Shown: positions 1 to 64,000 of the stretch, piece after piece
Layout: each line of letters opens with the position of its first letter
Numbering within the stretch: position 1 is the first letter of the stretch
IMG/VR virus record: IMGVR_UViG_3300010354_000057
Span: 24,109 to 88,108 of that record
DNA: 64,000 nucleotides
Reading direction: 5' to 3' (one strand)
From: a virus
The notes under the pieces: model-generated
Seen by the model: only the letters and a program-made list of their open reading frames with translations
Databases searched by the model: none
What the model was told of the DNA's origin: nothing
Position numbers and translations under genes: made by a program

Positions 1-1309
1 ACAATCAGCATCTATTCTTAATGCTTTGAGGGAAGAATCTAATAAGAAACCTATTTCGGGTCCAGATAAAAGTGATCCTACATTAGAAGATGATGAAGAT
101 GGTGGTGGTGGCGGTATGACCGAAGGTACATGGGGACCTTTGCTAGATCTTATTGCTGGAAAAGAATCTGGTGGTAATTATGAGGCAATGTATCCAAGCA
201 CCAAACTTCCTGGTGCTACCAAAATGACAATTGCTGAAGTTGCCAGAAGAGCAACAGGTGCTGTTGGTAAGTATCAACAACTTCCACAATATCTTGTTAA
301 CAGGGCTAGGGCAGCTGGACTGGATCCAAATAAAGATCTCTATAGTCCAGAAAATCAAGAAAAGATTATTATTAATGTTAATATTAAGGGAAGAGGTGGT
401 CAAAAATGGTTGGATAATAAAATAAGTGATGAAGAATTTATGCAAGGATTGTCACAAGAGTTTGCATCTTTACCAAACGCACAAGGTAAATTTTATTATC
501 CTGGACAAAGAAGTTCAATGACTGCTGCAAAAGTAAAAGCTGCTCTTGCTAAAGTTAAGAAAGGTGGATATTCTCAAGCAGAACTAGCATCTGGTAAAGG
601 TGGTGGTACTGATACTGGAAGTTACACGCAACTTTCAAATAACCCAGATGCTAAAAGAGGGTCAAAACTTGCTGGAGAACTTGGTAGATTTTTGGATAAA
701 AAAGGTTTAGGTAATTGGGGATCTGGTGTGCATCAACACCCAGAACACCCTCCATGGCCAAGAGAAAGTGGTCATAGTCCTGGATCTTTACATTATGCAT
801 CTAAAGGAGCAAGAGCAATTGATATTGGTGGATATGGAAGAAGTCGTGGTTACTCTGATCAAGAGCAAATTCTTGCAGGGATTGCTCAATTTAATAAGAT
901 GAAGGGTGTAAAACCAGTTCAACTACTTAAGGATGGATATCCTGGTCATGATAATCATGTTCACGTTGCTTATAAGCATGGTGGATTGGTAACAAAACCA
1001 ACACATGCTTTAATTGGTGAAACTGGAAAACCTGAAATGGTATTAGATCCAGATACAACTAAAACAATGAATAAAGAATATCCTGGAATGTTAGCAAAAT
1101 TAAATGCTGCAAAAAATAAAAAACAAATATCTGATGTTTTAAATTCATACGCTTCTTATGAAAATAATGATAATAATGTTACTTTAGTTTTAGTTCCAAT
1201 AGAAAAAGTTGTAAATAATACTATAACTAAACAATCTCCACCAGGACCACCAAGATTTGGTAGTACCTTTTCTTCTGATGCATTAAACATCGAAACTTTA
1301 CTAGCATGA
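1..1309 (+). CDS. Virion protein with lysozyme-like and M15-type peptidase-like domains (5'-truncated)
   Basis: The reading frame is open from the first base of the window, so the true start lies upstream; a TTG at 26 is not convincing as a start. After an acidic, Gly-rich linker a transglycosylase/lysozyme-like segment begins (ESGG with the candidate catalytic Glu near base 164, followed by GAVGKYQQ). A second domain carries SLHYASKGARAIDIGG (His at 791, Asp at 821) and HDNHVHV (His at 956 and 962), the zinc-site pattern of M15/D-Ala-D-Ala-carboxypeptidase-like enzymes. The C-terminus (LIGETGKPEMVLDP) resembles tails of tape-measure/hub proteins. It overlaps the hub gene by 4 bases. I infer a tail-borne peptidoglycan-cutting protein, perhaps the end of a tape-measure or hub polypeptide; both enzymatic labels rest on short motifs. 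Confidence 0.7.
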   Translation, partial: QSASILNALREESNKKPISGPDKSDPTLEDDEDGGGGGMTEGTWGPLLDLIAGKESGGNYEAMYPSTKLPGATKMTIAEVARRATGAVGKYQQLPQYLVNRARAAGLDPNKDLYSPENQEKIIINVNIKGRGGQKWLDNKISDEEFMQGLSQEFASLPNAQGKFYYPGQRSSMTAAKVKAALAKVKKGGYSQAELASGKGGGTDTGSYTQLSNNPDAKRGSKLAGELGRFLDKKGLGNWGSGVHQHPEHPPWPRESGHSPGSLHYASKGARAIDIGGYGRSRGYSDQEQILAGIAQFNKMKGVKPVQLLKDGYPGHDNHVHVAYKHGGLVTKPTHALIGETGKPEMVLDPDTTKTMNKEYPGMLAKLNAAKNKKQISDVLNSYASYENNDNNVTLVLVPIEKVVNNTITKQSPPGPPRFGSTFSSDALNIETLLA

Positions 1310-2610
1310 GCACTCCAAATATTGCTGCAAATCCAGCAAACATTTCAATATTTAAAATATACTCTAATATAAATGGTAATTCTTCTGATGTAAAAGGTGG
1401 AGTTGTAAATTTATCTTATTATGAAAGCGTACTTGAAAATACTGTTAGAGTTACCGCTACAATCGTAGATACTGGGAACTCTGGTGAAGGATCTAATACA
1501 TCTAATGTATTACAATTATTACAATTATCTGGTTTTGAAAGAGTTGAACTTGAATTTATTGATAATCAACCAGAAGAAAATAAAATTAGATTTACTGGGG
1601 ATAAATCTCTTTACATATCGAAGATAAGAAATATATTTTCCCACACACAGAAGACTGCTTTTACTATAGATCTCGTTACAAAAGAGTTTTTAATCAACGA
1701 GCAAGAAAGCAGTCTTGTATATAAAAGATACGATGGAGAAATATCTAGTTCGGTCAAGAAAATAGTAAAAGATTATTTAAAAAGCAGTAAAACAGTTTTT
1801 ACTGATACTACTATTAACAAATATAATTTTATTGGTGATGCAAAAAAACCAATGAGATTATGTACTGAAATGGCAAGATTTTGTATACCAGATGGTGTCC
1901 CTAATGCAAAAGGAAAGGTTGCTGGATATTTATTTTTTGAAACATATGATGGATATAATTTTAAGTCGATTGATAAGTTATTTGATTCTAAAAGAGGATA
2001 TAAATCATACATTTATAATATGAATACTGGTCTTCCTTCTGGATACACTGGGAAGATATTGGAATATTATGCTGATAAAACGATAGATGTTCAAAAAAGA
2101 ATGGTTGTTGGTGGATATGGAACTAAACTTGAAGGTTTTGATCCTTACACAGACAGATTTGGATATGCATTAGTTGATTCTGAAAAACAACCACAATTAG
2201 GTGGAAAAACAATGCCAAAATTGGCATCTGGTTTTAGTGGACCATCTAGAAAATCTATAAGAAGATTGGATGTTGGACAATTGCCAGATGGATCATCAAG
2301 TCAAGAACAATTAAAAGGTGCATTTGTTCAAAATTTAGACGCTGGTAATGTCATTGCACAATCTGCAATGAGATATAATCAATTATTTACTTTAGTGATG
2401 ACAATAACTATTGCTGGTGATATTTCAATCAGAGCTGGAGATTTAATATACTGTGATTTCCCTGGAACTACACCAAAGGATAATCCTCAACCAGATAAGG
2501 AAATAAGTGGTATATATATGATATCCGATGTTTGCCATTTTATAGAACCAAAAAGAACATTTACAAAGATGAATCTGGTTCGCGGATCATTTGGAAGAAC
2601 ACCAAAATAA
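1306..2610 (+). CDS. Baseplate hub protein, gp27-like
   Basis: 434 residues, starting in an ATGA overlap with the preceding gene. The N-terminal ~100 residues (ISIFKIYSNINGN, LSYYESVLENTVRVTATIVDTG) and the late segment (RAGDLIYCDFPG, GIYMISDVCHFIEPKRTFTKM) have the pattern of gp27/gpD-type tail hub proteins, which form the trimeric ring between tail tube and central spike. Position supports this: the gene with a gp5-like OB fold follows after one small ORF. Cyanophage hub proteins diverge strongly from T4 gp27, so the family call is made on pattern and order, not on close identity. Confidence 0.7.
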   Translation: MSTPNIAANPANISIFKIYSNINGNSSDVKGGVVNLSYYESVLENTVRVTATIVDTGNSGEGSNTSNVLQLLQLSGFERVELEFIDNQPEENKIRFTGDKSLYISKIRNIFSHTQKTAFTIDLVTKEFLINEQESSLVYKRYDGEISSSVKKIVKDYLKSSKTVFTDTTINKYNFIGDAKKPMRLCTEMARFCIPDGVPNAKGKVAGYLFFETYDGYNFKSIDKLFDSKRGYKSYIYNMNTGLPSGYTGKILEYYADKTIDVQKRMVVGGYGTKLEGFDPYTDRFGYALVDSEKQPQLGGKTMPKLASGFSGPSRKSIRRLDVGQLPDGSSSQEQLKGAFVQNLDAGNVIAQSAMRYNQLFTLVMTITIAGDISIRAGDLIYCDFPGTTPKDNPQPDKEISGIYMISDVCHFIEPKRTFTKMNLVRGSFGRTPK

Positions 2611-2622
2611 AGGTTTAATCCT

Positions 2623-2835
2623 ATGGATAATATTAACAATCACATAGAACACGATAAAAAATTGCTTGATGATCCAACTATTTCTTCACAAGCAAGAAGA
2701 CATACACAGGAGGAATTAACCTCTTTAGAAAAATATAAGGAACGTCATCCAGAAGATGACCACGATCCAACTGCTCTAGAACTTTATTGTGATGAAAATC
2801 CAGAAGCTCTTGAATGTAGGATTTACGAAAACTGA
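2623..2835 (+). CDS. Small acidic protein between hub and spike genes
   Basis: 70 residues, rich in Asp, Glu and His (MDNINNHIEHDKKLL, HPEDDHDPTALELYCDENPE), with no signal peptide or membrane segment. It starts 12 bases after the hub stop and its TGA overlaps the ATG of the gp5-like gene, so it is translated with the baseplate genes. I do not recognise the family. A small baseplate or assembly factor would fit the position but nothing in the sequence proves it. Confidence 0.6.
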   Translation: MDNINNHIEHDKKLLDDPTISSQARRHTQEELTSLEKYKERHPEDDHDPTALELYCDENPEALECRIYEN

Positions 2836-5195
2836 TGGAATTTACTGGATCTCTTTTTGATACTAATGCCCATGTTAATTACTGGGAAGGTATTGTAGTT
2901 GATAGAAATGAATGGCCAAGAACAGATAACCCAATAAAAGATGCTAAAGAACTTAATAATTGGGGTTATCGTGTCAAGGTAAGAATACAAGGAATTCATC
3001 CTGCAGATAAAAATATATTACCAGATTCTAAATTACCATGGATAGAACTTCCTGGAAGTTTTTTTGGTAGTGGGCATAGAGGAACTGGATTAACACCAGG
3101 CGTTACTCAGGGATCAATTGTCTGGGGAATTTGGGCAGTACCTTCACTTAAAAAAACTCCAATCATTCTTGGAGTAAAACAAAATAATGAGCAGACTAAT
3201 TTAAAGAGGAAGCAAGAGGGTGGATTTGATCCTTTCAGTGGATTTAGTGATACTGATACTGTTCCAGGTTATTCTGTTCCATTAGTTGAAGGAAATCCAT
3301 TAGAGGGAATTGCTTTTGGTAATTACTGGAACCAGTCTGATGCTGGTAAAATGGAGGAATATACTTTTGGTATAGATTCTCCCAAACCATGTACAACAAC
3401 TCCTTTGTCAGAAATACAACTTACCATACAATCTTTGATACAAAAAATTGAAAAGGTGCAGAGGCAGTTATCTACATGGAAAAACGCTGCACAAAGTTGG
3501 ATTTCCGACAAGCAAGCCTATATTAATAACTTAATTGAACAAGCAGCAAAAAAAGTTGCTGAAGGTATTAGGTGGTTAATGGAAACCATCAGAAAATATG
3601 TGATGGAATATGTGCAAGATAAGATTAAAAAGTTATACTTTTTAATTAACCCTTCTGATAGAGATAAGGCAAAAACTGCTCAAGATAAAGTAGTTGAATT
3701 AATAACATGTCTATTCAATAAGATTATTAATGGTTTATTGGGAATAGTATTGGGTTTATTGAAAAATGCTGTAGGTAAATTTATTAATGTTCCTCAATGT
3801 GTTGTTGAAAATATTATGTCTTCACTGTTAGGAAATCTTTTTGGATTTTTAGGTGGAGCAATAGACAATATATTAAGTTCTATATCATCTTTAGTTGGTA
3901 GTGCTATTAGTGTTGCTGAGGGTATTCTTGGATTAATCAAATCTATTCTTGGATTTTTCTCATGCGATGATCAGAATGAATGCCCAGAAACAACACAATG
4001 GAATTTATGGGATGGTGGAAAACCCGCTACAACTTTTGATTTAGAATCTATATTTAATGAGGCAAAAAATATTGCTTCTAGTGTTCAAAATATTGTAGAT
4101 CCAGATAATTTTACTTTTGATTTTAGTGGTTTATTCTCTCAACTTTCAAGTGGAGTTAATAGTTGCTTTACTGGACCTGTTTTGTGTGGTCCACCCAGAG
4201 TAGAATTTTTTGGTGGTGGTGGAAAAGGTGCTACTGCAAATGCAATAGTGAGTGCTGCTGGTGAGATATTAGGTGTTGATGTTATCACTCCTGGATCTGG
4301 ATACACTAAAGCACCTTTTGTGAATATTGTTGATGACTGTGGTAAAGGAAAAGGTGCTGTTGTAAAAGCTGTTATTGGAACTCCTGCTGGAGGTTCTGGT
4401 GATGGGACTGGTGATGGTGGTGGAACTGGAGGAAATGGTACTGGTACGGGTACTGGAACTGGTACTGGAACTGGAGGAACTGGTGCTGGTACTGGTACTG
4501 GAACTGATGGGACGGGAACTGGGGTAGGGGCAACTACCACAACAGATGGAACATTTGGTGTTATTGCTGTAATTGTTGAAGAACCTGGTTTCGATTATAT
4601 TAGTTCTCCTGATGGAGACTTGGGTGGTGATGGTAGAATATGGGCTACATCGGACCAAACAATAGTTAGAAGAAGTGATGGTACTTATGACGAACCATAT
4701 AATACTGCTGATGAAATATTATATTTAACTGACGGTGATTTAGTGAGCACCCCAGAAGATAGAAGTGGAATTAATTTATTAACTGGCGGTAGAGGGGGTG
4801 TTGGTGATGAAGGTGATTTTGTTATTCGCAAATTTCCTAGTAGTACTATAGGGGAATATCCAGTTTTTCTTTATCTTTGTGGTGTTGATGTAGTTAGGTC
4901 TGGTATTAATTATTCACCAACAGATAAAATTATAATTGAACCTAATATTAATGGTGCTATTCTTCAACCTGTTTGGGGTCCTTTTGGGGTATTAGAAAAA
5001 GTAAATGTCCTATCTCCTGGAATAGGATTTACAGAGAGACCACAAATATATGTTGAAAGTGATACTGGATATAATGCTCAACTTAATCCAGTATTCTGTG
5101 TAAATAGAGTAGGTGATGATACTGTTGGATCTTTACCACCAGATCTTACTCCAGATAAAATAGTAAAAGTTGTAGACTGTGTTGGAATAGTTTAA
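2835..5195 (+). CDS. Baseplate central spike protein with gp5-like OB fold
   Basis: 786 residues. Residues ~15-125 match the N-terminal OB-fold of T4 gp5 in pattern (WEGIVVDRNEWPR, YRVKVRIQGIHP, LPGSFFGSGHRGTG, GVTQGSIVWGIW), the part that docks onto the hub. The T4 lysozyme domain is not evident after it; instead there are helical/hydrophobic stretches (residues ~195-370), Gly-rich beta-type segments with VITPGSGYTKAPFV and a second VLSPGIGFTERPQI, and between them a Gly-Thr low-complexity run. The peptidoglycan-cutting role may have moved to the window's first gene. It overlaps both neighbours by one base. Likely forms the hub/spike with the gp27-like protein and the next gene product. Confidence 0.75.
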   Translation: MEFTGSLFDTNAHVNYWEGIVVDRNEWPRTDNPIKDAKELNNWGYRVKVRIQGIHPADKNILPDSKLPWIELPGSFFGSGHRGTGLTPGVTQGSIVWGIWAVPSLKKTPIILGVKQNNEQTNLKRKQEGGFDPFSGFSDTDTVPGYSVPLVEGNPLEGIAFGNYWNQSDAGKMEEYTFGIDSPKPCTTTPLSEIQLTIQSLIQKIEKVQRQLSTWKNAAQSWISDKQAYINNLIEQAAKKVAEGIRWLMETIRKYVMEYVQDKIKKLYFLINPSDRDKAKTAQDKVVELITCLFNKIINGLLGIVLGLLKNAVGKFINVPQCVVENIMSSLLGNLFGFLGGAIDNILSSISSLVGSAISVAEGILGLIKSILGFFSCDDQNECPETTQWNLWDGGKPATTFDLESIFNEAKNIASSVQNIVDPDNFTFDFSGLFSQLSSGVNSCFTGPVLCGPPRVEFFGGGGKGATANAIVSAAGEILGVDVITPGSGYTKAPFVNIVDDCGKGKGAVVKAVIGTPAGGSGDGTGDGGGTGGNGTGTGTGTGTGTGGTGAGTGTGTDGTGTGVGATTTTDGTFGVIAVIVEEPGFDYISSPDGDLGGDGRIWATSDQTIVRRSDGTYDEPYNTADEILYLTDGDLVSTPEDRSGINLLTGGRGGVGDEGDFVIRKFPSSTIGEYPVFLYLCGVDVVRSGINYSPTDKIIIEPNINGAILQPVWGPFGVLEKVNVLSPGIGFTERPQIYVESDTGYNAQLNPVFCVNRVGDDTVGSLPPDLTPDKIVKVVDCVGIV
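4437..4522 (+). repeat. In-gene GGNACN hexanucleotide repeat coding (Gly-Thr)n
   Basis: Imperfect tandem copies of GGTACT/GGAACT/GGTACG inside the spike gene encode alternating Gly-Thr. Wobble bases vary between units, so it is not a fresh slippage product. It also creates a long spurious Val-Pro open frame on the other strand. Confidence 0.85.
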
Positions 5196-5773
5196 TGGCA
5201 AAACCTAAAACAGAAGCAAGAAGATTTGGCACACATGAAGGTGAAATAAAATTTGGTCATGTTGACATGAATGGTTCAATGTCTGGGGTTCAATTAAGAA
5301 ATGGACCACCAGGACCAGAAGCAGAACATTTTATGCAGTTTTGTTCTACTGGTAAGATGAAAGGTGGAACAATTAATCGTTGCCCAACAGTATATCAAAT
5401 ACATTGTGCTGAAAAATCTGTTGATGGGATAGGATTTATATTAAACGTTGCTGATGGTGACATTGTTTTACGTGCTGCCAACGGAAGAATAAGATTAATA
5501 GCAGATAATATTGATCTAAAAGCAAGAGGAAAGAATGGTAAAAATGGTTTTATAAACTTTGATGCCGATGAAAAAGTTGTAATGAGAGCAAAAAATATAG
5601 AAGTAAATGGAACATCAGTTGTTAAATTCTTTTCTTCTGGATTGTGTGAAATCGTTGGTAAAAATACTTTAAATTTTTACGGTGGATTAGTTGACTGTGC
5701 TGATGGTGCAACAACTGGATTAAATTCTAAACATACTTCTGGCTTAGAACTTCAAGAAATGCTTACCTTATAA
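5195..5773 (+). CDS. Needle/spike-tip-like beta protein
   Basis: 192 residues, starting in a one-base overlap (TAATG) with the spike gene. Residues ~85-140 show short alternating repeats (GDIVLRAANGRIRLIADNI, then DADEKVVMRAKNIEVNG) like the beta-helix needle of gp5/VgrG C-termini, where polar/hydrophobic alternation builds a trimeric beta prism. The N-terminus contains MNGSMSGVQLRNGPPGPEAEH. Taken with the lack of an obvious needle in the preceding OB-fold protein, this may be the membrane-piercing tip encoded as a separate gene. That division is inference; an alternative is an unrelated baseplate wedge part. Confidence 0.6.
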   Translation: MAKPKTEARRFGTHEGEIKFGHVDMNGSMSGVQLRNGPPGPEAEHFMQFCSTGKMKGGTINRCPTVYQIHCAEKSVDGIGFILNVADGDIVLRAANGRIRLIADNIDLKARGKNGKNGFINFDADEKVVMRAKNIEVNGTSVVKFFSSGLCEIVGKNTLNFYGGLVDCADGATTGLNSKHTSGLELQEMLTL

Positions 5774-5777
5774 AAAT

Positions 5778-6461
5778 ATGAAACTACCAGACATAGAAAT
5801 AGGAAAAAGATTATTCCTCGGTAAAGGTAATCCAACTCAAGTTTTAGGTGTTGGACCAACTGAGGTAAGAGGATCTGGATATTTGGAGGGTCCGACTGTA
5901 ACTGGAGACCCATCACTATTTAAACCACTACCGCAAGAAATGGCCACTGTTATGTGTGGTCCAACTAAGAACCCAGACGTTGTGAAAGTTGGGACAATAC
6001 CATTTCTTTCTCTTTTTGTTCAAACTTATGCCAGAATAAAATCGTTTTTAAAAGTTGATTTATTGTTATCAGTGAAATTAATCAAAGCTGATATAATTTA
6101 TACTAATGTTTTGATGGCAAATACTAAAAATTTTGTAATAGATCATCCATTAAAAGAAGGTAAGAAATTAGTTCATGGATGTCTTGAAGGTCCAGAACAT
6201 TCGGTATATGTGAGAGGTAGATTAATTGATAAAAACGTGATAGAATTGCCAGATTATTGGGTTGGTTTAGTTGATGAGAGTACAATAACTGTATCATTAA
6301 CACCAATTTCTGCTGAGCAATCCTTATTTGTTAAAAATATACAAAACAATACTATTACAATTGGTGGATATGATACTGAATTTGGTCCGCTACCAATCAA
6401 TTGTTTTTATCATGTATTTGCTGAAAGAAAAGATGTAAATAAATTAGAAACTGAGATATAA
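5778..6461 (+). CDS. Virion structural protein with 'EGPE...RGRL' fibre-type C-terminal domain
   Basis: 227 residues. The C-terminal ~110 residues (DHPLKEGKKLVHGCLEGPEHSV, YVRGRL, ELPDYWVGLVDESTITVSLTPI, FYHVFAERKD) belong to a domain that recurs at the C-terminus of the next gene product and, as I recall, in many tail fibre proteins of marine phages. The N-terminal ~100 residues are unlike the neighbour's. A short tail-fibre or baseplate-fibre subunit is likely. It lies four bases after the needle-like gene and three before its paralogue, so the set is one transcription unit. Confidence 0.65.
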   Translation: MKLPDIEIGKRLFLGKGNPTQVLGVGPTEVRGSGYLEGPTVTGDPSLFKPLPQEMATVMCGPTKNPDVVKVGTIPFLSLFVQTYARIKSFLKVDLLLSVKLIKADIIYTNVLMANTKNFVIDHPLKEGKKLVHGCLEGPEHSVYVRGRLIDKNVIELPDYWVGLVDESTITVSLTPISAEQSLFVKNIQNNTITIGGYDTEFGPLPINCFYHVFAERKDVNKLETEI

Positions 6462-6463
6462 TT

Positions 6464-7264
6464 ATGCCAGGATTTCCATTTAAAAATTATGGTACTTTCA
6501 CAGGACCAGCAAAAAATTATGTTTTTAATGATAGTGATGCTACTTGGTGGAGTGACATTCCCATTGACACTTCTTTTAAATTAACTGATATTGGAGTTTT
6601 ATTTTTTAATAACCAGGCGGATTATGCGTATTTTCACCTCTATGGTGTGTCAACAGCGTTAGTTACATTTGAAAAGAATAGTGGAGACTTACCCAATTTA
6701 CTTGCAAATATTCAAAATACAATATTTAATGGGAATATAATTATCAATGGAACAACAGTAGCGAATGATAATATCGTATGTAATGCTAACGTTGCCTGTA
6801 ATGGAGTTTTAAATCTATCTGGAGTTGGAAATGCTGCTTCATACATGACAACTACCAGAACAATTGCACAATCTAAAAAATCTTTTGACATTCCTCATCC
6901 ATCAAAAGATGATCATAGACTTAGGTATGTTTGTTTAGAAGGTCCAGCAGCAGAAGTTTATATTAGAGGTAAATTGGAGAATGAGAATGTTATATCTTTA
7001 CCAGAATATTGGACCGACTTAATTGATCAGGAAACAATAGGTGTGTCACTAACACCTATTGGGTATCATCAAGAATTGTTTGTAGAAAAAATAGAATGGG
7101 GATCTAGAATTATTATTAAAAACAATTCTGGTGGATCTGTAAACTGTTATTATACTGTTACTGCAGAAAGAAAAGATACTCCAAAAAATATTCCAGAATA
7201 CAAGGGGTTGACACCTAATGATTATCCAGGAGATAATAGTACATATAATGTAAATGGTTTATAG
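6464..7264 (+). CDS. Virion structural protein, paralogue of the preceding fibre-type protein
   Basis: 266 residues. Residues ~140-245 repeat the same domain as the preceding gene: FDIPHPSKDDHRLRYVCLEGP, VYIRGKL, LPEYWTDLIDQETIGVSLTPI, CYYTVTAERKD. The N-terminal part is a different beta-rich segment (FNGNIIINGTTVANDNIVC). Shared C-terminus with different N-terminus is typical of fibre proteins that reuse a folding or receptor-tip module. The stop TAG overlaps the GTG start of the following oxygenase gene. Confidence 0.65.
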   Translation: MPGFPFKNYGTFTGPAKNYVFNDSDATWWSDIPIDTSFKLTDIGVLFFNNQADYAYFHLYGVSTALVTFEKNSGDLPNLLANIQNTIFNGNIIINGTTVANDNIVCNANVACNGVLNLSGVGNAASYMTTTRTIAQSKKSFDIPHPSKDDHRLRYVCLEGPAAEVYIRGKLENENVISLPEYWTDLIDQETIGVSLTPIGYHQELFVEKIEWGSRIIIKNNSGGSVNCYYTVTAERKDTPKNIPEYKGLTPNDYPGDNSTYNVNGL

Positions 7265-7941
7265 TGAATAAAGTTCATGAATTGTTTCCCTTGGTTGTTT
7301 ATCAGGGGACTATAGATTGTCATAATGAATTTAAAGAGAAACATATAAATTCATTACGTGATTATTGGTTTAATGGATATCAAAATGAAAGTCCAGAATA
7401 TTCTGGACGTATATTTGTTCATCATAAAAAAGAATATAAAATGTTTTTTGATGATCTTAAAAAAAATTTAGATCAATATATGGAACATTTGAATGTTGAC
7501 TATAATAAATTGAGTTATCATATAATTAAAGCGTGGGTTGGGTATCACAAAGATGATGAAACACCATCTATTCAACCACATTATCATAATGAATCTAACA
7601 TTAGTTTTGTATATTATTTAAAAACTGATGATACCTCAGATAAACTCTGTATTCAACAGCAAACAAATCGTAATGAAGTTGCTGGTGGATTATTTGAAGT
7701 TGCCCAACAAAGAAATACTTTGTTGGGATATAACAAATATAATTGCAATTACTACACGATCACACCAACTGAGGGAACGGTTGTAATGTTTCCGAGTGAT
7801 GTGTATCATTTCACTCAAAAAACAACCGAAAGAAAAGGTGAAAGAATTGTTATTCCTGGCGACATTAGGATAACTTTAAAAGAAGATAATCCAGATTATC
7901 ATCAAGGATCTACACACCCATCTCAGTGGTTGGAACTTTAA
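7264..7941 (+). CDS. 2-oxoglutarate/Fe(II) oxygenase-like protein
   Basis: 225 residues with a GTG start overlapping the preceding stop. The jelly-roll core is visible as HYHNESNISFVYYL, then GTVVMFPSDVYHFTQKT and RIVIPGDIRI: an iron-binding His/Asn cluster, the distal His and a trailing Arg. Iron 2OG enzymes of this type hydroxylate protein, sugar or small-molecule targets. The gene sits inside the tail region, so it may modify a virion protein, though that is only inferred from position. Its 3' end overlaps the convergent glycosyltransferase-like gene by 32 bases. Confidence 0.75.
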   Translation: MNKVHELFPLVVYQGTIDCHNEFKEKHINSLRDYWFNGYQNESPEYSGRIFVHHKKEYKMFFDDLKKNLDQYMEHLNVDYNKLSYHIIKAWVGYHKDDETPSIQPHYHNESNISFVYYLKTDDTSDKLCIQQQTNRNEVAGGLFEVAQQRNTLLGYNKYNCNYYTITPTEGTVVMFPSDVYHFTQKTTERKGERIVIPGDIRITLKEDNPDYHQGSTHPSQWLEL

Positions 7942-8659
7942 CTAAAGTTTCTGGGCAAATTTTTTCATATAACTTTCTTTGTTCAGAAGCCCACATCTCG
8001 TTTCTTAACATCCAGTCTATTTCATAATCAAATGAAATATGTTCTTTACCAATGTAACGATCTAAATATGATTTGATTAAAGTTTCTCCAAGAGAAACAT
8101 CACACCAATCATTATCATGCATTTCTTTTATATGTTCATATAGTTTCATATATTTTTTCATCCAATAACCATTACCATAAGCAAAATAATCAACATAAGA
8201 ATCTCCTGGTTCACATGGACCTGGATGTACTTTCCATGCTGGAATTACCAAATCTTTGTTTTGTTTTATATTGAAATTTTTTGTAGAAAAATCGCTTCTA
8301 CATTTAATAACAATATCATAATCCATTGGATTAAAAAGTCTTAGTCCCAAATAAATGCAATACCATTGTCTCAAAATTCTATAAGACCAATCTCTTCCAT
8401 TTATTTCAAGACCATTTAGTTTAAAATCAAATTCTGGTAATGTTTCTTTTTCTCTAAAAATATAATTTTCTGGTTTATACAAATCTATTAATTTATTAGT
8501 GTCAATGTTTATTGTCCCAGAACCCATGTAAAGTTCTGAATATGTGTATGAACTAATAAAAACATCTGTAGAATATTTTTCAATAATATTTTTTTTTGTG
8601 TTTGGATAGTGTTCTTCCCAATTTCTCATGTAACCAGTTAAAATCAAAGCAACTTTCAT
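7910..8659 (-). CDS. Glycosyltransferase-like protein
   Basis: 249 residues on the minus strand. The N-terminus MKVALILTGYMRNWEEHYPN and the segment DYDIVIKCRSDF (Arg121-x-Asp123, a DxD-like site) resemble GT-A-type proteins common in marine phages and in capsule/LPS loci. No membrane segment is seen. One of few minus-strand genes here, it is surrounded by + strand tail genes, which suggests later insertion. A sugar donor cannot be told from the sequence. Confidence 0.6.
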   Translation of the reverse strand: MKVALILTGYMRNWEEHYPNTKKNIIEKYSTDVFISSYTYSELYMGSGTINIDTNKLIDLYKPENYIFREKETLPEFDFKLNGLEINGRDWSYRILRQWYCIYLGLRLFNPMDYDIVIKCRSDFSTKNFNIKQNKDLVIPAWKVHPGPCEPGDSYVDYFAYGNGYWMKKYMKLYEHIKEMHDNDWCDVSLGETLIKSYLDRYIGKEHISFDYEIDWMLRNEMWASEQRKLYEKICPETLVKVPTTEMGV

Positions 8660-8667
8660 ATTAAAAA

Positions 8668-8675
8668 ATAAATAA
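8668..8675 (+). promoter_or_regulatory. Putative late promoter (AATAAATA)
   Basis: Matches the NATAAATA form of the T4-type late promoter 20 bases before the ATG at 8696, in the gap after the divergently placed minus-strand gene. Confidence 0.5.
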
Positions 8676-8695
8676 CTTAACAGTACAATATAGTT

Positions 8696-9895
8696 ATGAC
8701 CACATTATCAACAGTTGGACAAACAGTTGTTTCTGGATTAACTTCAGAATCTTCAAATAGAACGGAAAGTAATTCTACATTTTCTGTTCCATTGGGGATT
8801 GCTGGTACTTCTATTAGTCAATATCAATTGCCTGCTAGAGAATTAGATCTTGAAATACTTGAAAATGTTCAACCAATATTAGATCAGATAAATTCTAAAA
8901 AATCACAAATAGTTGCTATATGTAATCAGGTAATGTCCTCTTACATTCCAGGAATAGCACCTCCATTGTGTGCAGTTGAACCAGATAAATCAAATTTGGA
9001 TTCGCCTGTCACATCTGATAAGGGTGAATATCCTGCGGTAATAGGTGGATTTAGTGGTGCTGGAACTCCTAATCCAGGAACACCTCAGATTGCATATGCT
9101 AATGTTAGACCAGATAATATAAGAATATTAAGATATCCTAATCTAGAAAATAGAGTTGCTCCTAATGATAATGCTTTAGAAAACTATAAATTTCCTGTAT
9201 TGACATCTCAGAATGCTGGACAAGGAAAGATAGATTCTTTTTTCAAAAATTCAAAGTATAATGATGGCGTTCTTACTTATTACGTCACTAGTGATTCTGG
9301 TAATTGGAGTAGTGAAGATTGGAACAGTAATAGTAATGTAATAGGTCAATATGTAAAAGTTACTGGACCAGGAATTGGTACTGTTGGTGTTCCTGGTGCC
9401 TATGATCATCCATCCAAAACATTTACGCCAGAACCAGAGTATTCTGCTATAGTATCTGGTTTAACTGGTATTACTACTGGAACATTTAATGGCACTAGCG
9501 TTAATTTTAATCCAACAACATTAAAAATGGAATCGACTGGGATATTTCCACTGTTTATTTCTACTCCTGGAACTCTTGTAATTGCTGCTGGTGCTAACGC
9601 TACAACAATAATCAACAATATTAGTACTTTAGAGTCTGAAATTGAAGCATTACGAGTTGGAATTAGTACATGGTTTAGTGAAGTAAATAGTTTAAAAGAA
9701 AGAAGGCATGGGCAACAATTAAGAGTATGGAGTTATAAGAGAGTACAAACTAGAAATAGTAGTGAAAATGTTAATATTGGATTGGGTGTTTCATCAGTTG
9801 AAAGAGTTGATCCTAGGTTGCCAACAACAATTTACAAATTTGATAGTGAAGATTATAGATTTGATGATACAAGTATAAAATTCGATGCTAATTGA
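8696..9895 (+). CDS. Virion structural protein (unclassified)
   Basis: 399 residues, Ser/Thr/Asn/Gly-rich and without membrane segments. It has a helical stretch (ARELDLEILENVQPILDQIN, near 47-66), a central beta-rich part and a second helical stretch before the C-terminal segment (KFDSEDYRFDDTSIKFDAN). Composition and position between late promoter motifs and among fibre genes indicate a structural protein of the tail. I do not recognise a T4 counterpart. Confidence 0.6.
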   Translation: MTTLSTVGQTVVSGLTSESSNRTESNSTFSVPLGIAGTSISQYQLPARELDLEILENVQPILDQINSKKSQIVAICNQVMSSYIPGIAPPLCAVEPDKSNLDSPVTSDKGEYPAVIGGFSGAGTPNPGTPQIAYANVRPDNIRILRYPNLENRVAPNDNALENYKFPVLTSQNAGQGKIDSFFKNSKYNDGVLTYYVTSDSGNWSSEDWNSNSNVIGQYVKVTGPGIGTVGVPGAYDHPSKTFTPEPEYSAIVSGLTGITTGTFNGTSVNFNPTTLKMESTGIFPLFISTPGTLVIAAGANATTIINNISTLESEIEALRVGISTWFSEVNSLKERRHGQQLRVWSYKRVQTRNSSENVNIGLGVSSVERVDPRLPTTIYKFDSEDYRFDDTSIKFDAN

Positions 9896-9896
9896 T

Positions 9897-9904
9897 AATA
9901 AATA
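9897..9904 (+). promoter_or_regulatory. Putative late promoter (AATAAATA)
   Basis: Late-promoter-like octamer overlapping the end of the preceding gene, 22 bases before the ATG at 9927. Confidence 0.5.
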
Positions 9905-9926
9905 ATAAGAAAATTATTTTATAATA

Positions 9927-10523
9927 ATGGCAAAATCACTTATTAGCATTGGATCGACATCTAATGATGGAACTGGAGATACACTAAGAGCAGGGGCGGA
10001 AAAAATCAATGCCAATTTTGATGAAATCTACAGTACATTTGGAAATGGAACAACTTTAAGTACGACAGTTGCAAACGCATCATCTTCTTCTTATGCGTCT
10101 GTTGCTGGAATTGCAACTATTGCACAGGGATTGAGTGGTGTTCCTAATATTACCGCTGGTATTGTAACTACGTCTGGTAATTTGAATGTAGTTGGAATTA
10201 TCACTTCATCTGGGGCAACAATTTATAACACAACTACTTTGAGTAATGTAGTTATTAGTGGTGTAAATACTCACAGTGGTGTTTCTAATTTTACCACTAC
10301 TGTTAATTTTAGTGGAACTGCTAATAGTATTAATCAATCAGCAGGAACTGCTGCTATTAATAGATTGGTTGTATCTGGTGTTACTACCTCTGGTGTTGGT
10401 AATACTGCAACACTTGGTACTAACAGCACTATGCAATTCTTCCTTCAAAATGATACAACCCTTAGGGTTGCAGTCAGAGGTAGTGATGGTGTAACTAGAT
10501 ATGGAACAATCGCACTAGCATAA
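9927..10523 (+). CDS. Small tail-fibre-like structural protein
   Basis: 198 residues. The N-terminus contains NDGTGDTLRAGAEKINANF and DEIYSTFG, a motif found at the start of many cyanophage fibre-type proteins. The remainder is a low-complexity run of beta-strand-like SGVNTHSGVSNFTT segments, like short repeats in the 1961-residue protein further on (GIVTTSGNLNVVGIITSSG). A fibre or fibre-adaptor role is likely. Confidence 0.65.
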   Translation: MAKSLISIGSTSNDGTGDTLRAGAEKINANFDEIYSTFGNGTTLSTTVANASSSSYASVAGIATIAQGLSGVPNITAGIVTTSGNLNVVGIITSSGATIYNTTTLSNVVISGVNTHSGVSNFTTTVNFSGTANSINQSAGTAAINRLVVSGVTTSGVGNTATLGTNSTMQFFLQNDTTLRVAVRGSDGVTRYGTIALA

Positions 10524-10527
10524 AGAC

Positions 10528-10556
10528 TTGACAGACGGTTTTTGACCATGTATAAT
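10528..10556 (+). promoter_or_regulatory. Consensus sigma-70 promoter (TTGACA-N17-TATAAT)
   Basis: TTGACA at 10528-10533 and TATAAT at 10551-10556 with the ideal 17-base spacer. It starts a few bases after the fibre gene and would drive the small ORF at 10581 and the tRNA-Gly gene. Such host-like promoters are used early by T4-type phages. Confidence 0.85.
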
Positions 10557-10580
10557 GATGAGGTAAACAAAGGTGATGCC

Positions 10581-10781
10581 ATGATTGATTATGAAGATGA
10601 GTATCTCACACGTTGTGTCGTGGATCCCAGCACTCGTACTTTTTTCATTTACTCCAATTTAGGTACTGAAAAAGTAATTGATTGTGCTAATAGTAATGAA
10701 TTCCTGAATGTTCTCAGTTTTGTTCGGAGTATTCTTGGATCAGATACTTTAGTTTACGCCGATCCCCTTGTGAAAGGGTGA
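10581..10781 (+). CDS. Small protein of unknown function, first gene of an early unit
   Basis: 66 residues from the ATG at 10581 (MIDYEDEYLTRCVVDPSTR). The frame is open further upstream, but that would place the start inside the promoter's -10 region; the ATG at 10581 has AAAGGTG about six bases upstream and is preferred. Soluble and acidic, with no recognised domain. The tRNA-Gly gene begins five bases after its stop, so the two are probably co-transcribed. Confidence 0.6.
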   Translation: MIDYEDEYLTRCVVDPSTRTFFIYSNLGTEKVIDCANSNEFLNVLSFVRSILGSDTLVYADPLVKG

Positions 10782-10786
10782 TCTTT

Positions 10787-10857
10787 GCGGGCATGGTGTA
10801 GCGGTAACATACCATCCTTCCAAGTTGTAGTCACGGGTTCGATCCCCGTTGCCCGCT
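10787..10857 (+). tRNA. tRNA-Gly (TCC)
   Basis: Acceptor arms GCGGGCA (10787-10793) and TGCCCGC (10850-10856) pair fully; the D stem is GTGT/ACAT and the T arm is ACGGG-TTCGATC-CCCGT. Anticodon TCC is at 10819-10821 in loop CTTCCAA. The anticodon stem has at least one mismatch (T-T). No CCA is encoded. It would read GGA, a codon used heavily in these AT-rich genes. Confidence 0.88.
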
Positions 10858-10858
10858 T

Positions 10859-10889
10859 ACCAAAATTGGACTTTAATTCCATTTTTGGT
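10859..10889 (+). terminator. Hairpin directly after tRNA-Gly
   Basis: ACCAAAATTGGA (10859-10870), a 7-base loop, then TCCATTTTTGGT (10878-10889) pair with one mismatch. It lacks a clear downstream T run, so it may be a weak terminator or a processing/stability hairpin for the tRNA 3' end. Confidence 0.4.
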
Positions 10890-10930
10890 CGAAAAAATTT
10901 CCCGCCAAAAATTTGCTAAAAACCCTTTTT

Positions 10931-11140
10931 ATGAATCCTTATCAAATTTCGTATAAAAAACTGAAAGAGGAAACTATTAAAACTACACCTGAAAATGTGA
11001 AAGAAGCAAATGAGGGATTATTTAATTGTACAATGACACTTCCCACTGCTGCTAAGCATTGTGGAATGTCCCAAAAAGAAATGAAATTGACATTTTACGA
11101 ATATCTTAAATATAATCCAAAAACATATGTGGGGGAATAA
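10931..11140 (+). CDS. Small protein with helix-turn-helix-like segment
   Basis: 69 residues, ATG at 10931 chosen because the longer frame would begin with TTG in an A-rich leader. Residues ~35-60 (TLPTAAKHCGMSQKEMKLTFYEYL) resemble a helix-turn-helix: TAAKHCGMSQ could be the turn. A DNA-binding role is plausible but unproven. It stands between the tRNA-Gly and the cpeT unit. Confidence 0.55.
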   Translation: MNPYQISYKKLKEETIKTTPENVKEANEGLFNCTMTLPTAAKHCGMSQKEMKLTFYEYLKYNPKTYVGE

Positions 11141-11195
11141 CTAAAGGGATTGAGGATAACTCTCCGCCCCCACCTATATAAAAAAAGAGATTCTT

Positions 11196-11471
11196 ATGGC
11201 GTATAGAATCGATACCACTTATTGTTGGTATACTATTGAGGGTCAGGATACTATTGTTAAAATGTATTTTATCAATGGAGTTCCTTTTACATTTGATGAA
11301 CTCCCATCAATTGCAATTAATGATCCAGAGATACTTTCTATAGCCGATAAAAACACTTCTTTTCAACCAGAAGATTTGTATAGAACATCTTTTTATTTGA
11401 TAGATGAGCAAGTGCATCCTTTTTTATTTCCAGTAGATCTAGAAAACCCAGAGGAATTACCAGATGATTGA
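11196..11471 (+). CDS. Hypothetical protein upstream of cpeT
   Basis: 91 residues (MAYRIDTTYCWYTIEGQDTI), soluble, with acidic Pro-rich end LENPEELPDD. It overlaps the cpeT start by 8 bases, suggesting translational coupling with the lyase. No family recognised. Confidence 0.55.
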   Translation: MAYRIDTTYCWYTIEGQDTIVKMYFINGVPFTFDELPSIAINDPEILSIADKNTSFQPEDLYRTSFYLIDEQVHPFLFPVDLENPEELPDD

Positions 11472-11952
11472 AGAATTTTGTAGATACTTTGAAGGTTATT
11501 TTAATAACCAAAAACAAGCATTTGCAAATCCAAGTGAATTTGCTCTTATAGAGATTGAACATCATCAAATTTCTAGTAATAAATTTAAAGCATCTCAAAA
11601 ATATAATACTGATCCAAATCCATATAGAAAAACAATTATTGAAGTAATTGAAAAAAAAGATCATCTTCTTTTAAAAAATTATAAAGATAATGAAGAAATG
11701 AATTATCTTTCTGGTTGTGATGTTATCATGAAATATAAAGATGGTAAGTTTTTTGGTAAAAATTCCTGTAAAGAATGTATTGTACCTTGGGGAGACAAGA
11801 CTACATATTTAATGACTGAAAGTATTCTTGGTGAAAACCTCTATGAAGTCATTGATCAAGGATTTAATGTAGAAAGTGATGGGCAAATCTGGGGATCTTT
11901 TAATGGATTTTTTAGATTTGATAAAATTAAATCGCTTAAAACTGGGGAGTAA
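11464..11952 (+). CDS. cpeT: CpeT-type phycobiliprotein lyase
   Basis: 162 residues, the usual size of phage CpeT. Family hallmarks are in order: an N-terminal helix with YFNNQKQAFANPSEFALIEIEH, the basic NPYRKTIIEV strand, LSGCDVIMKYKDGKFFG, the Cys/Gly segment ECIVPWGDKTTYLMTE and the C-terminal GSFNGFFRF. Cellular T-type lyases attach or chaperone phycoerythrobilin onto phycoerythrin; cyanophage versions bind bilins and are thought to influence host light harvesting. The gene lies between two tRNA genes and points to a phycobilisome-bearing or related cyanobacterial host. Substrate specificity cannot be read here. Confidence 0.82.
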   Translation: MIEEFCRYFEGYFNNQKQAFANPSEFALIEIEHHQISSNKFKASQKYNTDPNPYRKTIIEVIEKKDHLLLKNYKDNEEMNYLSGCDVIMKYKDGKFFGKNSCKECIVPWGDKTTYLMTESILGENLYEVIDQGFNVESDGQIWGSFNGFFRFDKIKSLKTGE

Positions 11953-11964
11953 TCCTCTATTTTC

Positions 11965-12038
11965 GCCTTCGTAGCTCAGTTGGATAGAGCAGGGCTTTTG
12001 TAAAGCTCAGGTCGCAAGTTCAAGTCTTGTCGGGGGCT
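11965..12038 (+). tRNA. tRNA-Thr (TGT)
   Basis: Acceptor GCCTTCG (11965-11971) pairs with CGGGGGC (12031-12037) with two G-T wobbles; D stem GCTC/GAGC, anticodon stem GGGCT/AGCTC, anticodon TGT at 11999-12001, T arm GCAAG-TTCAAGT-CTTGT. CCA is not encoded. It would read ACA, frequent in the phage genes. Confidence 0.9.
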
Positions 12039-12058
12039 TTGAGTTTATAACTCTAATA

Positions 12059-13195
12059 ATGAAAAACGAAGTAAATTTTAAATATATTGATGTATTTGAT
12101 AATAAAGATGTAACTTATGATTTGGAAAAATATCCAATGAATAAGATTATTCTTAGAGAAGTACAAAAATATTATCCAGATGTTCAAGATTTAAGTCTTC
12201 TTCATGAGCATGTTGAAGGGGGAAAAGTATCTGATTTGATGTCTAAAGTTAGTAAAGATCTAACTAAGACTGAATTTTATGAATATTTTGATGATATCGT
12301 TAAGCAATATGTGGTATCTCAAATTGATCGTGATGTTTTAATTCAGAAGTTTGGTAACGTTAGGGCAGTTATCCCAAATCAAGATAAAATTGGTGCTCTT
12401 CTTCATTTTCACCAAGGAAGATGGGTTGGTAACGGTCTTGGATTGAGAACTGTCTGGATGGCATTTACTGATTGTTATGAAAGCAATAGTTTACAAATTC
12501 TTCCCTTAGAGGAGAGTAGAAGAATTACAATCGATGCTGTTAAAGATAATTGGTCGTATGAAAAACTCCAGGAAGAGTGTACAAAATACGCATTTCCAGT
12601 AACAATTAAACCAGGACAATTCCATCTGTTCACTCAAGAGCATATTCATGGTAATTTTCCCAATCTTACTAATAAAACTAGAATTAGTATTGATGTAAGA
12701 ATTTTGTTGAAAGATGGTCAACCTCATCGTAAATGGCCTGGTGCATATTTCAGGAGACTTGGGGATCTTGATATTAATTCAACACCAGTAGAAATTAAAC
12801 CTGGAGAATCTACAGCAACTTATGCTGAGTATGAAGGATTTAAAACAAAAGGAATTGATCTCCATTTCCAAACTCTTACCGTAAGAAACTATTGTTCTAG
12901 AATGGGATATGTATTCCCTTATCAACATGCTGATAATGAAGGGACGCATCATGCACATTTAGAGCATTTGATTGAACATGGAAATATTGATCATCTATTC
13001 TTGTTTAGTATTTTTTCACTACCAGATGATCCTCAAAGAAGAAAATATTTGATGGACTTGGCATTAAAAAATAATTGTAAACTTCATTTTGCAAATGAAG
13101 AGTTTGTACTTGACAATGAGAAAATGTTGAGTAAAATAGAGTACTTAAGATCATTTACGAATGATTGGACAAATCCTGTTGATCAAGTTTTATGA
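12059..13195 (+). CDS. 2OG-Fe(II) oxygenase fused to a sporadic-carbohydrate-cluster (LIC12192-like) domain
   Basis: 378 residues. The N-terminal ~220 residues look like the 2OG oxygenase of 'sporadic carbohydrate clusters': LLHFHQGRWVGNGLGLRTVW, then FHLFTQEHIHGNF and KTRISIDVRIL supply the His and Arg positions of the jelly roll. From about residue 255 a second domain starts (GIDLHFQTLTVRNYCSRMGY, LEHLIEHGNIDHLFLFSIF, SLPDDPQRRKYLM, CKLHFANEEFVL), which matches in pattern the LIC12192 family encoded beside that oxygenase in bacterial surface-sugar loci. One chain therefore holds two proteins normally made separately. It may act in sugar tailoring. It begins 20 bases after the tRNA-Thr gene. 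Confidence 0.7.
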   Translation: MKNEVNFKYIDVFDNKDVTYDLEKYPMNKIILREVQKYYPDVQDLSLLHEHVEGGKVSDLMSKVSKDLTKTEFYEYFDDIVKQYVVSQIDRDVLIQKFGNVRAVIPNQDKIGALLHFHQGRWVGNGLGLRTVWMAFTDCYESNSLQILPLEESRRITIDAVKDNWSYEKLQEECTKYAFPVTIKPGQFHLFTQEHIHGNFPNLTNKTRISIDVRILLKDGQPHRKWPGAYFRRLGDLDINSTPVEIKPGESTATYAEYEGFKTKGIDLHFQTLTVRNYCSRMGYVFPYQHADNEGTHHAHLEHLIEHGNIDHLFLFSIFSLPDDPQRRKYLMDLALKNNCKLHFANEEFVLDNEKMLSKIEYLRSFTNDWTNPVDQVL

Positions 13196-13374
13196 AAATT
13201 AATTTGTGGTATTGTAATGATATGAAACAATGGCGTTGGACATTATGTGATGATTCTCGTCCAATTTTAAAACAAGAATCTGGACAAAGACCAGATCTTA
13301 GAGATGCTATGAATGATGTTGCTAATACTGTTGAATACATACTTGACAATAAGGTAAAAACTGTTATAATTTAA
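13192..13374 (+). CDS. Small hypothetical protein
   Basis: 60 residues (MKINLWYCNDMKQWRWTLC), starting in an ATGA overlap with the oxygenase. Its 3' end carries the sigma-70 promoter at 13343-13370. A compact beta-alpha layout is possible; no family recognised. Confidence 0.55.
   Translation: MKINLWYCNDMKQWRWTLCDDSRPILKQESGQRPDLRDAMNDVANTVEYILDNKVKTVII
13343..13370 (+). promoter_or_regulatory. Consensus sigma-70 promoter (TTGACA-N16-TATAAT)
   Basis: TTGACA 13343-13348, TATAAT 13365-13370, spacer 16. It lies within the last codons of the preceding gene and points at a terminator only about 45 bases downstream rather than at a gene. Confidence 0.8.
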
Positions 13375-13376
13375 AT

Positions 13377-13446
13377 GCGATACTAATTCGCGCAGTGACC
13401 CAAAAAGTGTGACTTCAAAACCCTCTTTTAGAGGGTTTTGTTGTAT
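13377..13446 (+). ncRNA. Candidate small RNA between promoter and terminator
   Basis: Transcription from the promoter at 13343-13370 should begin near 13377 and stop at the hairpin at 13416-13440, giving about 70 nt. The region has no ORF. It can form a 5' hairpin (GCGA/TCGC, 13377-13391), a single-stranded middle (GTGACCCAAAAAGTGTGAC) and the terminator stem. It could equally be a short aborted leader; the call is inference from promoter plus terminator geometry. Confidence 0.45.
13416..13446 (+). terminator. Rho-independent terminator
   Basis: An 11-base perfect stem CAAAACCCTCT/AGAGGGTTTTG with a TTT loop, followed by TTG TTGT. The T-rich 3' arm supplies the U tract. Confidence 0.8.
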
Positions 13447-13468
13447 GGAAATCATGGTTTTTTATCCG

Positions 13469-13476
13469 AATAAATA
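13469..13476 (+). promoter_or_regulatory. Putative late promoter (AATAAATA)
   Basis: Late-promoter-like octamer 29 bases upstream of the giant fibre gene's ATG, placed just after the terminator so the fibre gene has its own late start. Confidence 0.6.
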
Positions 13477-13505
13477 AAACATAGTAGAAACCTAAGAGTA
13501 ATAAA

Positions 13506-16500
13506 ATGGGTCTTAGCCGCTTAGATAATTTCCTGAAAAATAGTAGAGGAAATACCCTTTATGTTGATCCATCGAGTATAGATGCTACTGATAGTATCGA
13601 AAATCAAGGCAATTCTCTTGCCCGTCCTTTTAAATCAATCCAAAGAGCACTGATAGAAGCCGCAAGATTTTCCTATCAAAGAGGATTTGATAATGATAGA
13701 TTTGGTAGGACGACTATTATAGTTTATCCAGGTGATCATATTATTGATAATAGACCTGGATGGATACCCATACATGAAGCGCCTGTTAGTGGCAGTAATT
13801 GGAGGCAAAGAAGTGGGGCATTATCTAATAATTTTACTGCTTTTAATTTAGATTCAAATTTTGATGTATTTGATGATGAAAATGATTTATATAAGTTCAA
13901 TAGTGTTTATGGTGGAGTAATTATTCCTCGTGGAACTTCTTTAGTTGGACTAGATCTTAGAAAAACAAAAATAAGACCTAGATTTGTTCCAGATCCAACA
14001 AATGATAACATTTCTTCAACAGCAATTTTTAGAGTAACTGGATCTTGTTATTTTTATCAATTTACTCTTTTTGATGCTGATCCAGCGGGAACGGTTTATA
14101 ATTCATATAATACTACAAAATTTGTTCCAAACTATTCTCACCATAAAGTTACTGCTTTTGAATATGCTGATGGTGCAAATCCAGTAAAATTTAATGATAC
14201 ATTTTTAACATATTCTACTGATAGAACGGACTTAGATTTATATTATCAGAAAATTGGATTGGCATATGGTCCATCTAGTGGTAGAGATATTCAAAATGAT
14301 TATCCAAGCACTCTCATTGATGTACAAGCAAAGGTTGATGAATTTAGAATTGTTGGATCTAAAGGACAGGATGTTGGAATTACTAGCATTAAATCTGGTA
14401 ATGGTGTTACTGCTACTACGACTATTACCGTAGATCTTGAAGAGGTAATTCCAGGAATAGACGTAGATACTCCCATTAGAATTGAAGGAGTTCCAGTTTC
14501 TGGATATAATGGACAATATGTAATATCTACTGTTGAATCTCCCACTAGAATTACATATAAAACTTCTGTTGCTCCTGTAAATCCTCTTCCAACTATTGTT
14601 AGTGGATCCCCAACTCTTAATATTGTAGTAGATACAGTTACTTCATCATCACCTTATATCTTTAACTGTTCACTAAGATCAGTTTTTGGTATGTGTGGAT
14701 TACATGCTGATGGAAGCAAAGCAGATGGATTTAAATCCATGGTTGTTGCTCAATTTACTGGTATTGGATTGCAGAAAGATGACAATGCCTTTGTGAAGTA
14801 TAATTCTTCTACGGGTGTTTATGAAGATAGTACTGCTGTAACTAATATTCATACTAATTCATCTGCTTTATACAAACCAACATACGAAAGTTTTCATATT
14901 AAAGCATCTAATGATGCTTTCTTACAGTTAGTATCAATTTTTGCTATTGGTTATGCTAATCACTTCTTAGTAGAAAGTGGTGGTGATCATTCTATTACTA
15001 ATTCAAACTCTAACTTTGGTGCAAAAGCATTAGTTGCTAGAGGATTTAAGAGAGAATCATTCCCAAGAGATGATACTGGATTTATAACTCATATTATCCC
15101 ACCAAAAGAAATTGAAAATTCCGATGTAACAATTGAATTTGATGCTATTGATGTTGGAAGGACAGTTGGAATTGCTTCTACGTCTAGATTATATCTTTAT
15201 AATAGAACTAATCCTAATGATCCCCCAAACCATATTTTAGAGGGATATAGAATAGGTGCTAAAAAAGGTGATAGTCTTCATGTATTAATTAATGATGGTA
15301 ACGGGACTACTCAATCCTTATCTGCTAGAATAGTAATGCCAAATACCCAAAACACGGGTATTTATGAATCAACTTATAGGAAAATAGTTCATGTCGGTAG
15401 AACTAATGCTGGTATTAATAGTATTGCTGCAGATACATTAACTTTTACCACACCTCACAAATTCATAAATGGTGAAACGATTAGAATTTTTAGTAGTACT
15501 GGTGAACTTCCAGATGGATTGAATCACAATCAAGTTTATTATGCAATTACTAGTGGAGTTAATGCCGATCAAATTCAAATAGCACAAACTTTTAATGATA
15601 CTGTTACTGCTGATGCTATTTCTATTAATAATAAAGGTGGAATACTATTAGTAGAGAGTAGAGTATCAGATAAAGTTTCTGGTGATCCTGGACACCCAAT
15701 TCAATTTGATACTAATGTTGGTCAATGGTATTTGACTGTAAGTGGGATATCAACCTTTAATAATTTAACACCAGCAATCGTTGGATTGGGAACTACATCA
15801 CTGGGGAATGCTACATCTAGATCATTTATAAAAAGAAAACCAGATACTAGATCTTTAAGTGATAAAATTTATAAAGCTAGATATGTTATTCCAAGAGATG
15901 CTGTAGTTGTTGCAAGACCACCTCAAGAAGGATTTGTAATTCAAGAATCTAATGATACTATTGGTGGAACATCTGCGGAAATTTTGAAGTATAATAGTGT
16001 AGATTCTGTATCTTTATCCAATAGTTCTGAATTAAGAAACTATAGATTAATATCTAATGCTATTTGGGATAGTTTAGTAGGTATTGCGACTTATACCACA
16101 GAAGTTCCCCATGAATTATCTGTTGGATCTTTAGTTGAAATTAAAAATATTAAAACCACGACAAACACTGCTGGAATTGGTAACAGTGGGTTTAATGGAT
16201 ATTATGAGGTAACTTCTAAACCAACCAGACGATCTTTTACAGTAGGATTAACTACTAATCCTGGAACTTTTATTAGCAATACCTCTTTAAGAAATCAAAA
16301 TTTACCTTATTATCGTAGAGCAAGATTTAATAATACTTTTGTAGTCTATAAGACTAAAGAAATTCAAGAATATGTTCCAAATGATAAAGATGGAATTTAT
16401 CATTTAACCCTTCTAAGTGTTTCTAATTCACCTAATGTTGTACCTTTTGATGGATTAAAATTTTCTCAACCAATCAAAAATCTTTACCCACAATTAGATA

Positions 16501-19391
16501 GAGATAACTCAGATTCTGATCCACCAAAAGCAACTTCGTTTGCTCTACCAAATCCTATTGGATTAGTTGAAATTAACAACCCAGAATATAGCATTACTAG
16601 AGAAACACTAGTAAATCAGTTACATGATTTTGCTGTTGGATTTGGATTAACCGATATTAGATCTTCGTCTGGTGTAGCGCATACTCTGTATACAAAATTA
16701 GATCATGGACTAAACAGAATTACCACTGTTGGTATTGTTAGTACTGGTGTAAATTATGGTACTGGATCTGGAACAGACCAAACTTTATATAATGCTCGTT
16801 TAGTTGGATTCGCTGGATCAACTACTGGAAAATTTGCTACCGCTAATGTAAAGATTAATGCTACTGGTAGAATTACTGCTGTTAATATTGTTGATGGTGG
16901 TAGTGCATATGGAATTGGCAATACTTTAGCCGTTGTTGGTATTGCAACAACTACTGGGCATATTGTTGGTGTTGTATCTGTAACTGGAATATACAATAAT
17001 ATTGGAGATTGTATTGCCATAGAAGGTGTACAAGGGGATACATTTAAAACTTATAATAATCTGTATAGAATTACAAGTATAAATGTAGGGCAAGAAAAAC
17101 AAATACAGGTTTCTTCATCATCAACAGTTACTGCTGATTATGAATTTGTTGGATCATTCCCGATAACTGGTGTTAATACTAATGGATTAATTAATGTTAA
17201 TAGTGATGCTTTGCTTTATACTGCTGCATATGTTTCTGGTAAAACTTTAGGAATTTCATCGATAACATATACCAAAACAACTGGTATTGCTAGTGTTACT
17301 TTTTCTGAACCTCATGGTTATTATGTTGACAATAAAATAAGAATTAGTGGATTTAATGAAGGATTTTATAATGATGATTTTATTGTAAAGAAAATTCATA
17401 GTGTAACGTCTATAGATGTTTTTGTTGGTGTATCTACTATTTCTTTAGGAACGACTTCAACTTCTGGTGCTTATGCTTTTAAACCAGGATTTGGTGCTCA
17501 AGGTGGATTTTTATCGGATAATAATGAAAGAACATCTGGAAGAATAACTCCATATTATGCTGGCATTACAACTACTTTATCTGTAGCATTAACTAACCCA
17601 AGCACAAATGTCCTTACTGTTGGCAATGCTTTAAGACTTAATCTACAAGTTGGAGATTATTTGATAGTTAATAATGAAATTATGAGGGTGTCCTCTACTG
17701 TTACATCTTCAACACAAATTAATGTTTTCCGTGGTTTATTTGGTAGTTCTAAAGAAAGTCACTCTGTAAATTCTGTTATAAGAAGAATTAAATTCTTACC
17801 AATTGAATTTAGAAGAAATTCAATTCTTCGTGCATCTGGACATACATTTGAATACCTTGGATTTGGTCCTGGTAACTATTCCACAGCGTTACCAGAAAGA
17901 CAGGATAGAAAATTCACCGATACTGAAAGAATACTTTCTCAGGCAGTTAGTGATGACGGTGGTGCTCCAATCTACACAGGAATGGATGATCGTGGTAATA
18001 ATTATACTGTTAATGCCGTTACTAATTCGTCAACAGGTCAAGAACTTCTAGTAAATACTCCAATTCCTTCTGTAAGAGGTGAAGATCTAACTTCTGATAC
18101 AACTTCTATTGGATTTGATGTTCAATCTACTTCAGAATTGACGATTGAAAGATCTTTAAAGGTTGAAGGTGGAACTTCTGGGACAATAATTTCCGAATTT
18201 AATGGACCTGTTATATTCAATAATAAATTATCGTCTAATTCTGATGAAGGAATTGAGGCAAACTCTTTATTCCTTCAGGGTGATGCTACTATTTCTAGAA
18301 GATATACTGTGGGTGTATCTCAACCATCTCTTGCAGGTATCCCAGGAGATATTGTATTCTATTCTGATCCACATCCAGGTGGCACCATTGGATGGGTATA
18401 TACTGTAGAAAATGATTGGAAAGAATTTGCACCAATTAAGAATAATAATGGTCATTTTGTAGGTATCTTTAGTGGAACATTTATTGGTGATGGATCTAAT
18501 CTTAGTAGTGTTTCTGATATTTGGGTATTTGATGGGGTTGGTATTTCAACCACTGCAAATGTTGGTATTGAAACTACCTCAGCAAAACCAGGATATTCTT
18601 TATATGCTTCTGGTCCAGTATTATTTGAAAATAACGTAGAGTTTAGATCGCAATCACTTCTCTGGAATATCACTAATGGTTTCTTAGTTAATACTGGTAT
18701 TACCACATTTAATCAACAATTAAATGCTAATACATTCAGAACAGTAGGTGTTGCTACGTTCCAAAATGATGTTATTGTAACTACAAACCCAGCGACAACT
18801 GGTGATACCGCAGGAAATTATTTAAAATTTGTACAAACTGATACTAATATAAACGCTTCTTATTTCTACGGTGGTATTCTTTGGGATGGTAATGATTCTG
18901 GGAATAATGGGACCAGGGGATATATTAGAGGTGAATCTGAGGGAACATCTGGACAATTTGCTATAACTTTTGCCACGCAAGGATCTGGTGCAAGTAATCC
19001 TCAAGAGAGATTAAGACTTGATAGTGCTGGTGATGTAAATGTTATTAATAACTTAAACGTTGGTGTTAATATTGTTGCTGCAGGTGAAATAACCGCTAAT
19101 TCTGATGAAAGAATAAAAACCAATATTAAGACAATTGACAATGCACTCGACAAAGTTCTACAACTTCGTGGAGTTGAGTATGATCGTACAGATATTGACA
19201 AGCATCAAATTGGTGTTATTGCACAAGAAGTTGAAAAAGTCTTCCCAGATCTAGTCCTAGATGGTGAGAAAAAGTCTGTTGCTTATGGTAACATGGTGGC
19301 AGTTCTTATTGAGGCAATCAAAGAGCAACAAAAGCAAATTGATGCTCAATCCAAGCAAATTGAAGAACTGATCAAAAGACTTGACGGTTAA
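13506..19391 (+). CDS. Giant tail-fibre-like protein with C-terminal S74 chaperone domain
   Basis: 1961 residues. The N-terminus (LSRLDNFLKNSRGNTLYVDPS, ARPFKSIQRALIEAARFS) is the start typical of the largest cyanophage fibre-like proteins and includes a pectate-lyase-like beta region (IIVYPGDHIIDNRPG). The middle is long, beta-rich and repetitive. The last ~100 residues are an S74 intramolecular chaperone: ANSDERIKTNIKTI with the expected Ser1866/Lys1871 dyad, GVEYDRTDIDKHQIGVIAQEVEKVFP, then a coiled coil. S74 domains trimerise the fibre and cut themselves off. Preceded by its own late promoter and followed by a strong terminator, so it is a one-gene late unit. Confidence 0.85.
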   Translation: MGLSRLDNFLKNSRGNTLYVDPSSIDATDSIENQGNSLARPFKSIQRALIEAARFSYQRGFDNDRFGRTTIIVYPGDHIIDNRPGWIPIHEAPVSGSNWRQRSGALSNNFTAFNLDSNFDVFDDENDLYKFNSVYGGVIIPRGTSLVGLDLRKTKIRPRFVPDPTNDNISSTAIFRVTGSCYFYQFTLFDADPAGTVYNSYNTTKFVPNYSHHKVTAFEYADGANPVKFNDTFLTYSTDRTDLDLYYQKIGLAYGPSSGRDIQNDYPSTLIDVQAKVDEFRIVGSKGQDVGITSIKSGNGVTATTTITVDLEEVIPGIDVDTPIRIEGVPVSGYNGQYVISTVESPTRITYKTSVAPVNPLPTIVSGSPTLNIVVDTVTSSSPYIFNCSLRSVFGMCGLHADGSKADGFKSMVVAQFTGIGLQKDDNAFVKYNSSTGVYEDSTAVTNIHTNSSALYKPTYESFHIKASNDAFLQLVSIFAIGYANHFLVESGGDHSITNSNSNFGAKALVARGFKRESFPRDDTGFITHIIPPKEIENSDVTIEFDAIDVGRTVGIASTSRLYLYNRTNPNDPPNHILEGYRIGAKKGDSLHVLINDGNGTTQSLSARIVMPNTQNTGIYESTYRKIVHVGRTNAGINSIAADTLTFTTPHKFINGETIRIFSSTGELPDGLNHNQVYYAITSGVNADQIQIAQTFNDTVTADAISINNKGGILLVESRVSDKVSGDPGHPIQFDTNVGQWYLTVSGISTFNNLTPAIVGLGTTSLGNATSRSFIKRKPDTRSLSDKIYKARYVIPRDAVVVARPPQEGFVIQESNDTIGGTSAEILKYNSVDSVSLSNSSELRNYRLISNAIWDSLVGIATYTTEVPHELSVGSLVEIKNIKTTTNTAGIGNSGFNGYYEVTSKPTRRSFTVGLTTNPGTFISNTSLRNQNLPYYRRARFNNTFVVYKTKEIQEYVPNDKDGIYHLTLLSVSNSPNVVPFDGLKFSQPIKNLYPQLDRDNSDSDPPKATSFALPNPIGLVEINNPEYSITRETLVNQLHDFAVGFGLTDIRSSSGVAHTLYTKLDHGLNRITTVGIVSTGVNYGTGSGTDQTLYNARLVGFAGSTTGKFATANVKINATGRITAVNIVDGGSAYGIGNTLAVVGIATTTGHIVGVVSVTGIYNNIGDCIAIEGVQGDTFKTYNNLYRITSINVGQEKQIQVSSSSTVTADYEFVGSFPITGVNTNGLINVNSDALLYTAAYVSGKTLGISSITYTKTTGIASVTFSEPHGYYVDNKIRISGFNEGFYNDDFIVKKIHSVTSIDVFVGVSTISLGTTSTSGAYAFKPGFGAQGGFLSDNNERTSGRITPYYAGITTTLSVALTNPSTNVLTVGNALRLNLQVGDYLIVNNEIMRVSSTVTSSTQINVFRGLFGSSKESHSVNSVIRRIKFLPIEFRRNSILRASGHTFEYLGFGPGNYSTALPERQDRKFTDTERILSQAVSDDGGAPIYTGMDDRGNNYTVNAVTNSSTGQELLVNTPIPSVRGEDLTSDTTSIGFDVQSTSELTIERSLKVEGGTSGTIISEFNGPVIFNNKLSSNSDEGIEANSLFLQGDATISRRYTVGVSQPSLAGIPGDIVFYSDPHPGGTIGWVYTVENDWKEFAPIKNNNGHFVGIFSGTFIGDGSNLSSVSDIWVFDGVGISTTANVGIETTSAKPGYSLYASGPVLFENNVEFRSQSLLWNITNGFLVNTGITTFNQQLNANTFRTVGVATFQNDVIVTTNPATTGDTAGNYLKFVQTDTNINASYFYGGILWDGNDSGNNGTRGYIRGESEGTSGQFAITFATQGSGASNPQERLRLDSAGDVNVINNLNVGVNIVAAGEITANSDERIKTNIKTIDNALDKVLQLRGVEYDRTDIDKHQIGVIAQEVEKVFPDLVLDGEKKSVAYGNMVAVLIEAIKEQQKQIDAQSKQIEELIKRLDG

Positions 19392-19414
19392 TTGACCAGT
19401 TGATAAACTGTCAC

Positions 19415-19441
19415 AAGGGGTCCCCCAGGACCCCTTCTTTT
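19415..19441 (+). terminator. Rho-independent terminator
   Basis: Stem AAGGGGTCC (19415-19423) / GGACCCCTT (19428-19436), loop CCCA, then CTTTTT. Ends the giant fibre transcript. Confidence 0.9.
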
Positions 19442-19446
19442 TGCTG

Positions 19447-19452
19447 TATAAT
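19447..19452 (+). promoter_or_regulatory. -10 box of helicase promoter (TATAAT)
   Basis: TATAAT begins six bases after the terminator T run and 19 bases before the helicase ATG. No -35 hexamer is visible because the terminator hairpin occupies that position; activator-dependent (middle-type) initiation is possible. Confidence 0.5.
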
Positions 19453-19465
19453 AATTCTATCGTCA

Positions 19466-20707
19466 ATGAGTTCCATGTTCCAACTTCGCCCCCATCAGAA
19501 ATCTGCTCTTGAGGCGATGCTGCTTCATGCCAAAGGAATTGTCGTTGCTCCGACTGGTGCAGGCAAGAGTATCATTGCTATCTATGATACCATCCGTCAG
19601 TTTGCTCTAGGCAATCAGACTGTGGTAGTCGTTGCTCCTAGGTTGCTGCTTGCTCAGCAGTTGTGCTCTGAGTTTATGGAGCACATCACTGACGCCTCTG
19701 TGATGCATGTTCACTCTGCTAAGGATTGTCATTACTTTGCTACAACTAAACCTTCTGAGATTGGTGACTGGTGTGAAAATACTCAGGGTAACAAACTGAT
19801 CTTCACTACCTATAACTCTCTTCAGCGTGTCGTTGATGCAGGTATTCATGTTAATGCTATCTATTTTGACGAAGCACACAATTCTGTTAAAAAGTCATTT
19901 TTTGATGGCACACGCATTCTATCTAAGTATGCTGATCGTTGCTATTTCTTTACTGCAACTCCGAAGTATTCTGCTACTCCGAAGAAACCAGGAATGAATG
20001 ATCAGGAAGTATATGGTAAGATCATTTTCAATGTTCCTGCCCCTGAACTGATTGCTAACGGTTCTATTCTCCCTCCTAAGATTAATGCTATGAACATTGG
20101 TTTTGTCCGTGATAAGGATCAGAACCCTGCTGAAAGGGATTGTATGACCCTTCTGGACACGATCCTCAATGAGGATCATATGGACAAAGTTCTTGTCGCT
20201 GCACCCAACACTCAGGTTTTGATCCGTATGATTGCTGAGACTGACTTTATGACAGAAGTTCAGTCTTATGGATATGATGTTCTCTGGATTACCGCTAAGT
20301 ATGGTGCGTTCATCAACAACACTAAAATCAGTCGTGAAGAGTTCTTTAACAAAATTTCTGATTTTGGCAAAGATCCCAACAAAAAGTTCATTGTCCTTCA
20401 TTACTCCATCCTTAGCGAAGGTATTTCTGTGCCTGGTCTTACTTCTCTTGTTATGATGCGTCAGATGAATGTGATTGAAATGTGTCAGTCTATTGGTCGT
20501 GTCATCCGTCTCCATCTGGATGATATTAAAGGCATTCAGAATGGACAAATCAAAGCAGGTGATCTGGATGCCTATACCAAGTCTTTTGGTTTGATCCATG
20601 TCCCTGTTTACAGCAACACTGGCATCTCTACTGTGCGTCGCCTGCAATCTGTGGTTGACACCGTGTTTGTTGAAGGTCAACCTGCTATCTCGGTAATCAA
20701 AAAATGA
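19466..20707 (+). CDS. SF2 DNA/RNA helicase (UvsW/type III-restriction-subunit-like)
   Basis: 413 residues from the ATG at 19466; the frame is open to 19400 but that would overlap the terminator and -10 box. Motifs: Walker A APTGAGKS (residues 28-35), DEAH (135-138), TATP (near 163) and motif VI QSIGRVIR. This is the helicase core of SF2 translocases such as UvsW, which remodels recombination and replication forks, but it lacks the N-terminal domain I would expect in full UvsW, so no symbol is given. Codons end in C more often than in neighbouring accessory genes, consistent with older phage core DNA. Confidence 0.85.
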   Translation: MSSMFQLRPHQKSALEAMLLHAKGIVVAPTGAGKSIIAIYDTIRQFALGNQTVVVVAPRLLLAQQLCSEFMEHITDASVMHVHSAKDCHYFATTKPSEIGDWCENTQGNKLIFTTYNSLQRVVDAGIHVNAIYFDEAHNSVKKSFFDGTRILSKYADRCYFFTATPKYSATPKKPGMNDQEVYGKIIFNVPAPELIANGSILPPKINAMNIGFVRDKDQNPAERDCMTLLDTILNEDHMDKVLVAAPNTQVLIRMIAETDFMTEVQSYGYDVLWITAKYGAFINNTKISREEFFNKISDFGKDPNKKFIVLHYSILSEGISVPGLTSLVMMRQMNVIEMCQSIGRVIRLHLDDIKGIQNGQIKAGDLDAYTKSFGLIHVPVYSNTGISTVRRLQSVVDTVFVEGQPAISVIKK

Positions 20708-21147
20708 GATATGAGTTTATAAAGCAGGGTTTCCTGGAATGTGTTGGATTGACCTGGGAAGACATTGATCTACAGATACAAAATGAAGTTCAAAGGAGAA
20801 AATGTAGAGTTATTGGTGAGAGTTATGAAGATGTGACATATCTTCTTTTAGATAATCAAAGATTTCAACCCAATATTACAAAAGTTCATCGAGAGATGAT
20901 TGAAAAATATAATCTCAATGTTTTACACATATATGCATCGAAAAATTATAAAGGGAAAACCTTTGGTAGGCACTGCGATAATCAGAATGTTTTGATAGTT
21001 CAATCTATTGGTAAAATGGAATATAAATTTGATGATGATCAAATTATTTGTTTGCAACCTGGAGATGGTTTGTATATTCCTAAAGGTATGTATCATGACC
21101 CTATATCAAGTGAACCTAGGGTCACATTAAGTTTTTCTTGGAGTTAA
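20704..21147 (+). CDS. Cupin/JmjC-like iron-binding protein
   Basis: 147 residues with ATGA overlap to the helicase gene. GRHCDNQNVLIVQSIGKMEY gives His90-x-Asp92, then LQPGDGLYIPKGMYHDP gives His131, and Arg139 follows: the metal triad of the cupin/JmjC-like fold. N-terminal half is helical and unrecognised. Probably a 2OG or other iron-dependent oxygenase, the first of a dense run of such genes; substrate unknown. Confidence 0.65.
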   Translation: MRYEFIKQGFLECVGLTWEDIDLQIQNEVQRRKCRVIGESYEDVTYLLLDNQRFQPNITKVHREMIEKYNLNVLHIYASKNYKGKTFGRHCDNQNVLIVQSIGKMEYKFDDDQIICLQPGDGLYIPKGMYHDPISSEPRVTLSFSWS

Positions 21148-21149
21148 TT

Positions 21150-21323
21150 ATGATTGAAGGATTTGTCACTAAAGATGGGTATGCTGCTGTTCCTTTCGGA
21201 AAACAACTTATGGTTATTTACGATGGACAGCAGTTGAAAGTATGTAGAACTGAAAGTTCTGCTCGTAAATTCATTAAACAACACTCATCTCAACCAAAAT
21301 CAGGCACTGTTTTCGTTAAATGA
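21150..21323 (+). CDS. Small hypothetical protein
   Basis: 57 residues from the ATG at 21150, with TTGGAGTTA as ribosome site. Basic (RKFIKQHSSQPKSGTVFVK) and with a short beta-rich N-terminus (GYAAVPFGKQLMVIYDGQQL). No family recognised; overlaps the next start. Confidence 0.5.
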   Translation: MIEGFVTKDGYAAVPFGKQLMVIYDGQQLKVCRTESSARKFIKQHSSQPKSGTVFVK

Positions 21324-21529
21324 TTATGAAGAAAGAAAAGACCAAGTTTATCTGTGTTTCTCCCCTTACAAACAAAGCAAAAATTCATTTTCATCTTGAC
21401 ATGGATAATCTTCATTCTTGTCGCGTAAAAGATGAAAAAGATGGTAGAATGTATCTTGAATCTTTGAATAAAAAACATTATTTTTGGATGGATAAGAAAA
21501 ATGATTCAAATTGGAGGATTGAAAAATGA
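21320..21529 (+). CDS. Small hypothetical protein
   Basis: 69 residues, very basic and aromatic-rich (KKHYFWMDKKNDSNWRIEK), with ATGA overlaps at both ends. A nucleic-acid contact is possible from charge alone. No family recognised. Confidence 0.5.
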   Translation: MIMKKEKTKFICVSPLTNKAKIHFHLDMDNLHSCRVKDEKDGRMYLESLNKKHYFWMDKKNDSNWRIEK

Positions 21530-21735
21530 AAATTAGAGCTACCCCAGACACATTAGTTACAATTACCGTAGATAAAGAAGGATTGGAAACTATGATTAAT
21601 GCTGCATCTGCAGCGATTACATCTATTAATGAATGGAATATGGGTGATGAGTATGATACTGATGTAACCCCATATCATGAACTTTTAGAAGCACTTAGGG
21701 AAAAATATAAAAATGTTTATGGAGAACTTTCATAA
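21526..21735 (+). CDS. Small hypothetical protein
   Basis: 69 residues (MKIRATPDTLVTITVDKEGL), acidic, probably helical in the second half. It overlaps the next gene's start by 23 bases, more than the usual four. Confidence 0.5.
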   Translation: MKIRATPDTLVTITVDKEGLETMINAASAAITSINEWNMGDEYDTDVTPYHELLEALREKYKNVYGELS

Positions 21736-22213
21736 AAACTTTTTTATCCACAATGATGAAGTATTAATTTATTTCTGTGCTTTGGTGGATACTCTTCAAA
21801 AAGCATCAAAAAAATATCGTGATGTAACTAATCATTGTTTGTCTCCTAATTGCTTTGCCTCAAATAATCTTATAGAATTACTCAAAGATTATTTGTTTGT
21901 AGACAATATCAACTTGATTTTGGAAGAATGTCAAAATCACCTTCCAGATCAAGTTGATTATTTCTATATGCATATGATAGACTATAAAAATGGTGGTGAT
22001 ATGCTTATCCATAAACATGATCATAATGAAGACTATTCTTTCATTTTATATCTTAACGATTGTGATGATGGGCATACTATTTTATACCTAGATAGACCTA
22101 TTAGAATTAAACCAGAACGGGGAAAAATATTAATTTTTTCTTCAGATGTTTATCATTCGGCAACATTTTCAAAGAATAAAAAGATATTAGTCGGGGGTTT
22201 AAAAATAAAATGA
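21713..22213 (+). CDS. 2OG-Fe(II) oxygenase-like protein
   Basis: 166 residues (the ATG at 21719 is an equally likely start). The core reads MLIHKHDHNEDYSFILYLND, then IKPERGKILIFSSDVYHSA and KKILVGGLKI, matching the strand order and metal His positions of small phage 2OG oxygenases. The N-terminal half is helical. It begins inside the preceding gene and its TGA overlaps the next oxygenase-like gene, so two different oxygenases are translated in tandem. Confidence 0.65.
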   Translation: MFMENFHKNFFIHNDEVLIYFCALVDTLQKASKKYRDVTNHCLSPNCFASNNLIELLKDYLFVDNINLILEECQNHLPDQVDYFYMHMIDYKNGGDMLIHKHDHNEDYSFILYLNDCDDGHTILYLDRPIRIKPERGKILIFSSDVYHSATFSKNKKILVGGLKIK

Positions 22214-22833
22214 AAAGAAAGTATCCCCCAGACAATAGAAAATATACTACGATGAGTTATTTTGGTAAAACATTGTATCATGCATATAATGTTTTGTCCG
22301 AAGAAGATAGGATTGGATTGTTGGAAGAAATAAATGATGAAATAGATAAAAATTCATCTGGAGAGTACAATATTGTTGAGGCAACTAGCACTTTATCAAC
22401 AAGGAAAATTAAAAATCACAAATGCTGGTTTAATTTTTTCCGAATGGTTAAAGAGCATCTAGTACAATACTCTAAGATAACTAATAACCCAAATGTACAG
22501 ACTTTAAAAGTTGCTGAATATTGGGCTAAAAGAATGAAAGATAATATCAGTGATGAAGATTATCATAATGAAATGTACATATATTATGGTAATCTTCATT
22601 CACATAATAATCTTGATCTTGGATTAATATATTATCTACAAAATCCATCTAGAATTTATGGAACTATTATAGAAGAAGATGGGGTTGAATTTATAGTTCC
22701 TGGAGATCAAAATTCTTTGATTATTCATCATCCAGATATTAATCATGAGGCAGTTCTTCCACACCCATCATTTCTTAAAGATACTTGTAGGTGTGTTTTA
22801 ATTGTTGATTTTAAATATCCCAAGAATATCTAA
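22210..22833 (+). CDS. 2OG-oxygenase-like protein, paralogue of the gene at 24677
   Basis: 207 residues, similar over its whole length to the protein encoded at 24677-25315: both begin with a basic Y-PPD segment, then YFG(K/R)TLYHAYNVLSEED, and share GNLH(S/A)H-NLDLG, IYYLQNPSRIYGT and the closing (V/I)DFKY. LHSHNNLDLGLIYYL and SLIIHHPDINHEAVLP give the jelly-roll His positions. The radical SAM gene at 23807 lies between the two copies. Confidence 0.65.
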   Translation: MKRKYPPDNRKYTTMSYFGKTLYHAYNVLSEEDRIGLLEEINDEIDKNSSGEYNIVEATSTLSTRKIKNHKCWFNFFRMVKEHLVQYSKITNNPNVQTLKVAEYWAKRMKDNISDEDYHNEMYIYYGNLHSHNNLDLGLIYYLQNPSRIYGTIIEEDGVEFIVPGDQNSLIIHHPDINHEAVLPHPSFLKDTCRCVLIVDFKYPKNI

Positions 22834-22857
22834 ATAAATTTAATTACGAGAATTTTT

Positions 22858-23022
22858 ATGGGTGATACTGATAAGTGGAACAGAGGATTAGATTTGTTTA
22901 TTGAAAGTGTTCATAAACCAGACCATGAACTTAGGCAATGTGCCCACAATCAAAAGTGTTATAATGAACTCATGGCAGTTCGTGAGAATGTGCTAGAATA
23001 TTTAAAAACTCTGAGACGGTAA
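22858..23022 (+). CDS. Small helical protein
   Basis: 54 residues (MGDTDKWNRGLDLFIESVHK, ending LEYLKTLRR), preceded by CTAAATA, a late-promoter-like motif at 22830, and AAAT-rich leader. Mostly helical with two Cys. No family recognised; its stop is three bases before the next oxygenase start. Confidence 0.5.
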   Translation: MGDTDKWNRGLDLFIESVHKPDHELRQCAHNQKCYNELMAVRENVLEYLKTLRR

Positions 23023-23024
23023 AT

Positions 23025-23561
23025 ATGAAAAATTATTTTGAATCATTTACTATTCCATATTGGCAATCTAAAATAACTAATTGGGAAGAAAAGAAAAAAT
23101 CTTTATTATCATTATATTATAATAACAAACACAATATGCATGGAGGCGAAGAACAATATACTGATTACAATCATAAAAACAATTATCAATCTCAGGTTCA
23201 AGCAATTTTATTAGATGATCTTTATTCGGCACGTAAAGCATTGAATTTAGAACAACACCCACTTAGAGTGACTACGGCATGGTTTCAATTGTATGAACAA
23301 TATCATCATCACCCTATTCACAATCATGGTGTGAATGGATTCAGTTCAGTTTGTTATATAGAGTATGATAAAAATGAACATGAACCAACAAGGTTTGTGT
23401 GTCCTTTTAATAGTTACATTAATAATGATATGATTGAATTTATTCCAAGTGATATTGAAGAAGGATCTATAGTATTTTTCCCTAGTAATGTTCCACATTA
23501 TGTTGCTCCCAATAAGTCTTTAAAACCTAGATTAATTCTATCATTCAACATATCATATTAA
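23025..23561 (+). CDS. 2OG-Fe(II) oxygenase-like protein
   Basis: 178 residues. TAWFQLYEQYHHHPIHNHGV brings the iron-binding His cluster, and EEGSIVFFPSNVPHYVAPN with RLILSFNI supplies the distal His and Arg. This layout is that of putative 2OG oxygenases common in T4-like cyanophages. It sits one base before a small membrane protein gene and upstream of a radical SAM gene. Confidence 0.75.
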   Translation: MKNYFESFTIPYWQSKITNWEEKKKSLLSLYYNNKHNMHGGEEQYTDYNHKNNYQSQVQAILLDDLYSARKALNLEQHPLRVTTAWFQLYEQYHHHPIHNHGVNGFSSVCYIEYDKNEHEPTRFVCPFNSYINNDMIEFIPSDIEEGSIVFFPSNVPHYVAPNKSLKPRLILSFNISY

Positions 23562-23562
23562 A

Positions 23563-23814
23563 ATGTATCAAGAACAATACTTATTTTACTTGCTTATATT
23601 TTCATTTGTTGCATATTTAATTGTAACAGATGAAAGTGTTGCAAGATTTTTTTTATTATATCTTAAAATAATAAGAGTTAATATAGAAAGACTTTTTTGG
23701 ATGATTAGATTTCATCCACTGGTAACAACAAATAAAATTACCCAGTGGTTTATGATGCGTAAATATATGAAGGAGGTCGAAAAAATGCAAAAAGATTTAT
23801 TTAAAAATGATTAG
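23563..23814 (+). CDS. Small membrane protein
   Basis: 83 residues with a hydrophobic N-terminal helix (residues ~5-22, LFYLLIFSFVAYLIV) and a second amphipathic stretch, then a basic helical tail (MRKYMKEVEKMQKDLFKND). Overlaps the radical SAM gene by 8 bases. It could anchor or partner that enzyme, but no domain is recognised. Confidence 0.55.
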   Translation: MYQEQYLFYLLIFSFVAYLIVTDESVARFFLLYLKIIRVNIERLFWMIRFHPLVTTNKITQWFMMRKYMKEVEKMQKDLFKND

Positions 23815-24628
23815 AATACCTCACGAAGTTCAATTACACATAACACATTCTTGCAATCTAACTTGTGAAGGGTGTACGCATTATAGTAATCATGGTCATT
23901 CTGGAATGCTTTCTTTAGAGGAAGGTTCTAAATGGATGGATCTTTGGAATAAAAGAATAATTCCAGAAAGATTTACTATTCTTGGTGGAGAACCAGCTTT
24001 AAATAAAGATCTTACTAAGTTTATATACCTTGCTAAAGAAAAATGGCCTAATTCCTATTTGGAATTAATTTCTAATGGATTTCATTTGCATCGTCATCCA
24101 GATTTACCTAAAGCATTGATTGATACTCAAACCGTTATAGGTATATCCGTTCACACTAGAGAACATCCAGAGTATATTGAAAAATTCAAACCTGTTTATA
24201 AATTAGCTAAAAAATGGTTATTGATGGGTGTTAAAGTTGAAATGAGGCATTCTTCACTAGATTGGTTGAGGCAGTATCAGGGATATGGCGATAAAATGTT
24301 ACCATATGAAGATAATAATCCAGAGTCTAGTTGGAAGAATTGTGTTTCTAGGGCATGTATTCAATTACATGAAGGTAAAATTTGGAAATGTCCTGCTCTA
24401 GCATATTTACCAATGCAAGCAGAGAAGTTTAATCTTTCCGAAAAGTGGGATCCATATCTAAAATATAAACCTTTATTACCAGAGTGTTCTGATGAAGAAT
24501 TAATAGAGTTTTTTAATCGCAAATCGGAAAGTTACTGTAGTATGTGTCCAGCAGAAAAGGAACATTTTAAACCATCTGCTGATCCTTTATTACCCGTTAG
24601 TTATTGGAAAAAACAATACGATACTTGA
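23807..24628 (+). CDS. Radical SAM protein
   Basis: 273 residues. The [4Fe-4S]/SAM motif is Cys16-NLT-Cys20-EG-Cys23, followed by the GGEP motif (FTILGGEPAL, near residue 60). Late Cys residues (CIQLHEGKIWKCPALAY and YCSMCPAEKEH) look like an auxiliary cluster. It is a paralogue of the minus-strand gene at 29076. Radical SAM enzymes with extra clusters often modify peptides or sugars. Its neighbours are two 2OG-oxygenase-like paralogues and two small tandem paralogues, suggesting a joint tailoring step. Confidence 0.85.
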   Translation: MIRIPHEVQLHITHSCNLTCEGCTHYSNHGHSGMLSLEEGSKWMDLWNKRIIPERFTILGGEPALNKDLTKFIYLAKEKWPNSYLELISNGFHLHRHPDLPKALIDTQTVIGISVHTREHPEYIEKFKPVYKLAKKWLLMGVKVEMRHSSLDWLRQYQGYGDKMLPYEDNNPESSWKNCVSRACIQLHEGKIWKCPALAYLPMQAEKFNLSEKWDPYLKYKPLLPECSDEELIEFFNRKSESYCSMCPAEKEHFKPSADPLLPVSYWKKQYDT

Positions 24629-24653
24629 TAAATAGGTCGTAAAATATTATAAT
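24625..24653 (+). promoter_or_regulatory. Near-consensus sigma-70 promoter (TTGATA-N17-TATAAT), with GATAAATA overlap
   Basis: TTGATA 24625-24630 and TATAAT 24648-24653 with spacer 17, 23 bases before the ATG at 24677. A late-type octamer GATAAATA (24627-24634) overlaps the -35, so the site could serve at two times. Confidence 0.65.
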
Positions 24654-24676
24654 CATTGAATATAGGATTTTAAAAA

Positions 24677-25315
24677 ATGGCGAAAAAAAAGCAAAAGAGA
24701 ATATATCCACCAGATCCAAGAACTATTACTACAATGAATTACTTTGGTAGAACATTGTATCATGCGTATAATGTTCTTTCCGAAGAAGATGTTAAAGGAT
24801 TAATTGAAGAGATAAATGATGAATTAACTATTAATCCAGATAATAAAGATGGATATATAGAAGCCACTAACGGATTAGCTAAAAGAAAAATAAAAAATAA
24901 ACAATGTTGGTATAATTTTTTTAAAATGGTTAAATCACATTTAAACAATTATGCTGAAATTACAAATAATCCTAGTATAAAAACATTAAAAGTAGCTTCT
25001 TATTGGGCAAAAAGAATGTATAAAGATGTGACAGATGATCAATATGAAGAGCAAATGTATATTAATTACGGTAATTTACATGCTCATACTAATTTAGACT
25101 TGGGTATAATTTATTATTTACAAAATCCATCAAGAATATATGGAACACTAATTGAAGATAAGGGCAGAGAATTTATTGTTCCAGGAGATGAAAATTCTAT
25201 GATTATTCATCATTCTGATATGAATCACGCTGCAGTCTTGCCACCACCTGTTATTACAAAAGATTCTCCTAGAGTTACAATAATTGTAGATTTTAAATAT
25301 GCACATAAATTTTAA
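24677..25315 (+). CDS. 2OG-oxygenase-like protein, paralogue of the gene at 22210
   Basis: 212 residues, strongly basic N-terminus (MAKKKQKRIYPPDPRTI) and the same core as the protein at 22210: LHAHTNLDLGIIYYLQNPSR, SMIIHHSDMNHAAVLP and IIVDFKYAH. It has its own promoter. The two copies bracket the radical SAM/membrane-protein genes, so the block probably arose by duplication with intervening genes kept. Confidence 0.65.
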   Translation: MAKKKQKRIYPPDPRTITTMNYFGRTLYHAYNVLSEEDVKGLIEEINDELTINPDNKDGYIEATNGLAKRKIKNKQCWYNFFKMVKSHLNNYAEITNNPSIKTLKVASYWAKRMYKDVTDDQYEEQMYINYGNLHAHTNLDLGIIYYLQNPSRIYGTLIEDKGREFIVPGDENSMIIHHSDMNHAAVLPPPVITKDSPRVTIIVDFKYAHKF

Positions 25316-25318
25316 AAA

Positions 25319-25729
25319 ATGATAGATAAAAAAAAATTAGAAACTATTATTACTAAAATTAATAATAGATGTAATCCATACGAATATGAAAGTTTTGATG
25401 ATTTATTGGATGAAATTGAAGAAACCTCTACTGGGCGGGCAACATTTTTTACTGAACAAGAAGTTGAATGGGTTCAATCTAATCCAAAGATAGAACTGAA
25501 CATATTAAAAATGTGTCAAAAAATTTGGGATTATAAACTCAAAACAGTAAATACTGATAGTGCAACACTTTCTTCTATATTACATTCTTTAGATTTAGTT
25601 TGTAATAATAAACAGTTTCCTCCTGCTAAAAATATTGAATTTTTAGCAAGTGAAAAATCAGTCTTAATTAGAGAAACTATAGAAGAAACTTTATTGATGT
25701 TAGATTTAAGTATTATACCTTATAGATGA
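25319..25729 (+). CDS. Small helical protein, tandem paralogue 1
   Basis: 136 residues, related to the next gene product: both begin with a basic helix, then (N/H)RCNP(Y/S)(E/D)Y(E/D)(S/T)F(D/E)DLL, then T(E/D)(Q/D)E(V/I)(E/N)W, and end with LLM-DLS(I/V)(I/L)PY. Soluble and acidic. No family recognised. Four bases separate it from the upstream oxygenase-like gene. Confidence 0.6.
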   Translation: MIDKKKLETIITKINNRCNPYEYESFDDLLDEIEETSTGRATFFTEQEVEWVQSNPKIELNILKMCQKIWDYKLKTVNTDSATLSSILHSLDLVCNNKQFPPAKNIEFLASEKSVLIRETIEETLLMLDLSIIPYR

Positions 25730-26163
25730 TGAATAAAATAGTTTTCTATAAAAAATTAAGATCTATAATACAAAAAATTATTCATAGATGTAATCCCTCA
25801 GACTATGATACTTTTGAGGATTTGTTACTTGATATTAATGGTAGTGTTTTTGATGAAGATCATGGATCTACTTTTTTGACTGATGATGAAATTAATTGGA
25901 TAAATTCTGATATTGAAATAAAGGAAAATATAATTGAATTGTGTTTAATTCACGCTCAAGAAAATAAAAATAATATTGATGGGACAATAGAATCATTATT
26001 AACGGAATTGGATTTGATATATCAACCAGAAGCAAAAATTTTAAATATATCATTTGATTTTAAAAATCTTTCATACTTAAAAGAGCACACTATGGAATTA
26101 TCTGATTTAATTGAATCACAATTATTAATGAACGATTTAAGTGTATTACCTTATAAAAAATAA
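25726..26163 (+). CDS. Small helical protein, tandem paralogue 2
   Basis: 145 residues, sharing start (HRCNPSDYDTFEDLLLDI) and end (QLLMNDLSVLPYKK) with the preceding protein while the middle has diverged. The ATG overlaps the preceding TGA. The kept ends suggest they are the functional parts; a binding partner or substrate of the nearby radical SAM/2OG enzymes is one idea. The unit ends at the palindrome at 26164. Confidence 0.6.
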   Translation: MMNKIVFYKKLRSIIQKIIHRCNPSDYDTFEDLLLDINGSVFDEDHGSTFLTDDEINWINSDIEIKENIIELCLIHAQENKNNIDGTIESLLTELDLIYQPEAKILNISFDFKNLSYLKEHTMELSDLIESQLLMNDLSVLPYKK

Positions 26164-26183
26164 GGACACTTTATAAAGTGTCC
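26164..26183 (+). terminator. Perfect palindrome GGACACTTTA/TAAAGTGTCC
   Basis: A 10+10 inverted repeat immediately after the stop codon, with no loop unless the inner A-T pairs open, and followed by ACTTTATATT rather than a T run. It could be a terminator or an operator; TATAAT at 26218-26223 then precedes the RNA ligase ATG by 19 bases. Confidence 0.5.
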
Positions 26184-26242
26184 ACTTTATATTGCAGAAA
26201 GTTCAAATCTTTGATATTATAATCTCATAACAATTTTTTACC

Positions 26243-27418
26243 ATGTTTCGTTATCAATTCCCACAAATTAATAGTATTGATGATGTAATTCCTTATATTG
26301 AAGGTAGGAATGAATATAAGGTATCAGTTAAAGATTGGTATACTGTCATTAACTATATGGTTGCCTTTGAAGATACATTTCAATGGGACAGTGGTGATCC
26401 AGTAGGATCTTCTATTCGTAGGGAATGTAGGGGGATGATCTTTAATTCTGAAACTGGAAAGATTATCTCTCACCCATACCATAAGTTTTTTAATGTTGGT
26501 GAAAAGGAAGAAACTCAAATTAATAAAATTAATCTATATGAACCTCATGTAGTTTTAGAAAAACTTGATGGGTCTATGATCCGTCCAATTCCAACACCAG
26601 AAGGGTTTAGGTTAGGTACTAAAGCAGGTATCACTGATGTTGCTATGAGTGCTGAGGTTTTTATTGCTGATAAACCACAGTATTTTGATTTTATTCATTC
26701 AATGTTTGATGGTGGAATGACACCTATTTTTGAATGGTGCTCTCGTAAGAATAGAATTGTTATTGATTATCCAGAAGATCAACTTATTCTTACTGCAATA
26801 CGCAATACTGTGATGGGTGTATATTTGACATATGAAAATATGGTAGAATTGTCTGAACACTGGAATATCCCAGTGGTAAAGGCAGTTGATGGTCTTGCTG
26901 TTCAAGACATTAATCTTTTTGTAAAGCAAGTTAGGGAGTGGGATGATGGTGAAGGGATCGTTCTCAGATTTAATGATGGTCACATGGTCAAAGTTAAAGC
27001 GGATGACTATGTTGTTCGGCACAGATCAAAAGAGGCTATTAGTCAAGAGAAGAATGTTATTCAGGCAGTTCTGGATGATGTAGTAGATGATCTTATTCCT
27101 TTGTTGGATGAAAAAGATTCAAATAGATTGAAAGAATATCAACGTGCTTTTTGGGATGGTGTTCACCATACTGTGATGGACATGAATGATCTTTATAATG
27201 GTGGAAATCTTATGTATCCAGATAAAAAAGAATTTGCTGTTAATTTTGTACAAAAGATGATCCTTCCTATTCATGCACCTATCATGTATGCTATTAGGGG
27301 AGGCAAACCAACTATTGAAGTCATTAAAGAAATGATCCGTAAATCTCTTAGCTCACAGACTAAAATTGATGAAAATCGTTGGTTGTGGGGAAATTTGGAT
27401 TGGAATTATTATGCCTGA
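26243..27418 (+). CDS. rnlA: RNA ligase, T4 Rnl1-type
   Basis: 391 residues, close to the T4 Rnl1 length of 374. Nucleotidyltransferase motif I is EKLDGS with the AMP-accepting Lys107; motif IIIa FEWCSRKNRIVI (163-174); motif IV EGIVLRF (237-243); motif V MVKVKADDYV with Lys250/Lys252. T4 Rnl1 reseals tRNA cut in the anticodon loop by host suicide nucleases, after end-healing by Pnk. Here kinase and phosphatase genes follow directly, the first overlapping by 8 bases, so this is a repair operon. Preceded by a -10-like TATAAT at 26218. Confidence 0.88.
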   Translation: MFRYQFPQINSIDDVIPYIEGRNEYKVSVKDWYTVINYMVAFEDTFQWDSGDPVGSSIRRECRGMIFNSETGKIISHPYHKFFNVGEKEETQINKINLYEPHVVLEKLDGSMIRPIPTPEGFRLGTKAGITDVAMSAEVFIADKPQYFDFIHSMFDGGMTPIFEWCSRKNRIVIDYPEDQLILTAIRNTVMGVYLTYENMVELSEHWNIPVVKAVDGLAVQDINLFVKQVREWDDGEGIVLRFNDGHMVKVKADDYVVRHRSKEAISQEKNVIQAVLDDVVDDLIPLLDEKDSNRLKEYQRAFWDGVHHTVMDMNDLYNGGNLMYPDKKEFAVNFVQKMILPIHAPIMYAIRGGKPTIEVIKEMIRKSLSSQTKIDENRWLWGNLDWNYYA

Positions 27419-27887
27419 ACTTGTAATGCTCTGTGGAATTCCAACTTCTGGAAAATCTACATATGTTAAAAAACTCAAGAAGATTGACTACTGGAAGGAT
27501 GCAGTCGTTCTCTCTACTGATAACTACATTGAAGAATATGCAAAACGTGTCGGACAAACTTATAATGAAGTCTTTGATGATGTAATTCCTGATGCAACCA
27601 GAGAACTTGAACTTCAACTGATCATGGCGAAGGACAAGGGAAAGGACATCATTTGGGATCAGACAAACTTATCAGTCAAGACCCGAAAGAAAAAACTTTC
27701 TAAACTTCCTTCCTTTTATGCCAGAGGTGTGGTATACTTTGAAGTATCCCTAGAGGAGGCACTGGAACGAAACAAACATCGTGAAGGAAAGTTCATTCCT
27801 GAAAGTATTTTGAAACGAATGTGGCATCAATTTGAAATTCCTACTCGCAATGAGGACTTTGATTATGTTGAAAAAGTTGAAAGTTAA
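27411..27887 (+). CDS. Polynucleotide 5'-kinase (kinase domain only)
   Basis: 158 residues from the ATG at 27411; the open frame reaches further upstream but that part is out-of-frame ligase sequence. P-loop GIPTSGKST (residues 9-17), then LSTDNYI and IIWDQTNLS match the kinase half of T4 Pnk/PseT. T4 Pnk is a single protein of about 300 residues with a C-terminal phosphatase; here the chain stops after the kinase and the phosphatase is encoded separately after one small ORF. Role: put 5' phosphate on cleaved RNA before ligation. Confidence 0.82.
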   Translation: MPELVMLCGIPTSGKSTYVKKLKKIDYWKDAVVLSTDNYIEEYAKRVGQTYNEVFDDVIPDATRELELQLIMAKDKGKDIIWDQTNLSVKTRKKKLSKLPSFYARGVVYFEVSLEEALERNKHREGKFIPESILKRMWHQFEIPTRNEDFDYVEKVES

Positions 27888-28095
27888 AGAACAATACAAC
27901 CATCACTTTGAATATCAAAACGACATTGATCGGATTGTGAAGATTTTTGCCGATCGTGGTTATGAGATTTCTCATACTGATGCTGTTCACGCTTGGGAGC
28001 AATACTCTGATAGCATGGCAGCAGGTTGGATGTGTTTAGGTGATGATGAAGAAGTCTTTCAAGACGCTTTTTATTATTTTGAGGAAGTTCAATGA
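27865..28095 (+). CDS. Small protein between kinase and phosphatase genes
   Basis: 76 residues from the ATG at 27865, overlapping the kinase 3' end by 23 bases and the phosphatase start by 4. Sequence DIDRIVKIFADRGYEISHTD and AHAWEQYSDSM-like helix pattern; soluble. No family recognised. Tight overlaps on both sides suggest co-expression with the repair enzymes. Confidence 0.6.
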   Translation: MLKKLKVKEQYNHHFEYQNDIDRIVKIFADRGYEISHTDAVHAWEQYSDSMAAGWMCLGDDEEVFQDAFYYFEEVQ

Positions 28096-28538
28096 CTAAA
28101 CCTGATTGTTACATCTTTGACTTAGATGGAACTATTTGTGATGTTCGTCATCGCCGCCAATACGTTGCAACAAAACCAAGAAATTGGGATGCCTGGAACG
28201 CTGGTCTTGTAAATGATAAACCTCACAAAAGTGTTCTTGGAATTGTTCAGTCACTTACTTATTATTATCCTGTAATTATTGTAAGTGGTCGCTCTGATGA
28301 TTATCGTGAGAAAACTGAAGAATGGTTGAAAAAAAATGAAGTTGAATACAACAAACTCTACATGAGAAAATATAAAGATCATCGTGATGATTCAGTTGTG
28401 AAGGCGGAAATTGCTGATGAAATTGAAAAAGAATATAATATCCTAGGTGTCTTTGATGATCGCCAACGTGTTGTAAATATGTGGATTGAACGTGGTGTTT
28501 GGGTATTTGATGTTGGTCAAGGAAAAGGAAATTTTTAA
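28092..28538 (+). CDS. HAD-type polynucleotide 3'-phosphatase (Pnk C-terminal domain)
   Basis: 148 residues. HAD motif I FDLDGT (Asp10/Asp12), motif II VSGRSD, and the acidic motif GVFDDRQRVVNMW match the C-terminal phosphatase of T4 Pnk. This domain removes 2',3'-cyclic or 3' phosphate from cut RNA. As a separate gene after the kinase, it completes the end-healing set with the Rnl1-type ligase. Alternative: a deoxynucleotidase-like HAD, but gene order argues for RNA repair. Confidence 0.8.
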   Translation: MTKPDCYIFDLDGTICDVRHRRQYVATKPRNWDAWNAGLVNDKPHKSVLGIVQSLTYYYPVIIVSGRSDDYREKTEEWLKKNEVEYNKLYMRKYKDHRDDSVVKAEIADEIEKEYNILGVFDDRQRVVNMWIERGVWVFDVGQGKGNF

Positions 28539-28540
28539 TC

Positions 28541-29092
28541 ATGTCCTTTATAAAATTAAAAAATAAATTCTTTATTGGACATTATGATGTAATTTCTGGT
28601 AAGTATCAGTATGGTTTAAATACTTCTGATGGATTTTTTGGGATAAAGTATTCATATATTGATCTTTCAAATTATGATGATCTAATTGAAGTAGTTCCAG
28701 AATGTTATAGAGATAGATGTGCTATTTCTTTGATGAATTTAAATTGTAAAGTTCCACCTCATACTGATAGTGGAATTGAGGCAATTATTAATTTCTATGT
28801 TAAGAGTGATAATTGTAAAACTCATTTTTATGAGTTTAAAAATTCAACTCCTAAAACATTTAAATTACCAACACAAAAAGATGGATCTATATTTGATGAA
28901 GATGATTTACATGAAACTGGTAGTTTTATATCCGAAGATGGTGATGCTTATTTACTAGATGTATCAAAACCACATTCAGTAACTCCACTTCACTCTGGAC
29001 CTGTAAATAGAAAAGCAATATGCCTTCAACTGTTATATACTACTTTTGATGAAGCAAAACAAATGTTAGAACAATCTAATCAAATTTTATGA
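28541..29092 (+). CDS. 2OG-Fe(II) oxygenase-like protein
   Basis: 183 residues, starting three bases after the phosphatase stop. KVPPHTDSGIEAIINFYV gives the HxD iron pair and GDAYLLDVSKPHSVTP the distal His, with RKAICLQLLY closing; the pattern is like aspartyl/asparaginyl-hydroxylase-type 2OG enzymes. It overlaps the convergent radical SAM gene by 17 bases. Substrate unknown. Confidence 0.72.
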   Translation: MSFIKLKNKFFIGHYDVISGKYQYGLNTSDGFFGIKYSYIDLSNYDDLIEVVPECYRDRCAISLMNLNCKVPPHTDSGIEAIINFYVKSDNCKTHFYEFKNSTPKTFKLPTQKDGSIFDEDDLHETGSFISEDGDAYLLDVSKPHSVTPLHSGPVNRKAICLQLLYTTFDEAKQMLEQSNQIL

Positions 29093-29924
29093 ATTGGTTT
29101 TTAAATAAATCTTCTGATTCTTTTACAGACATCAGAGGATTTTTTGTATTATGAATATAATTTTTATGTGCTGGACACATACTACAAACTGATTCTGATT
29201 TTCTATTAAAGAATTCTATAATCTGATCTTGATTGCAATTAGGATCTAAAGGTTTATATTTTAAATAAGGATCCCATTTTTCTGACAACTTATATTTCTT
29301 TGCCATTAATGGTAAATATGCGAGAGGTGGACACTTCCAAATCATTCCTTCGTGTAATTGGAAACATGTTCCTTCCATAAAACAATTATTCCAACTTGCT
29401 TCAGCATTGTTATCTTCAAATGGTAATATATTTTCACCATATCCTTTGTAAATTTGTGTCCAATACTCGTGGGTTGTATTTACAGACACATTGATTCCAA
29501 GTTCATTTTTCCATTTTAAACATAATTTTAAATTGTCTTTTATCCTATTAATATAATCTTTTGATTTGCTGTGTATAGATAGTGATAGATTTATATTATT
29601 ATCTTTCAGTGCTTCTCCTAAGTTATTATGGGTGTGTAAGAAAAAACCATTAGTGGTTAATTTTATATAAGTATCTCCCCACATTTCTCTCGATAGATAC
29701 AGGAAATCAATCAAATTTTTATGTAATGTTGGTTCTCCACCAAGTAATATAAATTGTTTTGGTTGAATTCTATTATTCCAATTTCCCATCCACAATCTAC
29801 CTTCTTCAAGACTTATCATTCTAGAGTGTCCATGATTGGTAAAGTCAGAACAACTTTCACATGTTAAGTTGCAATTATGGGTGATGTGAAAGTCTATAAT
29901 TGGTACACTTACTTTTGAATGCAT
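29076..29924 (-). CDS. Radical SAM protein, paralogue of the gene at 23807
   Basis: 282 residues on the minus strand. Cys18-NLT-Cys22-ES-Cys25, LLGGEPTLHKNL, QLHEGMIWKCPPLAYLPL and FNRKSESVCSMCPAH are shared almost motif for motif with the protein at 23807, including the late Cys sets that may hold an extra Fe-S cluster. Inverted relative to its paralogue and divergent from the twitch-type radical SAM gene at 29965; the gap between them is only 40 bases with TATAAT at 29936. Confidence 0.85.
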   Translation of the reverse strand: MHSKVSVPIIDFHITHNCNLTCESCSDFTNHGHSRMISLEEGRLWMGNWNNRIQPKQFILLGGEPTLHKNLIDFLYLSREMWGDTYIKLTTNGFFLHTHNNLGEALKDNNINLSLSIHSKSKDYINRIKDNLKLCLKWKNELGINVSVNTTHEYWTQIYKGYGENILPFEDNNAEASWNNCFMEGTCFQLHEGMIWKCPPLAYLPLMAKKYKLSEKWDPYLKYKPLDPNCNQDQIIEFFNRKSESVCSMCPAHKNYIHNTKNPLMSVKESEDLFKNQFIKFD

Positions 29925-29964
29925 CTTTATTATGATATAATCAGTATATAGTTAGAATATTAAT

Positions 29965-31167
29965 ATGAATAAACCTCATTGTATAGTTCCTTGGGTATAC
30001 TTTTTTGCTGAAGCAAATGGTGATGTTGTTCCATGCTGTGTGAATGATACATTTTTAGGAAATGTTCTAGAACAAGATTACAAAAAAATATGGAACTCTA
30101 GAAAAATGAATAGATTTAGGAGAAGTATGTTAACTCCAGGACCACTTCCAAAATCTTGTCAAATATGTATAGAGAATGAGTTATTAACTAGCGACTATAA
30201 CAACACTTATAATCTTAGAGAATACTATAACAATTTTTTTAAAGACACTTTTGATGAAATTCAATATATTACTAACACTGATGGATCTATAAAGGAAGAT
30301 AAGATAAAATTTAAATCTTTTGTTTTCAAAGTTAGTAATAAATGTAATTTTCAGTGTAGAATGTGTAATGCTAGTAATAGTTCTTTGATAGCTGGAGAAG
30401 TAATAGAAAATCCAAAATTTTATAGAAAATTTGTTGAGGAAAACATAGATGATTTGGAATTAATAGAATTTATTGGTGGGGAATCATTATTAATGAATGA
30501 AACTTATGAATTATTGGAATTTTTAATTCAAAGAAATAAACCACATCCATATCTACATTTTAATACAAATATGTCTATTTTAGGTTTGGGTGGTAAAAAT
30601 ATTTTGGAGTATTTAAATAAATTAAATAAAGATAAGATCGAAATAGTTGCAAGTATAGATGAGATTGACGAGAGATCAGAATATATAAGAAAAAATTGCA
30701 ATTGGAAAACAGTAGAAAAAAACTTACAATTAATTTCTAAACAAAGTTTTAAAACTAACACAAATATTGTTGCTAGTTGTTATAATGTGTTTAGACTTCC
30801 AAAAATAATAGAGCGTCTTGTTGAGATTGGATATATAAATCAAAGAAATAATTACCAAAACTTTATGTTTAATCCAGTTATTGGAGATTGTGATATTTCA
30901 TTGTTAAGTAAAAAATTTAGAAAAAAAATAGATGATGAAATTTATGATTTTCTTTTATATTATAATAAAAAATATAATGTTGATGTCACATATAAATTTA
31001 AAATAATTTTTAGTAAATTAAATCGTGAAGAACCAGAAAATATAGATGATATGAGATTAGAATTTCTAAAAGAAACTTCTAAAAAGGATAAAATAAGAGG
31101 TGAAAAATTATTAAAAGTAATTCCAGAACTTAGAGATATTATTGAATTAATGAGAAATGGAAACTGA
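29965..31167 (+). CDS. Twitch-type radical SAM protein
   Basis: 400 residues. The radical SAM motif is central rather than N-terminal: Cys127-NFQ-Cys131-RM-Cys134, then FIGGESLLMNE. Upstream is a Cys-rich section (IVPW, GDVVPCC, Cys24/25, LPKSCQICIE, Cys65/68) typical of a SPASM/twitch-like auxiliary cluster placed before the core. A paralogue with the same plan lies at 48520-49806. Such proteins occur widely in marine phages and surface-sugar loci with unknown substrates. Confidence 0.82.
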   Translation: MNKPHCIVPWVYFFAEANGDVVPCCVNDTFLGNVLEQDYKKIWNSRKMNRFRRSMLTPGPLPKSCQICIENELLTSDYNNTYNLREYYNNFFKDTFDEIQYITNTDGSIKEDKIKFKSFVFKVSNKCNFQCRMCNASNSSLIAGEVIENPKFYRKFVEENIDDLELIEFIGGESLLMNETYELLEFLIQRNKPHPYLHFNTNMSILGLGGKNILEYLNKLNKDKIEIVASIDEIDERSEYIRKNCNWKTVEKNLQLISKQSFKTNTNIVASCYNVFRLPKIIERLVEIGYINQRNNYQNFMFNPVIGDCDISLLSKKFRKKIDDEIYDFLLYYNKKYNVDVTYKFKIIFSKLNREEPENIDDMRLEFLKETSKKDKIRGEKLLKVIPELRDIIELMRNGN

Positions 31168-31654
31168 TATTTTATTGGAACTATCTGCGAAATATGCGAG
31201 ATACAATTTTCATAAAGAAGAAGAACCAGTTTTTAAAGCATTCTCTGAAACTTCTTCATTAATGTCCTTTGAAGAATATAAAAAATGGGTTAAGCAAAAG
31301 TTTGAAAATTATTATTCTATTATTTGCTTAATGTGGAAAGGTGATGAAAATAGAATTGAAACACAACTATTAGATGACTATACAAATTTGGTTGATCTTT
31401 ATTCTGAAAAAAATGAAAATGTTAATCCAATAATAGGTGAAGATATGAGAAATCTTAAAGATCTATTATCATTTGCAATATATTTTTGTGAATATAGAAT
31501 ACAGCATATTACATTTGATAAATTTTCTGAAGGAAAAAGTTATCAAGAAATATTATACGATACTCAGTATTTTAGGGAGAAAAAAGATTTATGGTTAACC
31601 CAATATGATAAAGTAATGGAAAAAATTCATGCCGATCTTACCCATTCAGCATAA
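31157..31654 (+). CDS. Hypothetical helical protein
   Basis: 165 residues (METDILLELSAKYARYNFHK), mostly helical, soluble and acidic, with aromatic-rich mid part (FENYYSIICLMWKGDENR). It overlaps the preceding radical SAM gene by 11 bases and the convergent methyltransferase gene by 28. No family recognised; possible partner of the radical SAM protein. Confidence 0.6.
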   Translation: METDILLELSAKYARYNFHKEEEPVFKAFSETSSLMSFEEYKKWVKQKFENYYSIICLMWKGDENRIETQLLDDYTNLVDLYSEKNENVNPIIGEDMRNLKDLLSFAIYFCEYRIQHITFDKFSEGKSYQEILYDTQYFREKKDLWLTQYDKVMEKIHADLTHSA

Positions 31655-32148
31655 ATTCTATGGTTACTATCATATTTCAAATCTACACATGTAAATTTGA
31701 AATGTTCTGCAAACTTTAAATGTAAATCATAAGACCAAGGAAAAAAGTCTATTTTTTGACATTCTTTATTTTCATGATCTTGTCTACCTGGATTACATCT
31801 CCAGTAAATTCTTGATGTTGGTTTTAGTAACTTTACTACAGAACTAATTTCTGATATAATTTTGTCTCCTGGTCCAAAATTAATACTACCAAGACAAAAA
31901 GCAACATCAAATCTTTGATCTGTTTTGAATTTATCTATAGTAACTTTATAATCTGCTTCATCAAATGCGGGATCTATTCCAATTAAATTTTTAATTTTAC
32001 TTTTGAATGGATTTGGTCCACAACCAACATCTAAAACCCACTCATCATCCGCAATATTGTTTATTAAATTCCAACCAGAATATAAGTATTGATCTAAATT
32101 ACTGGTCCATTTTGTTGCAAAGTATTCATTCAATTGCTCTTGTTTCAT
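31627..32148 (-). CDS. Class I SAM-dependent methyltransferase
   Basis: 173 residues from the minus-strand ATG at 32148; the frame stays open upstream but would then run through the next gene. WVLDVGCGPNPF is methyltransferase motif I, LIGIDPAFDEADY motif II, and FDVAFCLGSINFG the motif-IV region. Its start codon shares two bases with the divergent sulfotransferase-like gene's ATG. Target unknown; context suggests glycan or small-molecule methylation. Confidence 0.72.
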   Translation of the reverse strand: MKQEQLNEYFATKWTSNLDQYLYSGWNLINNIADDEWVLDVGCGPNPFKSKIKNLIGIDPAFDEADYKVTIDKFKTDQRFDVAFCLGSINFGPGDKIISEISSVVKLLKPTSRIYWRCNPGRQDHENKECQKIDFFPWSYDLHLKFAEHFKFTCVDLKYDSNHRIYAEWVRSA

Positions 32149-32725
32149 GAAATTACCTAAAAGAATATTTTTTACTGGAGTTCCTGGATCCCGTTGGAGT
32201 GGTATCGCACAGACGCTAGAAATGATGTCTGGTATGAATACCTCTGACCGCACACCTGAGCGTGAATACGTTCATCATAGTTATACTGGACACAAAGGAG
32301 CGTATTTTGGACCTGGCATGGAGTTTGAACCAATTCTTGATCCAGATTATATTGATCAGGCATGGATTGAACCTCAGGGGTGTAAACTTGTTAAAAGTCA
32401 TGAATGGTCTTATTATCTAGGTGAAATCCGTCAGAAGTTTCCAGACGACTGGATAATGATGGTTTATCGTCCTGATATGACTAGTTATGCATGGTGGCAT
32501 GAAGCTGGAGGTTTTCAAATACAATATCCTAATTATTCTCATTATAAAAATAGTAGTGTTATGCTATGTGAAATAATGCAACAAAACTCTTTTATTTTAA
32601 AATTTGGTATGGAAAATAAATGTAGTTGGGAATATTTTAATGAAGAATGGGTGCAGAAAAATTTTAATCAACAGATTATAGTGAATAATGTTCATAATGA
32701 CATTTTAGTAACTTTGATAAAATAA
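32147..32725 (+). CDS. Sulfotransferase-like P-loop protein
   Basis: 192 residues. IFFTGVPGSRWSGIAQ is a glycine-rich loop like the PAPS 5'-phosphosulfate loop of sulfotransferases, followed by HHSYTGHKGAYFGPGMEFE, a segment I recall in cyanophage proteins of this type. Starts divergently on top of the methyltransferase ATG. First of eight nucleotide-binding, sulfotransferase-like genes running to 39776. Confidence 0.6.
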   Translation: MKLPKRIFFTGVPGSRWSGIAQTLEMMSGMNTSDRTPEREYVHHSYTGHKGAYFGPGMEFEPILDPDYIDQAWIEPQGCKLVKSHEWSYYLGEIRQKFPDDWIMMVYRPDMTSYAWWHEAGGFQIQYPNYSHYKNSSVMLCEIMQQNSFILKFGMENKCSWEYFNEEWVQKNFNQQIIVNNVHNDILVTLIK

Positions 32726-32729
32726 GAAA

Positions 32730-33602
32730 ATGTCTTTAATAGGAATTCATAAATGGACTGACATAAATTGTCCAGAGTATAAAATATTTGATACGAACAA
32801 ACAGGATGTAGATATTTCTTATTATAACGATCTTGGATATGAAGCATTTGATCCAAATCAAAAAAATGTAATACTTATATTTTTTAAAAGTGGATCTGGA
32901 GGTTTGTTTTTAGGAAATTGTTTATCTCTAAGTGATAATTTTTTATGCAAATACAAGAATATAGATGAGAAATTAAATTTTTTAAAAGAAAGTATTAAAT
33001 CACAAGAAGTATTTTGGAATGATATTTACCTTAGTTCAATAGTAGACTATGGTGATGTTGAAAACACTGAAAAATATTCTTTAGTATATGATCATAATCC
33101 TAAAACCATAAAGTATCATTTTAAACATTGGAAAAATTTAAATGTTATATATTTTAAAAATCCAGATCTTTTTTGTAGAGTAAGAAGAGTTTTAAAGAAT
33201 TTTAATGGATATATTTCACATACTAGTTCAGAAAAAATAAAAAAAGTAGAAGTAAAAGAAATACCAAAATCAATTAAACAATATAGATCTCTTTCTAAAA
33301 AAGATCAAAATTTTTTAAAAGAGCTTTATTTTAGTGATGAAAAACTTTATACGTCTTCATTTTTAAATAACAAGAAACTATTTTACGTTTGGGACACAAA
33401 TTGGTATTTTTCTGAGGAAGATACTGTAACTCATATTAAAGAACTTTATGATCTTTTTAATTTATCTGGGTTTAATGAATATGCTATAAAAGAATATTAT
33501 AAAATATGGATTGAAAAGATAGATGATTTGAGAACTTTGGATTTTAATAGTATTAAACATTTATCCGAAGATCAAAATACATTTGATAGAAGTATTTTTT
33601 AA
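32730..33602 (+). CDS. Sulfotransferase-like family protein, paralogue 1 of 5
   Basis: 290 residues. Family marks: loop FFKSGSGGLFLGNCLSLS (residues 51-68), VIYFKNPDLFCRVRRVLKN, which could be the 3'-phosphate-binding element of a sulfotransferase, and VWDTNWYFSEEDTV in the C-terminal third. The same three blocks occur in the genes at 34659, 35615, 37201 and 38052. Strict Walker A Lys-Ser/Thr is missing. The 90-base stretch at 33369-33458 is base-identical to the paralogue at 34659. Confidence 0.6.
   Translation: MSLIGIHKWTDINCPEYKIFDTNKQDVDISYYNDLGYEAFDPNQKNVILIFFKSGSGGLFLGNCLSLSDNFLCKYKNIDEKLNFLKESIKSQEVFWNDIYLSSIVDYGDVENTEKYSLVYDHNPKTIKYHFKHWKNLNVIYFKNPDLFCRVRRVLKNFNGYISHTSSEKIKKVEVKEIPKSIKQYRSLSKKDQNFLKELYFSDEKLYTSSFLNNKKLFYVWDTNWYFSEEDTVTHIKELYDLFNLSGFNEYAIKEYYKIWIEKIDDLRTLDFNSIKHLSEDQNTFDRSIF
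33369..33458 (+). repeat. 90-base exact repeat, copy 1
   Basis: Identical over 90 bases to 35361-35450, and over 75 bases to 36317-36391, including every wobble position, whereas flanking sequence of the three genes has diverged. It codes for the conserved WDTNWYFSEEDTVTHIKEL block. Confidence 0.95.
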
Positions 33603-33603
33603 T

Positions 33604-33632
33604 TTGACACTAAATAGTTTTTTGATTATAAT
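33604..33632 (+). promoter_or_regulatory. Consensus sigma-70 promoter (TTGACA-N17-TATAAT)
   Basis: TTGACA 33604-33609 and TATAAT 33627-33632 with a 17-base spacer, immediately after the preceding stop. It points to the ferritin-like gene. Confidence 0.85.
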
Positions 33633-33671
33633 AGATTTGTTATCATGATGATTTGAAATAAATCTTTATTT

Positions 33672-33679
33672 TATAAATA
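33672..33679 (+). promoter_or_regulatory. T4-type late promoter (TATAAATA)
   Basis: Exact match to the T4 late promoter octamer, 37 bases before the ATG of the ferritin-like gene and downstream of the sigma-70 promoter, giving that gene an early and a late start. Confidence 0.65.
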
Positions 33680-33716
33680 ATAATAAATTAAAGTAGGTTA
33701 CTACGGAGTTAAAAAA

Positions 33717-34391
33717 ATGCTTTCTGGAAAAGAATTTGTACAAAAAATCAAGAGAGAGAATGCTGAACTTTTTGAACAATCTCGCGTGAATGTTCGTCGT
33801 TTCTTTGCTTCAAACCCAAGCAAGGAGCACATGGTTGAGCATTTCCGTGGCCGCATGGTAAACGAAGCAATGAACATGAAAGCAATCGCTGCTGAGGTTG
33901 CTGCTGCTCCAGCATCTATGGATGTTACCGAACTTGAACTGCTGACTAAGCAAGCACAAGATGAGGCAAAGCACTTCCGTATGGTGAAGGAAGTTATTGA
34001 GCACATTTCTGGTGAGAAAGTAGATGTTGATGCTGCTTTCGCCGCAGAAGCTGCTGCTCCACAAGCAAAAGGTGCTACTCTACTCGATAAGTATGGTGCA
34101 TCTGAGGATCCTGCTGCTCTTGCTGCATATCAACTCGTCGCTGAGGGTCGTGCAGAGGCAGTCTGGAACGAAATGGCAGAGTGTGTAGAAGATGAATTCA
34201 TTTCTTCACGTTATGCTGCTATTGCTAAGGACGAAGGTTTCCACGCTAATATTGGTGGTTGGAAACTTGAGAAACTTGTAGAAGGTGCTGCTGACCTCCA
34301 GGAGCGCATTCTTGCAATGGTTGCTCAAATGCGTTCGGATCTTCTTGAAATCAGCAACAAGAACACCGCTGTTCCTTTTGCTGCTATCTGA
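33717..34391 (+). CDS. Ferritin-like di-iron carboxylate protein
   Basis: 224 residues, all helical. Two ExxH motifs, Glu83-AK-His86 and Glu173-GF-His176, with further Glu at 50 and 143/147 give the six-ligand di-iron pattern of a four-helix ferritin-like bundle. An Ala-rich insert (residues ~104-120) separates the halves. Codons are GC-richer and much more C-ending than in neighbouring genes, and the gene has its own consensus early and late promoters, so it looks like a separately acquired, highly expressed cassette placed between members of one paralogous family. Oxygenase, oxidase or iron storage roles are all possible. Confidence 0.78.
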   Translation: MLSGKEFVQKIKRENAELFEQSRVNVRRFFASNPSKEHMVEHFRGRMVNEAMNMKAIAAEVAAAPASMDVTELELLTKQAQDEAKHFRMVKEVIEHISGEKVDVDAAFAAEAAAPQAKGATLLDKYGASEDPAALAAYQLVAEGRAEAVWNEMAECVEDEFISSRYAAIAKDEGFHANIGGWKLEKLVEGAADLQERILAMVAQMRSDLLEISNKNTAVPFAAI

Positions 34392-34407
34392 TAGATAAAA
34401 ATATATT

Positions 34408-34662
34408 ATGAGTACTTTTGAAACAAGGCAACGTAAAGATAAAACTCGCATAATTAAGTGGGTTAGTGCCAGTACAATACTCATCGCAATGGTGTTTCAT
34501 GTATTGGGGCTAACCCCTTGGAATAGCATCCTACAATTAATTGGTGCATCTGGTTGGACTTATGTTGGATTTAAATGGAAGGAACGTTCAATCATAATGA
34601 ACTTCCTTCCACAATTTTTTATTATCATACCTGGATTATTTTATTTGTTTTTTATAAAATGA
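34408..34662 (+). CDS. Small two-helix membrane protein (DUF6552-like)
   Basis: 84 residues with two hydrophobic helices (about 17-35 and 61-82, FLPQFFIIIPGLFYLFFIK). The middle (QLIGASGWTYVGFKWKERSII) recalls a small membrane family of marine bacteria and phages, tentatively DUF6552. TGA overlaps the ATG of the next paralogue. Confidence 0.6.
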   Translation: MSTFETRQRKDKTRIIKWVSASTILIAMVFHVLGLTPWNSILQLIGASGWTYVGFKWKERSIIMNFLPQFFIIIPGLFYLFFIK

Positions 34663-35615
34663 CTAAAGAGGTTGATGAATTAAAAAATTCTTTAGATTTT
34701 AGTAAAATTAGGATAGGTTCACATCGATGGAATGTTCAGTCTGGTAGAGACCTTGAATATATTGAATGGGATAGTCTTCCAGAAGATGTAGATGAACAGA
34801 GAGATAATCTATCAAGATATTTTTACGATCGTGATTATGAGAATGTTTTACTAATATTTTTTAAAAGTGGTGCTGGTGGATTATTTCTATCAAATTGTTT
34901 AGCATTGAGTGATAGTGTTGGTAGTATTTTTATAGACATAGAAGAAAAAATAAGATTTTTTAATAAGTACCTTGAATCTCAAAAAGTTTTTTGGAATGAT
35001 TGTTATATAAACAATACTTCTCCAGAAATTCATCAAAATAACAAAGAATATTTTAGAAAAAAATATCATTTTATTTACGAACATAATCCAAAATATATAA
35101 AAAGACATTTAAAGTTTTGGAGTAAATGTAACGTAATATACTTTACAAATCCAGATTTATTCTGTAAAATAAGGCAGTTATTAAAAAATATAGATGGTAA
35201 TCTAGGATATATTAGTTATGAACATGTTAAACCTGATTTAACTGGGTATTCTGTACCAAAAAGTTTTAAAGACTTTTTTAATCTTCCCAAAGAAAGACAA
35301 GAAATTTTAAAAAATGTCTACAAGAGTGAAGAAAATATAAATTCTTTTTGTTTTTCAAAGAACAAGAAACTATTTTACGTTTGGGACACAAATTGGTATT
35401 TTTCTGAGGAAGATACTGTAACTCATATTAAAGAACTTTATGATCTTTTTGGATTTAATGATTTTAACGCTGATGTAGTATCTCAGTTTTATAGAAAGTG
35501 GATTTCTAAATTAGATGAACTTTCCATAAGAGAAATTCCTGATAATATACAAGAGTTACTTAAAAATGAAAAAAATTTTGATAAATCTATAACCTCTTTT
35601 TGGGACTTATACTAA
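34659..35615 (+). CDS. Sulfotransferase-like family protein, paralogue 2 of 5
   Basis: 318 residues from the ATG at 34659 (ATGA overlap); the longer frame would run through the membrane protein gene. Blocks: SHRWNVQSGRDLEYIEWD near the start, loop FFKSGAGGLFLSNCLALS, IYFTNPDLFCKIRQLLKN, VWDTNWYFSEEDTV. Closest to the next gene product, with which it shares SHRWN, LEYI-WD, YDRDYE and the C-terminal plan. Carries the 90-base exact repeat. Confidence 0.6.
   Translation: MTKEVDELKNSLDFSKIRIGSHRWNVQSGRDLEYIEWDSLPEDVDEQRDNLSRYFYDRDYENVLLIFFKSGAGGLFLSNCLALSDSVGSIFIDIEEKIRFFNKYLESQKVFWNDCYINNTSPEIHQNNKEYFRKKYHFIYEHNPKYIKRHLKFWSKCNVIYFTNPDLFCKIRQLLKNIDGNLGYISYEHVKPDLTGYSVPKSFKDFFNLPKERQEILKNVYKSEENINSFCFSKNKKLFYVWDTNWYFSEEDTVTHIKELYDLFGFNDFNADVVSQFYRKWISKLDELSIREIPDNIQELLKNEKNFDKSITSFWDLY
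35361..35467 (+). repeat. Exact repeat, copy 2
   Basis: 35361-35450 equals 33369-33458 (90 bases) and 35376-35467 equals 36317-36408 (92 bases). The two matches overlap, so this copy is the link between the other two. Confidence 0.95.
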
Positions 35616-36556
35616 TGAATAAAAAAATTAATTTAGGATCTCATAGGTGGAATCCTTTGTCAAATAGAAGTCTTGAATACATTAAATGGGATAAAGTTCC
35701 AGAAGATGTGCAATATCAAAGAAAAAACCTCAAAAGATCTTTTTATGATCGTGATTATGAAAAAGTTATAGTTTTGTTTTTTCAAAGTGGGTCTGGTGGG
35801 TTATTTTTAGCTAATTGTCTATCATTAAGTAATTCTGTTTGTAGTTCATTTGTACACGTAAATGAAAAAATACAATTACTTAATAATTATTTGAAGAGAC
35901 AGAAAGGAACTTTTTGGAATGATCTTTATATTAATAATTATTATCCAGAATTATTTCAAGAAGATGGAGAAAATAAAGAAGAGGGAATATGGCATACTAC
36001 AGATGGGTACTTCTTTATTCATGAACACGAAGCTAAAAATATACCAATTCATTTAGAATTTTGGAATAATGCTAATATGATATATTTCAAAAATCCAGAT
36101 CTTTTTTGTAAGATTAGGAAACTCCTTAAGAATATTGATGGTAGACTTGGGTATATGAGTTACGAACCACTTAAACAAACTAAAGAACAATATCCAATTC
36201 CATCGAGTTTTTCTGAATTTTTTAAATTATCTAAAAAAGAACAGGAAGAGTTAAAAGATGTATATAAAAGCGCAGACATATATACATCATCATTTTTAAA
36301 GAATAAAAAATTATTATACGTTTGGGACACAAATTGGTATTTTTCTGAGGAAGATACTGTAACTCATATTAAAGAACTTTATGATCTTTTTGGATTTAAT
36401 GATTTTAATAAAAAGGCAATAATTAACTATTACAATCAGTGGATCGAAAAATTGGATGAATTAAGTTCTAGACCAATACCTAATAATTTGCCAGAACTGA
36501 TTGGAAATAAAACTAATTATGATGTTCCTATAAGTAACTTTAAAGATTTAAAATGA
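35615..36556 (+). CDS. Sulfotransferase-like family protein, paralogue 3 of 5
   Basis: 313 residues from the ATG at 35615, which shares a base with the preceding TAA. SHRWNPLSNRSLEYIKWD, loop LFFQSGSGGLFLANCLSLS, IYFKNPDLFCKIRKLLKNIDG, VWDTNWYFSEEDTV. An insert of about 10 residues (QEDGENKEEGIWHTTDG) is absent from paralogues 1 and 2. Tandem with paralogue 2, so a local duplication is likely. Confidence 0.6.
   Translation: MNKKINLGSHRWNPLSNRSLEYIKWDKVPEDVQYQRKNLKRSFYDRDYEKVIVLFFQSGSGGLFLANCLSLSNSVCSSFVHVNEKIQLLNNYLKRQKGTFWNDLYINNYYPELFQEDGENKEEGIWHTTDGYFFIHEHEAKNIPIHLEFWNNANMIYFKNPDLFCKIRKLLKNIDGRLGYMSYEPLKQTKEQYPIPSSFSEFFKLSKKEQEELKDVYKSADIYTSSFLKNKKLLYVWDTNWYFSEEDTVTHIKELYDLFGFNDFNKKAIINYYNQWIEKLDELSSRPIPNNLPELIGNKTNYDVPISNFKDLK
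36317..36408 (+). repeat. Exact repeat, copy 3
   Basis: 92 bases identical to 35376-35467; the first 75 also match the copy at 33 kb. Confidence 0.95.
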
Positions 36557-36581
36557 TTAGTAAAGTATTTTGGTGTTTCAA

Positions 36582-37208
36582 ATGAAAAAAATGGTAATTC
36601 TTACTGGACCTCAAGGATCTGGTAATCATCTATGGTCTAAGATATTTTCACTACATCCAAATGTATTTGGATGGAAAACTTTACTTGAAAACTACTGGGA
36701 AGCGCATAGATTTGCTGAACCATTTTGTGAATATTGGAAAGATATAACAAAACTCAAAGATTTTGATTGGTCTACACATGATTATTTTTTTACCAGTATT
36801 AGTGTTCCTCTGGGAATTAAAGAAACAAAATGGGAACCTAATATTATGAAGTTTTCTAATGAAGTAGAAAATTTGGGCATTAAAACTCAAATAGTTGTAG
36901 TTGGTAGAGATCAAAATATTCTGAGGCATCAGCAAAATCGCCTTAGAAAGGAGAGTACTCTTCCGCATTTCATGAAACAACTTCCAGAGTTTCCTAATCC
37001 TATATTTTTAAGTTATGAACTTCTTTATCTTTATAAGCAGGATTATTTGAAGTCTTTGGATGTTGGGATTCCAATCGCTTGGGATGATCCAAGAATTGAT
37101 GATATATTAACTAATGACCCTAATGATAAGTATGTTCATCATGTGGAAGAGTATTTTTTAGATAGATGTAATAGAACGGGAATTCCATTAAAACAGATAA
37201 ATGAGTAA
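36582..37208 (+). CDS. Sulfotransferase-like P-loop protein, paralogue of the gene at 39123
   Basis: 208 residues from the ATG at 36582. VILTGPQGSGNHLWSKIFSLHP (residues 4-25) is the nucleotide loop; VVVGRDQNILRHQQNRLR gives the mid-protein Arg/Asp element, and YVHHVEEYFLDR near the end is shared with the protein at 39123. This family is known, to my memory, in several T4-like cyanophages. It interrupts the run of the other sulfotransferase-like family. Confidence 0.65.
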   Translation: MKKMVILTGPQGSGNHLWSKIFSLHPNVFGWKTLLENYWEAHRFAEPFCEYWKDITKLKDFDWSTHDYFFTSISVPLGIKETKWEPNIMKFSNEVENLGIKTQIVVVGRDQNILRHQQNRLRKESTLPHFMKQLPEFPNPIFLSYELLYLYKQDYLKSLDVGIPIAWDDPRIDDILTNDPNDKYVHHVEEYFLDRCNRTGIPLKQINE

Positions 37209-38049
37209 TTATGATCTAGATTTATCAAATTATATAAAATTACAACTCATAGAATCTACTGATGATGAGTATATAATTTATAAGCAAAGTGAAAATTTTT
37301 TTCCAGAAGGAAATTTTCACTTTGTTCATAAAAATTATGATAAGATTATTTTGGTTATATATCCCTTTGCTTCTGGTGGAAATTTTTTAATTAATTGTTT
37401 ATCGTTGAGTAACGATATTGCATCATCTCTTAAATCTTTATCAGACAAGATTAAATTTTTGGATAGTTCTCTTTCTTCTCAAGAAAAACACTGGGAAGAT
37501 TTTCTTATCAATGACAAATTTTTTACTTATAGTGATGTAAAGAGTAAAAAAAAGGAAAAATATTTTTTTATAAAAACGCATTTAGTAAATAAAATAAAAA
37601 ATCAGTCTACTAATCTTTCGGATACATCAAATAATATAAATTATCACTTAAAAAATTGGAAAAACTGTAAAAAAATAATATACATAAAAAACACAAGACT
37701 ATTTTGTAATCTTAGAAGATGTATTTTAAAAAAATCTGTGGAAAATGGATTATACGAAAAAATACCCTTACAAATTGGGGATTATTTTAAATTATCGGAT
37801 GATAAGAAAGAATTATTGAAGAAAATATACAACGATAAAATTCAAAAATATTCTTATTGTGATATTCAATCTAAAATTGAATATTATGTATGGGATGCTA
37901 ATTGGTATTTGTCAGAACAAGATACTATTTTTAACATTAGACAATTTTATGATGCTATTGGACTGTCTCAATTTAATGAAAAATATTTAAAACATTTTTA
38001 TAACTCTTGGATGAATACTATCATAAGACTTAGAAAAATTGATTTGTAA
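37201..38049 (+). CDS. Sulfotransferase-like family protein, paralogue 4 of 5
   Basis: 282 residues, overlapping the preceding gene by 8 bases. Loop YPFASGGNFLINCLSLSND, KNTRLFCNLRRCIL, and YYVWDANWYLSEQDTIFNIRQFYD. More diverged than paralogues 1-3 and without the exact nucleotide repeat; extremely AT-rich. Confidence 0.55.
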   Translation: MSNYDLDLSNYIKLQLIESTDDEYIIYKQSENFFPEGNFHFVHKNYDKIILVIYPFASGGNFLINCLSLSNDIASSLKSLSDKIKFLDSSLSSQEKHWEDFLINDKFFTYSDVKSKKKEKYFFIKTHLVNKIKNQSTNLSDTSNNINYHLKNWKNCKKIIYIKNTRLFCNLRRCILKKSVENGLYEKIPLQIGDYFKLSDDKKELLKKIYNDKIQKYSYCDIQSKIEYYVWDANWYLSEQDTIFNIRQFYDAIGLSQFNEKYLKHFYNSWMNTIIRLRKIDL

Positions 38050-38051
38050 TT

Positions 38052-38771
38052 ATGTGGCAACCATTCTTCCCTTCACTATATGATTTTAGTTATACTAATC
38101 ATAATGATAGAATAAAAAATTTTTATTCCACATTCAAATTTAAAAATAATAAAAATTCTATTATAGTTATTTTTGATGGAGGATCTGGTGGAGGATTTCT
38201 TGTCAATTGTTTATCTTTAAGTGATAAGATAGGATCTACTATTAATAATAAAATTGATTTTCTTTTAGGGAAATTAGATAATATGGGTGTTGTTTGGGAA
38301 GACTTTCATTTAAATAATATTATTGAAGATGGTAAATATTTTTTTATTTTAGATCACCCCTTTACCTCAAAAGTTCTCAAATATCACCTAAAAACGTGGA
38401 ATAGTAAAATAGTAATATTATTTAAAAATACTAATTATTTTTGTAAACTTAGAAGATGTGTTTGGAATGTTAATGGTGAAATATGTTATGATGAAGAATA
38501 TAAAGATGGAATTATTAAAACTGAAAATAAATTAGAGAGATACAATGATAAAAATCAAACATATTCTTTTTGTGATTTAGATAATAAGATTAATTTTTAT
38601 ATTTGGGATACTAATTGGTATTTTTCTTTTGAAGAAACTATTTTTAATTTAAATCAATTATATAATTTATTGGAATTGGGGAGTATTGACGAAAAAGCAA
38701 TAAAGAAGTATTATAATGTTTGGATAAAAAAAATTAATGATCTAAAAAATATATCTGTAAAACATGGATAA
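38052..38771 (+). CDS. Sulfotransferase-like family protein, paralogue 5 of 5
   Basis: 239 residues, the shortest member. Loop IFDGGSGGGFLVNCLSLSD, KNTNYFCKLRRCVWN, FYIWDTNWYFSFEETIFNL. Shares FCKLRRC with paralogue 4, so 4 and 5 form a subgroup. The central region between loop and KNT block is shortened. Confidence 0.55.
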   Translation: MWQPFFPSLYDFSYTNHNDRIKNFYSTFKFKNNKNSIIVIFDGGSGGGFLVNCLSLSDKIGSTINNKIDFLLGKLDNMGVVWEDFHLNNIIEDGKYFFILDHPFTSKVLKYHLKTWNSKIVILFKNTNYFCKLRRCVWNVNGEICYDEEYKDGIIKTENKLERYNDKNQTYSFCDLDNKINFYIWDTNWYFSFEETIFNLNQLYNLLELGSIDEKAIKKYYNVWIKKINDLKNISVKHG

Positions 38772-39120
38772 TTATTCAAAATTAATAAATGTATCTGAAA
38801 GTATAGATGCGACTGAAGAACAATTATTAAAATTGTCTAACCATAAACATTATGGAATAAGATATAGAGTTGCAAAAAATGTAAATACAACAGAAAGTAT
38901 TTTGTCTAATCTTGTTGATGACAATACTATATCTGTTAGATACGAAGTTGCTAGAAATAAAAATACAAATCTCAGGGATTTGGTAAAATTATTAAAGGAT
39001 AAAAGTTCTATAGTTGTTATTGCTGCCAAAAATAATTTAGAAGAAAGAACAAAAAAAGAAATAACAACTCCAGATACTATAGGAATAAGAAAAGTTAAAT
39101 TAATAACCGAACATTTTTGA
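38764..39120 (+). CDS. Variant-leucine-rich/HEAT-like repeat protein
   Basis: 118 residues with three ~25-residue repeats: EEQLLKLSNHKHYGIRYRVAKN, ESILSNLVDDNTISVRYEVARN, and LVKLLKDKSSIVVIAAKNN. The pattern (L..L....-VR..VA.N) is that of variant leucine-rich repeats, which usually bind proteins. It overlaps its neighbour by 8 bases. Likely a partner or adaptor rather than an enzyme. Confidence 0.65.
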   Translation: MDNYSKLINVSESIDATEEQLLKLSNHKHYGIRYRVAKNVNTTESILSNLVDDNTISVRYEVARNKNTNLRDLVKLLKDKSSIVVIAAKNNLEERTKKEITTPDTIGIRKVKLITEHF

Positions 39121-39122
39121 AA

Positions 39123-39776
39123 ATGAAAAAACTTTTAATCATCACAGGACCACAAGGATCTGGTAATCATTTCTTTAGTAGAGTATTCAGTACACATCCA
39201 GAAGTTGGTGGATGGAAAAGTCTTCTTGAAAAGTATTGGGTTCCTAGTGATGAAGAATACTTTGCAAGATACTGGGTTTATCCTGAGGAACTTACGAAAA
39301 AAGATTTTGAAGGATATGATTATTGGTTGGCAAATGTAAGTTGCCCATTCTTTTATGATGGGGTCAGGTATGTCCCAAAGATTAAAGAAGTTGCAGAGAA
39401 AGCACAATCATTTGGAATTGATGTTCAGATTGCAATTATTGTAAGAGATCCGAATATCAATGGTCAGCAGCAACTGAGAGTTCGTGGAGAAATTACAATT
39501 CCTATTGCACAAGATTACTACTACAATACTCTTATTCCTGCAGGATTTAAAGTTCACTTCCTAGATAATGAGGCGTTTTTCTTACACAGAGGACATTATC
39601 TCAAATGGGTAAGTGAACTTTTAGATTTCCCTGTGGACTATAACAATCCTGATATTTTTAAGTTTATTACTGAAGATCCTAATAAAAAATATGTGAATTA
39701 TGTTGATGAATATTGGCTTGACAAAGAGGTGTGGGATGGGATAAGATCTAAGAAAGATAGGAATTTACATTCATGA
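39123..39776 (+). CDS. Sulfotransferase-like P-loop protein, paralogue of the gene at 36582
   Basis: 217 residues from the ATG at 39123. LLIITGPQGSGNHFFSRVFS and VGGWKSLLEKYW match the paralogue; AIIVRDPNINGQQQLRVRGE provides the RDPN element that resembles the 3'-phosphate site of sulfotransferases. Last member of the 32-40 kb set; the small ORF at 39773 follows with an overlap. Confidence 0.65.
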   Translation: MKKLLIITGPQGSGNHFFSRVFSTHPEVGGWKSLLEKYWVPSDEEYFARYWVYPEELTKKDFEGYDYWLANVSCPFFYDGVRYVPKIKEVAEKAQSFGIDVQIAIIVRDPNINGQQQLRVRGEITIPIAQDYYYNTLIPAGFKVHFLDNEAFFLHRGHYLKWVSELLDFPVDYNNPDIFKFITEDPNKKYVNYVDEYWLDKEVWDGIRSKKDRNLHS

Positions 39777-39952
39777 ATACTAATCCTGAATTTCCATATG
39801 AAAATTTTCCTTACAAATTAGAATATAAAGATGGTAAAGAAAAAAGAGTTTGTTACTTTGAATGTAAAGAACATTTGGATAAATATCTAGTTCGTTATAA
39901 TATCAAAAAGAAGGATGCTGATATTCACATTAATAAAAAAAAGGTTAAGTGA
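39773..39952 (+). CDS. Small basic protein
   Basis: 59 residues (MNTNPEFPYENFPYKLEYKD), starting in an ATGA overlap with the preceding gene; aromatic in the first half and Lys-rich at the end (INKKKVK). No family recognised. Confidence 0.5.
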   Translation: MNTNPEFPYENFPYKLEYKDGKEKRVCYFECKEHLDKYLVRYNIKKKDADIHINKKKVK

Positions 39953-40025
39953 AATAAAAGATTACATTTATTTACGAAAATTGAGAAAAAGATTAAATAA
40001 GAAAGATCCCTTTATATACAAATGA
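39951..40025 (+). other. Open frame ending in the same DPFIYK tail as the ORF at 42791
   Basis: This frame has no ATG but reads IYLRKLRKRLNKKDPFIYK to a TGA at 40023-40025 that overlaps the carbamoyltransferase ATG. The 33-residue ORF at 42791 ends in KEDPFIYK. A TTG at 39981 could start a 14-residue peptide. It may be a small gene with an unusual start or the remnant of one. Confidence 0.4.
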
Positions 40026-41446
40026 TAACCTGGGGAATTTCATCGGAAAGTCATAATGCAGCACTTTCAGTATTCGTAAGTGATAGACTTGTATTTGCAA
40101 GTGAAAGTGAGAGGTTTAGTGGTATTAAAAACGACCCATACTTAAATGATGGCATAATTAACTATGCACTTAAGTTTGGAAACCCTGAATTGGTCTGTTG
40201 GTATGAAAATCCGTATAAGAAAACACTTCGACAACTTCTTGCGGGACAGGGATGGATACAAAACGTCAAGAAGTATGTTGATGCTCCAATCAAGTATTAT
40301 GATCATCACTATACTCATGCTTGTGCTGGTTATTTCACCAGCAAGTTTGATGAATGTTGTGTGGTGGTTATTGATGCTATAGGAGAATTTCAAACACTCA
40401 CAATATGGGAAGCGAAAGGAAATAAACTAAAACTTAAATTTCAACGTAGATATCCACACAGTATAGGACTTTGGTACTCTGCAATGACCCAAAGATGTGG
40501 ATTAAAACCAAATGAAGAAGAATATATCCTCATGGGCATGTCTGCTTATGGGGATAAAAGAGTATGTGAAGATGCAATATATGATGATTTCATTGGATTT
40601 AGAACATCAACTTTTAAGAAAAATTTACATAAAGGATGTGAAGATTGGAGACCAAATATAAAAAACAATTTTCATATTGCTGCAGCAACTCAAAGCGTTT
40701 ATGAAACAATGTTTAGAGATGTTCTTCAGAGAGCATCTAATATTGTAAAAAGTAATAACTTAGTTCTTATGGGTGGATGCGCCTTAAATTGTGTTGCAAA
40801 TCCTATTGCATATTATTACTATGATAATGTGTGGATTATGCCTGCTCCTGGTGATAATGGATCTGCAATTGGTGCAGTTCTTGCACATAAGAAACATCAT
40901 ATTGATTGGCATGGACCATACTTGGGTTATCGCATTCAACCAGTTTCAACAAATGAAGAGATTGTTGATCATCTTTTAGAACATAAGTTGTGTGGACTTG
41001 CCAGAAATCGTGCAGAGTTTGGTCCTAGATCTTTAGGTAATCGTAGTTTACTCGCAGATCCTCGTGATCCTAATATTAAATCTGTTGTGAATGATATAAA
41101 ACAAAGGCAACAGTTTAGACCATTTGCACCAGTAATTATGGAAGAGTATGTTGAACAATATTTTAGAATGCCTATGAAAACATCTCCTTATATGCAATAT
41201 GCAGTGAGATGTAAACAGTCTAAAAATTTCCCTGCAATTGTCCATATAGATAAAACAAGTAGAGTTCAGACTGTAAATAAATCTCAGAATGTAGAACTTT
41301 ATAATCTTTTGAAGTTATGGTATGAAAAAACTGGTTGCCCAATGCTTTTGAATACAAGTTTAAATATTAAAGGAAAACCAATTGTTAATGATGAAAAAGA
41401 TTGTAAAGAATGGGAAGAAACATATGGAGTTAAAGTATTCTCATGA
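40022..41446 (+). CDS. Carbamoyltransferase (NodU/CmcH family)
   Basis: 474 residues. The N-terminal Kae1/ASKHA-type domain has ITWGISSESHNAALSV, YYDHHYTHACAGYF with the metal-binding His95/96/99, and VLMGGCALNCVANP; the C-terminal domain has EFGPRSLGNRSLLADPRD and FRPFAPVI. These enzymes carry carbamoyl from carbamoyl phosphate, through an adenylate, to a hydroxyl group of a sugar or antibiotic. Such genes are widespread in T4-like cyanophages without a proven substrate. Neighbouring SGNH and sugar-type genes fit a glycan role. Confidence 0.9.
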   Translation: MITWGISSESHNAALSVFVSDRLVFASESERFSGIKNDPYLNDGIINYALKFGNPELVCWYENPYKKTLRQLLAGQGWIQNVKKYVDAPIKYYDHHYTHACAGYFTSKFDECCVVVIDAIGEFQTLTIWEAKGNKLKLKFQRRYPHSIGLWYSAMTQRCGLKPNEEEYILMGMSAYGDKRVCEDAIYDDFIGFRTSTFKKNLHKGCEDWRPNIKNNFHIAAATQSVYETMFRDVLQRASNIVKSNNLVLMGGCALNCVANPIAYYYYDNVWIMPAPGDNGSAIGAVLAHKKHHIDWHGPYLGYRIQPVSTNEEIVDHLLEHKLCGLARNRAEFGPRSLGNRSLLADPRDPNIKSVVNDIKQRQQFRPFAPVIMEEYVEQYFRMPMKTSPYMQYAVRCKQSKNFPAIVHIDKTSRVQTVNKSQNVELYNLLKLWYEKTGCPMLLNTSLNIKGKPIVNDEKDCKEWEETYGVKVFS

Positions 41447-41652
41447 AATATTTTAAAGAAAATGATATTGTAGTGTATATTGGGTGTTCTCAAGAACAGA
41501 TAAATTGGGGATCTAATGATGATCCAAGAACAATACTTGTTGAAGGAAATGAATATGAAATAGAAGTTGTTGATATTCATTCTCAACATACTAAATTGAC
41601 ATTGAAAGGAATTCCTGGTAGATTTAATAGTGTCTGCTTTGATAAACTATGA
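41443..41652 (+). CDS. Small beta-barrel-like protein
   Basis: 69 residues (MKYFKENDIVVYIGCSQEQI), predominantly beta with charged turns, resembling SH3-like small phage proteins. ATGA overlaps on both sides link it to the carbamoyltransferase gene. Function unknown. Confidence 0.5.
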   Translation: MKYFKENDIVVYIGCSQEQINWGSNDDPRTILVEGNEYEIEVVDIHSQHTKLTLKGIPGRFNSVCFDKL

Positions 41653-41792
41653 CAATTCGCACTCATGTTCAAAAAGATGGTACTATTTGGGAATGGGAAG
41701 AAACAAAGGAATTGAAAGAATGGATTTCCCTACAAATCGCTAAAAAAGCAATGGCACAATATGATGGTGCATTAAAGGAGCTTGCTGACTGA
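41649..41792 (+). CDS. Very small protein
   Basis: 47 residues (MTIRTHVQKDGTIWEWEETK), with ATGA overlap to the preceding gene and a one-base overlap with the next. Helical second half. No family recognised. Confidence 0.5.
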   Translation: MTIRTHVQKDGTIWEWEETKELKEWISLQIAKKAMAQYDGALKELAD

Positions 41793-41986
41793 TGATTGAT
41801 GATGCTTTTTATGTTGAGCAGAAAAAATGGGGAACTTGGCAATCTTATGATAAAGATGGTAATGGGTTAGTTACTTCTCTTACTGAAGAGCAATGTATAT
41901 CAGCAACCCGTTTTATTCTTAAAGGGAGACAAGAAGGTTTTATAGAATCAAAAGTCTATGATGGTGAAGTTGGTGGAAAACTCTAA
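41792..41986 (+). CDS. Small hypothetical protein
   Basis: 64 residues (MIDDAFYVEQKKWGTWQSYD), soluble, mixed beta/helix. Last of three small overlapping genes between carbamoyltransferase and SGNH-like genes. Confidence 0.5.
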   Translation: MIDDAFYVEQKKWGTWQSYDKDGNGLVTSLTEEQCISATRFILKGRQEGFIESKVYDGEVGGKL

Positions 41987-42005
41987 TGTAAAGTAACTAT
42001 TCTTT

Positions 42006-42794
42006 ATGTCTACTTTTAAATGGATAAAAAACAAACAATTCTTATCAAAACCTAATACATATTGTATTCATAATCTTGGTGATAAACCATTATATGAAAA
42101 TATATATGAAAATAAAGAAAATATAAAGGGTGTTTGGGATTTTTGTACATCAGATTGTCAATCAAAATATGAAAAAGTGTTAGAATATAAACCAAAAAAT
42201 TGGTACTATAGAAATAATAAAGTTAAATATACTTTAAATTCTGAAGGTTATAGAACAAAAGAATTTGATGAAATTGATTGGAAAAATTCTATAGTAATGT
42301 TTGGGTGTTCTCATGTTTTTGGTACAGGTAATGATGATGATTTTACTATACCATCTTTGTTAGAAAATAAAGTAAAAATTCCCGTAATTAACATGGGAAT
42401 TAATGGTTCATCTATAAAATCTACGGCACATAATTCTTTTTCTTTGTACCATTCATACGAAACACCAAAAATGGTAATTTTTGGATGGACATATTTATCT
42501 AGAAGAGGTGAATATAGTGAAGATGGTATTAATGGAGATCATACTTATAGAAGTTTAGAAAATGCTACTGATAGTGTGTTAACAAACATGTTATTGAGTA
42601 ATTTAATAAAAACTATTTGGGTCAATAAGTGCCCAATATATGAATTTTCATTCTCTCAAAATACCTCAAAACTATTAGGTTGTGACTATTATAAAAATAT
42701 AGATTATGCGAGAGATGATGTTCATTATGGGATTAAAAGTCATCATATTATATCTGAAAAAATATATAATAAGATAAAAGATAACATAAAATGA
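42006..42794 (+). CDS. SGNH/GDSL-hydrolase-like protein
   Basis: 262 residues. SIVMFGCSHVFGTG places a Ser102-His103 where SGNH block I usually has GDS; INMGINGSSI is the block-III-like Asn/Gly segment, and RDDVHYGIKSH (Asp237/238, His240) is block V DxxH. SGNH hydrolases remove acetyl or other esters from sugars. The Ser-His variant of block I recurs in cyanophage and marine bacterial proteins. Adjacent carbamoyltransferase supports a carbohydrate context. Confidence 0.7.
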   Translation: MSTFKWIKNKQFLSKPNTYCIHNLGDKPLYENIYENKENIKGVWDFCTSDCQSKYEKVLEYKPKNWYYRNNKVKYTLNSEGYRTKEFDEIDWKNSIVMFGCSHVFGTGNDDDFTIPSLLENKVKIPVINMGINGSSIKSTAHNSFSLYHSYETPKMVIFGWTYLSRRGEYSEDGINGDHTYRSLENATDSVLTNMLLSNLIKTIWVNKCPIYEFSFSQNTSKLLGCDYYKNIDYARDDVHYGIKSHHIISEKIYNKIKDNIK

Positions 42795-42892
42795 AAAAAA
42801 TAATTAATAAAATAAAGAAGTATTTTGAAAAAAGATACATGGAAAAATTAAAAAGAGATCTAATGAAAGAAGATCCATTTATATACAAGTGA
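42791..42892 (+). CDS. 33-residue basic peptide ending DPFIYK
   Basis: MKKIINKIKKYFEKRYMEKL followed by KRDLMKEDPFIYK: amphipathic and Lys-rich, with an ATGA overlap to the SGNH-like gene. Its last residues match the frame before the carbamoyltransferase gene (39951-40025). Membrane-active or precursor-peptide roles are possible; neither is shown. Confidence 0.5.
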   Translation: MKKIINKIKKYFEKRYMEKLKRDLMKEDPFIYK

Positions 42893-42895
42893 ATT

Positions 42896-43039
42896 ATGAT
42901 TTATCACGTATTAGATCCTACTACTCCATGGTTTGAATGGTTGTCATATTGTGAGTGTTGTGCTAGTCTAGGTGTTGAACCCAGACTTGGAAGGTTCATG
43001 CGTTACCGTGAGTATTTAAATGAAGTTGGAATTTTATGA
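42896..43039 (+). CDS. Very small Cys-containing protein
   Basis: 47 residues (MIYHVLDPTTPWFEWLSYCE), with CECC in the middle and a basic end (PRLGRFMRYREYL). The cluster of three Cys suggests metal binding. Overlaps the following start by 4 bases. Confidence 0.5.
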   Translation: MIYHVLDPTTPWFEWLSYCECCASLGVEPRLGRFMRYREYLNEVGIL

Positions 43040-43251
43040 CTGAACAACATAAAAAAATCATCTTTTTTTCGTCCATTGGATGGGCATTTTTCATGACTAT
43101 TATTAGTCTTAATCTTATGAATAGGGTAGTTGCATTAGAATTAAACCAATCATTCAACGATGGTGATATTAGATCATCAATCCAAAGACTTTCTGAAGAT
43201 GTTCATCAACTTAAAAGTAGTGAAAATCAATACAGTGGTACATTTGAATGA
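43036..43251 (+). CDS. Small single-pass membrane protein
   Basis: 71 residues with a transmembrane helix at residues ~8-28 (IIFFSSIGWAFFMTIISL) and a soluble helical C-terminus (DIRSSIQRLSEDVHQLK). ATGA overlaps on both sides. Function unknown. Confidence 0.55.
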   Translation: MTEQHKKIIFFSSIGWAFFMTIISLNLMNRVVALELNQSFNDGDIRSSIQRLSEDVHQLKSSENQYSGTFE

Positions 43252-43508
43252 AGAAGATCATTCTTTGGATTCTAGGACCAATAAAAGAAAAAAAACATCC
43301 CATTAGTTGCATTGATGAAAATTTAGGAAAAAATACATCTTTAATAGAATTAATTTCCAAATTAGAAACTAGAATTGAAAATTTGGAACAAGAAAATATT
43401 GGTCTCACTAATGCTTTGTATGAGACTGAAAACAGGTTACAATCTCAAATTGACAAATTAAACCCACCTACATATAATTTACATAACTATAATCTAGGAG
43501 AACGTTAA
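43248..43508 (+). CDS. Small coiled-coil protein
   Basis: 86 residues with heptad-type helix ([20 protein letters not shown]) over residues ~32-68. Ends one base before the ferredoxin gene. A scaffold or partner function is plausible. Confidence 0.5.
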
Positions 43509-43509
43509 C

Positions 43510-43800
43510 ATGGCTTTTGATATTACGCTTATTGCTGCCGATGGAACTGAGACTGTAGTTCCTTGTGAAACTGATCAGTATATTCTTGATGCTGCTGAAG
43601 AGGCAGGTATTGACCTTCCTTCCTCTTGTCGTGCTGGTGCTTGCTCTGCTTGTGCTGGAAAAGTTGTGGAAGGTGAAGTTGATAATTCTGAGCAATCTTT
43701 TCTTGATGATGATCAAATGAACCAAGGATTTACCATGCTTTGTGTGGCATATCCCCTTTCCGATTGCAAAATTCTTACTGAACAAGAGGAAAATCTCTAA
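43510..43800 (+). CDS. petF: Plant-type [2Fe-2S] ferredoxin
   Basis: 96 residues, the normal length for photosynthetic ferredoxin. Cluster ligands Cys40, Cys45, Cys48 ([13 protein letters not shown]) and Cys78 (TMLCVAYP) are all present, as are the acidic surface residues. It carries electrons from photosystem I to enzymes such as FNR or bilin reductases; phage copies may feed reductive steps during infection and could also serve the phage's own radical SAM or oxygenase enzymes, which is speculation. Codon use is GC-richer than neighbours. TAATG overlap with the next gene. Confidence 0.93.
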
Positions 43801-43982
43801 TGTATGAAGATCTCGATAAATTTGAAACTGCTCTTGCTCATTTTGGTACAAGGGTTGATATTATCTGTGCAATGGAGTTAGGGGGAAAAATAAATGCTGA
43901 AACTGCTTATAAGCAAATTAAAGAAGAGCTTAAAGAAGTCAGAAAAATTAGAAAGAGATCAAAAAAAGAACAGGATTTGTGA
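43800..43982 (+). CDS. Small helical protein after ferredoxin
   Basis: 60 residues ([20 protein letters not shown]), helical with a Lys/Arg-rich end. Its last ~90 bases overlap the following zinc-ribbon ORF in another frame. An A7 run at 43960-43966 lies just where the two frames would join. Confidence 0.55.
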   Translation: MYEDLDKFETALAHFGTRVDIICAMELGGKINAETAYKQIKEELKEVRKIRKRSKKEQDL

Positions 43983-44100
43983 CAAATGTGGTGTAGAAAA
44001 ACCATTAACTGTAGAATATTTTTCGGTTGTTAAGTATTTTAGAGATGGATTTTCTTATTATTGTCATGATTGTTCAACTCCAAGTAACAAGTCTAAATAA
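43894..44100 (+). CDS. Zinc-ribbon-like protein (or C-terminal half of the preceding gene)
   Basis: 68 residues: a basic helical start, then ICDKCGVEKPLTVEYFSV and YYCHDC, two CxxC knuckles of a zinc ribbon. The Cys-bearing part lies wholly after the preceding stop. The 89-base overlap is unusually long here; a one-base change in the A7 run would fuse it to the preceding frame as one protein of about 95 residues. Confidence 0.55.
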   Translation: MLKLLISKLKKSLKKSEKLERDQKKNRICDKCGVEKPLTVEYFSVVKYFRDGFSYYCHDCSTPSNKSK

Positions 44101-44101
44101 C

Positions 44102-44109
44102 AATAAATA
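44102..44109 (+). promoter_or_regulatory. Putative late promoter (AATAAATA)
   Basis: Late-type octamer 29 bases before the collar-fibre-like gene; same spacing as before the giant fibre gene. Confidence 0.6.
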
Positions 44110-44138
44110 AGTAAATAACAAAGAAATCTTGAGATAAG

Positions 44139-44699
44139 ATGGCAGTATTAACCGCAACTGGTGTTACATTTAGTGATGCCACATCATTAACATCAAAATA
44201 TGGAGTTATACCGCAATCCACTGTGGCAGTATTTTTCCAAGCAGCTGCTCCAACAGGATGGACTAAAAGTACAACTCATGATGATAAAACTCTTAGGGTT
44301 GTAAGTGGAACTGGTGGTGGTTTTGGTTCTGGCGGAACTGCTGGGGCTGGAGGCATTTCATTCACTGCAGCATTTCCAGCAACTGCAAAACCAATCGCAG
44401 TTCCTATTTCTGTAACGTCACCAGTTAGTGCTACGATCGGAAATACAACTCTTACTACTGCACAAATTCCACAACATACTCATAATAGTTTAACTGGATC
44501 TGATGCCGCTGCTGCAACAGGATCTGCTCAATTTAGAACACCTGGTAATACTGCTACTGGTGGTGTTGATAGTCCTTTAGGAACTGGTGGAGCACACACT
44601 CACCCATGGTCTGGTAATGTTACCTTGACAACTACTGGAAATACAACAATGGACTTAAGAGTTCAATATGTTGATGTAATTCTTTGCTCATTTAACTAA
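44139..44699 (+). CDS. Tail-collar-fibre-like protein 1
   Basis: 186 residues. VAVFFQAAAPTGWTKSTTHD and LRVVSGTGGG form the collar-domain start; IPQHTHN and GGAHTHPW carry the HxH motifs that bind metal in short fibre tips such as T4 gp12. Tandem paralogue follows after one base. Probably a receptor-contact or short-fibre tip protein, transcribed late. Confidence 0.75.
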   Translation: MAVLTATGVTFSDATSLTSKYGVIPQSTVAVFFQAAAPTGWTKSTTHDDKTLRVVSGTGGGFGSGGTAGAGGISFTAAFPATAKPIAVPISVTSPVSATIGNTTLTTAQIPQHTHNSLTGSDAAAATGSAQFRTPGNTATGGVDSPLGTGGAHTHPWSGNVTLTTTGNTTMDLRVQYVDVILCSFN

Positions 44700-44700
44700 G

Positions 44701-45270
44701 ATGGCAGTTTTAACAAGTACTGGCATACGATTTGCCGTTTCTGATGAAATAAATTCAAGATATTGGTTGTACCCATCTGGAACAAAAAAACTTTTTGTTC
44801 AATCTGCAGCTCCTACTGGATGGGTTAAAGATACTACTCACGATAATAAAGCATTAAGAGTTGTATCTGGAACTGGTGGGGGTTCTGGTGGAACTAATTC
44901 GTTCACTGCAACATTTACTGCTTCTGCAATTCCAATCTCCGTTCCATTCAGTTCAACACCTCAAGTAACTTCTCCAACTGGTCAAACTTCATATACAGTT
45001 GGACAAACTACACTTTCTATTACACAAATACCAGATCACACTCATAGTAGTCTTCAAGGTGTATCTGGTGGTTCTGCATCTAATCCATTTAGTAATGCTG
45101 GTACTTTTAGAGTTGCTGGTAGTACTGCAACATCTGGAATGAATGAATCTACTGGTGGTGGTGCTCACGATCATTCTTTTAGTGGAACTGCTTCCGTGAC
45201 AACTACTGGATCCACTACTATGGATCTTAGAGTTCAATATGTGGATGCTATAATTTGCACATTGAGCTAA
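44701..45270 (+). CDS. Tail-collar-fibre-like protein 2
   Basis: 189 residues, paralogue of the preceding protein: KLFVQSAAPTGWVKDTTHDN, LRVVSGTGGG, IPDHTHS and GGAHDHSF, with the same ending LRVQYVD. N-terminus MAVLTSTGIRFAVSDEINSR aligns with MAVLTATGVTFSDATSLTS. Insert lengths between HxH motifs differ, as expected of diverging tip domains. Confidence 0.75.
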   Translation: MAVLTSTGIRFAVSDEINSRYWLYPSGTKKLFVQSAAPTGWVKDTTHDNKALRVVSGTGGGSGGTNSFTATFTASAIPISVPFSSTPQVTSPTGQTSYTVGQTTLSITQIPDHTHSSLQGVSGGSASNPFSNAGTFRVAGSTATSGMNESTGGGAHDHSFSGTASVTTTGSTTMDLRVQYVDAIICTLS

Positions 45271-45282
45271 ATATGTTATAAT
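45255..45282 (+). promoter_or_regulatory. Sigma-70-like promoter (TTGCAC-N16-TATAAT)
   Basis: TTGCAC 45255-45260 and TATAAT 45277-45282, spacer 16, 24 bases before the ATG at 45306. CTAAATA (45267-45273) lies inside the spacer. Confidence 0.6.
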
Positions 45283-45305
45283 TTTTATTATCTATTGATA
45301 TCATT

Positions 45306-45644
45306 ATGCAAGTAAAACAGGGTAATTATTGTCCATTAATTAAAAAAGATTGTATCGGACTTAAGTGTGCTTGGTATACTCATGTCCGTGGTATGAATCC
45401 AAATACGGGACAAGAAGTTGATGAATGGTCTTGTGCTATTAATTGGTTACCAATGATGCTTATTGAAAATTCACAGCAACAAAGATCGACTGGTGCTGCT
45501 GTTGAATCTTTTAGGAATGAAATGGTTAAAGCAAATGAAACAAACATCAATGTTTTATCTGCTGCTGCTCAAATGCTACAGGCATCTCTTGATGAGCGAA
45601 ACACAAAAATTCTTCCTACAGAAGTCAGAGAGGTAAACGAATGA
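45306..45644 (+). CDS. Conserved-looking phage protein with N-terminal Cys motif
   Basis: 112 residues. YCPLIKKDCIGLKCAWYTHV and EWSCAINWLPMM give four Cys in a compact N-terminal unit, followed by a helical tail (NVLSAAAQMLQASLDER). I recall this type in many marine T4- and T7-like phages with no assigned function. Overlaps the coiled-coil gene by 4 bases. Confidence 0.65.
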   Translation: MQVKQGNYCPLIKKDCIGLKCAWYTHVRGMNPNTGQEVDEWSCAINWLPMMLIENSQQQRSTGAAVESFRNEMVKANETNINVLSAAAQMLQASLDERNTKILPTEVREVNE

Positions 45645-46450
45645 GATTAACAGTTATTTACGACGATCATTATATATCAGTAGATGGATATGGTATTCAT
45701 TTTGTAGATAATTGGCCTTTTGACGAAGAAAATGTCCATGCAATACAATGGTATGAGGATCATGGAGAATTAGAATATAAAAACACAGATCCAAATTTAG
45801 AATTTACTGACTATGTAAGAATAGAAAAATATGTCAGTCACTTTAATACTGAAAAAGACAGAATTGAAGAAGAACAAAGAAAGCGTGAAGAAGAAGAAAG
45901 AAAACGCCAAGAAATGTGGCATTTGGCAATGCAAGAACTTCAACAAGAGTTGAATGAGACTAAAATGAATTATGAGATGGCACTTAATAATAACAAACAA
46001 CTTGGTAATAATTTGGAATTAATGTCAAAAAGCTATAGAGAAGCGCAAGAAAATATAGTTACAATGGCTAAAAGTTATGAAGAAACCCAGACACATTTAC
46101 AAATTGCTAATCAAATAAATGAAGAAATTCAAAAAATGCAATTAGAGATTGCAAGTGTGTCTAACCCAGATAATCAAATATTCAATCTTATTCATCCAAA
46201 TGTAATTGATTCAATATCAGAATTTAGTGATGGGGTAGACATGTCACTATTTGAGGATGACACATCAATCGTTAAAGATATTGAAGAACTACAAAACAAT
46301 GTTTCTGGAACTGAGTTTGATTTGTCCTTACTTGAAGATGAATTTGATATTGAGTTAATGGAGGATAGTAATTTGGTTAATCCTCAAGAAAATGAGGAAG
46401 ATTATATTCTTTCTATTGAAGCTTTACTATCTGAGTTAGAAGAAGAATAG
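45641..46450 (+). CDS. Coiled-coil protein
   Basis: 269 residues. A small N-terminal beta domain (LTVIYDDHYISVDGYGIHFV) is followed by a long charged coiled coil (residues ~70-170, with EEEQRKREEEERKRQEMW) and an acidic C-terminus. The second half has repeated MSKSYREAQE / MAKSYEETQT units. Structural or scaffolding function is likely; no family recognised. Confidence 0.6.
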   Translation: MRLTVIYDDHYISVDGYGIHFVDNWPFDEENVHAIQWYEDHGELEYKNTDPNLEFTDYVRIEKYVSHFNTEKDRIEEEQRKREEEERKRQEMWHLAMQELQQELNETKMNYEMALNNNKQLGNNLELMSKSYREAQENIVTMAKSYEETQTHLQIANQINEEIQKMQLEIASVSNPDNQIFNLIHPNVIDSISEFSDGVDMSLFEDDTSIVKDIEELQNNVSGTEFDLSLLEDEFDIELMEDSNLVNPQENEEDYILSIEALLSELEEE

Positions 46451-46489
46451 AATAATATTAACTTTATTTTGATTTGTAATTAATAAAAT

Positions 46490-47701
46490 ATGATAAAAGA
46501 ACTACTTGAAAACAACTATATTGTTGTACCAAACTTTATTGAAAAGGATAATGCAATTAAATTATCCAATGAATTTAAATTATATTCTGAAAAGAATTCT
46601 CTTGTTGGTGATAGTCAGGTAGAGAATTCTCACTCAAAATATGATTATATTTCTTTTTTGGAACTTTTGTGTGAAAAAACTCCAGAAGTTTCTAGAATTA
46701 TTGGTGAAACTGTTTTACCAACTTATTCTTATGCTAGAGTATATAAACACGGAAATATTCTTCCACCTCATGTTGATAGAAAAGCATGTGAAATATCACT
46801 AACTGTAAATTTAGATTGTGATATTATTTGGGATATTTGGATTTCGACGCCAACTGGTGAAAAAAGATCTATTAAGTTAGGTCCTGGTGATGCTATGATA
46901 TATCTTGGGTGTGCTGCAACACATTGGAGAGAAGAATTTAATGGTGAGTTTTGCTCTCAGGTATTTCTTCATTATGTTAGAAGTCGTGGTCCTTATTCAA
47001 ATGTATATTTTGATAAGAAAGAATGTAAAGTATCCAATGATATTTTAGAAGAAAAAGATATCCAGCAAGAAACAAATACTTCACCGACTTTAATTGTTAA
47101 AGATGATGTAAGAAAAGAAGCAATTATCACTTATAAAAGTAAGACACCTTTAGATGAGTACATTAAAATATTTTATAATGTAGTTTCTGATGAAGATTGT
47201 AATCTTATTCTTGACGAGTATGCTTCAAGTAGTGATTGGGTTGAGAGTAGAACTGGTGATGGTAATGTTAACAAACATATAAGAAATTGCGATATCATAA
47301 GTATTTCGCAAGCAAATACCATCATTAAAAATCCAGAAACAAGACAAAAGATTGATCACTTGTTGTTTAATGCTTCTGGAAAAGCATTAAAAGAATACAT
47401 TCAATTATTTCCTCATTGTGAAGTGAATACTGACAGTGGATATGATTTATTGAAATATGAAGTTGGTGGGTATTATTCTTTGCATACAGATTCATTTAAA
47501 GATATTCCACGATCAGTATCTTGCTCATTTAATCTAAATGACAATTATGAAGGTGGTGAGTTTGCATTTTTTGATAAAGAATTAGTTATTCGCGCTCCAA
47601 AAGGTTCTGCAATAGTATTTCCATCAAATTTCATGTATCCTCATGAAATAATGGAAGTTAAAAAAGGAACTAGATATTCCGTGGTAACCTGGTTTATTTG
47701 A
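46490..47701 (+). CDS. Two-domain 2OG-Fe(II) oxygenase (P4H-like C-terminus)
   Basis: 403 residues made of two jelly rolls. Domain 1 (to ~180): LPPHVDRKACEISLTVNLD with HxD, then GDAMIYLGCAATHWREEF with the distal His and Arg. Domain 2 (~215-403): GGYYSLHTDSF with HxD, GSAIVFPSNFMYPHEIMEV and RYSVVTWFI, the prolyl-4-hydroxylase-type pattern. Both domains keep metal residues, so both may be active. Overlaps the next oxygenase gene by 4 bases. Confidence 0.8.
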   Translation: MIKELLENNYIVVPNFIEKDNAIKLSNEFKLYSEKNSLVGDSQVENSHSKYDYISFLELLCEKTPEVSRIIGETVLPTYSYARVYKHGNILPPHVDRKACEISLTVNLDCDIIWDIWISTPTGEKRSIKLGPGDAMIYLGCAATHWREEFNGEFCSQVFLHYVRSRGPYSNVYFDKKECKVSNDILEEKDIQQETNTSPTLIVKDDVRKEAIITYKSKTPLDEYIKIFYNVVSDEDCNLILDEYASSSDWVESRTGDGNVNKHIRNCDIISISQANTIIKNPETRQKIDHLLFNASGKALKEYIQLFPHCEVNTDSGYDLLKYEVGGYYSLHTDSFKDIPRSVSCSFNLNDNYEGGEFAFFDKELVIRAPKGSAIVFPSNFMYPHEIMEVKKGTRYSVVTWFI

Positions 47702-48279
47702 TAGTGGAAGAGTATAACGATTTTATTGGAATTTATAAAAATGTCATATCAAAAATTGAATGTGATGAATTTGTAAAGACCATAGAAAATTATTTTGATA
47801 CTTGCAATCAAAATAATTTAATTTACGGTGTTACCCAATTTGAAAATACTGAGTTGGGTAGACATGATTTTTCTATAAATGGACTTGTAAACCTTCCTTA
47901 CGAATCTATAATTATACACAATAAATTAAATGAGTGTATGTACAAATACGCTCATAAGTATTTTACTGTTAAACAATTGACAGCATCTTCAAAAGAAGTT
48001 AAAATACAAAAAACACCTCCGAGAGGTGGATATCACCATTGGCATTGTGAACAATGTAATACTCATACTTCTGGTAGAGTATTAGGGTGGATGGTTTATC
48101 TTAATGATATTCCTGATGGAGAAGGTGAGACTGAATTCATTTGGCAAAAGTTAAGAATTAAACCAGAAGCAGGTAAATTTGTAATTTGGCCTGCTTATTT
48201 TACACACACTCATAGAGGAAATCCAGTTTACTCTTGTAATAAGTATATTGCTACTGGATGGTACACATTTGACACTTAA
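47698..48279 (+). CDS. 2OG-Fe(II) oxygenase-like protein
   Basis: 193 residues from a TTG, or 191 from the GTG at 47704. GGYHHWHCEQ supplies the first His pair, LGWMVYLNDIPDGEGETEFI the core strands, and PAYFTHTHRGNP the distal His; Arg is in SHR-type position. Cyanophages often carry this hydroxylase type. Third jelly roll in 1.8 kb. Confidence 0.75.
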   Translation: MIVEEYNDFIGIYKNVISKIECDEFVKTIENYFDTCNQNNLIYGVTQFENTELGRHDFSINGLVNLPYESIIIHNKLNECMYKYAHKYFTVKQLTASSKEVKIQKTPPRGGYHHWHCEQCNTHTSGRVLGWMVYLNDIPDGEGETEFIWQKLRIKPEAGKFVIWPAYFTHTHRGNPVYSCNKYIATGWYTFDT

Positions 48280-48294
48280 AATTTAAAGAAAATT

Positions 48295-48516
48295 ATGGCA
48301 CTTTCTAAATCTGTTGAAGAATCCTTAAAAGAAGCAGAAGCATCACTTCGTAATGCTCTTGCATTCGCTGCTCGTCAAGAAAAACCTTTTGTTGCTAAAC
48401 ATATTGCATGTATGATTGCCGACATTGATAATCTTATCAAAGCAGATGAATTAATGGATAAATTAGAAGAACGTATGAAAGGTGATAGAGGAACTTGGGG
48501 TCCATTTGGAGAATAA
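48295..48516 (+). CDS. Small helical protein
   Basis: 73 residues (MALSKSVEESLKEAEASLRN), helical throughout with a Gly-rich end (DRGTWGPFGE). I recall similar proteins in T4-like cyanophages. Three bases before the radical SAM gene. Confidence 0.6.
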   Translation: MALSKSVEESLKEAEASLRNALAFAARQEKPFVAKHIACMIADIDNLIKADELMDKLEERMKGDRGTWGPFGE

Positions 48517-48519
48517 TAT

Positions 48520-49806
48520 ATGAGAACTACACCTTGGTGCGTAATGCCCTGGACGTATCTTGAAATTTTAACTACAGGAGATATTACTCCATGTTGTGCT
48601 AGTTATTATCTCTATGGTAATGTTAAAGAAAAAAGTGTAGAACAAATATGGAATGATGAACCAATAAAAAAACTTCGTCTTGATATGTTCAATGACCAAC
48701 TACCAGAAGCATGTAGAGTATGTAAAGAAATTGAAGATACTGGTAGTGAATGTAGTTTAAGGATTGCAAATAATAAGAAATTGAAGTCAACATTTGATGA
48801 TATAAAAAACATTACAAATGAAGATGGATCTATTTCTCAACTAAAGTTTAGAGGATGGGATTTTAAACTAAAAAATAAATGTAACTTTAAATGTAGGACA
48901 TGTACTCCTTGGGAAAGTGAGTTAATAGCAAAAGAAAACAAGGAAATAGTTGATAGAAAGGATCATTTTACTTCGGTAAAGGGGTCCTTTGATTCTGATG
49001 AAGTTCCTACACTAGAAAATACTTGCCAATCAGTAACAGATCATTTTGATTTTCGTCAATTTGCTTTGGATCAAATTGATAATTTGGAAATGATTGAATT
49101 TGCTGGAGGTGAAACACTTATAATGGATGAACATTATGAGTTGCTTGACATTTTATTAGAACACAGCAAAACTGATATTCACTTGTCATATAATACTAAT
49201 ATGTCAATTATGAAATACAAGTCTTATCATGTATTAGATTATTGGCGTAAATGGAACCCAGAAAAATTAACTGTAATTGGTAGTATTGATGAAATTGGAA
49301 CTAGGGCAGAATATATTAGAAAGGGAACCGTGTGGAGTGTTGTTGAGAAAAACTTAAAGACTATAGTTTCTGAAGGATTTCAAAGAAGAACTAATAGTGT
49401 TATAGGATGTCATAATGTATTCAGATTGCCAGAGTTAATTACATATTTGACAGATATAGATTACATTTCACCAAAATTTGATTGTTTAAATTTTGATTTA
49501 TCTGTGGAAATATGTAATTATGACCTAAGAGTATTATCAAATGAATTTAAGGATAATATTATAATTAAACTTAAAAATTTCATAGAAGATTACAACATTA
49601 AATATAAAACTGATATTACTAGTAAATTTGTCCATGTTATAGAAACTCTTAAAGAACCTCATCATATAAAGTATGCAATGAGATATCTCAAAGAAACTAT
49701 TAAGAGGGATAAATTTAGAAAAGAAAATACATTTCAGATCATTCCAGAGATGGAAGATGTCAAACGAAGTGTAAAAAGATATAAAGAACAATATAATGTA
49801 AAGTAA
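48520..49806 (+). CDS. Twitch-type radical SAM protein, paralogue of the gene at 29965
   Basis: 428 residues. N-terminal Cys section (CVMPWTYLEILTTGDITPCC, LPEACRVCKE: Cys7, 25, 26, 65, 68), then the SAM motif Cys121-NFK-Cys125-RT-Cys128 and EFAGGETLIMDE. Both paralogues share SIDEI-R-EYIRK and VFRLPE/K. An extra ~30-residue segment (VTDHFDFRQF region) is present here only. It is 18 kb from its paralogue. Confidence 0.82.
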   Translation: MRTTPWCVMPWTYLEILTTGDITPCCASYYLYGNVKEKSVEQIWNDEPIKKLRLDMFNDQLPEACRVCKEIEDTGSECSLRIANNKKLKSTFDDIKNITNEDGSISQLKFRGWDFKLKNKCNFKCRTCTPWESELIAKENKEIVDRKDHFTSVKGSFDSDEVPTLENTCQSVTDHFDFRQFALDQIDNLEMIEFAGGETLIMDEHYELLDILLEHSKTDIHLSYNTNMSIMKYKSYHVLDYWRKWNPEKLTVIGSIDEIGTRAEYIRKGTVWSVVEKNLKTIVSEGFQRRTNSVIGCHNVFRLPELITYLTDIDYISPKFDCLNFDLSVEICNYDLRVLSNEFKDNIIIKLKNFIEDYNIKYKTDITSKFVHVIETLKEPHHIKYAMRYLKETIKRDKFRKENTFQIIPEMEDVKRSVKRYKEQYNVK

Positions 49807-49895
49807 TATTACTACAATATAAAAACATAATTAAGAAACGTGGATTTTAATTAAATACTGTTAGAATACCCACACACAACAAACCCGAGGTATCA

Positions 49896-50102
49896 ATGTC
49901 CTTTTCTTCAAATCGTTCAGAAGATCTTACCACAGACGAGTGGAATGAATTAGTTGCTCTTAAAGATGCAATTAATCAAAATCCTGCATCTGTTCATCCA
50001 GAAAAAATGGAACTTTTTACTGAGCTTCTAGTTCGTTCACTTGAAGGAAAGTGTGATCCTCCAGCACCTACAAATTGGCGTGGAAGACCTTTATCTGAAT
50101 AA
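49896..50102 (+). CDS. Small conserved-looking cyanophage protein
   Basis: 68 residues (MSFSSNRSEDLTTDEWNELV), helical centre and a Trp/Arg end (TNWRGRPLSE). Upstream 90 bases contain a possible -10 (TAGAAT, 49861-49866) and AACCCGAGG, a good ribosome site. No function known to me. Confidence 0.6.
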   Translation: MSFSSNRSEDLTTDEWNELVALKDAINQNPASVHPEKMELFTELLVRSLEGKCDPPAPTNWRGRPLSE

Positions 50103-50135
50103 TTTAATACATAATATTATTAGTGTTTAGGGTAA

Positions 50136-50573
50136 ATGGACGAAAATTATTACTCTCTATTTCCAGAAAAAAGAGTACAGGTTTTAGAAAAAATACAAAA
50201 AATTATTGATAACACAGAAAAATTATGTGAACAATTGAATAAAGACTATTGTAATGAAACCTTGAGAATATCTTCTAGATTAGCATCTTCTGGTGTGGAT
50301 ATTGAAAAAAATGAAAAGTTAATATCTGATATAAAGTCTGGTAATTATTTAAAATTTAGATATGAACAGGGTAAGAAGTATTATAAAGTAGTTCAGGATG
50401 GTGAAGACGGAACTACTAATACTCATTGCTTCATTGATATGGAAACTGGTGATCTTTATAAACCAGCGTCACAATCATCTCCATACAAAAATAGAGTTTA
50501 TGATCTGGAGAAATCGATCTCTATATCTGACTGGAGAGGGAATTATTTGAGATTGTATGATGTGACAGATTAA
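50136..50573 (+). CDS. Hypothetical protein, related to the gene at 51741
   Basis: 145 residues. The C-terminal half (KKYYKVVQDGEDG, HCFIDMETGDLYKPAS, DWRGNYLRLYD) aligns in order with the protein at 51741 (RKYHKVFMCIDGK, HAFIDKKTGEVFKPAS, DWAGGYLYAR). N-terminal halves are helical and differ. No function recognised. Followed by a terminator. Confidence 0.6.
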   Translation: MDENYYSLFPEKRVQVLEKIQKIIDNTEKLCEQLNKDYCNETLRISSRLASSGVDIEKNEKLISDIKSGNYLKFRYEQGKKYYKVVQDGEDGTTNTHCFIDMETGDLYKPASQSSPYKNRVYDLEKSISISDWRGNYLRLYDVTD

Positions 50574-50584
50574 TAACTGTCCCC

Positions 50585-50608
50585 TGCCCCTTGACGGGGC
50601 ATTTTTTA
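50585..50608 (+). terminator. Rho-independent terminator
   Basis: TGCCCC (50585-50590) / GGGGCA (50596-50601), loop TTGAC, then TTTTTT. A TATATT-type -10 (50614-50619) follows closely. Confidence 0.9.
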
Positions 50609-50642
50609 TGCCGTATATTATGGGGGTAAATCAAACACATCA

Positions 50643-50927
50643 ATGATTTCTCTTCCAAACTTTGCTGAATTTGCTGAGAGCGTCAATTCTGACGAAGAAC
50701 TGACCGAAAGTAATTATTGTGATCAGCAACCAGTCACGATGGAATTCACTTTTGAAGAGCATGATCTTCTGAACTCTATCTTGTGTCATGCCTCTGATAG
50801 CATGGATCTAGCAATTCCATGTGTTTTTGACCTTCCAGAAGATTCTGAGATCCGACAGCGTTACGAAATGCTTAGTCGAATGAAAACTTATTCTTATTCA
50901 CTCTGGTCCACTCGATTTGGTAACTGA
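50643..50927 (+). CDS. Hypothetical acidic protein
   Basis: 94 residues (MISLPNFAEFAESVNSDEEL), soluble, strongly acidic, with a helical middle. First gene of a four-gene unit that ends at the terminator at 51680. GC-richer codons than the AT-rich accessory genes. Confidence 0.6.
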   Translation: MISLPNFAEFAESVNSDEELTESNYCDQQPVTMEFTFEEHDLLNSILCHASDSMDLAIPCVFDLPEDSEIRQRYEMLSRMKTYSYSLWSTRFGN

Positions 50928-50930
50928 TTT

Positions 50931-51134
50931 ATGAAAACTTCTACTGATATTGCTACTCTTGCTGGGGCAGCGTTTGGCATCATTGTTGTTGCTATCGTTG
51001 GGATCCTTATTGAAGCATGGTTGCTTAGTCTTATTCTGTCTTGGTTTAGTGTATCTTTGACCTTCTGGCAAAACCTTGCTATCATTGTTCTGGCAAACCT
51101 GATCTTTAAGAACTCTGGAGGTTCTTCCAAATGA
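50931..51134 (+). CDS. Small membrane protein
   Basis: 67 residues, two hydrophobic helices (about 7-32 and 36-57: AAFGIIVVAIVGILIEAW, LTFWQNLAIIVLANLIF). Overlaps the next small gene by 4 bases. Could be a membrane-modifying or holin-like protein; no direct proof. Confidence 0.6.
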   Translation: MKTSTDIATLAGAAFGIIVVAIVGILIEAWLLSLILSWFSVSLTFWQNLAIIVLANLIFKNSGGSSK

Positions 51135-51253
51135 TCACTACTATTATGGCAGGATTTGCCTTTGGATATTGTGTGATGGACATTATCCAAAACTATAGGG
51201 CAAAACGCACTCTTAATGAACTACTGAAATCTACTCTGGAGAATGACAAATGA
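51131..51253 (+). CDS. Very small membrane-associated protein
   Basis: 40 residues (MITTIMAGFAFGYCVMDIIQ) with one short hydrophobic helix and a basic/acidic tail. ATGA overlaps both neighbours, so it is translated with the two membrane protein genes around it. Confidence 0.55.
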   Translation: MITTIMAGFAFGYCVMDIIQNYRAKRTLNELLKSTLENDK

Positions 51254-51660
51254 AACAACAAAACGGATTTATTGTTGACGCTACTGCTATTCTGTTTATT
51301 GCTGGTGTATTTGTAGTTGGTGGTCTCATCTTTATTGGTGGTCCCCAATACAATGTGTGGCAACAATCTCTTGCTGGTAAGGCAGAGCTTCAGAAAGCAG
51401 AATATACTCGCCAGGTAGCAGTGTTGGAAGCACAAGCAAAGAAAGATAGTGCTCAACAACTTGCTGATGCTGAAATCATCCGTGCTACTGGTGTTGCTAA
51501 GGCAAACCAAATCATTGGTGACAGCTTGAAGGATAACCGTGAGTATCTCCAGTATCTGTACATCACTGGTCTGGAAGAAGGCAGCAACAAAGGTAATGTT
51601 ACGATCTATGTTCCCACCGAAGGTGGTATGCCTGTACCCACACTGCAAATGAACAAGTGA
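51250..51660 (+). CDS. Membrane-anchored SPFH/HflK-tail-like protein
   Basis: 136 residues: an N-terminal transmembrane helix (residues ~10-31, AILFIAGVFVVGGLIFIGG), a long Ala/Glu/Gln helix (AEYTRQVAVLEAQAKKDSAQ), then DNREYLQYLYITGLEEG and VTIYVPTEGGMPVP. This order looks like the C-terminal third of SPFH/prohibitin proteins that control membrane proteases, without the SPFH domain itself. In the phage it may compete with host FtsH regulators; that is conjecture. Confidence 0.6.
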   Translation: MKQQNGFIVDATAILFIAGVFVVGGLIFIGGPQYNVWQQSLAGKAELQKAEYTRQVAVLEAQAKKDSAQQLADAEIIRATGVAKANQIIGDSLKDNREYLQYLYITGLEEGSNKGNVTIYVPTEGGMPVPTLQMNK

Positions 51661-51679
51661 CACTTTAAAGACTGTCCAC

Positions 51680-51704
51680 ACCACCCCCACTGGGGTGGTT
51701 TTTT
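51680..51704 (+). terminator. Rho-independent terminator
   Basis: ACCACCCC (51680-51687) / GGGGTGGT (51692-51699), loop CACT, then TTTTTG. TATACT follows at 51709-51714, a candidate -10 for the next gene. Confidence 0.9.
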
Positions 51705-51740
51705 GCTTTATACTGACTTCAGTTCAAACAAACACCTCTC

Positions 51741-52133
51741 ATGTCTGCTTCCACCTTTGACCAGTATGTTGCTGAGCAGGATGCCCGCAACACCATTCAT
51801 CTTAACATTGTTAAGTATGGTTTGATGTTGTGTGATGCACTACAGCAGGATTTTCAGAAGCGTAACTATGGTTACCGTGCTGGTCTTCCTTACTCCAATT
51901 ACTCTTACGAACTGGATAGCAGCGGTCGTAAGTATCATAAAGTCTTCATGTGTATCGATGGTAAGCGTGACAGCATTCACGCTTTTATTGATAAGAAGAC
52001 TGGTGAAGTTTTCAAACCTGCTAGCATCAAAGCTCCTGCCAAAGGTGCTCGTTACAATGTTCTCTCTATTTCTTCTCGTGAAGAGATGTTTGAGCGTTGT
52101 GACTGGGCAGGTGGTTACCTGTACGCTCGATGA
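51741..52133 (+). CDS. Hypothetical protein, related to the gene at 50136
   Basis: 130 residues, sharing its C-terminal half with the protein at 50136 (see KPAS and DWxGxYL blocks). Much GC-richer in codon choice than its relative, so the pair either split long ago or came from different sources. Its TGA overlaps the small membrane ORF at 52130. Confidence 0.6.
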   Translation: MSASTFDQYVAEQDARNTIHLNIVKYGLMLCDALQQDFQKRNYGYRAGLPYSNYSYELDSSGRKYHKVFMCIDGKRDSIHAFIDKKTGEVFKPASIKAPAKGARYNVLSISSREEMFERCDWAGGYLYAR

Positions 52134-52222
52134 TTATTATTACTTACACGAGTGCCTTTATCATAGGCACTTTTCTTATTCCTTATTTGCTTGACCGTTA
52201 TGTACAAGATGACGATGATTGA
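52130..52222 (+). CDS. 30-residue membrane peptide
   Basis: MIIITYTSAFIIGTFLIPYL then LDRYVQDDDD: one transmembrane helix and an acidic tail, ATGA overlap with the preceding gene. Confidence 0.45.
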   Translation: MIIITYTSAFIIGTFLIPYLLDRYVQDDDD

Positions 52223-52298
52223 CAAATTTATTTTTATTGGGTCATTTATTTGGGTTCTTCACTGGGGTGTAAGAGTGATTGAGGAACTTCTAAAATAA
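52215..52298 (+). CDS. 27-residue membrane peptide
   Basis: MIDKFIFIGSFIWVLHWGVR then VIEELLK: a single hydrophobic helix. Overlaps the preceding tiny ORF by 8 bases; both could be accessory membrane peptides. Confidence 0.4.
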   Translation: MIDKFIFIGSFIWVLHWGVRVIEELLK

Positions 52299-52301
52299 AT
52301 A
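52294..52301 (+). promoter_or_regulatory. Putative late promoter (AATAAATA)
   Basis: Late-type octamer only 13 bases before the ATG at 52315; a second TAAATA lies at 52311-52316 next to the start, so the assignment is uncertain. Confidence 0.35.
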
Positions 52302-52314
52302 AAACAAAAAATAA

Positions 52315-53364
52315 ATGAAGACAATTTGTGTAACAAGAGATAAATTCGATGAGTTGAATACTTGTTTAGGATACAATTTATTAAAGTGGGCACAAGCATT
52401 TTACCTCTCTTCAAAATTAGATTTTGAATATAAGATAGTTCTTAAAGAAGATGATTGGCCAGAATTAAAATTTTTAAAATTACCTAATACAATTTTAAGA
52501 AAGACATTTTCTTTTAAAAGTATTAGACAAATAAATCACGATAATTATTATGATTTATTTAAAAAAGTTTTAGTTGATGATTCCATAGAGATAATGAAAT
52601 CATCGGATAACTGGATTATTAATGATTTATTTTTTGATAAGATATTTTATTACAACGATCAATATAATTTAAAAAAATCTTTTAATGTTGAACAATCATT
52701 AGAAAATCCATTTATAAAGATTAAATTTAAAAAAAAAGAAATAACTAATTTTTTTGAAGATGAATTTTCTGATTTCGTCGGCATCCATATAAGAAGATTT
52801 TATGGTGTATTAATAAGAACAAGTGATATAGATACACTACCAAATGAAGTGCGCGAAACCTTTTCTAAAAGTTATTTGGATGCATCAATACCTTACTTAG
52901 ACTTATTTAAGAATAATAACTATAATAAGCAAGACTTTATTAATGACATTGAGTATTATAAATTTATAGAGGAAGTTTTAGATTTTAATATTGATCAAAA
53001 TTTTTTTATAAGCACTGACATCCCAATTTTGTGTTACAAATATTATAAAGAGAGATATCGAAACATATATGATAAATATGATTACTTTGAAAAATTTGAA
53101 AATATTATTAAAAAATATTATTCTGAGAAGGATGTTGAAAATTATAGACTAATATTATATACTATTTTCGATCTATTTGCATTGTCTAGAGTAAAATTGA
53201 TTGCTAGAAATAATAAATCGCGTTGGGGTAAAGTTGCAAAAAGAATGAAAGATAAACAAGAGATAGTAGTTCCACTTGATTTAAATAACAGTCAAATTAA
53301 TGTTCCTCTTAAGATAACGTATAAAGGAAAATTGAGATATTCGGAGATTATGTATCATGGATAA
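52315..53364 (+). CDS. Fucosyltransferase-like glycosyltransferase, paralogue 1
   Basis: 349 residues. The fucosyltransferase-type motifs are in order: FVGIHIRRFYG (His158, Arg160/161; motif I), FISTDIP (Ser233-Asp235; motif II) and DLFALSRVKLIARNNKSRWG (motif III). N-terminus (LGYNLLKWAQAFYLSSKLDF) is the usual GT-B-like first strand region. Donor is probably GDP-sugar; acceptor unknown. Overlaps its paralogue by 8 bases. Confidence 0.7.
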   Translation: MKTICVTRDKFDELNTCLGYNLLKWAQAFYLSSKLDFEYKIVLKEDDWPELKFLKLPNTILRKTFSFKSIRQINHDNYYDLFKKVLVDDSIEIMKSSDNWIINDLFFDKIFYYNDQYNLKKSFNVEQSLENPFIKIKFKKKEITNFFEDEFSDFVGIHIRRFYGVLIRTSDIDTLPNEVRETFSKSYLDASIPYLDLFKNNNYNKQDFINDIEYYKFIEEVLDFNIDQNFFISTDIPILCYKYYKERYRNIYDKYDYFEKFENIIKKYYSEKDVENYRLILYTIFDLFALSRVKLIARNNKSRWGKVAKRMKDKQEIVVPLDLNNSQINVPLKITYKGKLRYSEIMYHG

Positions 53365-54541
53365 AACGATAACAGTAATTACTACAAAATCTAATAATCT
53401 AGACGGTTCAGTTGGAAATAGTATATGTAGGTGGGCTCAAGCATATTATTTGAACTCAAAATGCAATTTTGAATATAAAATAATATTGAACAAAGAAAAA
53501 TGGTCAGAATTAAATTTAGTTGAATTTCCTCATACTGAATTAAGATCTATCGATATGACGTTATCTTATCATGTTGTTGATTGTGATTTAATGAGAGAGG
53601 TTATTATAGACAACAAAATAGATAATTTCATAAAACATGATCACTTGATTATAGAGGAATGGATTATATTTGATAATTGTGTAATAATTGATCCTCGTGA
53701 TAGTATTAGGTATAAATTTTTATGGGATGGTCCCGATCCAATAAGTCTAATTAAATTTAAAAGTAAAAATATTGAGAACTTTTTTAAAGATGAGTTTTCT
53801 GATTTTATATCGATACATATCAGAAGATATCATTGTGTTATGATAACACAAAAACAAATTGCAACATTACCTGAAGAGATACGTGAAGATTTTTCTAGGG
53901 ATTACCGAAAACACTCTACTGTATATCTTGAGGGATGGAAACAAACAGCTGAACAAATAGTAGAAATTGTGAATTCTGGTCTTCGTAGTCATTCTACTTA
54001 CTTGCACCCATTTATTCCAGATAAACAATTTTATAGTGTAATTGATCATGTGTTAGATTATAATATTGATCAAAAATTTTACATTAGTACTGATATACCT
54101 AAAAAATATTATCAATATTATAAGGAGAAATATAGAAACATATATGATAAGTATGATTATCTTGAAAAATTTGAAAGTATCGTTAGAGATAATTATAGTG
54201 AAAATATTTTAAATTTTGACACCAAAATAAATGGAATAGAAAATTACTATGACAAAAAAGAGCATTTTGTTTTTGGAAATTTATTAGATCTTTTTGCTTT
54301 ATCTAATTCTAAATTAATTGTGCAGTCTTATCTTTCTTCTTGGGGAAGAATAGCGAAAAGAATGAATGATGTAGAACAAATAATTCTCCCAATATCAAGT
54401 GAAACTAATTCTAGATCTACTAAACCACATCAATTTTATAGTATATTGAGAAAAACTTATAATTATAAACTAAAATACAGTGAAATTGCTAAATTGAAAT
54501 CTTTAAATATTGATACTCTTGATCCGAACTTGGGACAATGA
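53357..54541 (+). CDS. Fucosyltransferase-like glycosyltransferase, paralogue 2
   Basis: 394 residues. VGNSICRWAQAYYLNSKCNF, ISIHIRRYHC (His154, Arg156/157), YISTDIP and DLFALSNSKLIVQSYLSSWG repeat the motifs of the preceding protein; RNIYDKYDYLEKFE is almost identical in both. An insert of ~15 residues follows motif I. Tandem duplication with later divergence. Confidence 0.7.
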   Translation: MDKTITVITTKSNNLDGSVGNSICRWAQAYYLNSKCNFEYKIILNKEKWSELNLVEFPHTELRSIDMTLSYHVVDCDLMREVIIDNKIDNFIKHDHLIIEEWIIFDNCVIIDPRDSIRYKFLWDGPDPISLIKFKSKNIENFFKDEFSDFISIHIRRYHCVMITQKQIATLPEEIREDFSRDYRKHSTVYLEGWKQTAEQIVEIVNSGLRSHSTYLHPFIPDKQFYSVIDHVLDYNIDQKFYISTDIPKKYYQYYKEKYRNIYDKYDYLEKFESIVRDNYSENILNFDTKINGIENYYDKKEHFVFGNLLDLFALSNSKLIVQSYLSSWGRIAKRMNDVEQIILPISSETNSRSTKPHQFYSILRKTYNYKLKYSEIAKLKSLNIDTLDPNLGQ

Positions 54542-54612
54542 TAAAACTGTCCACTGACACAAGGATTTGACCATTATCGCAGGTATACTACTGGAGTAGT
54601 CAATCAAACTCC

Positions 54613-55071
54613 ATGTACTACCTGGACATCACTGGTTACGGATACCGCAAGCGGGTCTGTGAGAGCGTTGTGGACTGGTTTATGAACCGATATATGCCTC
54701 GTCATGATATTGGTCTCCGTATCATTCACAGGGGTCTCAAGCGCGAATTTGTCTATGGTTACTGTGACGTTGATGGTGACATGAAACGTCCTCGTGATTT
54801 TGTGATTGAACTCCAGTCGCACATGAACCCAGAACTTTATGTTAAAACACTGATCCACGAACTCGTTCATGCCCGTCAATGGGTATTTGGTGCATTACGT
54901 CAAAAACGTGGTAAAATGTACTATGGATCCACGAAAGTGGAAGACCTTGATTATGAGGATCAACCTCATGAAATTGAGGCACGAGAGCAGGAAGAAACTC
55001 TCTACATCACTTATCTGATCGAAACTGGTCAAATGTTCCCCCGTCAAAATCGTCCCCGTCATCTTCTTTAA
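54613..55071 (+). CDS. SprT-like zinc metallopeptidase
   Basis: 152 residues. TLIHELVHARQWVFG holds the HExxH zinc motif (His82, Glu83, His86), and PHEIEAREQEETLY could provide the third ligand. Size fits SprT/Wss1-like proteases, which in cells cut DNA-protein crosslinks. C-ending codons set it apart from the AT-rich glycosyltransferase genes before it. It lies one base upstream of the nuclease-like gene. Confidence 0.78.
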   Translation: MYYLDITGYGYRKRVCESVVDWFMNRYMPRHDIGLRIIHRGLKREFVYGYCDVDGDMKRPRDFVIELQSHMNPELYVKTLIHELVHARQWVFGALRQKRGKMYYGSTKVEDLDYEDQPHEIEAREQEETLYITYLIETGQMFPRQNRPRHLL

Positions 55072-55072
55072 A

Positions 55073-55672
55073 ATGAAAAAATACGATCCCAACGAGTATC
55101 TTCTCGAAAATCTCCTTCCCAGAATTCTTGCCATCAAACCTGTTACTGATCAAAGTGATATTTTTGAATGTCTTGGTGGAGATCCAGAGTTAATCTCTCA
55201 ATCTTCTTGTCGAATTCAATTTGGAAATCAAATTGAGAGTTTCGGTAATAAAGTAATTTCTGATGTTACTACAAATTTGCTTGAGGAGTCTAATTATGTT
55301 ATTATTGGTGGTAAAAAGAGACAAGTAGACCATCTTTTTATTACTAAAGGTGGTATTATTTGTTATCTTGAAAGCAAATGTAATCTTAATTTTGACAGTG
55401 AAAAAGTAATAATGAGTAATGAGAAAGTTAAAATTCTTGCAGAAAAGTTTGGAAATATAGTACCATATTATTTTGTTCCTGTCAGAAGGCAACCAAGAAG
55501 GGAACACATTGTAAAGTATAAAAAAGAAGGTATCGAAGTCGTTGGTATGGAATGGATATCAAATCAAATTGATCTTCCATTTGGAATTGATCATTATTTT
55601 ACCTTTCTTAAAGAAGTTTGTGGTCCAATTATGGAAGAAAAGGGTATGATTCTTAAGGATCCTAGGAAATGA
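55073..55672 (+). CDS. PD-(D/E)XK-nuclease-like protein
   Basis: 199 residues. Residues 82-102 give KKRQVDHLFI (Asp86), a Gly turn, and CYLESK (Glu100, Lys102): D-x13-ExK, the active-site spacing of PD-(D/E)XK nucleases. A preceding helix (IESFGNKVISDVTTNLL) fits the fold. Its TGA overlaps the ATG of the adenine methyltransferase, which suggests a restriction-modification pair, or a nuclease used against other DNA with self-protection. Specificity is not readable; a non-restriction role (repair, homing-like) remains possible. Confidence 0.6.
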   Translation: MKKYDPNEYLLENLLPRILAIKPVTDQSDIFECLGGDPELISQSSCRIQFGNQIESFGNKVISDVTTNLLEESNYVIIGGKKRQVDHLFITKGGIICYLESKCNLNFDSEKVIMSNEKVKILAEKFGNIVPYYFVPVRRQPRREHIVKYKKEGIEVVGMEWISNQIDLPFGIDHYFTFLKEVCGPIMEEKGMILKDPRK

Positions 55673-56523
55673 AACCATTAGTTAAATATCAAGGTGGCAA
55701 ATCCCGTGAGATTAAATTCATCAAGGAGATTATGCCACCCTCCTATAATCGAATTATTGAACCGTTTTGTGGAGGGGCAGCGGTGTCCTTCCACTTTGGT
55801 GTTCCAGCATTGCTTACCGATGTTAATTGGCAAGTAATCAATTTGTATGGTGTTGTTGCAAGTCCAGTGTATGAGGATCTTCAACGATTTGTTGATCAGG
55901 TTAAAACATTTGATCATAATCAACTGGAAAAACTCTTCTATCATTCCAGAGATATTATTAACAATTCAAAGGATTATGGTCCCTTTGATAATGCCACTGC
56001 ATACATTGTTGTGAGGCAACTGTGTTTCAGTGGTATGGAACGCTATAGTTCAAAGGGTGATTTCAATGTACCATTTGGTCATTACAAGACCTTTTCATGC
56101 AATCTTTCTGAGGAACATCACAAATTCCTTCTAAATTGTAAGATTTCACATGCATCTTTTGAGCAGTGTTTCAAAGATGACAATGAAAATGACTTTATTT
56201 TCGTTGATCCACCTTACCTGGATCGTCTTGGTTACACTACTGGCGATGGTGGTTTGAACCTACATGAAGAACTTTTAAGTTGCCTCAAGGCAACAAATGC
56301 TAAGTGGATGATTGTTCATTCTGATCATGAGTTTTATCGTGACAGTTACAAAGACTATAACATTATGACTAAAGACTTCCTGTATTCACAGCGATTTGGT
56401 AGAGGTAAAGATCACAGTGGTGCAAGTGTTCAGCATTTGTACATCACAAACTATGATGCTGTGCCAGGTAGCAAAGTGGTACAGCACGTTGCCAATCCAC
56501 TGGCAGATGCCCTATACTCATAA
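55669..56523 (+). CDS. dam: DNA adenine methyltransferase, Dam/D12 class
   Basis: 284 residues. LVKYQGGKS (residues 4-12) is the motif-X/AdoMet start of D12 enzymes, IIEPFCGGAAVSF motif I, and FVDPPYLDRLGY (Asp180-Pro-Pro-Tyr183) the catalytic motif IV. Family members methylate N6 of adenine, most often in GATC. GATC is very common throughout this window, so the phage DNA would be widely marked if that is the target. Coupled by ATGA to the nuclease-like gene. Confidence 0.88.
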   Translation: MKPLVKYQGGKSREIKFIKEIMPPSYNRIIEPFCGGAAVSFHFGVPALLTDVNWQVINLYGVVASPVYEDLQRFVDQVKTFDHNQLEKLFYHSRDIINNSKDYGPFDNATAYIVVRQLCFSGMERYSSKGDFNVPFGHYKTFSCNLSEEHHKFLLNCKISHASFEQCFKDDNENDFIFVDPPYLDRLGYTTGDGGLNLHEELLSCLKATNAKWMIVHSDHEFYRDSYKDYNIMTKDFLYSQRFGRGKDHSGASVQHLYITNYDAVPGSKVVQHVANPLADALYS

Positions 56524-56539
56524 CAGTTAATCAATCATC

Positions 56540-57244
56540 ATGGCAACCGAAGGTTACGTCAAATTTGAATACTTCAGTAAGGGTGTTCCCCCTTATTACA
56601 ATAATCGGTCTTTCCCAGAACTTCTTGATGATGAAAGCATCGTCATCAGCACACCTTGTCTTGAGATGAGTTATCATCAATACTTTGCACTATTCAAGAA
56701 GTTTATGATGGCTGTTGGTTTTGATGAGAAAAACATCATGCAAGGTGCATGTAACTTGGCGTTCAATGAAATGAACAATGAGAAAACCATGCGTGAGGTT
56801 GCTGAGGAATATGATCTTATCATGTCTGAACAACTTCCTGATATTATTGCTGATCGTAAAAAGCAGGACAATGAGTGGATTGAAAAGACTAATTCACAAT
56901 GGGAAGAAAGGTATTGGGCATTGTATCGTAGGTTCAAGGGATTTTCTCAATATACTGATGAAGAACTCGATGCAATGTGTGATGCTGCTGAAAAGCAGGA
57001 AGAGCAACGTCAAATGACATATGATGAGGCAATTGCTGCTGGTTGGGAGATGACTGCTGATGGGTTTTGGATTAAAGAACCTAAAGAAAAAGACTTTAAA
57101 ATGTGGAATGGTTTAGTACCTGGATCTCCAGAAGCAGTTGAGAAAGGATGTATGTGTCCAGTTATGGATAATGAGGAAATGCCATCAGATAAAAAATGGG
57201 TTGATGCTGAATGCCCTATTCATGGGAGGAAAAAGAATGACTAA
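56540..57244 (+). CDS. Hypothetical protein with C-terminal Cys/His motif
   Basis: 234 residues. N-terminal part is mixed; residues ~100-155 are a charged helix (WIEKTNSQWEERYWALYRRF); the C-terminus carries CMCPVMDNEE and ECPIHGRKK, a CxC...CPxH zinc-type ending common in phage proteins. Overlaps the next gene by 8 bases. No function recognised. Confidence 0.6.
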   Translation: MATEGYVKFEYFSKGVPPYYNNRSFPELLDDESIVISTPCLEMSYHQYFALFKKFMMAVGFDEKNIMQGACNLAFNEMNNEKTMREVAEEYDLIMSEQLPDIIADRKKQDNEWIEKTNSQWEERYWALYRRFKGFSQYTDEELDAMCDAAEKQEEQRQMTYDEAIAAGWEMTADGFWIKEPKEKDFKMWNGLVPGSPEAVEKGCMCPVMDNEEMPSDKKWVDAECPIHGRKKND

Positions 57245-57380
57245 TTATGATATTCTTATGGATGCTGTAGTAAATCAGATTTATCTTTTGTATGCCCAAA
57301 CTGATAGTTGGAATGAGGTAAAAGCAAAAGAGACTGCACACCGTATTCTAGAAATCATAGAGGAATACAAAAGTAAATAA
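57237..57380 (+). CDS. Very small helical protein
   Basis: 47 residues from the ATG at 57237 (MTNYDILMDAVVNQIYLLYA). The longer frame upstream is a shadow of the preceding gene. Amphipathic helices only. Confidence 0.5.
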   Translation: MTNYDILMDAVVNQIYLLYAQTDSWNEVKAKETAHRILEIIEEYKSK

Positions 57381-57407
57381 ATTATTAAACACATTACAAA
57401 AAAATCA

Positions 57408-57587
57408 ATGAAGTGGATCTGTAGGGCGATAACTTCTGACACCTATCTTGCTGAAGATGGTAGTTGGGTAAAAACTCAACCAGAAGCAAAATTGTTTACT
57501 GATGAAGAAAAAGATGAATTAAATCAAACAAAATATAAAATTTTAGAACCTTATTGGAATAGTATGTGGATTCCAATGGGAGATTGA
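57408..57587 (+). CDS. Small hypothetical protein
   Basis: 59 residues (MKWICRAITSDTYLAEDGSW), acidic and Trp-rich. No family recognised. Confidence 0.5.
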   Translation: MKWICRAITSDTYLAEDGSWVKTQPEAKLFTDEEKDELNQTKYKILEPYWNSMWIPMGD

Positions 57588-57596
57588 TTGAGAAAA

Positions 57597-57767
57597 ATGA
57601 CTGAAGAAACTAAATTTATTTTTTCTCTCATGCAAGTTGAAAATCTTAGTAAACTTGTAGAAGGCAATGAATATGAAAAATTCTTTGCCTCACATTTAAT
57701 TCCAATCAAAGTCGAACTTGAACGTCAGTTGACAAACCTCAAACATTCATCTAAAATCAAGGAGTAA
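57597..57767 (+). CDS. Small helical protein
   Basis: 56 residues (MTEETKFIFSLMQVENLSKL), helical and charged, ending SSKIKE. The next gene starts 13 bases later after AAGGAGT, a strong ribosome site for that gene. Confidence 0.5.
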   Translation: MTEETKFIFSLMQVENLSKLVEGNEYEKFFASHLIPIKVELERQLTNLKHSSKIKE

Positions 57768-57780
57768 TTTAACAAACAAA

Positions 57781-58002
57781 ATGAAGTATCTTTACATTGT
57801 TGACTACTGGGTTCCTTTCCCTTCTTCCGAATATGGTGGTGTAATCAATGTCATTGCAGAAAATGATAACGAATGCCATGATATTCTTCTTGAATGGGAT
57901 GATCAGTATGACAATCTTATCATGCAAAATGTCGTAAAAGCACCTAAGTTTGCTCTTGCGAATGAAGAAGAATCCCGTATTGTTGACAGTTTTACTACCT
58001 GA
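57781..58002 (+). CDS. Small hypothetical protein
   Basis: 73 residues (MKYLYIVDYWVPFPSSEYGG), alternating strands and helix; AAGGAGT lies upstream. Unknown function, but the fold pattern (VINVIAENDNECHDILLEW) is seen in small phage proteins. Confidence 0.55.
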   Translation: MKYLYIVDYWVPFPSSEYGGVINVIAENDNECHDILLEWDDQYDNLIMQNVVKAPKFALANEEESRIVDSFTT

Positions 58003-58007
58003 AGATC

Positions 58008-58205
58008 ATGAGTATTGAAATTGATTTGATGCACGAAGAGTGTATTGCAAATGTAGAAGAATACTTCTGCAATCAAGTTCTTAATCAAATGGATCAAGGA
58101 AATTTGTATAATGCACAATCTCTCCATGAAGAGTTTGTGGTTGATGGTCAAGATGTTGCTGAAAATTGGTTGTTTCTCAACGACCTGACTGGGTATGAAA
58201 TTTGA
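58008..58205 (+). CDS. Small acidic protein
   Basis: 65 residues (MSIEIDLMHEECIANVEEYF), acidic helices. Overlaps the following ORF by 11 bases. Confidence 0.5.
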   Translation: MSIEIDLMHEECIANVEEYFCNQVLNQMDQGNLYNAQSLHEEFVVDGQDVAENWLFLNDLTGYEI

Positions 58206-58374
58206 AGAAGGTCTTTATGTAAACTATAAAGGATTTAAAGGACGTATCAGTTTTTTAGATTCATCTTGCATTTGTATTGCAAGTCCTTCTGTAATAGGAA
58301 ATCCTTGGCCCATTACTGTAGTTGTACACCGAAGCGAATTTAAACACATTCATGAAATATCAAGTGATCTATAA
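58195..58374 (+). CDS. Small beta-rich protein
   Basis: 59 residues (MKFEEGLYVNYKGFKGRISF), a likely small beta barrel with VVVHRSEFKHI near the end. Its last 23 bases overlap the next gene. Confidence 0.5.
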   Translation: MKFEEGLYVNYKGFKGRISFLDSSCICIASPSVIGNPWPITVVVHRSEFKHIHEISSDL

Positions 58375-58510
58375 AGAACCCAAGACTAAAAAGGGTTTTT
58401 ATTACGAACAAAAAGCAGTATTTCTGGACATTTCAGATGCTATGTTTTGGCAAAAGCATGTTGAGAAGCAAGGTGCTATAGATATAGAAGTTATTCCATT
58501 GTTTTCATGA
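58352..58510 (+). CDS. Small hypothetical protein
   Basis: 52 residues from the ATG at 58352 (MKYQVIYKEPKTKKGFYYEQ); the frame is open slightly upstream but the internal ATG fits the spacing. TGA overlaps the next ATG. Confidence 0.5.
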   Translation: MKYQVIYKEPKTKKGFYYEQKAVFLDISDAMFWQKHVEKQGAIDIEVIPLFS

Positions 58511-58929
58511 GCACTGTACCGTTGACTATGAAACCATTTGATTATTATGATATCAATCAAGTGGTTCAACCAAATATTAAAGATTACATGACGACATATG
58601 TTTATGATAAGGGTCAATTGATTGCTACTATATCACCAGGTACAACAATGGATCAGATCATAAACGACAATAATATTAAACTTTCTACAACAGCAGTAAA
58701 ACAGCAGATCCTAGACACTGAAAGATATGATCTTGATATGAAAAATTATAAAGATCAAATATCTACGAAAGCAAAAGAACTTGGTCTTGACTTGTTTAGA
58801 GAGTTTAATATTGAGGATAACCCCAAAAAAGATAGATGTTTTTCTCTAGCGTACAAGTTTGGCGGTCAATATGGTCCTCAAGGTGTATATGATTGTTTTG
58901 AAAAATTGGTGACGCTAATCAAAGATTAA
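58507..58929 (+). CDS. Hypothetical protein
   Basis: 140 residues (MSTVPLTMKPFDYYDINQVV), with beta N-terminus and helical C-terminus (FSLAYKFGGQYGPQGVYDCF). Shares single bases with both neighbours. No family recognised. Confidence 0.55.
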   Translation: MSTVPLTMKPFDYYDINQVVQPNIKDYMTTYVYDKGQLIATISPGTTMDQIINDNNIKLSTTAVKQQILDTERYDLDMKNYKDQISTKAKELGLDLFREFNIEDNPKKDRCFSLAYKFGGQYGPQGVYDCFEKLVTLIKD

Positions 58930-59453
58930 TGCATAAAGTTAATGTAAGATCAGACAATACAGAGATCTTTATTTGTAAGCATCCTTCTCCGAATGAACTT
59001 AATGTTCAATTGGAGAAGGACATTCGTGTATGTGGTGATCAACAAAATAAAACTACAAATGTTAAAGCCTTGATGACCCATTGGGATATGTTCAATCATA
59101 GTGAAGCATTCGGGCATTTTGTAGAATGGGTTACCGAATGTTTCGGTGAATGTGATTTAATGTCATTTAAAAGGCAGACTGAATATAAATTAAATTCTTT
59201 GTGGGGAATGATATATCACAAAGGTGAACATGCAAATCCCCATGATCATCTACCTTCTTACTTTAGTTTTGTGTATTTTGTGAAAGTTGATGAAACATCA
59301 TCACCTCTCATTTTTGAGGCAAGTAACACTTACATTAAACCAGAAGTTGGAAAGATAGTTATGTTCCCGTCACATTTACGTCACTATGTACCAGAGCAAA
59401 TCAGTAATAGTGAACGTATAACTATAGCAGGAAATATAATTGCGACTGAATAA
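58929..59453 (+). CDS. 2OG-Fe(II) oxygenase-like protein
   Basis: 174 residues. WGMIYHKGEHANPHDHLPSY and FSFVYFVKVDETSSPLIF form the metal-His region and core, VGKIVMFPSHLRHYVPEQ the distal His, and RITIAGNI the Arg. It resembles in order the protein at 7264 (same HF-type core and IAGNI/IPGDI ending). Likely hydroxylates an unknown phage or host target. Confidence 0.78.
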   Translation: MHKVNVRSDNTEIFICKHPSPNELNVQLEKDIRVCGDQQNKTTNVKALMTHWDMFNHSEAFGHFVEWVTECFGECDLMSFKRQTEYKLNSLWGMIYHKGEHANPHDHLPSYFSFVYFVKVDETSSPLIFEASNTYIKPEVGKIVMFPSHLRHYVPEQISNSERITIAGNIIATE

Positions 59454-59454
59454 T

Positions 59455-59622
59455 ATGAAAAATACCGTGCAAACTTGTGGGACATTTGATGGTGATTACT
59501 ACAGTATTACTGTAGCAATTGGTGATACCCATGCAATTACATTAGATGGACTTTCAAAAGATGACATGTTAGAATTAAAATCATGTGTAGATTGTATGTT
59601 GATTGAGGATGAACAAGAATGA
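59455..59622 (+). CDS. Very small acidic protein
   Basis: 55 residues from the ATG at 59455 (MKNTVQTCGTFDGDYYSITV), beta hairpin then acidic helix. Overlaps the next gene's start by 4 bases. Confidence 0.5.
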   Translation: MKNTVQTCGTFDGDYYSITVAIGDTHAITLDGLSKDDMLELKSCVDCMLIEDEQE

Positions 59623-60410
59623 GATGTGGATTTATTGATACTCTTTCCGAAGAAGAATTAGATCGTGTAAGTGGACTAGTAGATCTGTTCAAAGAATATT
59701 GGATTCCAAGAGGATTTTATTATCCAGGAACTGGATTTGTATTTGATCCAAAAACTCCTGTAGACTTTTATACTATTGGTGGCGTCACATATATTGATGG
59801 TTTTACTGACCTGAAAGGATATTATGATTATTCTATGCAAGTAAATCCTGTTCTCAAGGAATACTTTGGTTGGTTGTATTCTATCGTAATTGATAAATTA
59901 AGTTCTGAAATAGGACCATGTGAACTGATTGATGAATTGGCGCATCCAGGATTTCATATTTTTGGTCATCAACCAGGTTATTCAGTCTACCCTCACACAA
60001 TTCAGTATGTAACAAAACCTATTGCAACAATTCATTATGATTTACAGCAGAATAAGCATTTAGAAATCTGGGAAAAATATGATGAAGTTGATTTAGATAA
60101 TTGTCTTTCATTCACACTCTGTATAGAAATACCAAAATCTGGTGGTGGATTGAATACATGGAACGAACCACCATTAAGAGAATATGATCCTAAAAATTCT
60201 TATACAATGGAGGTAAAAACACTTGATTATGGTGATATGGGACCTCCAACAGCAGTTGTAACCTATGAAAAAGGTAAGATGTTTTATTTCATCGGTAAAT
60301 TGTTACATCAAATAGCACCAGCAGCACAGACACTAACACCAGAAGAGCGTAGAGTTACTTTACAGGGTCATGGTGTTAAATGTGATGGTATTTGGAGAAT
60401 TTACTTTTAA
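59619..60410 (+). CDS. 2OG-Fe(II) oxygenase-like protein (large)
   Basis: 263 residues. ATIHYDLQQNKHLEI gives HxD, LSFTLCIEIPKSGGGLNTW the core strands, FIGKLLHQIAPAA the distal His and RRVTLQGHGV the Arg. The long N-terminal part (SGLVDLFKEYWIPRGFYYPG) is family-specific. It is followed after two bases by a fucosyltransferase-like gene, which suggests sugar-related work. Confidence 0.65.
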   Translation: MRCGFIDTLSEEELDRVSGLVDLFKEYWIPRGFYYPGTGFVFDPKTPVDFYTIGGVTYIDGFTDLKGYYDYSMQVNPVLKEYFGWLYSIVIDKLSSEIGPCELIDELAHPGFHIFGHQPGYSVYPHTIQYVTKPIATIHYDLQQNKHLEIWEKYDEVDLDNCLSFTLCIEIPKSGGGLNTWNEPPLREYDPKNSYTMEVKTLDYGDMGPPTAVVTYEKGKMFYFIGKLLHQIAPAAQTLTPEERRVTLQGHGVKCDGIWRIYF

Positions 60411-60412
60411 CT

Positions 60413-61387
60413 ATGGAAAAAACAATACGATTTATCGACGTTTTTCATCATTTTGTTGATAGTGGATGGGGGCAAAGAGTTTACTCTTTGGAGCAAGCAT
60501 ATCATATAGGATATGAGACTAATTTTAAATATAACATCTTAGTACAAGCTCCTCATTGGCCTGAATTACATTTTTTAAACATTCCAAATGTAACTGGTAT
60601 AGATTGTCAAGATCCAGATGAATTTATTAAATTGGAAAATGGTGAAACTGCGTCTTACCTAGGTCCTGAATTAATGAATGAAATACTAATGAACAAACAA
60701 TACCATCTTCTGGACCAAAGTGATCATTGGTATTTTCATGAATGGATAGAAGAAACAAAAGATTTAGTGAGGCAAACTTATTTTATCAAGGAAATAAAAT
60801 TTAAAGATAATAAAATAGAAGAATATCTAAAAGATAAGTTCAAAGACTTTGTTGGACTTCATTTGCGAAGGAGGTATTGGGTTAAGGTTGAGCGTGAAGA
60901 TCTTAAAACACTGCCAGATCATTTAGCAGATAGATATTGGAATGAAATAGCATTAGATAAAGATACTCCAATTGATCATTATGTCTTTATTCCTGATGAA
61001 GAGTATTACAATGTTCTTGATAAAATTGTTGAAGAAAATGAAAATCAGAAGATATTCATTTCATCAGATTTACCATATGAATTTTATGAATATTATTATG
61101 ATAGATATAAGAACATGTATTCATTCAAAGATTTTGAGGATGAATTTAAAGCAATTTTAAAAGAAACTATTGATGATAGTATTGTAGAAAAGTATCCAGA
61201 TACAGTTACTTCTTTATTTGATTCATTTGCTCTCTCATATTGTAAATTAATTGTAAACACACCATCTTGTTTCTCTATGTTTTCATCTGATAGGAATGAA
61301 GTACCAACTATTACAATTAAAAAGTCTAATCAAAAGTTTATAGTTTTTAACTATCCACATCACAAAGGGTTTTTACACAATAACTAA
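60413..61387 (+). CDS. Fucosyltransferase-like glycosyltransferase, paralogue 3
   Basis: 324 residues from the ATG at 60413. GWGQRVYSLEQAYHIGYETN, FVGLHLRRRYW (His150, Arg152/153), FISSDLP and DSFALSYCKLIVNTPSCFS correspond to the motifs of the pair at 52-54 kb. Has the more typical C at SCFS in motif III where the other two have RWG/SWG. Preceded by a 2OG oxygenase gene. Confidence 0.7.
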   Translation: MEKTIRFIDVFHHFVDSGWGQRVYSLEQAYHIGYETNFKYNILVQAPHWPELHFLNIPNVTGIDCQDPDEFIKLENGETASYLGPELMNEILMNKQYHLLDQSDHWYFHEWIEETKDLVRQTYFIKEIKFKDNKIEEYLKDKFKDFVGLHLRRRYWVKVEREDLKTLPDHLADRYWNEIALDKDTPIDHYVFIPDEEYYNVLDKIVEENENQKIFISSDLPYEFYEYYYDRYKNMYSFKDFEDEFKAILKETIDDSIVEKYPDTVTSLFDSFALSYCKLIVNTPSCFSMFSSDRNEVPTITIKKSNQKFIVFNYPHHKGFLHNN

Positions 61388-61388
61388 C

Positions 61389-61619
61389 ATGAAAAAGAAT
61401 ATGAATTGGTGGAGATGGTGGGCAAAGTCTCTTGGGGAAAAGGCAAGTAAGTGTGACAGGGAAAGTGATACTGTCGCTGTAATCAGAACGATTATATTTT
61501 TAACATATCTAATTACTAATTGCTTTATTATTGCTGGTGTCGTGAGACATTGGAATGATAATACTACAATTGAAATTTACATTGATGGTGTTGCACCTAA
61601 AGAAAGTCCTCTATTATGA
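61389..61619 (+). CDS. Small single-pass membrane protein
   Basis: 76 residues: Trp-rich start (MNWWRWWAKSLGEKASK), transmembrane helix ~31-51 (IRTIIFLTYLITNCFIIAGV), exported or luminal end. ATGA overlap with the next gene. Unknown function. Confidence 0.55.
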   Translation: MKKNMNWWRWWAKSLGEKASKCDRESDTVAVIRTIIFLTYLITNCFIIAGVVRHWNDNTTIEIYIDGVAPKESPLL

Positions 61620-61864
61620 ATATTGAAATATTAACTCCATTTAAAGGAGTTTATATTGAATTTAATAGTATAAAGTTCAGACGAATATGGTCAGAGTATG
61701 ATGACATTGTTCTATGGGACTGGTATAATGATCTAAAATGTGAGTGGAAACCTCTCAAATCGACTGATCATGAAAAATTAGAACATTTGTATCATGATAC
61801 TTTAAATAAGAACACACAAAAAGAATTAAGTAGTTTATTGGAGTTTTTAAAAAATGAAATTTGA
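61616..61864 (+). CDS. Small hypothetical protein
   Basis: 82 residues (MNIEILTPFKGVYIEFNSIK), beta start and helical end (KNTQKELSSLLEFLKNEI). Overlaps the following ORF by 11 bases. Confidence 0.5.
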   Translation: MNIEILTPFKGVYIEFNSIKFRRIWSEYDDIVLWDWYNDLKCEWKPLKSTDHEKLEHLYHDTLNKNTQKELSSLLEFLKNEI

Positions 61865-62021
61865 TGAATGGTTTTGGGAAATTGAGGGTTATCATGTCAG
61901 AGCAGAGCGTTTTTGGGATGATGTAAAATCAGATCGTGGGCAAGAAATCTTAGAATGGTTAAAAACTGCCTACCGTATGGGATATGAAGAAGGTCAGCGT
62001 CTATATGGTGGGACAGACTGA
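61854..62021 (+). CDS. Small hypothetical protein
   Basis: 55 residues (MKFDEWFWEIEGYHVRAERF), helical, with AYRMGYEEGQRLYGG at the end, a pattern seen in small cyanophage proteins. Confidence 0.55.
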   Translation: MKFDEWFWEIEGYHVRAERFWDDVKSDRGQEILEWLKTAYRMGYEEGQRLYGGTD

Positions 62022-62090
62022 AAAGCGTCACACAGACGATCCTGGGTGCCTCTCACAACGCTTATGATGGATGGGTAAATCATTTTTCAC

Positions 62091-62405
62091 ATGATTGAAA
62101 CTTTAATTGCTGGATTGACTTGTGGCATTGCTACATACTACGGAATTGGAGACGGATTTCATGGTCAAATTACTGCGAACGGTGAGCGGTTTAATGCTTA
62201 TCGTTGGACTGCAGCTCACCCTTATCTACCTATGGGTACACGCATACGGGTGACAAATCAAGATAATGGTAAACAGGTTATTGTCCGCGTAAATGATCGT
62301 GGACCATATTCTCATGCAGATTTGGATCTTAGTTATTCTGCATTTGCTCATATTCAATCAACCAGAAAAGGAAATGCAGTTGTTTGTTGGAGAGTTGTTG
62401 GGTGA
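62091..62405 (+). CDS. RlpA-like double-psi beta-barrel protein (putative lytic transglycosylase)
   Basis: 104 residues, a nearly bare RlpA domain. ATYYGIGDGFHGQITANGE, AAHPYLPMGTRIRV and VRVNDRGPY match RlpA; His43 and Asp69 are 26 residues apart, the same spacing as the catalytic His/Asp of Pseudomonas RlpA. RlpA cleaves peptidoglycan strands lacking stem peptides. The first ~13 residues are hydrophobic (LIAGLTCGIA, possible short signal or lipobox-like C11). Followed in overlap by a small membrane protein and an exported protein: a possible lysis group. Confidence 0.78.
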   Translation: MIETLIAGLTCGIATYYGIGDGFHGQITANGERFNAYRWTAAHPYLPMGTRIRVTNQDNGKQVIVRVNDRGPYSHADLDLSYSAFAHIQSTRKGNAVVCWRVVG

Positions 62406-62542
62406 ACAAATCTGATAAGGATACATTATATGTGATATTACTTTTAGTAATACTTGTACTACTTGACTTATTGGTTATTGGTGGTATATTATTACACGGT
62501 AAAGCAAATTTCTCTGAACTGATCAAACATCTAAAATCATGA
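62402..62542 (+). CDS. Small single-pass membrane protein (holin-like candidate)
   Basis: 46 residues with a GTG start in a GTGA overlap. A charged N-terminus (NKSDKD), a long hydrophobic helix (about residues 8-31, VILLLVILVLLDLLVIGG) and a basic end (HLKS). Size and position right after a cell-wall enzyme fit a holin or spanin-type component; no family match. Confidence 0.55.
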   Translation: MNKSDKDTLYVILLLVILVLLDLLVIGGILLHGKANFSELIKHLKS

Positions 62543-62919
62543 AAAAACTGTTTGCTCTTGCTTTTGTTCTGTTTGCTTCTCCTGTTGCTGCACAAGAAAA
62601 GCAAACCTATCGTCCATTTCGTTATGAAACTCCATGTATGGTGGAGCAAGGTATTCAAACCTATCCTGACGTATGTGTTGTGATTGAAACCCGTGAAAAG
62701 GGTGGTGCCCTTCGCACTCGCAATATTTACTCTAATAAACATGGTTTGACTATCAAAGGTCGCTTTGATAAAGAAAAAGGTTATATGACTTGGGATAGTC
62801 ACAACAAGTTTGAGTATAAATGGGAATATAAAGTTGGTGGAACTGGTGGTGCGGATGGTCTTGGTGCCTGGACATATGTTATGCCTGGAGTTTTAGTTCA
62901 AAATGTGAGTTGGGACTGA
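62539..62919 (+). CDS. Exported protein of unknown function
   Basis: 126 residues beginning with a Sec signal peptide: KK, hydrophobic core LFALAFVLFASP, and cleavage likely after VAA (residue 18). The mature part is basic and beta-rich with a Cys pair (CMVEQGIQTYPDVCVVIE). It shares an ATGA overlap with the membrane protein gene, so it could be a periplasmic partner in lysis or superinfection control. Ends before a terminator. Confidence 0.6.
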   Translation: MKKLFALAFVLFASPVAAQEKQTYRPFRYETPCMVEQGIQTYPDVCVVIETREKGGALRTRNIYSNKHGLTIKGRFDKEKGYMTWDSHNKFEYKWEYKVGGTGGADGLGAWTYVMPGVLVQNVSWD

Positions 62920-62940
62920 CAGTTCAAAAACTGGCACATG

Positions 62941-62969
62941 GGGCATCCTGGTTCGCTGGGATGCCCTTT
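62941..62969 (+). terminator. Rho-independent terminator
   Basis: GGGCATCC (62941-62948) / GGATGCCC (62959-62966), 10-base loop, short T run. The T run leads straight into the -10 at 62969. Confidence 0.75.
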
Positions 62970-62974
62970 ATAAT
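62969..62974 (+). promoter_or_regulatory. -10 box (TATAAT) fused to terminator
   Basis: TATAAT starts within the terminator T run, 25 bases before the ATG at 63000; the hairpin occupies the -35 position as at 19447. Confidence 0.45.
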
Positions 62975-62999
62975 ATGTGGGTACTCAAGGGAACACCCC

Positions 63000-63191
63000 A
63001 TGGCACTTTCCTTCCCATCCAAAGCACATCACCTCGCTGCTCTGTATGATGCTTGTGCTTTGATCCTGGACACTTACAAAGAAACTGACATCTTCAAAGT
63101 TTATTCTGATGAAGGTCTTGAAGACCACATCGACTTTGCTGCCACTGCCCGTGAGATCATGGGTCTGATCGCTGAAGGTGACATCAAATGA
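63000..63191 (+). CDS. Small helical protein
   Basis: 63 residues from the ATG at 63000 (MALSFPSKAHHLAALYDACA); the open frame extends over the terminator and promoter, so the internal ATG is preferred. Helical and acidic. TGA overlaps the next gene. Confidence 0.6.
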   Translation: MALSFPSKAHHLAALYDACALILDTYKETDIFKVYSDEGLEDHIDFAATAREIMGLIAEGDIK

Positions 63192-63364
63192 AACCCTATC
63201 CTCTTGGTCTTGACAATCCTTACGTTATTCGTGGGATCATTGGCAGTTCACGGTGGGCACTGTACCGCCGTGAACCATTTGAGAAAATTGCAGAGTTTCC
63301 AAATGAGTTTGCAGCATATGATGCTCGCCGTGCCATTTTGAAAGCAGAGGGTTACAACGCATGA
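63188..63364 (+). CDS. Small hypothetical protein
   Basis: 58 residues (MKPYPLGLDNPYVIRGIIGS), Arg-rich, with ATGA overlaps on both sides. No family recognised. Confidence 0.55.
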   Translation: MKPYPLGLDNPYVIRGIIGSSRWALYRREPFEKIAEFPNEFAAYDARRAILKAEGYNA

Positions 63365-63501
63365 GAAAATATGTTATAATTGGTTTAGGTGTAATTGTTG
63401 CATGGAATGCTTTTATCATTCATCGTGACAAACAGTTATTTAAAGCATATGATGCTTGTATGAAGTCTACTAATCATCCAGATTGCCCATATAAAAAATG
63501 A
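63361..63501 (+). CDS. Small membrane-anchored protein
   Basis: 46 residues: N-terminal hydrophobic helix (YVIIGLGVIVAWNAFII) then a short soluble tail with two Cys (DACMKSTNHPDCPYKK), probably exported across the membrane. Overlaps the last gene. Confidence 0.55.
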   Translation: MRKYVIIGLGVIVAWNAFIIHRDKQLFKAYDACMKSTNHPDCPYKK

Positions 63502-64000
63502 CTATTTCTCAAGGATTGGTTGAAACTGAAAATGAAGATCCTGGATTTGAGATTACTCATCTATCATTCAGGAAAAGAGAATCCTCCCACCTCTATGGTG
63601 GTCCTGTAAATTTCTACATCGGCAACATCGTATTCCGTTTGACTAACGAGGATGTGAAAGGTCGCATGGAATATATCATGAAACAGAATGAAACTATTCG
63701 TGTAGCAACAAGTGAAGAGTTACTAGACAAGTATTACGACGGTCTTCACTTCAAGTTTGACAGAGAAAAAGAAGAAGTAAATGAAGACGGTGAAAAGTTT
63801 TTTAAACTTGATATTATCAACAAAGAAGGTATCAAACATGAAGATGTATTCATCTACGGTTATCGTCGTAACACGGATCCTCTTCACGATTTCATTCAAT
63901 ACAATGAGAAGTTTGATTGTTACAGAATGCACGAATACTTCCAAGACACCCCAGTAGTTCGTGGTATAATCCAGTATCTCCAAGACATGAAAGATGGTAA
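63498..64000 (+). CDS. Hypothetical phage protein (3'-truncated by window edge)
   Basis: At least 167 residues, open to the end of the window. Starts MTISQGLVETENEDPGFEIT; later FYIGNIVFRLTNEDVKGRME and a beta/helix alternation. Soluble, acidic. GC-richer codons like the other core genes at this end. No family recognised. Confidence 0.65.
   Translation, partial: MTISQGLVETENEDPGFEITHLSFRKRESSHLYGGPVNFYIGNIVFRLTNEDVKGRMEYIMKQNETIRVATSEELLDKYYDGLHFKFDREKEEVNEDGEKFFKLDIINKEGIKHEDVFIYGYRRNTDPLHDFIQYNEKFDCYRMHEYFQDTPVVRGIIQYLQDMKDG

Follow-up and report, generated by a model that had tools for sequence, protein, structure and literature searches.

What would a single phage do with a whole island of sulfotransferase-like genes? 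Sulfotransferase genes have been reported in phages, where their role is not known (PMC10580990), and the window analysed here, a stretch of 64,000 nucleotides (IMG/VR record IMGVR_UViG_3300010354_000057, positions 24,109 to 88,108) from an uncultured T4-like phage related to the cyanomyoviruses, carries eight candidates close together. The reading we favour, at a probability of about 0.45, is that the island is a chemical group-transfer, or decoration, cassette in which one protein family, family A, provides changeable target-choosing arms. The original prediction had placed eight P-loop genes here, and all eight open reading frames exist at the starts it gave; those of 34659, 36582 and 39123 are in-frame ATGs within slightly longer mechanical open reading frames. 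Five of them form the paralogous family that had been proposed, while the remaining three, taken at that time as one group, separate into two families, B (32147) and C (36582 and 39123, 38% identical to each other).

The island begins with a divergent gene pair, consisting of a class I SAM-methyltransferase-like protein with the motif VLDVGCGPNPF (31627..32148, the only minus-strand gene among those described here) and the 192-aa family B protein (32147..32725). Family A paralog 1 (32730..33602, 290 aa) is followed by a ferritin-like protein in which the carboxylate/His diiron signature is complete (33717..34391), a small membrane protein of the DUF6552 family (34408..34662; PF20189, E 3.9e-13), family A paralogs 2 (34659..35615, 318 aa) and 3 (35615..36556, 313 aa), and the first family C protein, bearing the loop GPQGSGNH (36582..37208). 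Paralogs 4 (37201..38049, 282 aa, with a literal IKTHL) and 5 (38052..38771, 239 aa), a protein of 118 aa whose HEAT-repeat match stays below threshold (38764..39120; PF02985, 19.5 bits, cut-off 23.5) and the second family C protein (39123..39776) complete the run. The locus is thus not made up of P-loop genes alone: the ferritin-like, DUF6552, 118-aa and methyltransferase genes are interleaved with them.

The five family A proteins are mutual paralogs (32–60% identity; tblastn E 1e-116 to 1e-31) that have in common a G-G-x-F-L-x-N-C-L loop, W-x-D, a late His, N-x(7)-R and Y-x-W-D-x-N-W-Y. In the family alignment, whose members are only 20–30% identical, W101 and the polar residues D103, H138 (49/57), N160 (53/57) and R168 (55/57) are kept. 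An AlphaFold2 model of paralog 3 (pLDDT 87.5, pTM 0.88) places PAPS sulfotransferases at ranks 1–27 of a Foldseek search of the PDB, yet the best E is 0.011 (TM about 0.33), and the hhalign match to a sulfotransferase profile falls short of significance (P 0.1). In BFVD the top matches include viral proteins that carry sulfotransferase annotations. A weak match to PDB entry 8t8v ("Kinase"; E 6e-4), limited to some 64 residues close to the C-terminus, was not accepted as homology. A genome scan gave no relative of family A, and a family A HMM run on 367 genomes of one bacterial class, apparently Alphaproteobacteria, reached at best E 0.005 over 43 positions. From the marginal fold match and the collinear motifs, family A proteins are probably divergent members of the sulfotransferase fold.

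The case for family B comes from profiles. Eleven of its 33 homologs match Sulfotransfer_3 (PF13469; best E 3.1e-4), the Janthinobacterium homolog scoring 19.9 bits against a curated cut-off of 27, and by hhalign the family favours a sulfotransferase profile (P 8.2e-7) over kinase profiles (P 0.036 and 0.15). The catalytic K-[ST]-H motif is present as K83-S84-H85 in 33/33 proteins, and the loop GxPGS[RK]WS departs from the Walker A pattern GxxxxGK[ST]. Its likeness to family C is confined to the P-loop region (P 0.0085). These matches support a place for family B in the sulfotransferase superfamily, as judged from sequence. Family C (74 proteins, 48% mean column identity) is better served by structure prediction: the AlphaFold2 model of 39123 (pLDDT 94.4) has human TPST1 as its best PDB match in Foldseek (E 3.3e-6, prob 1.00, TMq 0.49), and together with the match to a sulfotransferase profile (P 4e-5 over 164 columns) this predicted fold supports family C having the sulfotransferase fold. 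The sulfotransferase likeness originally proposed is thus partly supported: for B through profiles, for C through predicted fold and profile, and for A through a marginal fold match and collinear motifs.

The same prediction had held that key PAPS residues differ, and they do in all three families. The Ser that normally contacts the 3'-phosphate of PAPS is replaced throughout: family A has N...R in place of R...S in 53/57 members, family B has R108 in 32/33 proteins but W116 at +8 in 33/33, and family C has R108...Q116 in 74/74. The spacing is retained, as the two conserved 3'-site residues lie exactly 8 apart in A, B and C, as in the canonical R...S pair. The Lys or Arg usual in the 5'-phosphosulfate loop, whose canonical K/R pattern is found in 29/37 reference proteins, is absent from the family C loop GPQG[SAT]GNH (0/74), and in family A, where Lys is a minority residue at this position, no Lys/Arg is conserved. 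Since A, B and C each substitute canonical PAPS-site residues, sulfate transfer is only putative. Single-protein searches with A, B and C against Pfam, PHROGs and NCBIfam gave nothing above a curated cut-off, and PDB sequence searches gave no credible match; the best weak matches (MitoNEET_N, DASH_Dad2, Cas6_N and PRISE) are incoherent and were taken as chance.

The neighbours of these genes reveal a conserved multi-enzyme cassette holding B and C, which the original prediction had missed. It comprises B, C, the methyltransferase, the diiron ferritin-like protein and the small membrane protein, whose position is taken by a cupin in other phages, and it recurs in roughly 40 records of uncultured phages as well as in two Oxalobacteraceae chromosomes (Massilia atriviolacea and Janthinobacterium). 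B, C and the ferritin-like gene are found together in 42 merged records, the two chromosomes included, and 38/42 also have the methyltransferase, which in most cassettes adjoins the family B gene in divergent orientation. The methyltransferase of the window has no Pfam match at E 0.01, and its Janthinobacterium homolog matches Methyltransf_11 (PF08241, E 3.4e-7). In the ferritin-like protein, E50, E83xxH86, E143/E147 and E173xxH176 are invariant across 20 homologs (72% mean column identity), giving the two E/ExxH ligand sets of ferritin-like diiron oxygenases; weak matches to Ferritin_2, AurF, R2-like oxidase and symerythrin pass no curated family cut-off. The 118-aa protein, present in few contigs and among close relatives only, is accessory. 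DUF6552 neighbourhoods in bacteria were uninformative. A bacterial "sulfatase" adjoining the cassette has Thr (PYTSASHAS) where sulfatases have Cys or Ser and was therefore not counted toward sulfate chemistry. In the catalogued phage collection no homolog of family A, family C or the ferritin-like protein was found, and for family B one was, in a single-cell marine virus.

Within the cassette, it is family A that is hypervariable. Its copy number ranges from 0 to 7, and when loci L004–L007 are compared with the window, the core genes are 80–97% identical and the family A copies 28–47%. The family A tree contains separate expansions: L001/L002 share the window type, whereas L025 has five copies in tandem, and the family has expanded independently at least twice. 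That family A changes so fast beside a frozen core suggests an arms race over specificity. In the decoration reading, the conserved core (methyltransferase, B, diiron ferritin-like oxygenase, DUF6552 protein or cupin, plus family C in one or two copies) would make or activate a modified group, and family A proteins would be interchangeable transferases or binders placing it on particular targets, candidates being a tail fibre, a host surface glycan or a small molecule; such a role would explain why A alone varies in number and sequence. We infer the transferase activity, the donor and the target of the cassette. The canonical 3'-site spacing counts for this reading, as do the tailoring enzymes nearby: a Twitch-domain radical SAM/SPASM protein just upstream (29965..31167; NF033640, 243.8 bits against a cut-off of 170), an accessory neighbour, together with a carbamoyltransferase and a 2OG oxygenase. 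Against it count the replaced PAPS residues, the lack of any Pfam match above its curated cut-off, the marginal fold match and non-significant profile match of family A and the 18/42 merged records with no family A gene within the examined stretch. In a fuller, modular version, which is unlikely, the donor site would have been rebuilt, possibly for a donor other than PAPS; through it the nearly frozen core would supply an unusual activated group, and hypervariable transferases, re-amplified again and again, would choose the target, as a chemical analogue of tail-fibre switching.

The variability of family A could also mean that these proteins, and perhaps family C, are catalytically dead binders built on the sulfotransferase fold, which might act as adaptors, as receptor-like decoys or by inhibiting host proteins, and which an arms race has diversified. 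The altered donor site of family A would suit this, as would the fact that its sequence and copy number vary far more than the core does, but the polar set from W101 to R168, kept despite such low identity, resembles an active or ligand-binding site, and family C is strongly conserved, which together leave the proposal rather unlikely. That the proteins are instead P-loop kinases or other NTPases unrelated to sulfotransferases is suggested by the family C loop, which reads as a Walker A motif with KS changed to NH, and by adenylate kinases forming the second PDB group for its model (E from 9e-5). This is very unlikely: TPST1 ranks above them (TMq 0.49 vs about 0.40), the profile match of C to adenylate kinase covers an 18-column P-loop only, the Walker A Lys position is Asn in 74/74, and family B prefers the sulfotransferase profile by orders of magnitude.

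Hypermodification of phage DNA is the least probable of the alternatives considered. Phage carbamoyltransferases acting on 5-hydroxymethylcytosine in DNA have been published (PMC8670742), and a NodU/TobZ-type carbamoyltransferase (40022..41446; PF16861 E 2.8e-52, PF02543 E 4.9e-36) lies 245 bp downstream of 39123. However, only a minority of contigs, those of close relatives, have this enzyme after family C, which makes it an accessory neighbour outside the conserved core, and the cassette also resides within ordinary bacterial chromosomes.

Three unnamed families thus have, or in the case of A probably have, the sulfotransferase fold, with B and C part of a conserved multi-enzyme cassette, and the copies in the culturable hosts Massilia and Janthinobacterium make the role of phage sulfotransferase-like genes testable. 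Sulfotransferases annotated in Synechococcus phages S-SRM01 and S-SCSM1 and in OM43 phages (PMC10580990) likewise have a sulfotransferase fold or domain; these genes are recognisable by Sulfotransfer_3 domains (PMC10580990) or are annotated as sulfotransferases, and the catalogued phages gave no homolog of A or C. With adenylate kinase and other P-loop kinases the P-loop fold is common ground, but family C lacks the Walker A Lys and its profile likeness to them is limited to the loop. In the PDB, family A comes closest in fold to the cytosolic sulfotransferases SULT2A1 and SULT2B1 (E 0.011–0.03, TM about 0.33, 10–17% identity), but has N...R in place of their R130/S138-type pair. Relative to Sulfotransfer_3 and TPST1/2, B and C are shorter, at about 190–220 aa, the 3'-site Ser is replaced and, in A and C, so is the 5'-loop Lys/Arg; the likeness lies in the predicted fold of family C, in the weak sequence matches and profile score (P 8e-7) of family B, and in a common order of 5'-loop, K-S-H (family B), 3'-site strand-loop-helix and late strand-helix.

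The island at window positions 31627-39776 comprises a divergent methyltransferase gene on the minus strand, family B (32147; genes are named by window start), five family A genes (32730, 34659, 35615, 37201 and 38052), a ferritin-like gene, a DUF6552 membrane-protein gene, two family C genes (36582 and 39123) and a 118-aa gene. Spacing is tight or overlapping throughout, the sole exception being a 114-base gap 5′ of the ferritin-like gene. The source viral record is 88,108 bases long, and we call the phage cyanomyovirus-related because genes of T4-like type occur in the window (UvsW-type helicase, baseplate hub/lysozyme, T4 Rnl1-type RNA ligase and an S74 tail-fibre gene), along with short stretches that match Synechococcus phages at the DNA level.

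IMG/VR scans and gene mapping revealed a recurring cassette of minus-strand methyltransferase, B, ferritin-like protein, either a DUF6552 protein or a cupin, and family C in one or two copies. Records in which the ferritin-like gene accompanies both B and C number 42, including the window and two bacterial chromosomes, a lower bound since records sharing protein tails were merged before counting. The ferritin-like protein, with all diiron ligands present, is the best conserved member (92–97% identity among close relatives and 63% with the bacterial copy). The window's copy (33717-34391) has almost no close relatives beyond these cassettes, and no characterised homolog was found. Among 50,697 catalogued phage records, queries with families A and C and the ferritin-like protein gave no match, and family B matched one single-cell marine virus (44%) and otherwise only at chance level. 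Upstream of the cassette in one compared record (L006:1795-3806) lie two tandem proteins resembling O-fucosyltransferase-type glycosyltransferases, with an HIRRG/HLRRG motif identified by reading only.

Most occurrences of the cassette are in phages, and chromosomal ones are rare. A family C motif scan of 84,980 species genomes returned five loci. Three are on short MAG contigs, possibly phage sequence that was misbinned; the other two are in isolate chromosomes, those of Massilia atriviolacea and Janthinobacterium sp. UMAB-56, where the contigs span 410 and 260 kb and the neighbouring genes are ordinary housekeeping ones. Both isolates (loci L146:2188-8645 and L145:17-8651) combine B, methyltransferase, ferritin-like, cupin and C genes with a gene of the alkaline phosphatase superfamily and one for a 2H-phosphoesterase. 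The former matches PF00884 and has its nucleophile position occupied by Thr; the pair is a hint that the chemistry involves phosphate esters rather than sulfate esters. The cassette occurred in 2 of 295 sampled genomes of the Massilia/Janthinobacterium family; across two classes, the ferritin-like gene occurred in 1/369 and 1/385 genomes, each time the search-centre genome. Family A had no bacterial copy in a genome scan of its own or in a profile search of 367 genomes from a single bacterial class.

The five-member paralogous family of the original prediction held, with pairwise matches of E 1e-116 to 1e-31 and 37 invariant columns. Across 57 distant members, G61, F64, L65, C68, L69, K85, W101, D103, I156, N160, F164 and R168 (35615 numbering) are invariant or nearly so, and H138 is kept in 49. 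Copies per record range from 0 to 7, counted on merged records, where merging can inflate the number per group. Between four compared records (L004-L007) and the window, core genes share 80–97% identity and family A copies 28–47%. The family A tree contains orthologous sets common to the window and records L001 and L002, and, apart from these, an expansion in L025 made up of five tandem copies. A 455-aa protein (L002:14770-16137) looks like a two-unit family A fusion. Such variation, we infer, is what a part that sets specificity or is caught in an arms race would show within a fixed machine.

The three further P-loop genes exist as predicted but do not form one group, separating into B and the C pair (38% identity). 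Sequence profiles support placing family B in the sulfotransferase superfamily: Sulfotransfer_3 matches 11 of 33 homologs (best E 3.1e-4), the K-[ST]-H sulfotransferase motif is kept in 33/33, and a reference sulfotransferase profile built from bacterial PF13469/PF00685 hits scores P 8.2e-7, whereas two kinase profiles reach P 0.036 and 0.15. The confident family C model (pLDDT 94) adopts a predicted sulfotransferase fold, with human TPST1 as best match (E 3.3e-6) and adenylate kinases second; its profile alignment spans 164 columns for sulfotransferases (P 3.9e-5) and just the 18-column loop for ADK (P 2.3e-4). For family A, the proposed likeness stood in part: searched against the PDB, a good model (pLDDT 87.5) retrieved PAPS sulfotransferases at ranks 1–27, but the E-values were no better than 0.011 and the TM scores low. 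Because, in addition, its profile failed to match the sulfotransferase profile (P 0.1) and linked significantly only to family C, across the loop (P 5.9e-5), a sulfotransferase fold is only probable.

The noted divergence of key residues was borne out at the donor site. Of 29 reference sulfotransferases with a locatable site, 24 have Ser eight residues after the 3′-site Arg. With anchors picked by us from motif order rather than structural superposition, the equivalent positions, also spaced by 8, read R...W in family B (R 32/33, W 33/33), R...Q in C (74/74) and N...R in A (53/57). The 5′-loop Lys/Arg is absent from C and unconserved in A; B has a basic residue one position later (GxPGS[RK]WS, 32/33). 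All three families therefore appear to be relatives whose donor site has been rebuilt, and these residues do not support PAPS use by A and C.

The data show the paralogy, the cassette and the variability of family A, with the fold of B supported by profile and that of C by prediction. We propose that the ferritin-like oxygenase, methyltransferase and cupin would tailor a compound, that B and C would work on an activated donor, and that family A members may recognise, or deliver to, different targets. Neighbours include tail-fibre-type genes, a carbamoyltransferase, a radical SAM/SPASM protein and a 2OG oxygenase; the tail-fibre-type and tailoring-enzyme genes suit, but do not prove, decoration of a surface structure. 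Several radical SAM proteins lie at 29076-31167, 23807-24628 and 48520-49806, one a twitch-domain SPASM protein (NF033640), and a two-domain protein at 46490-47701 joins an N-terminal part matching PHROG families labelled ferrochelatase to a C-terminal 2OG-Fe(II) oxygenase (PF13640). Searches of an open-access library turned up no paper on the cassette; sulfotransferase genes as such have been reported in phages, with unknown function (PMC10580990).
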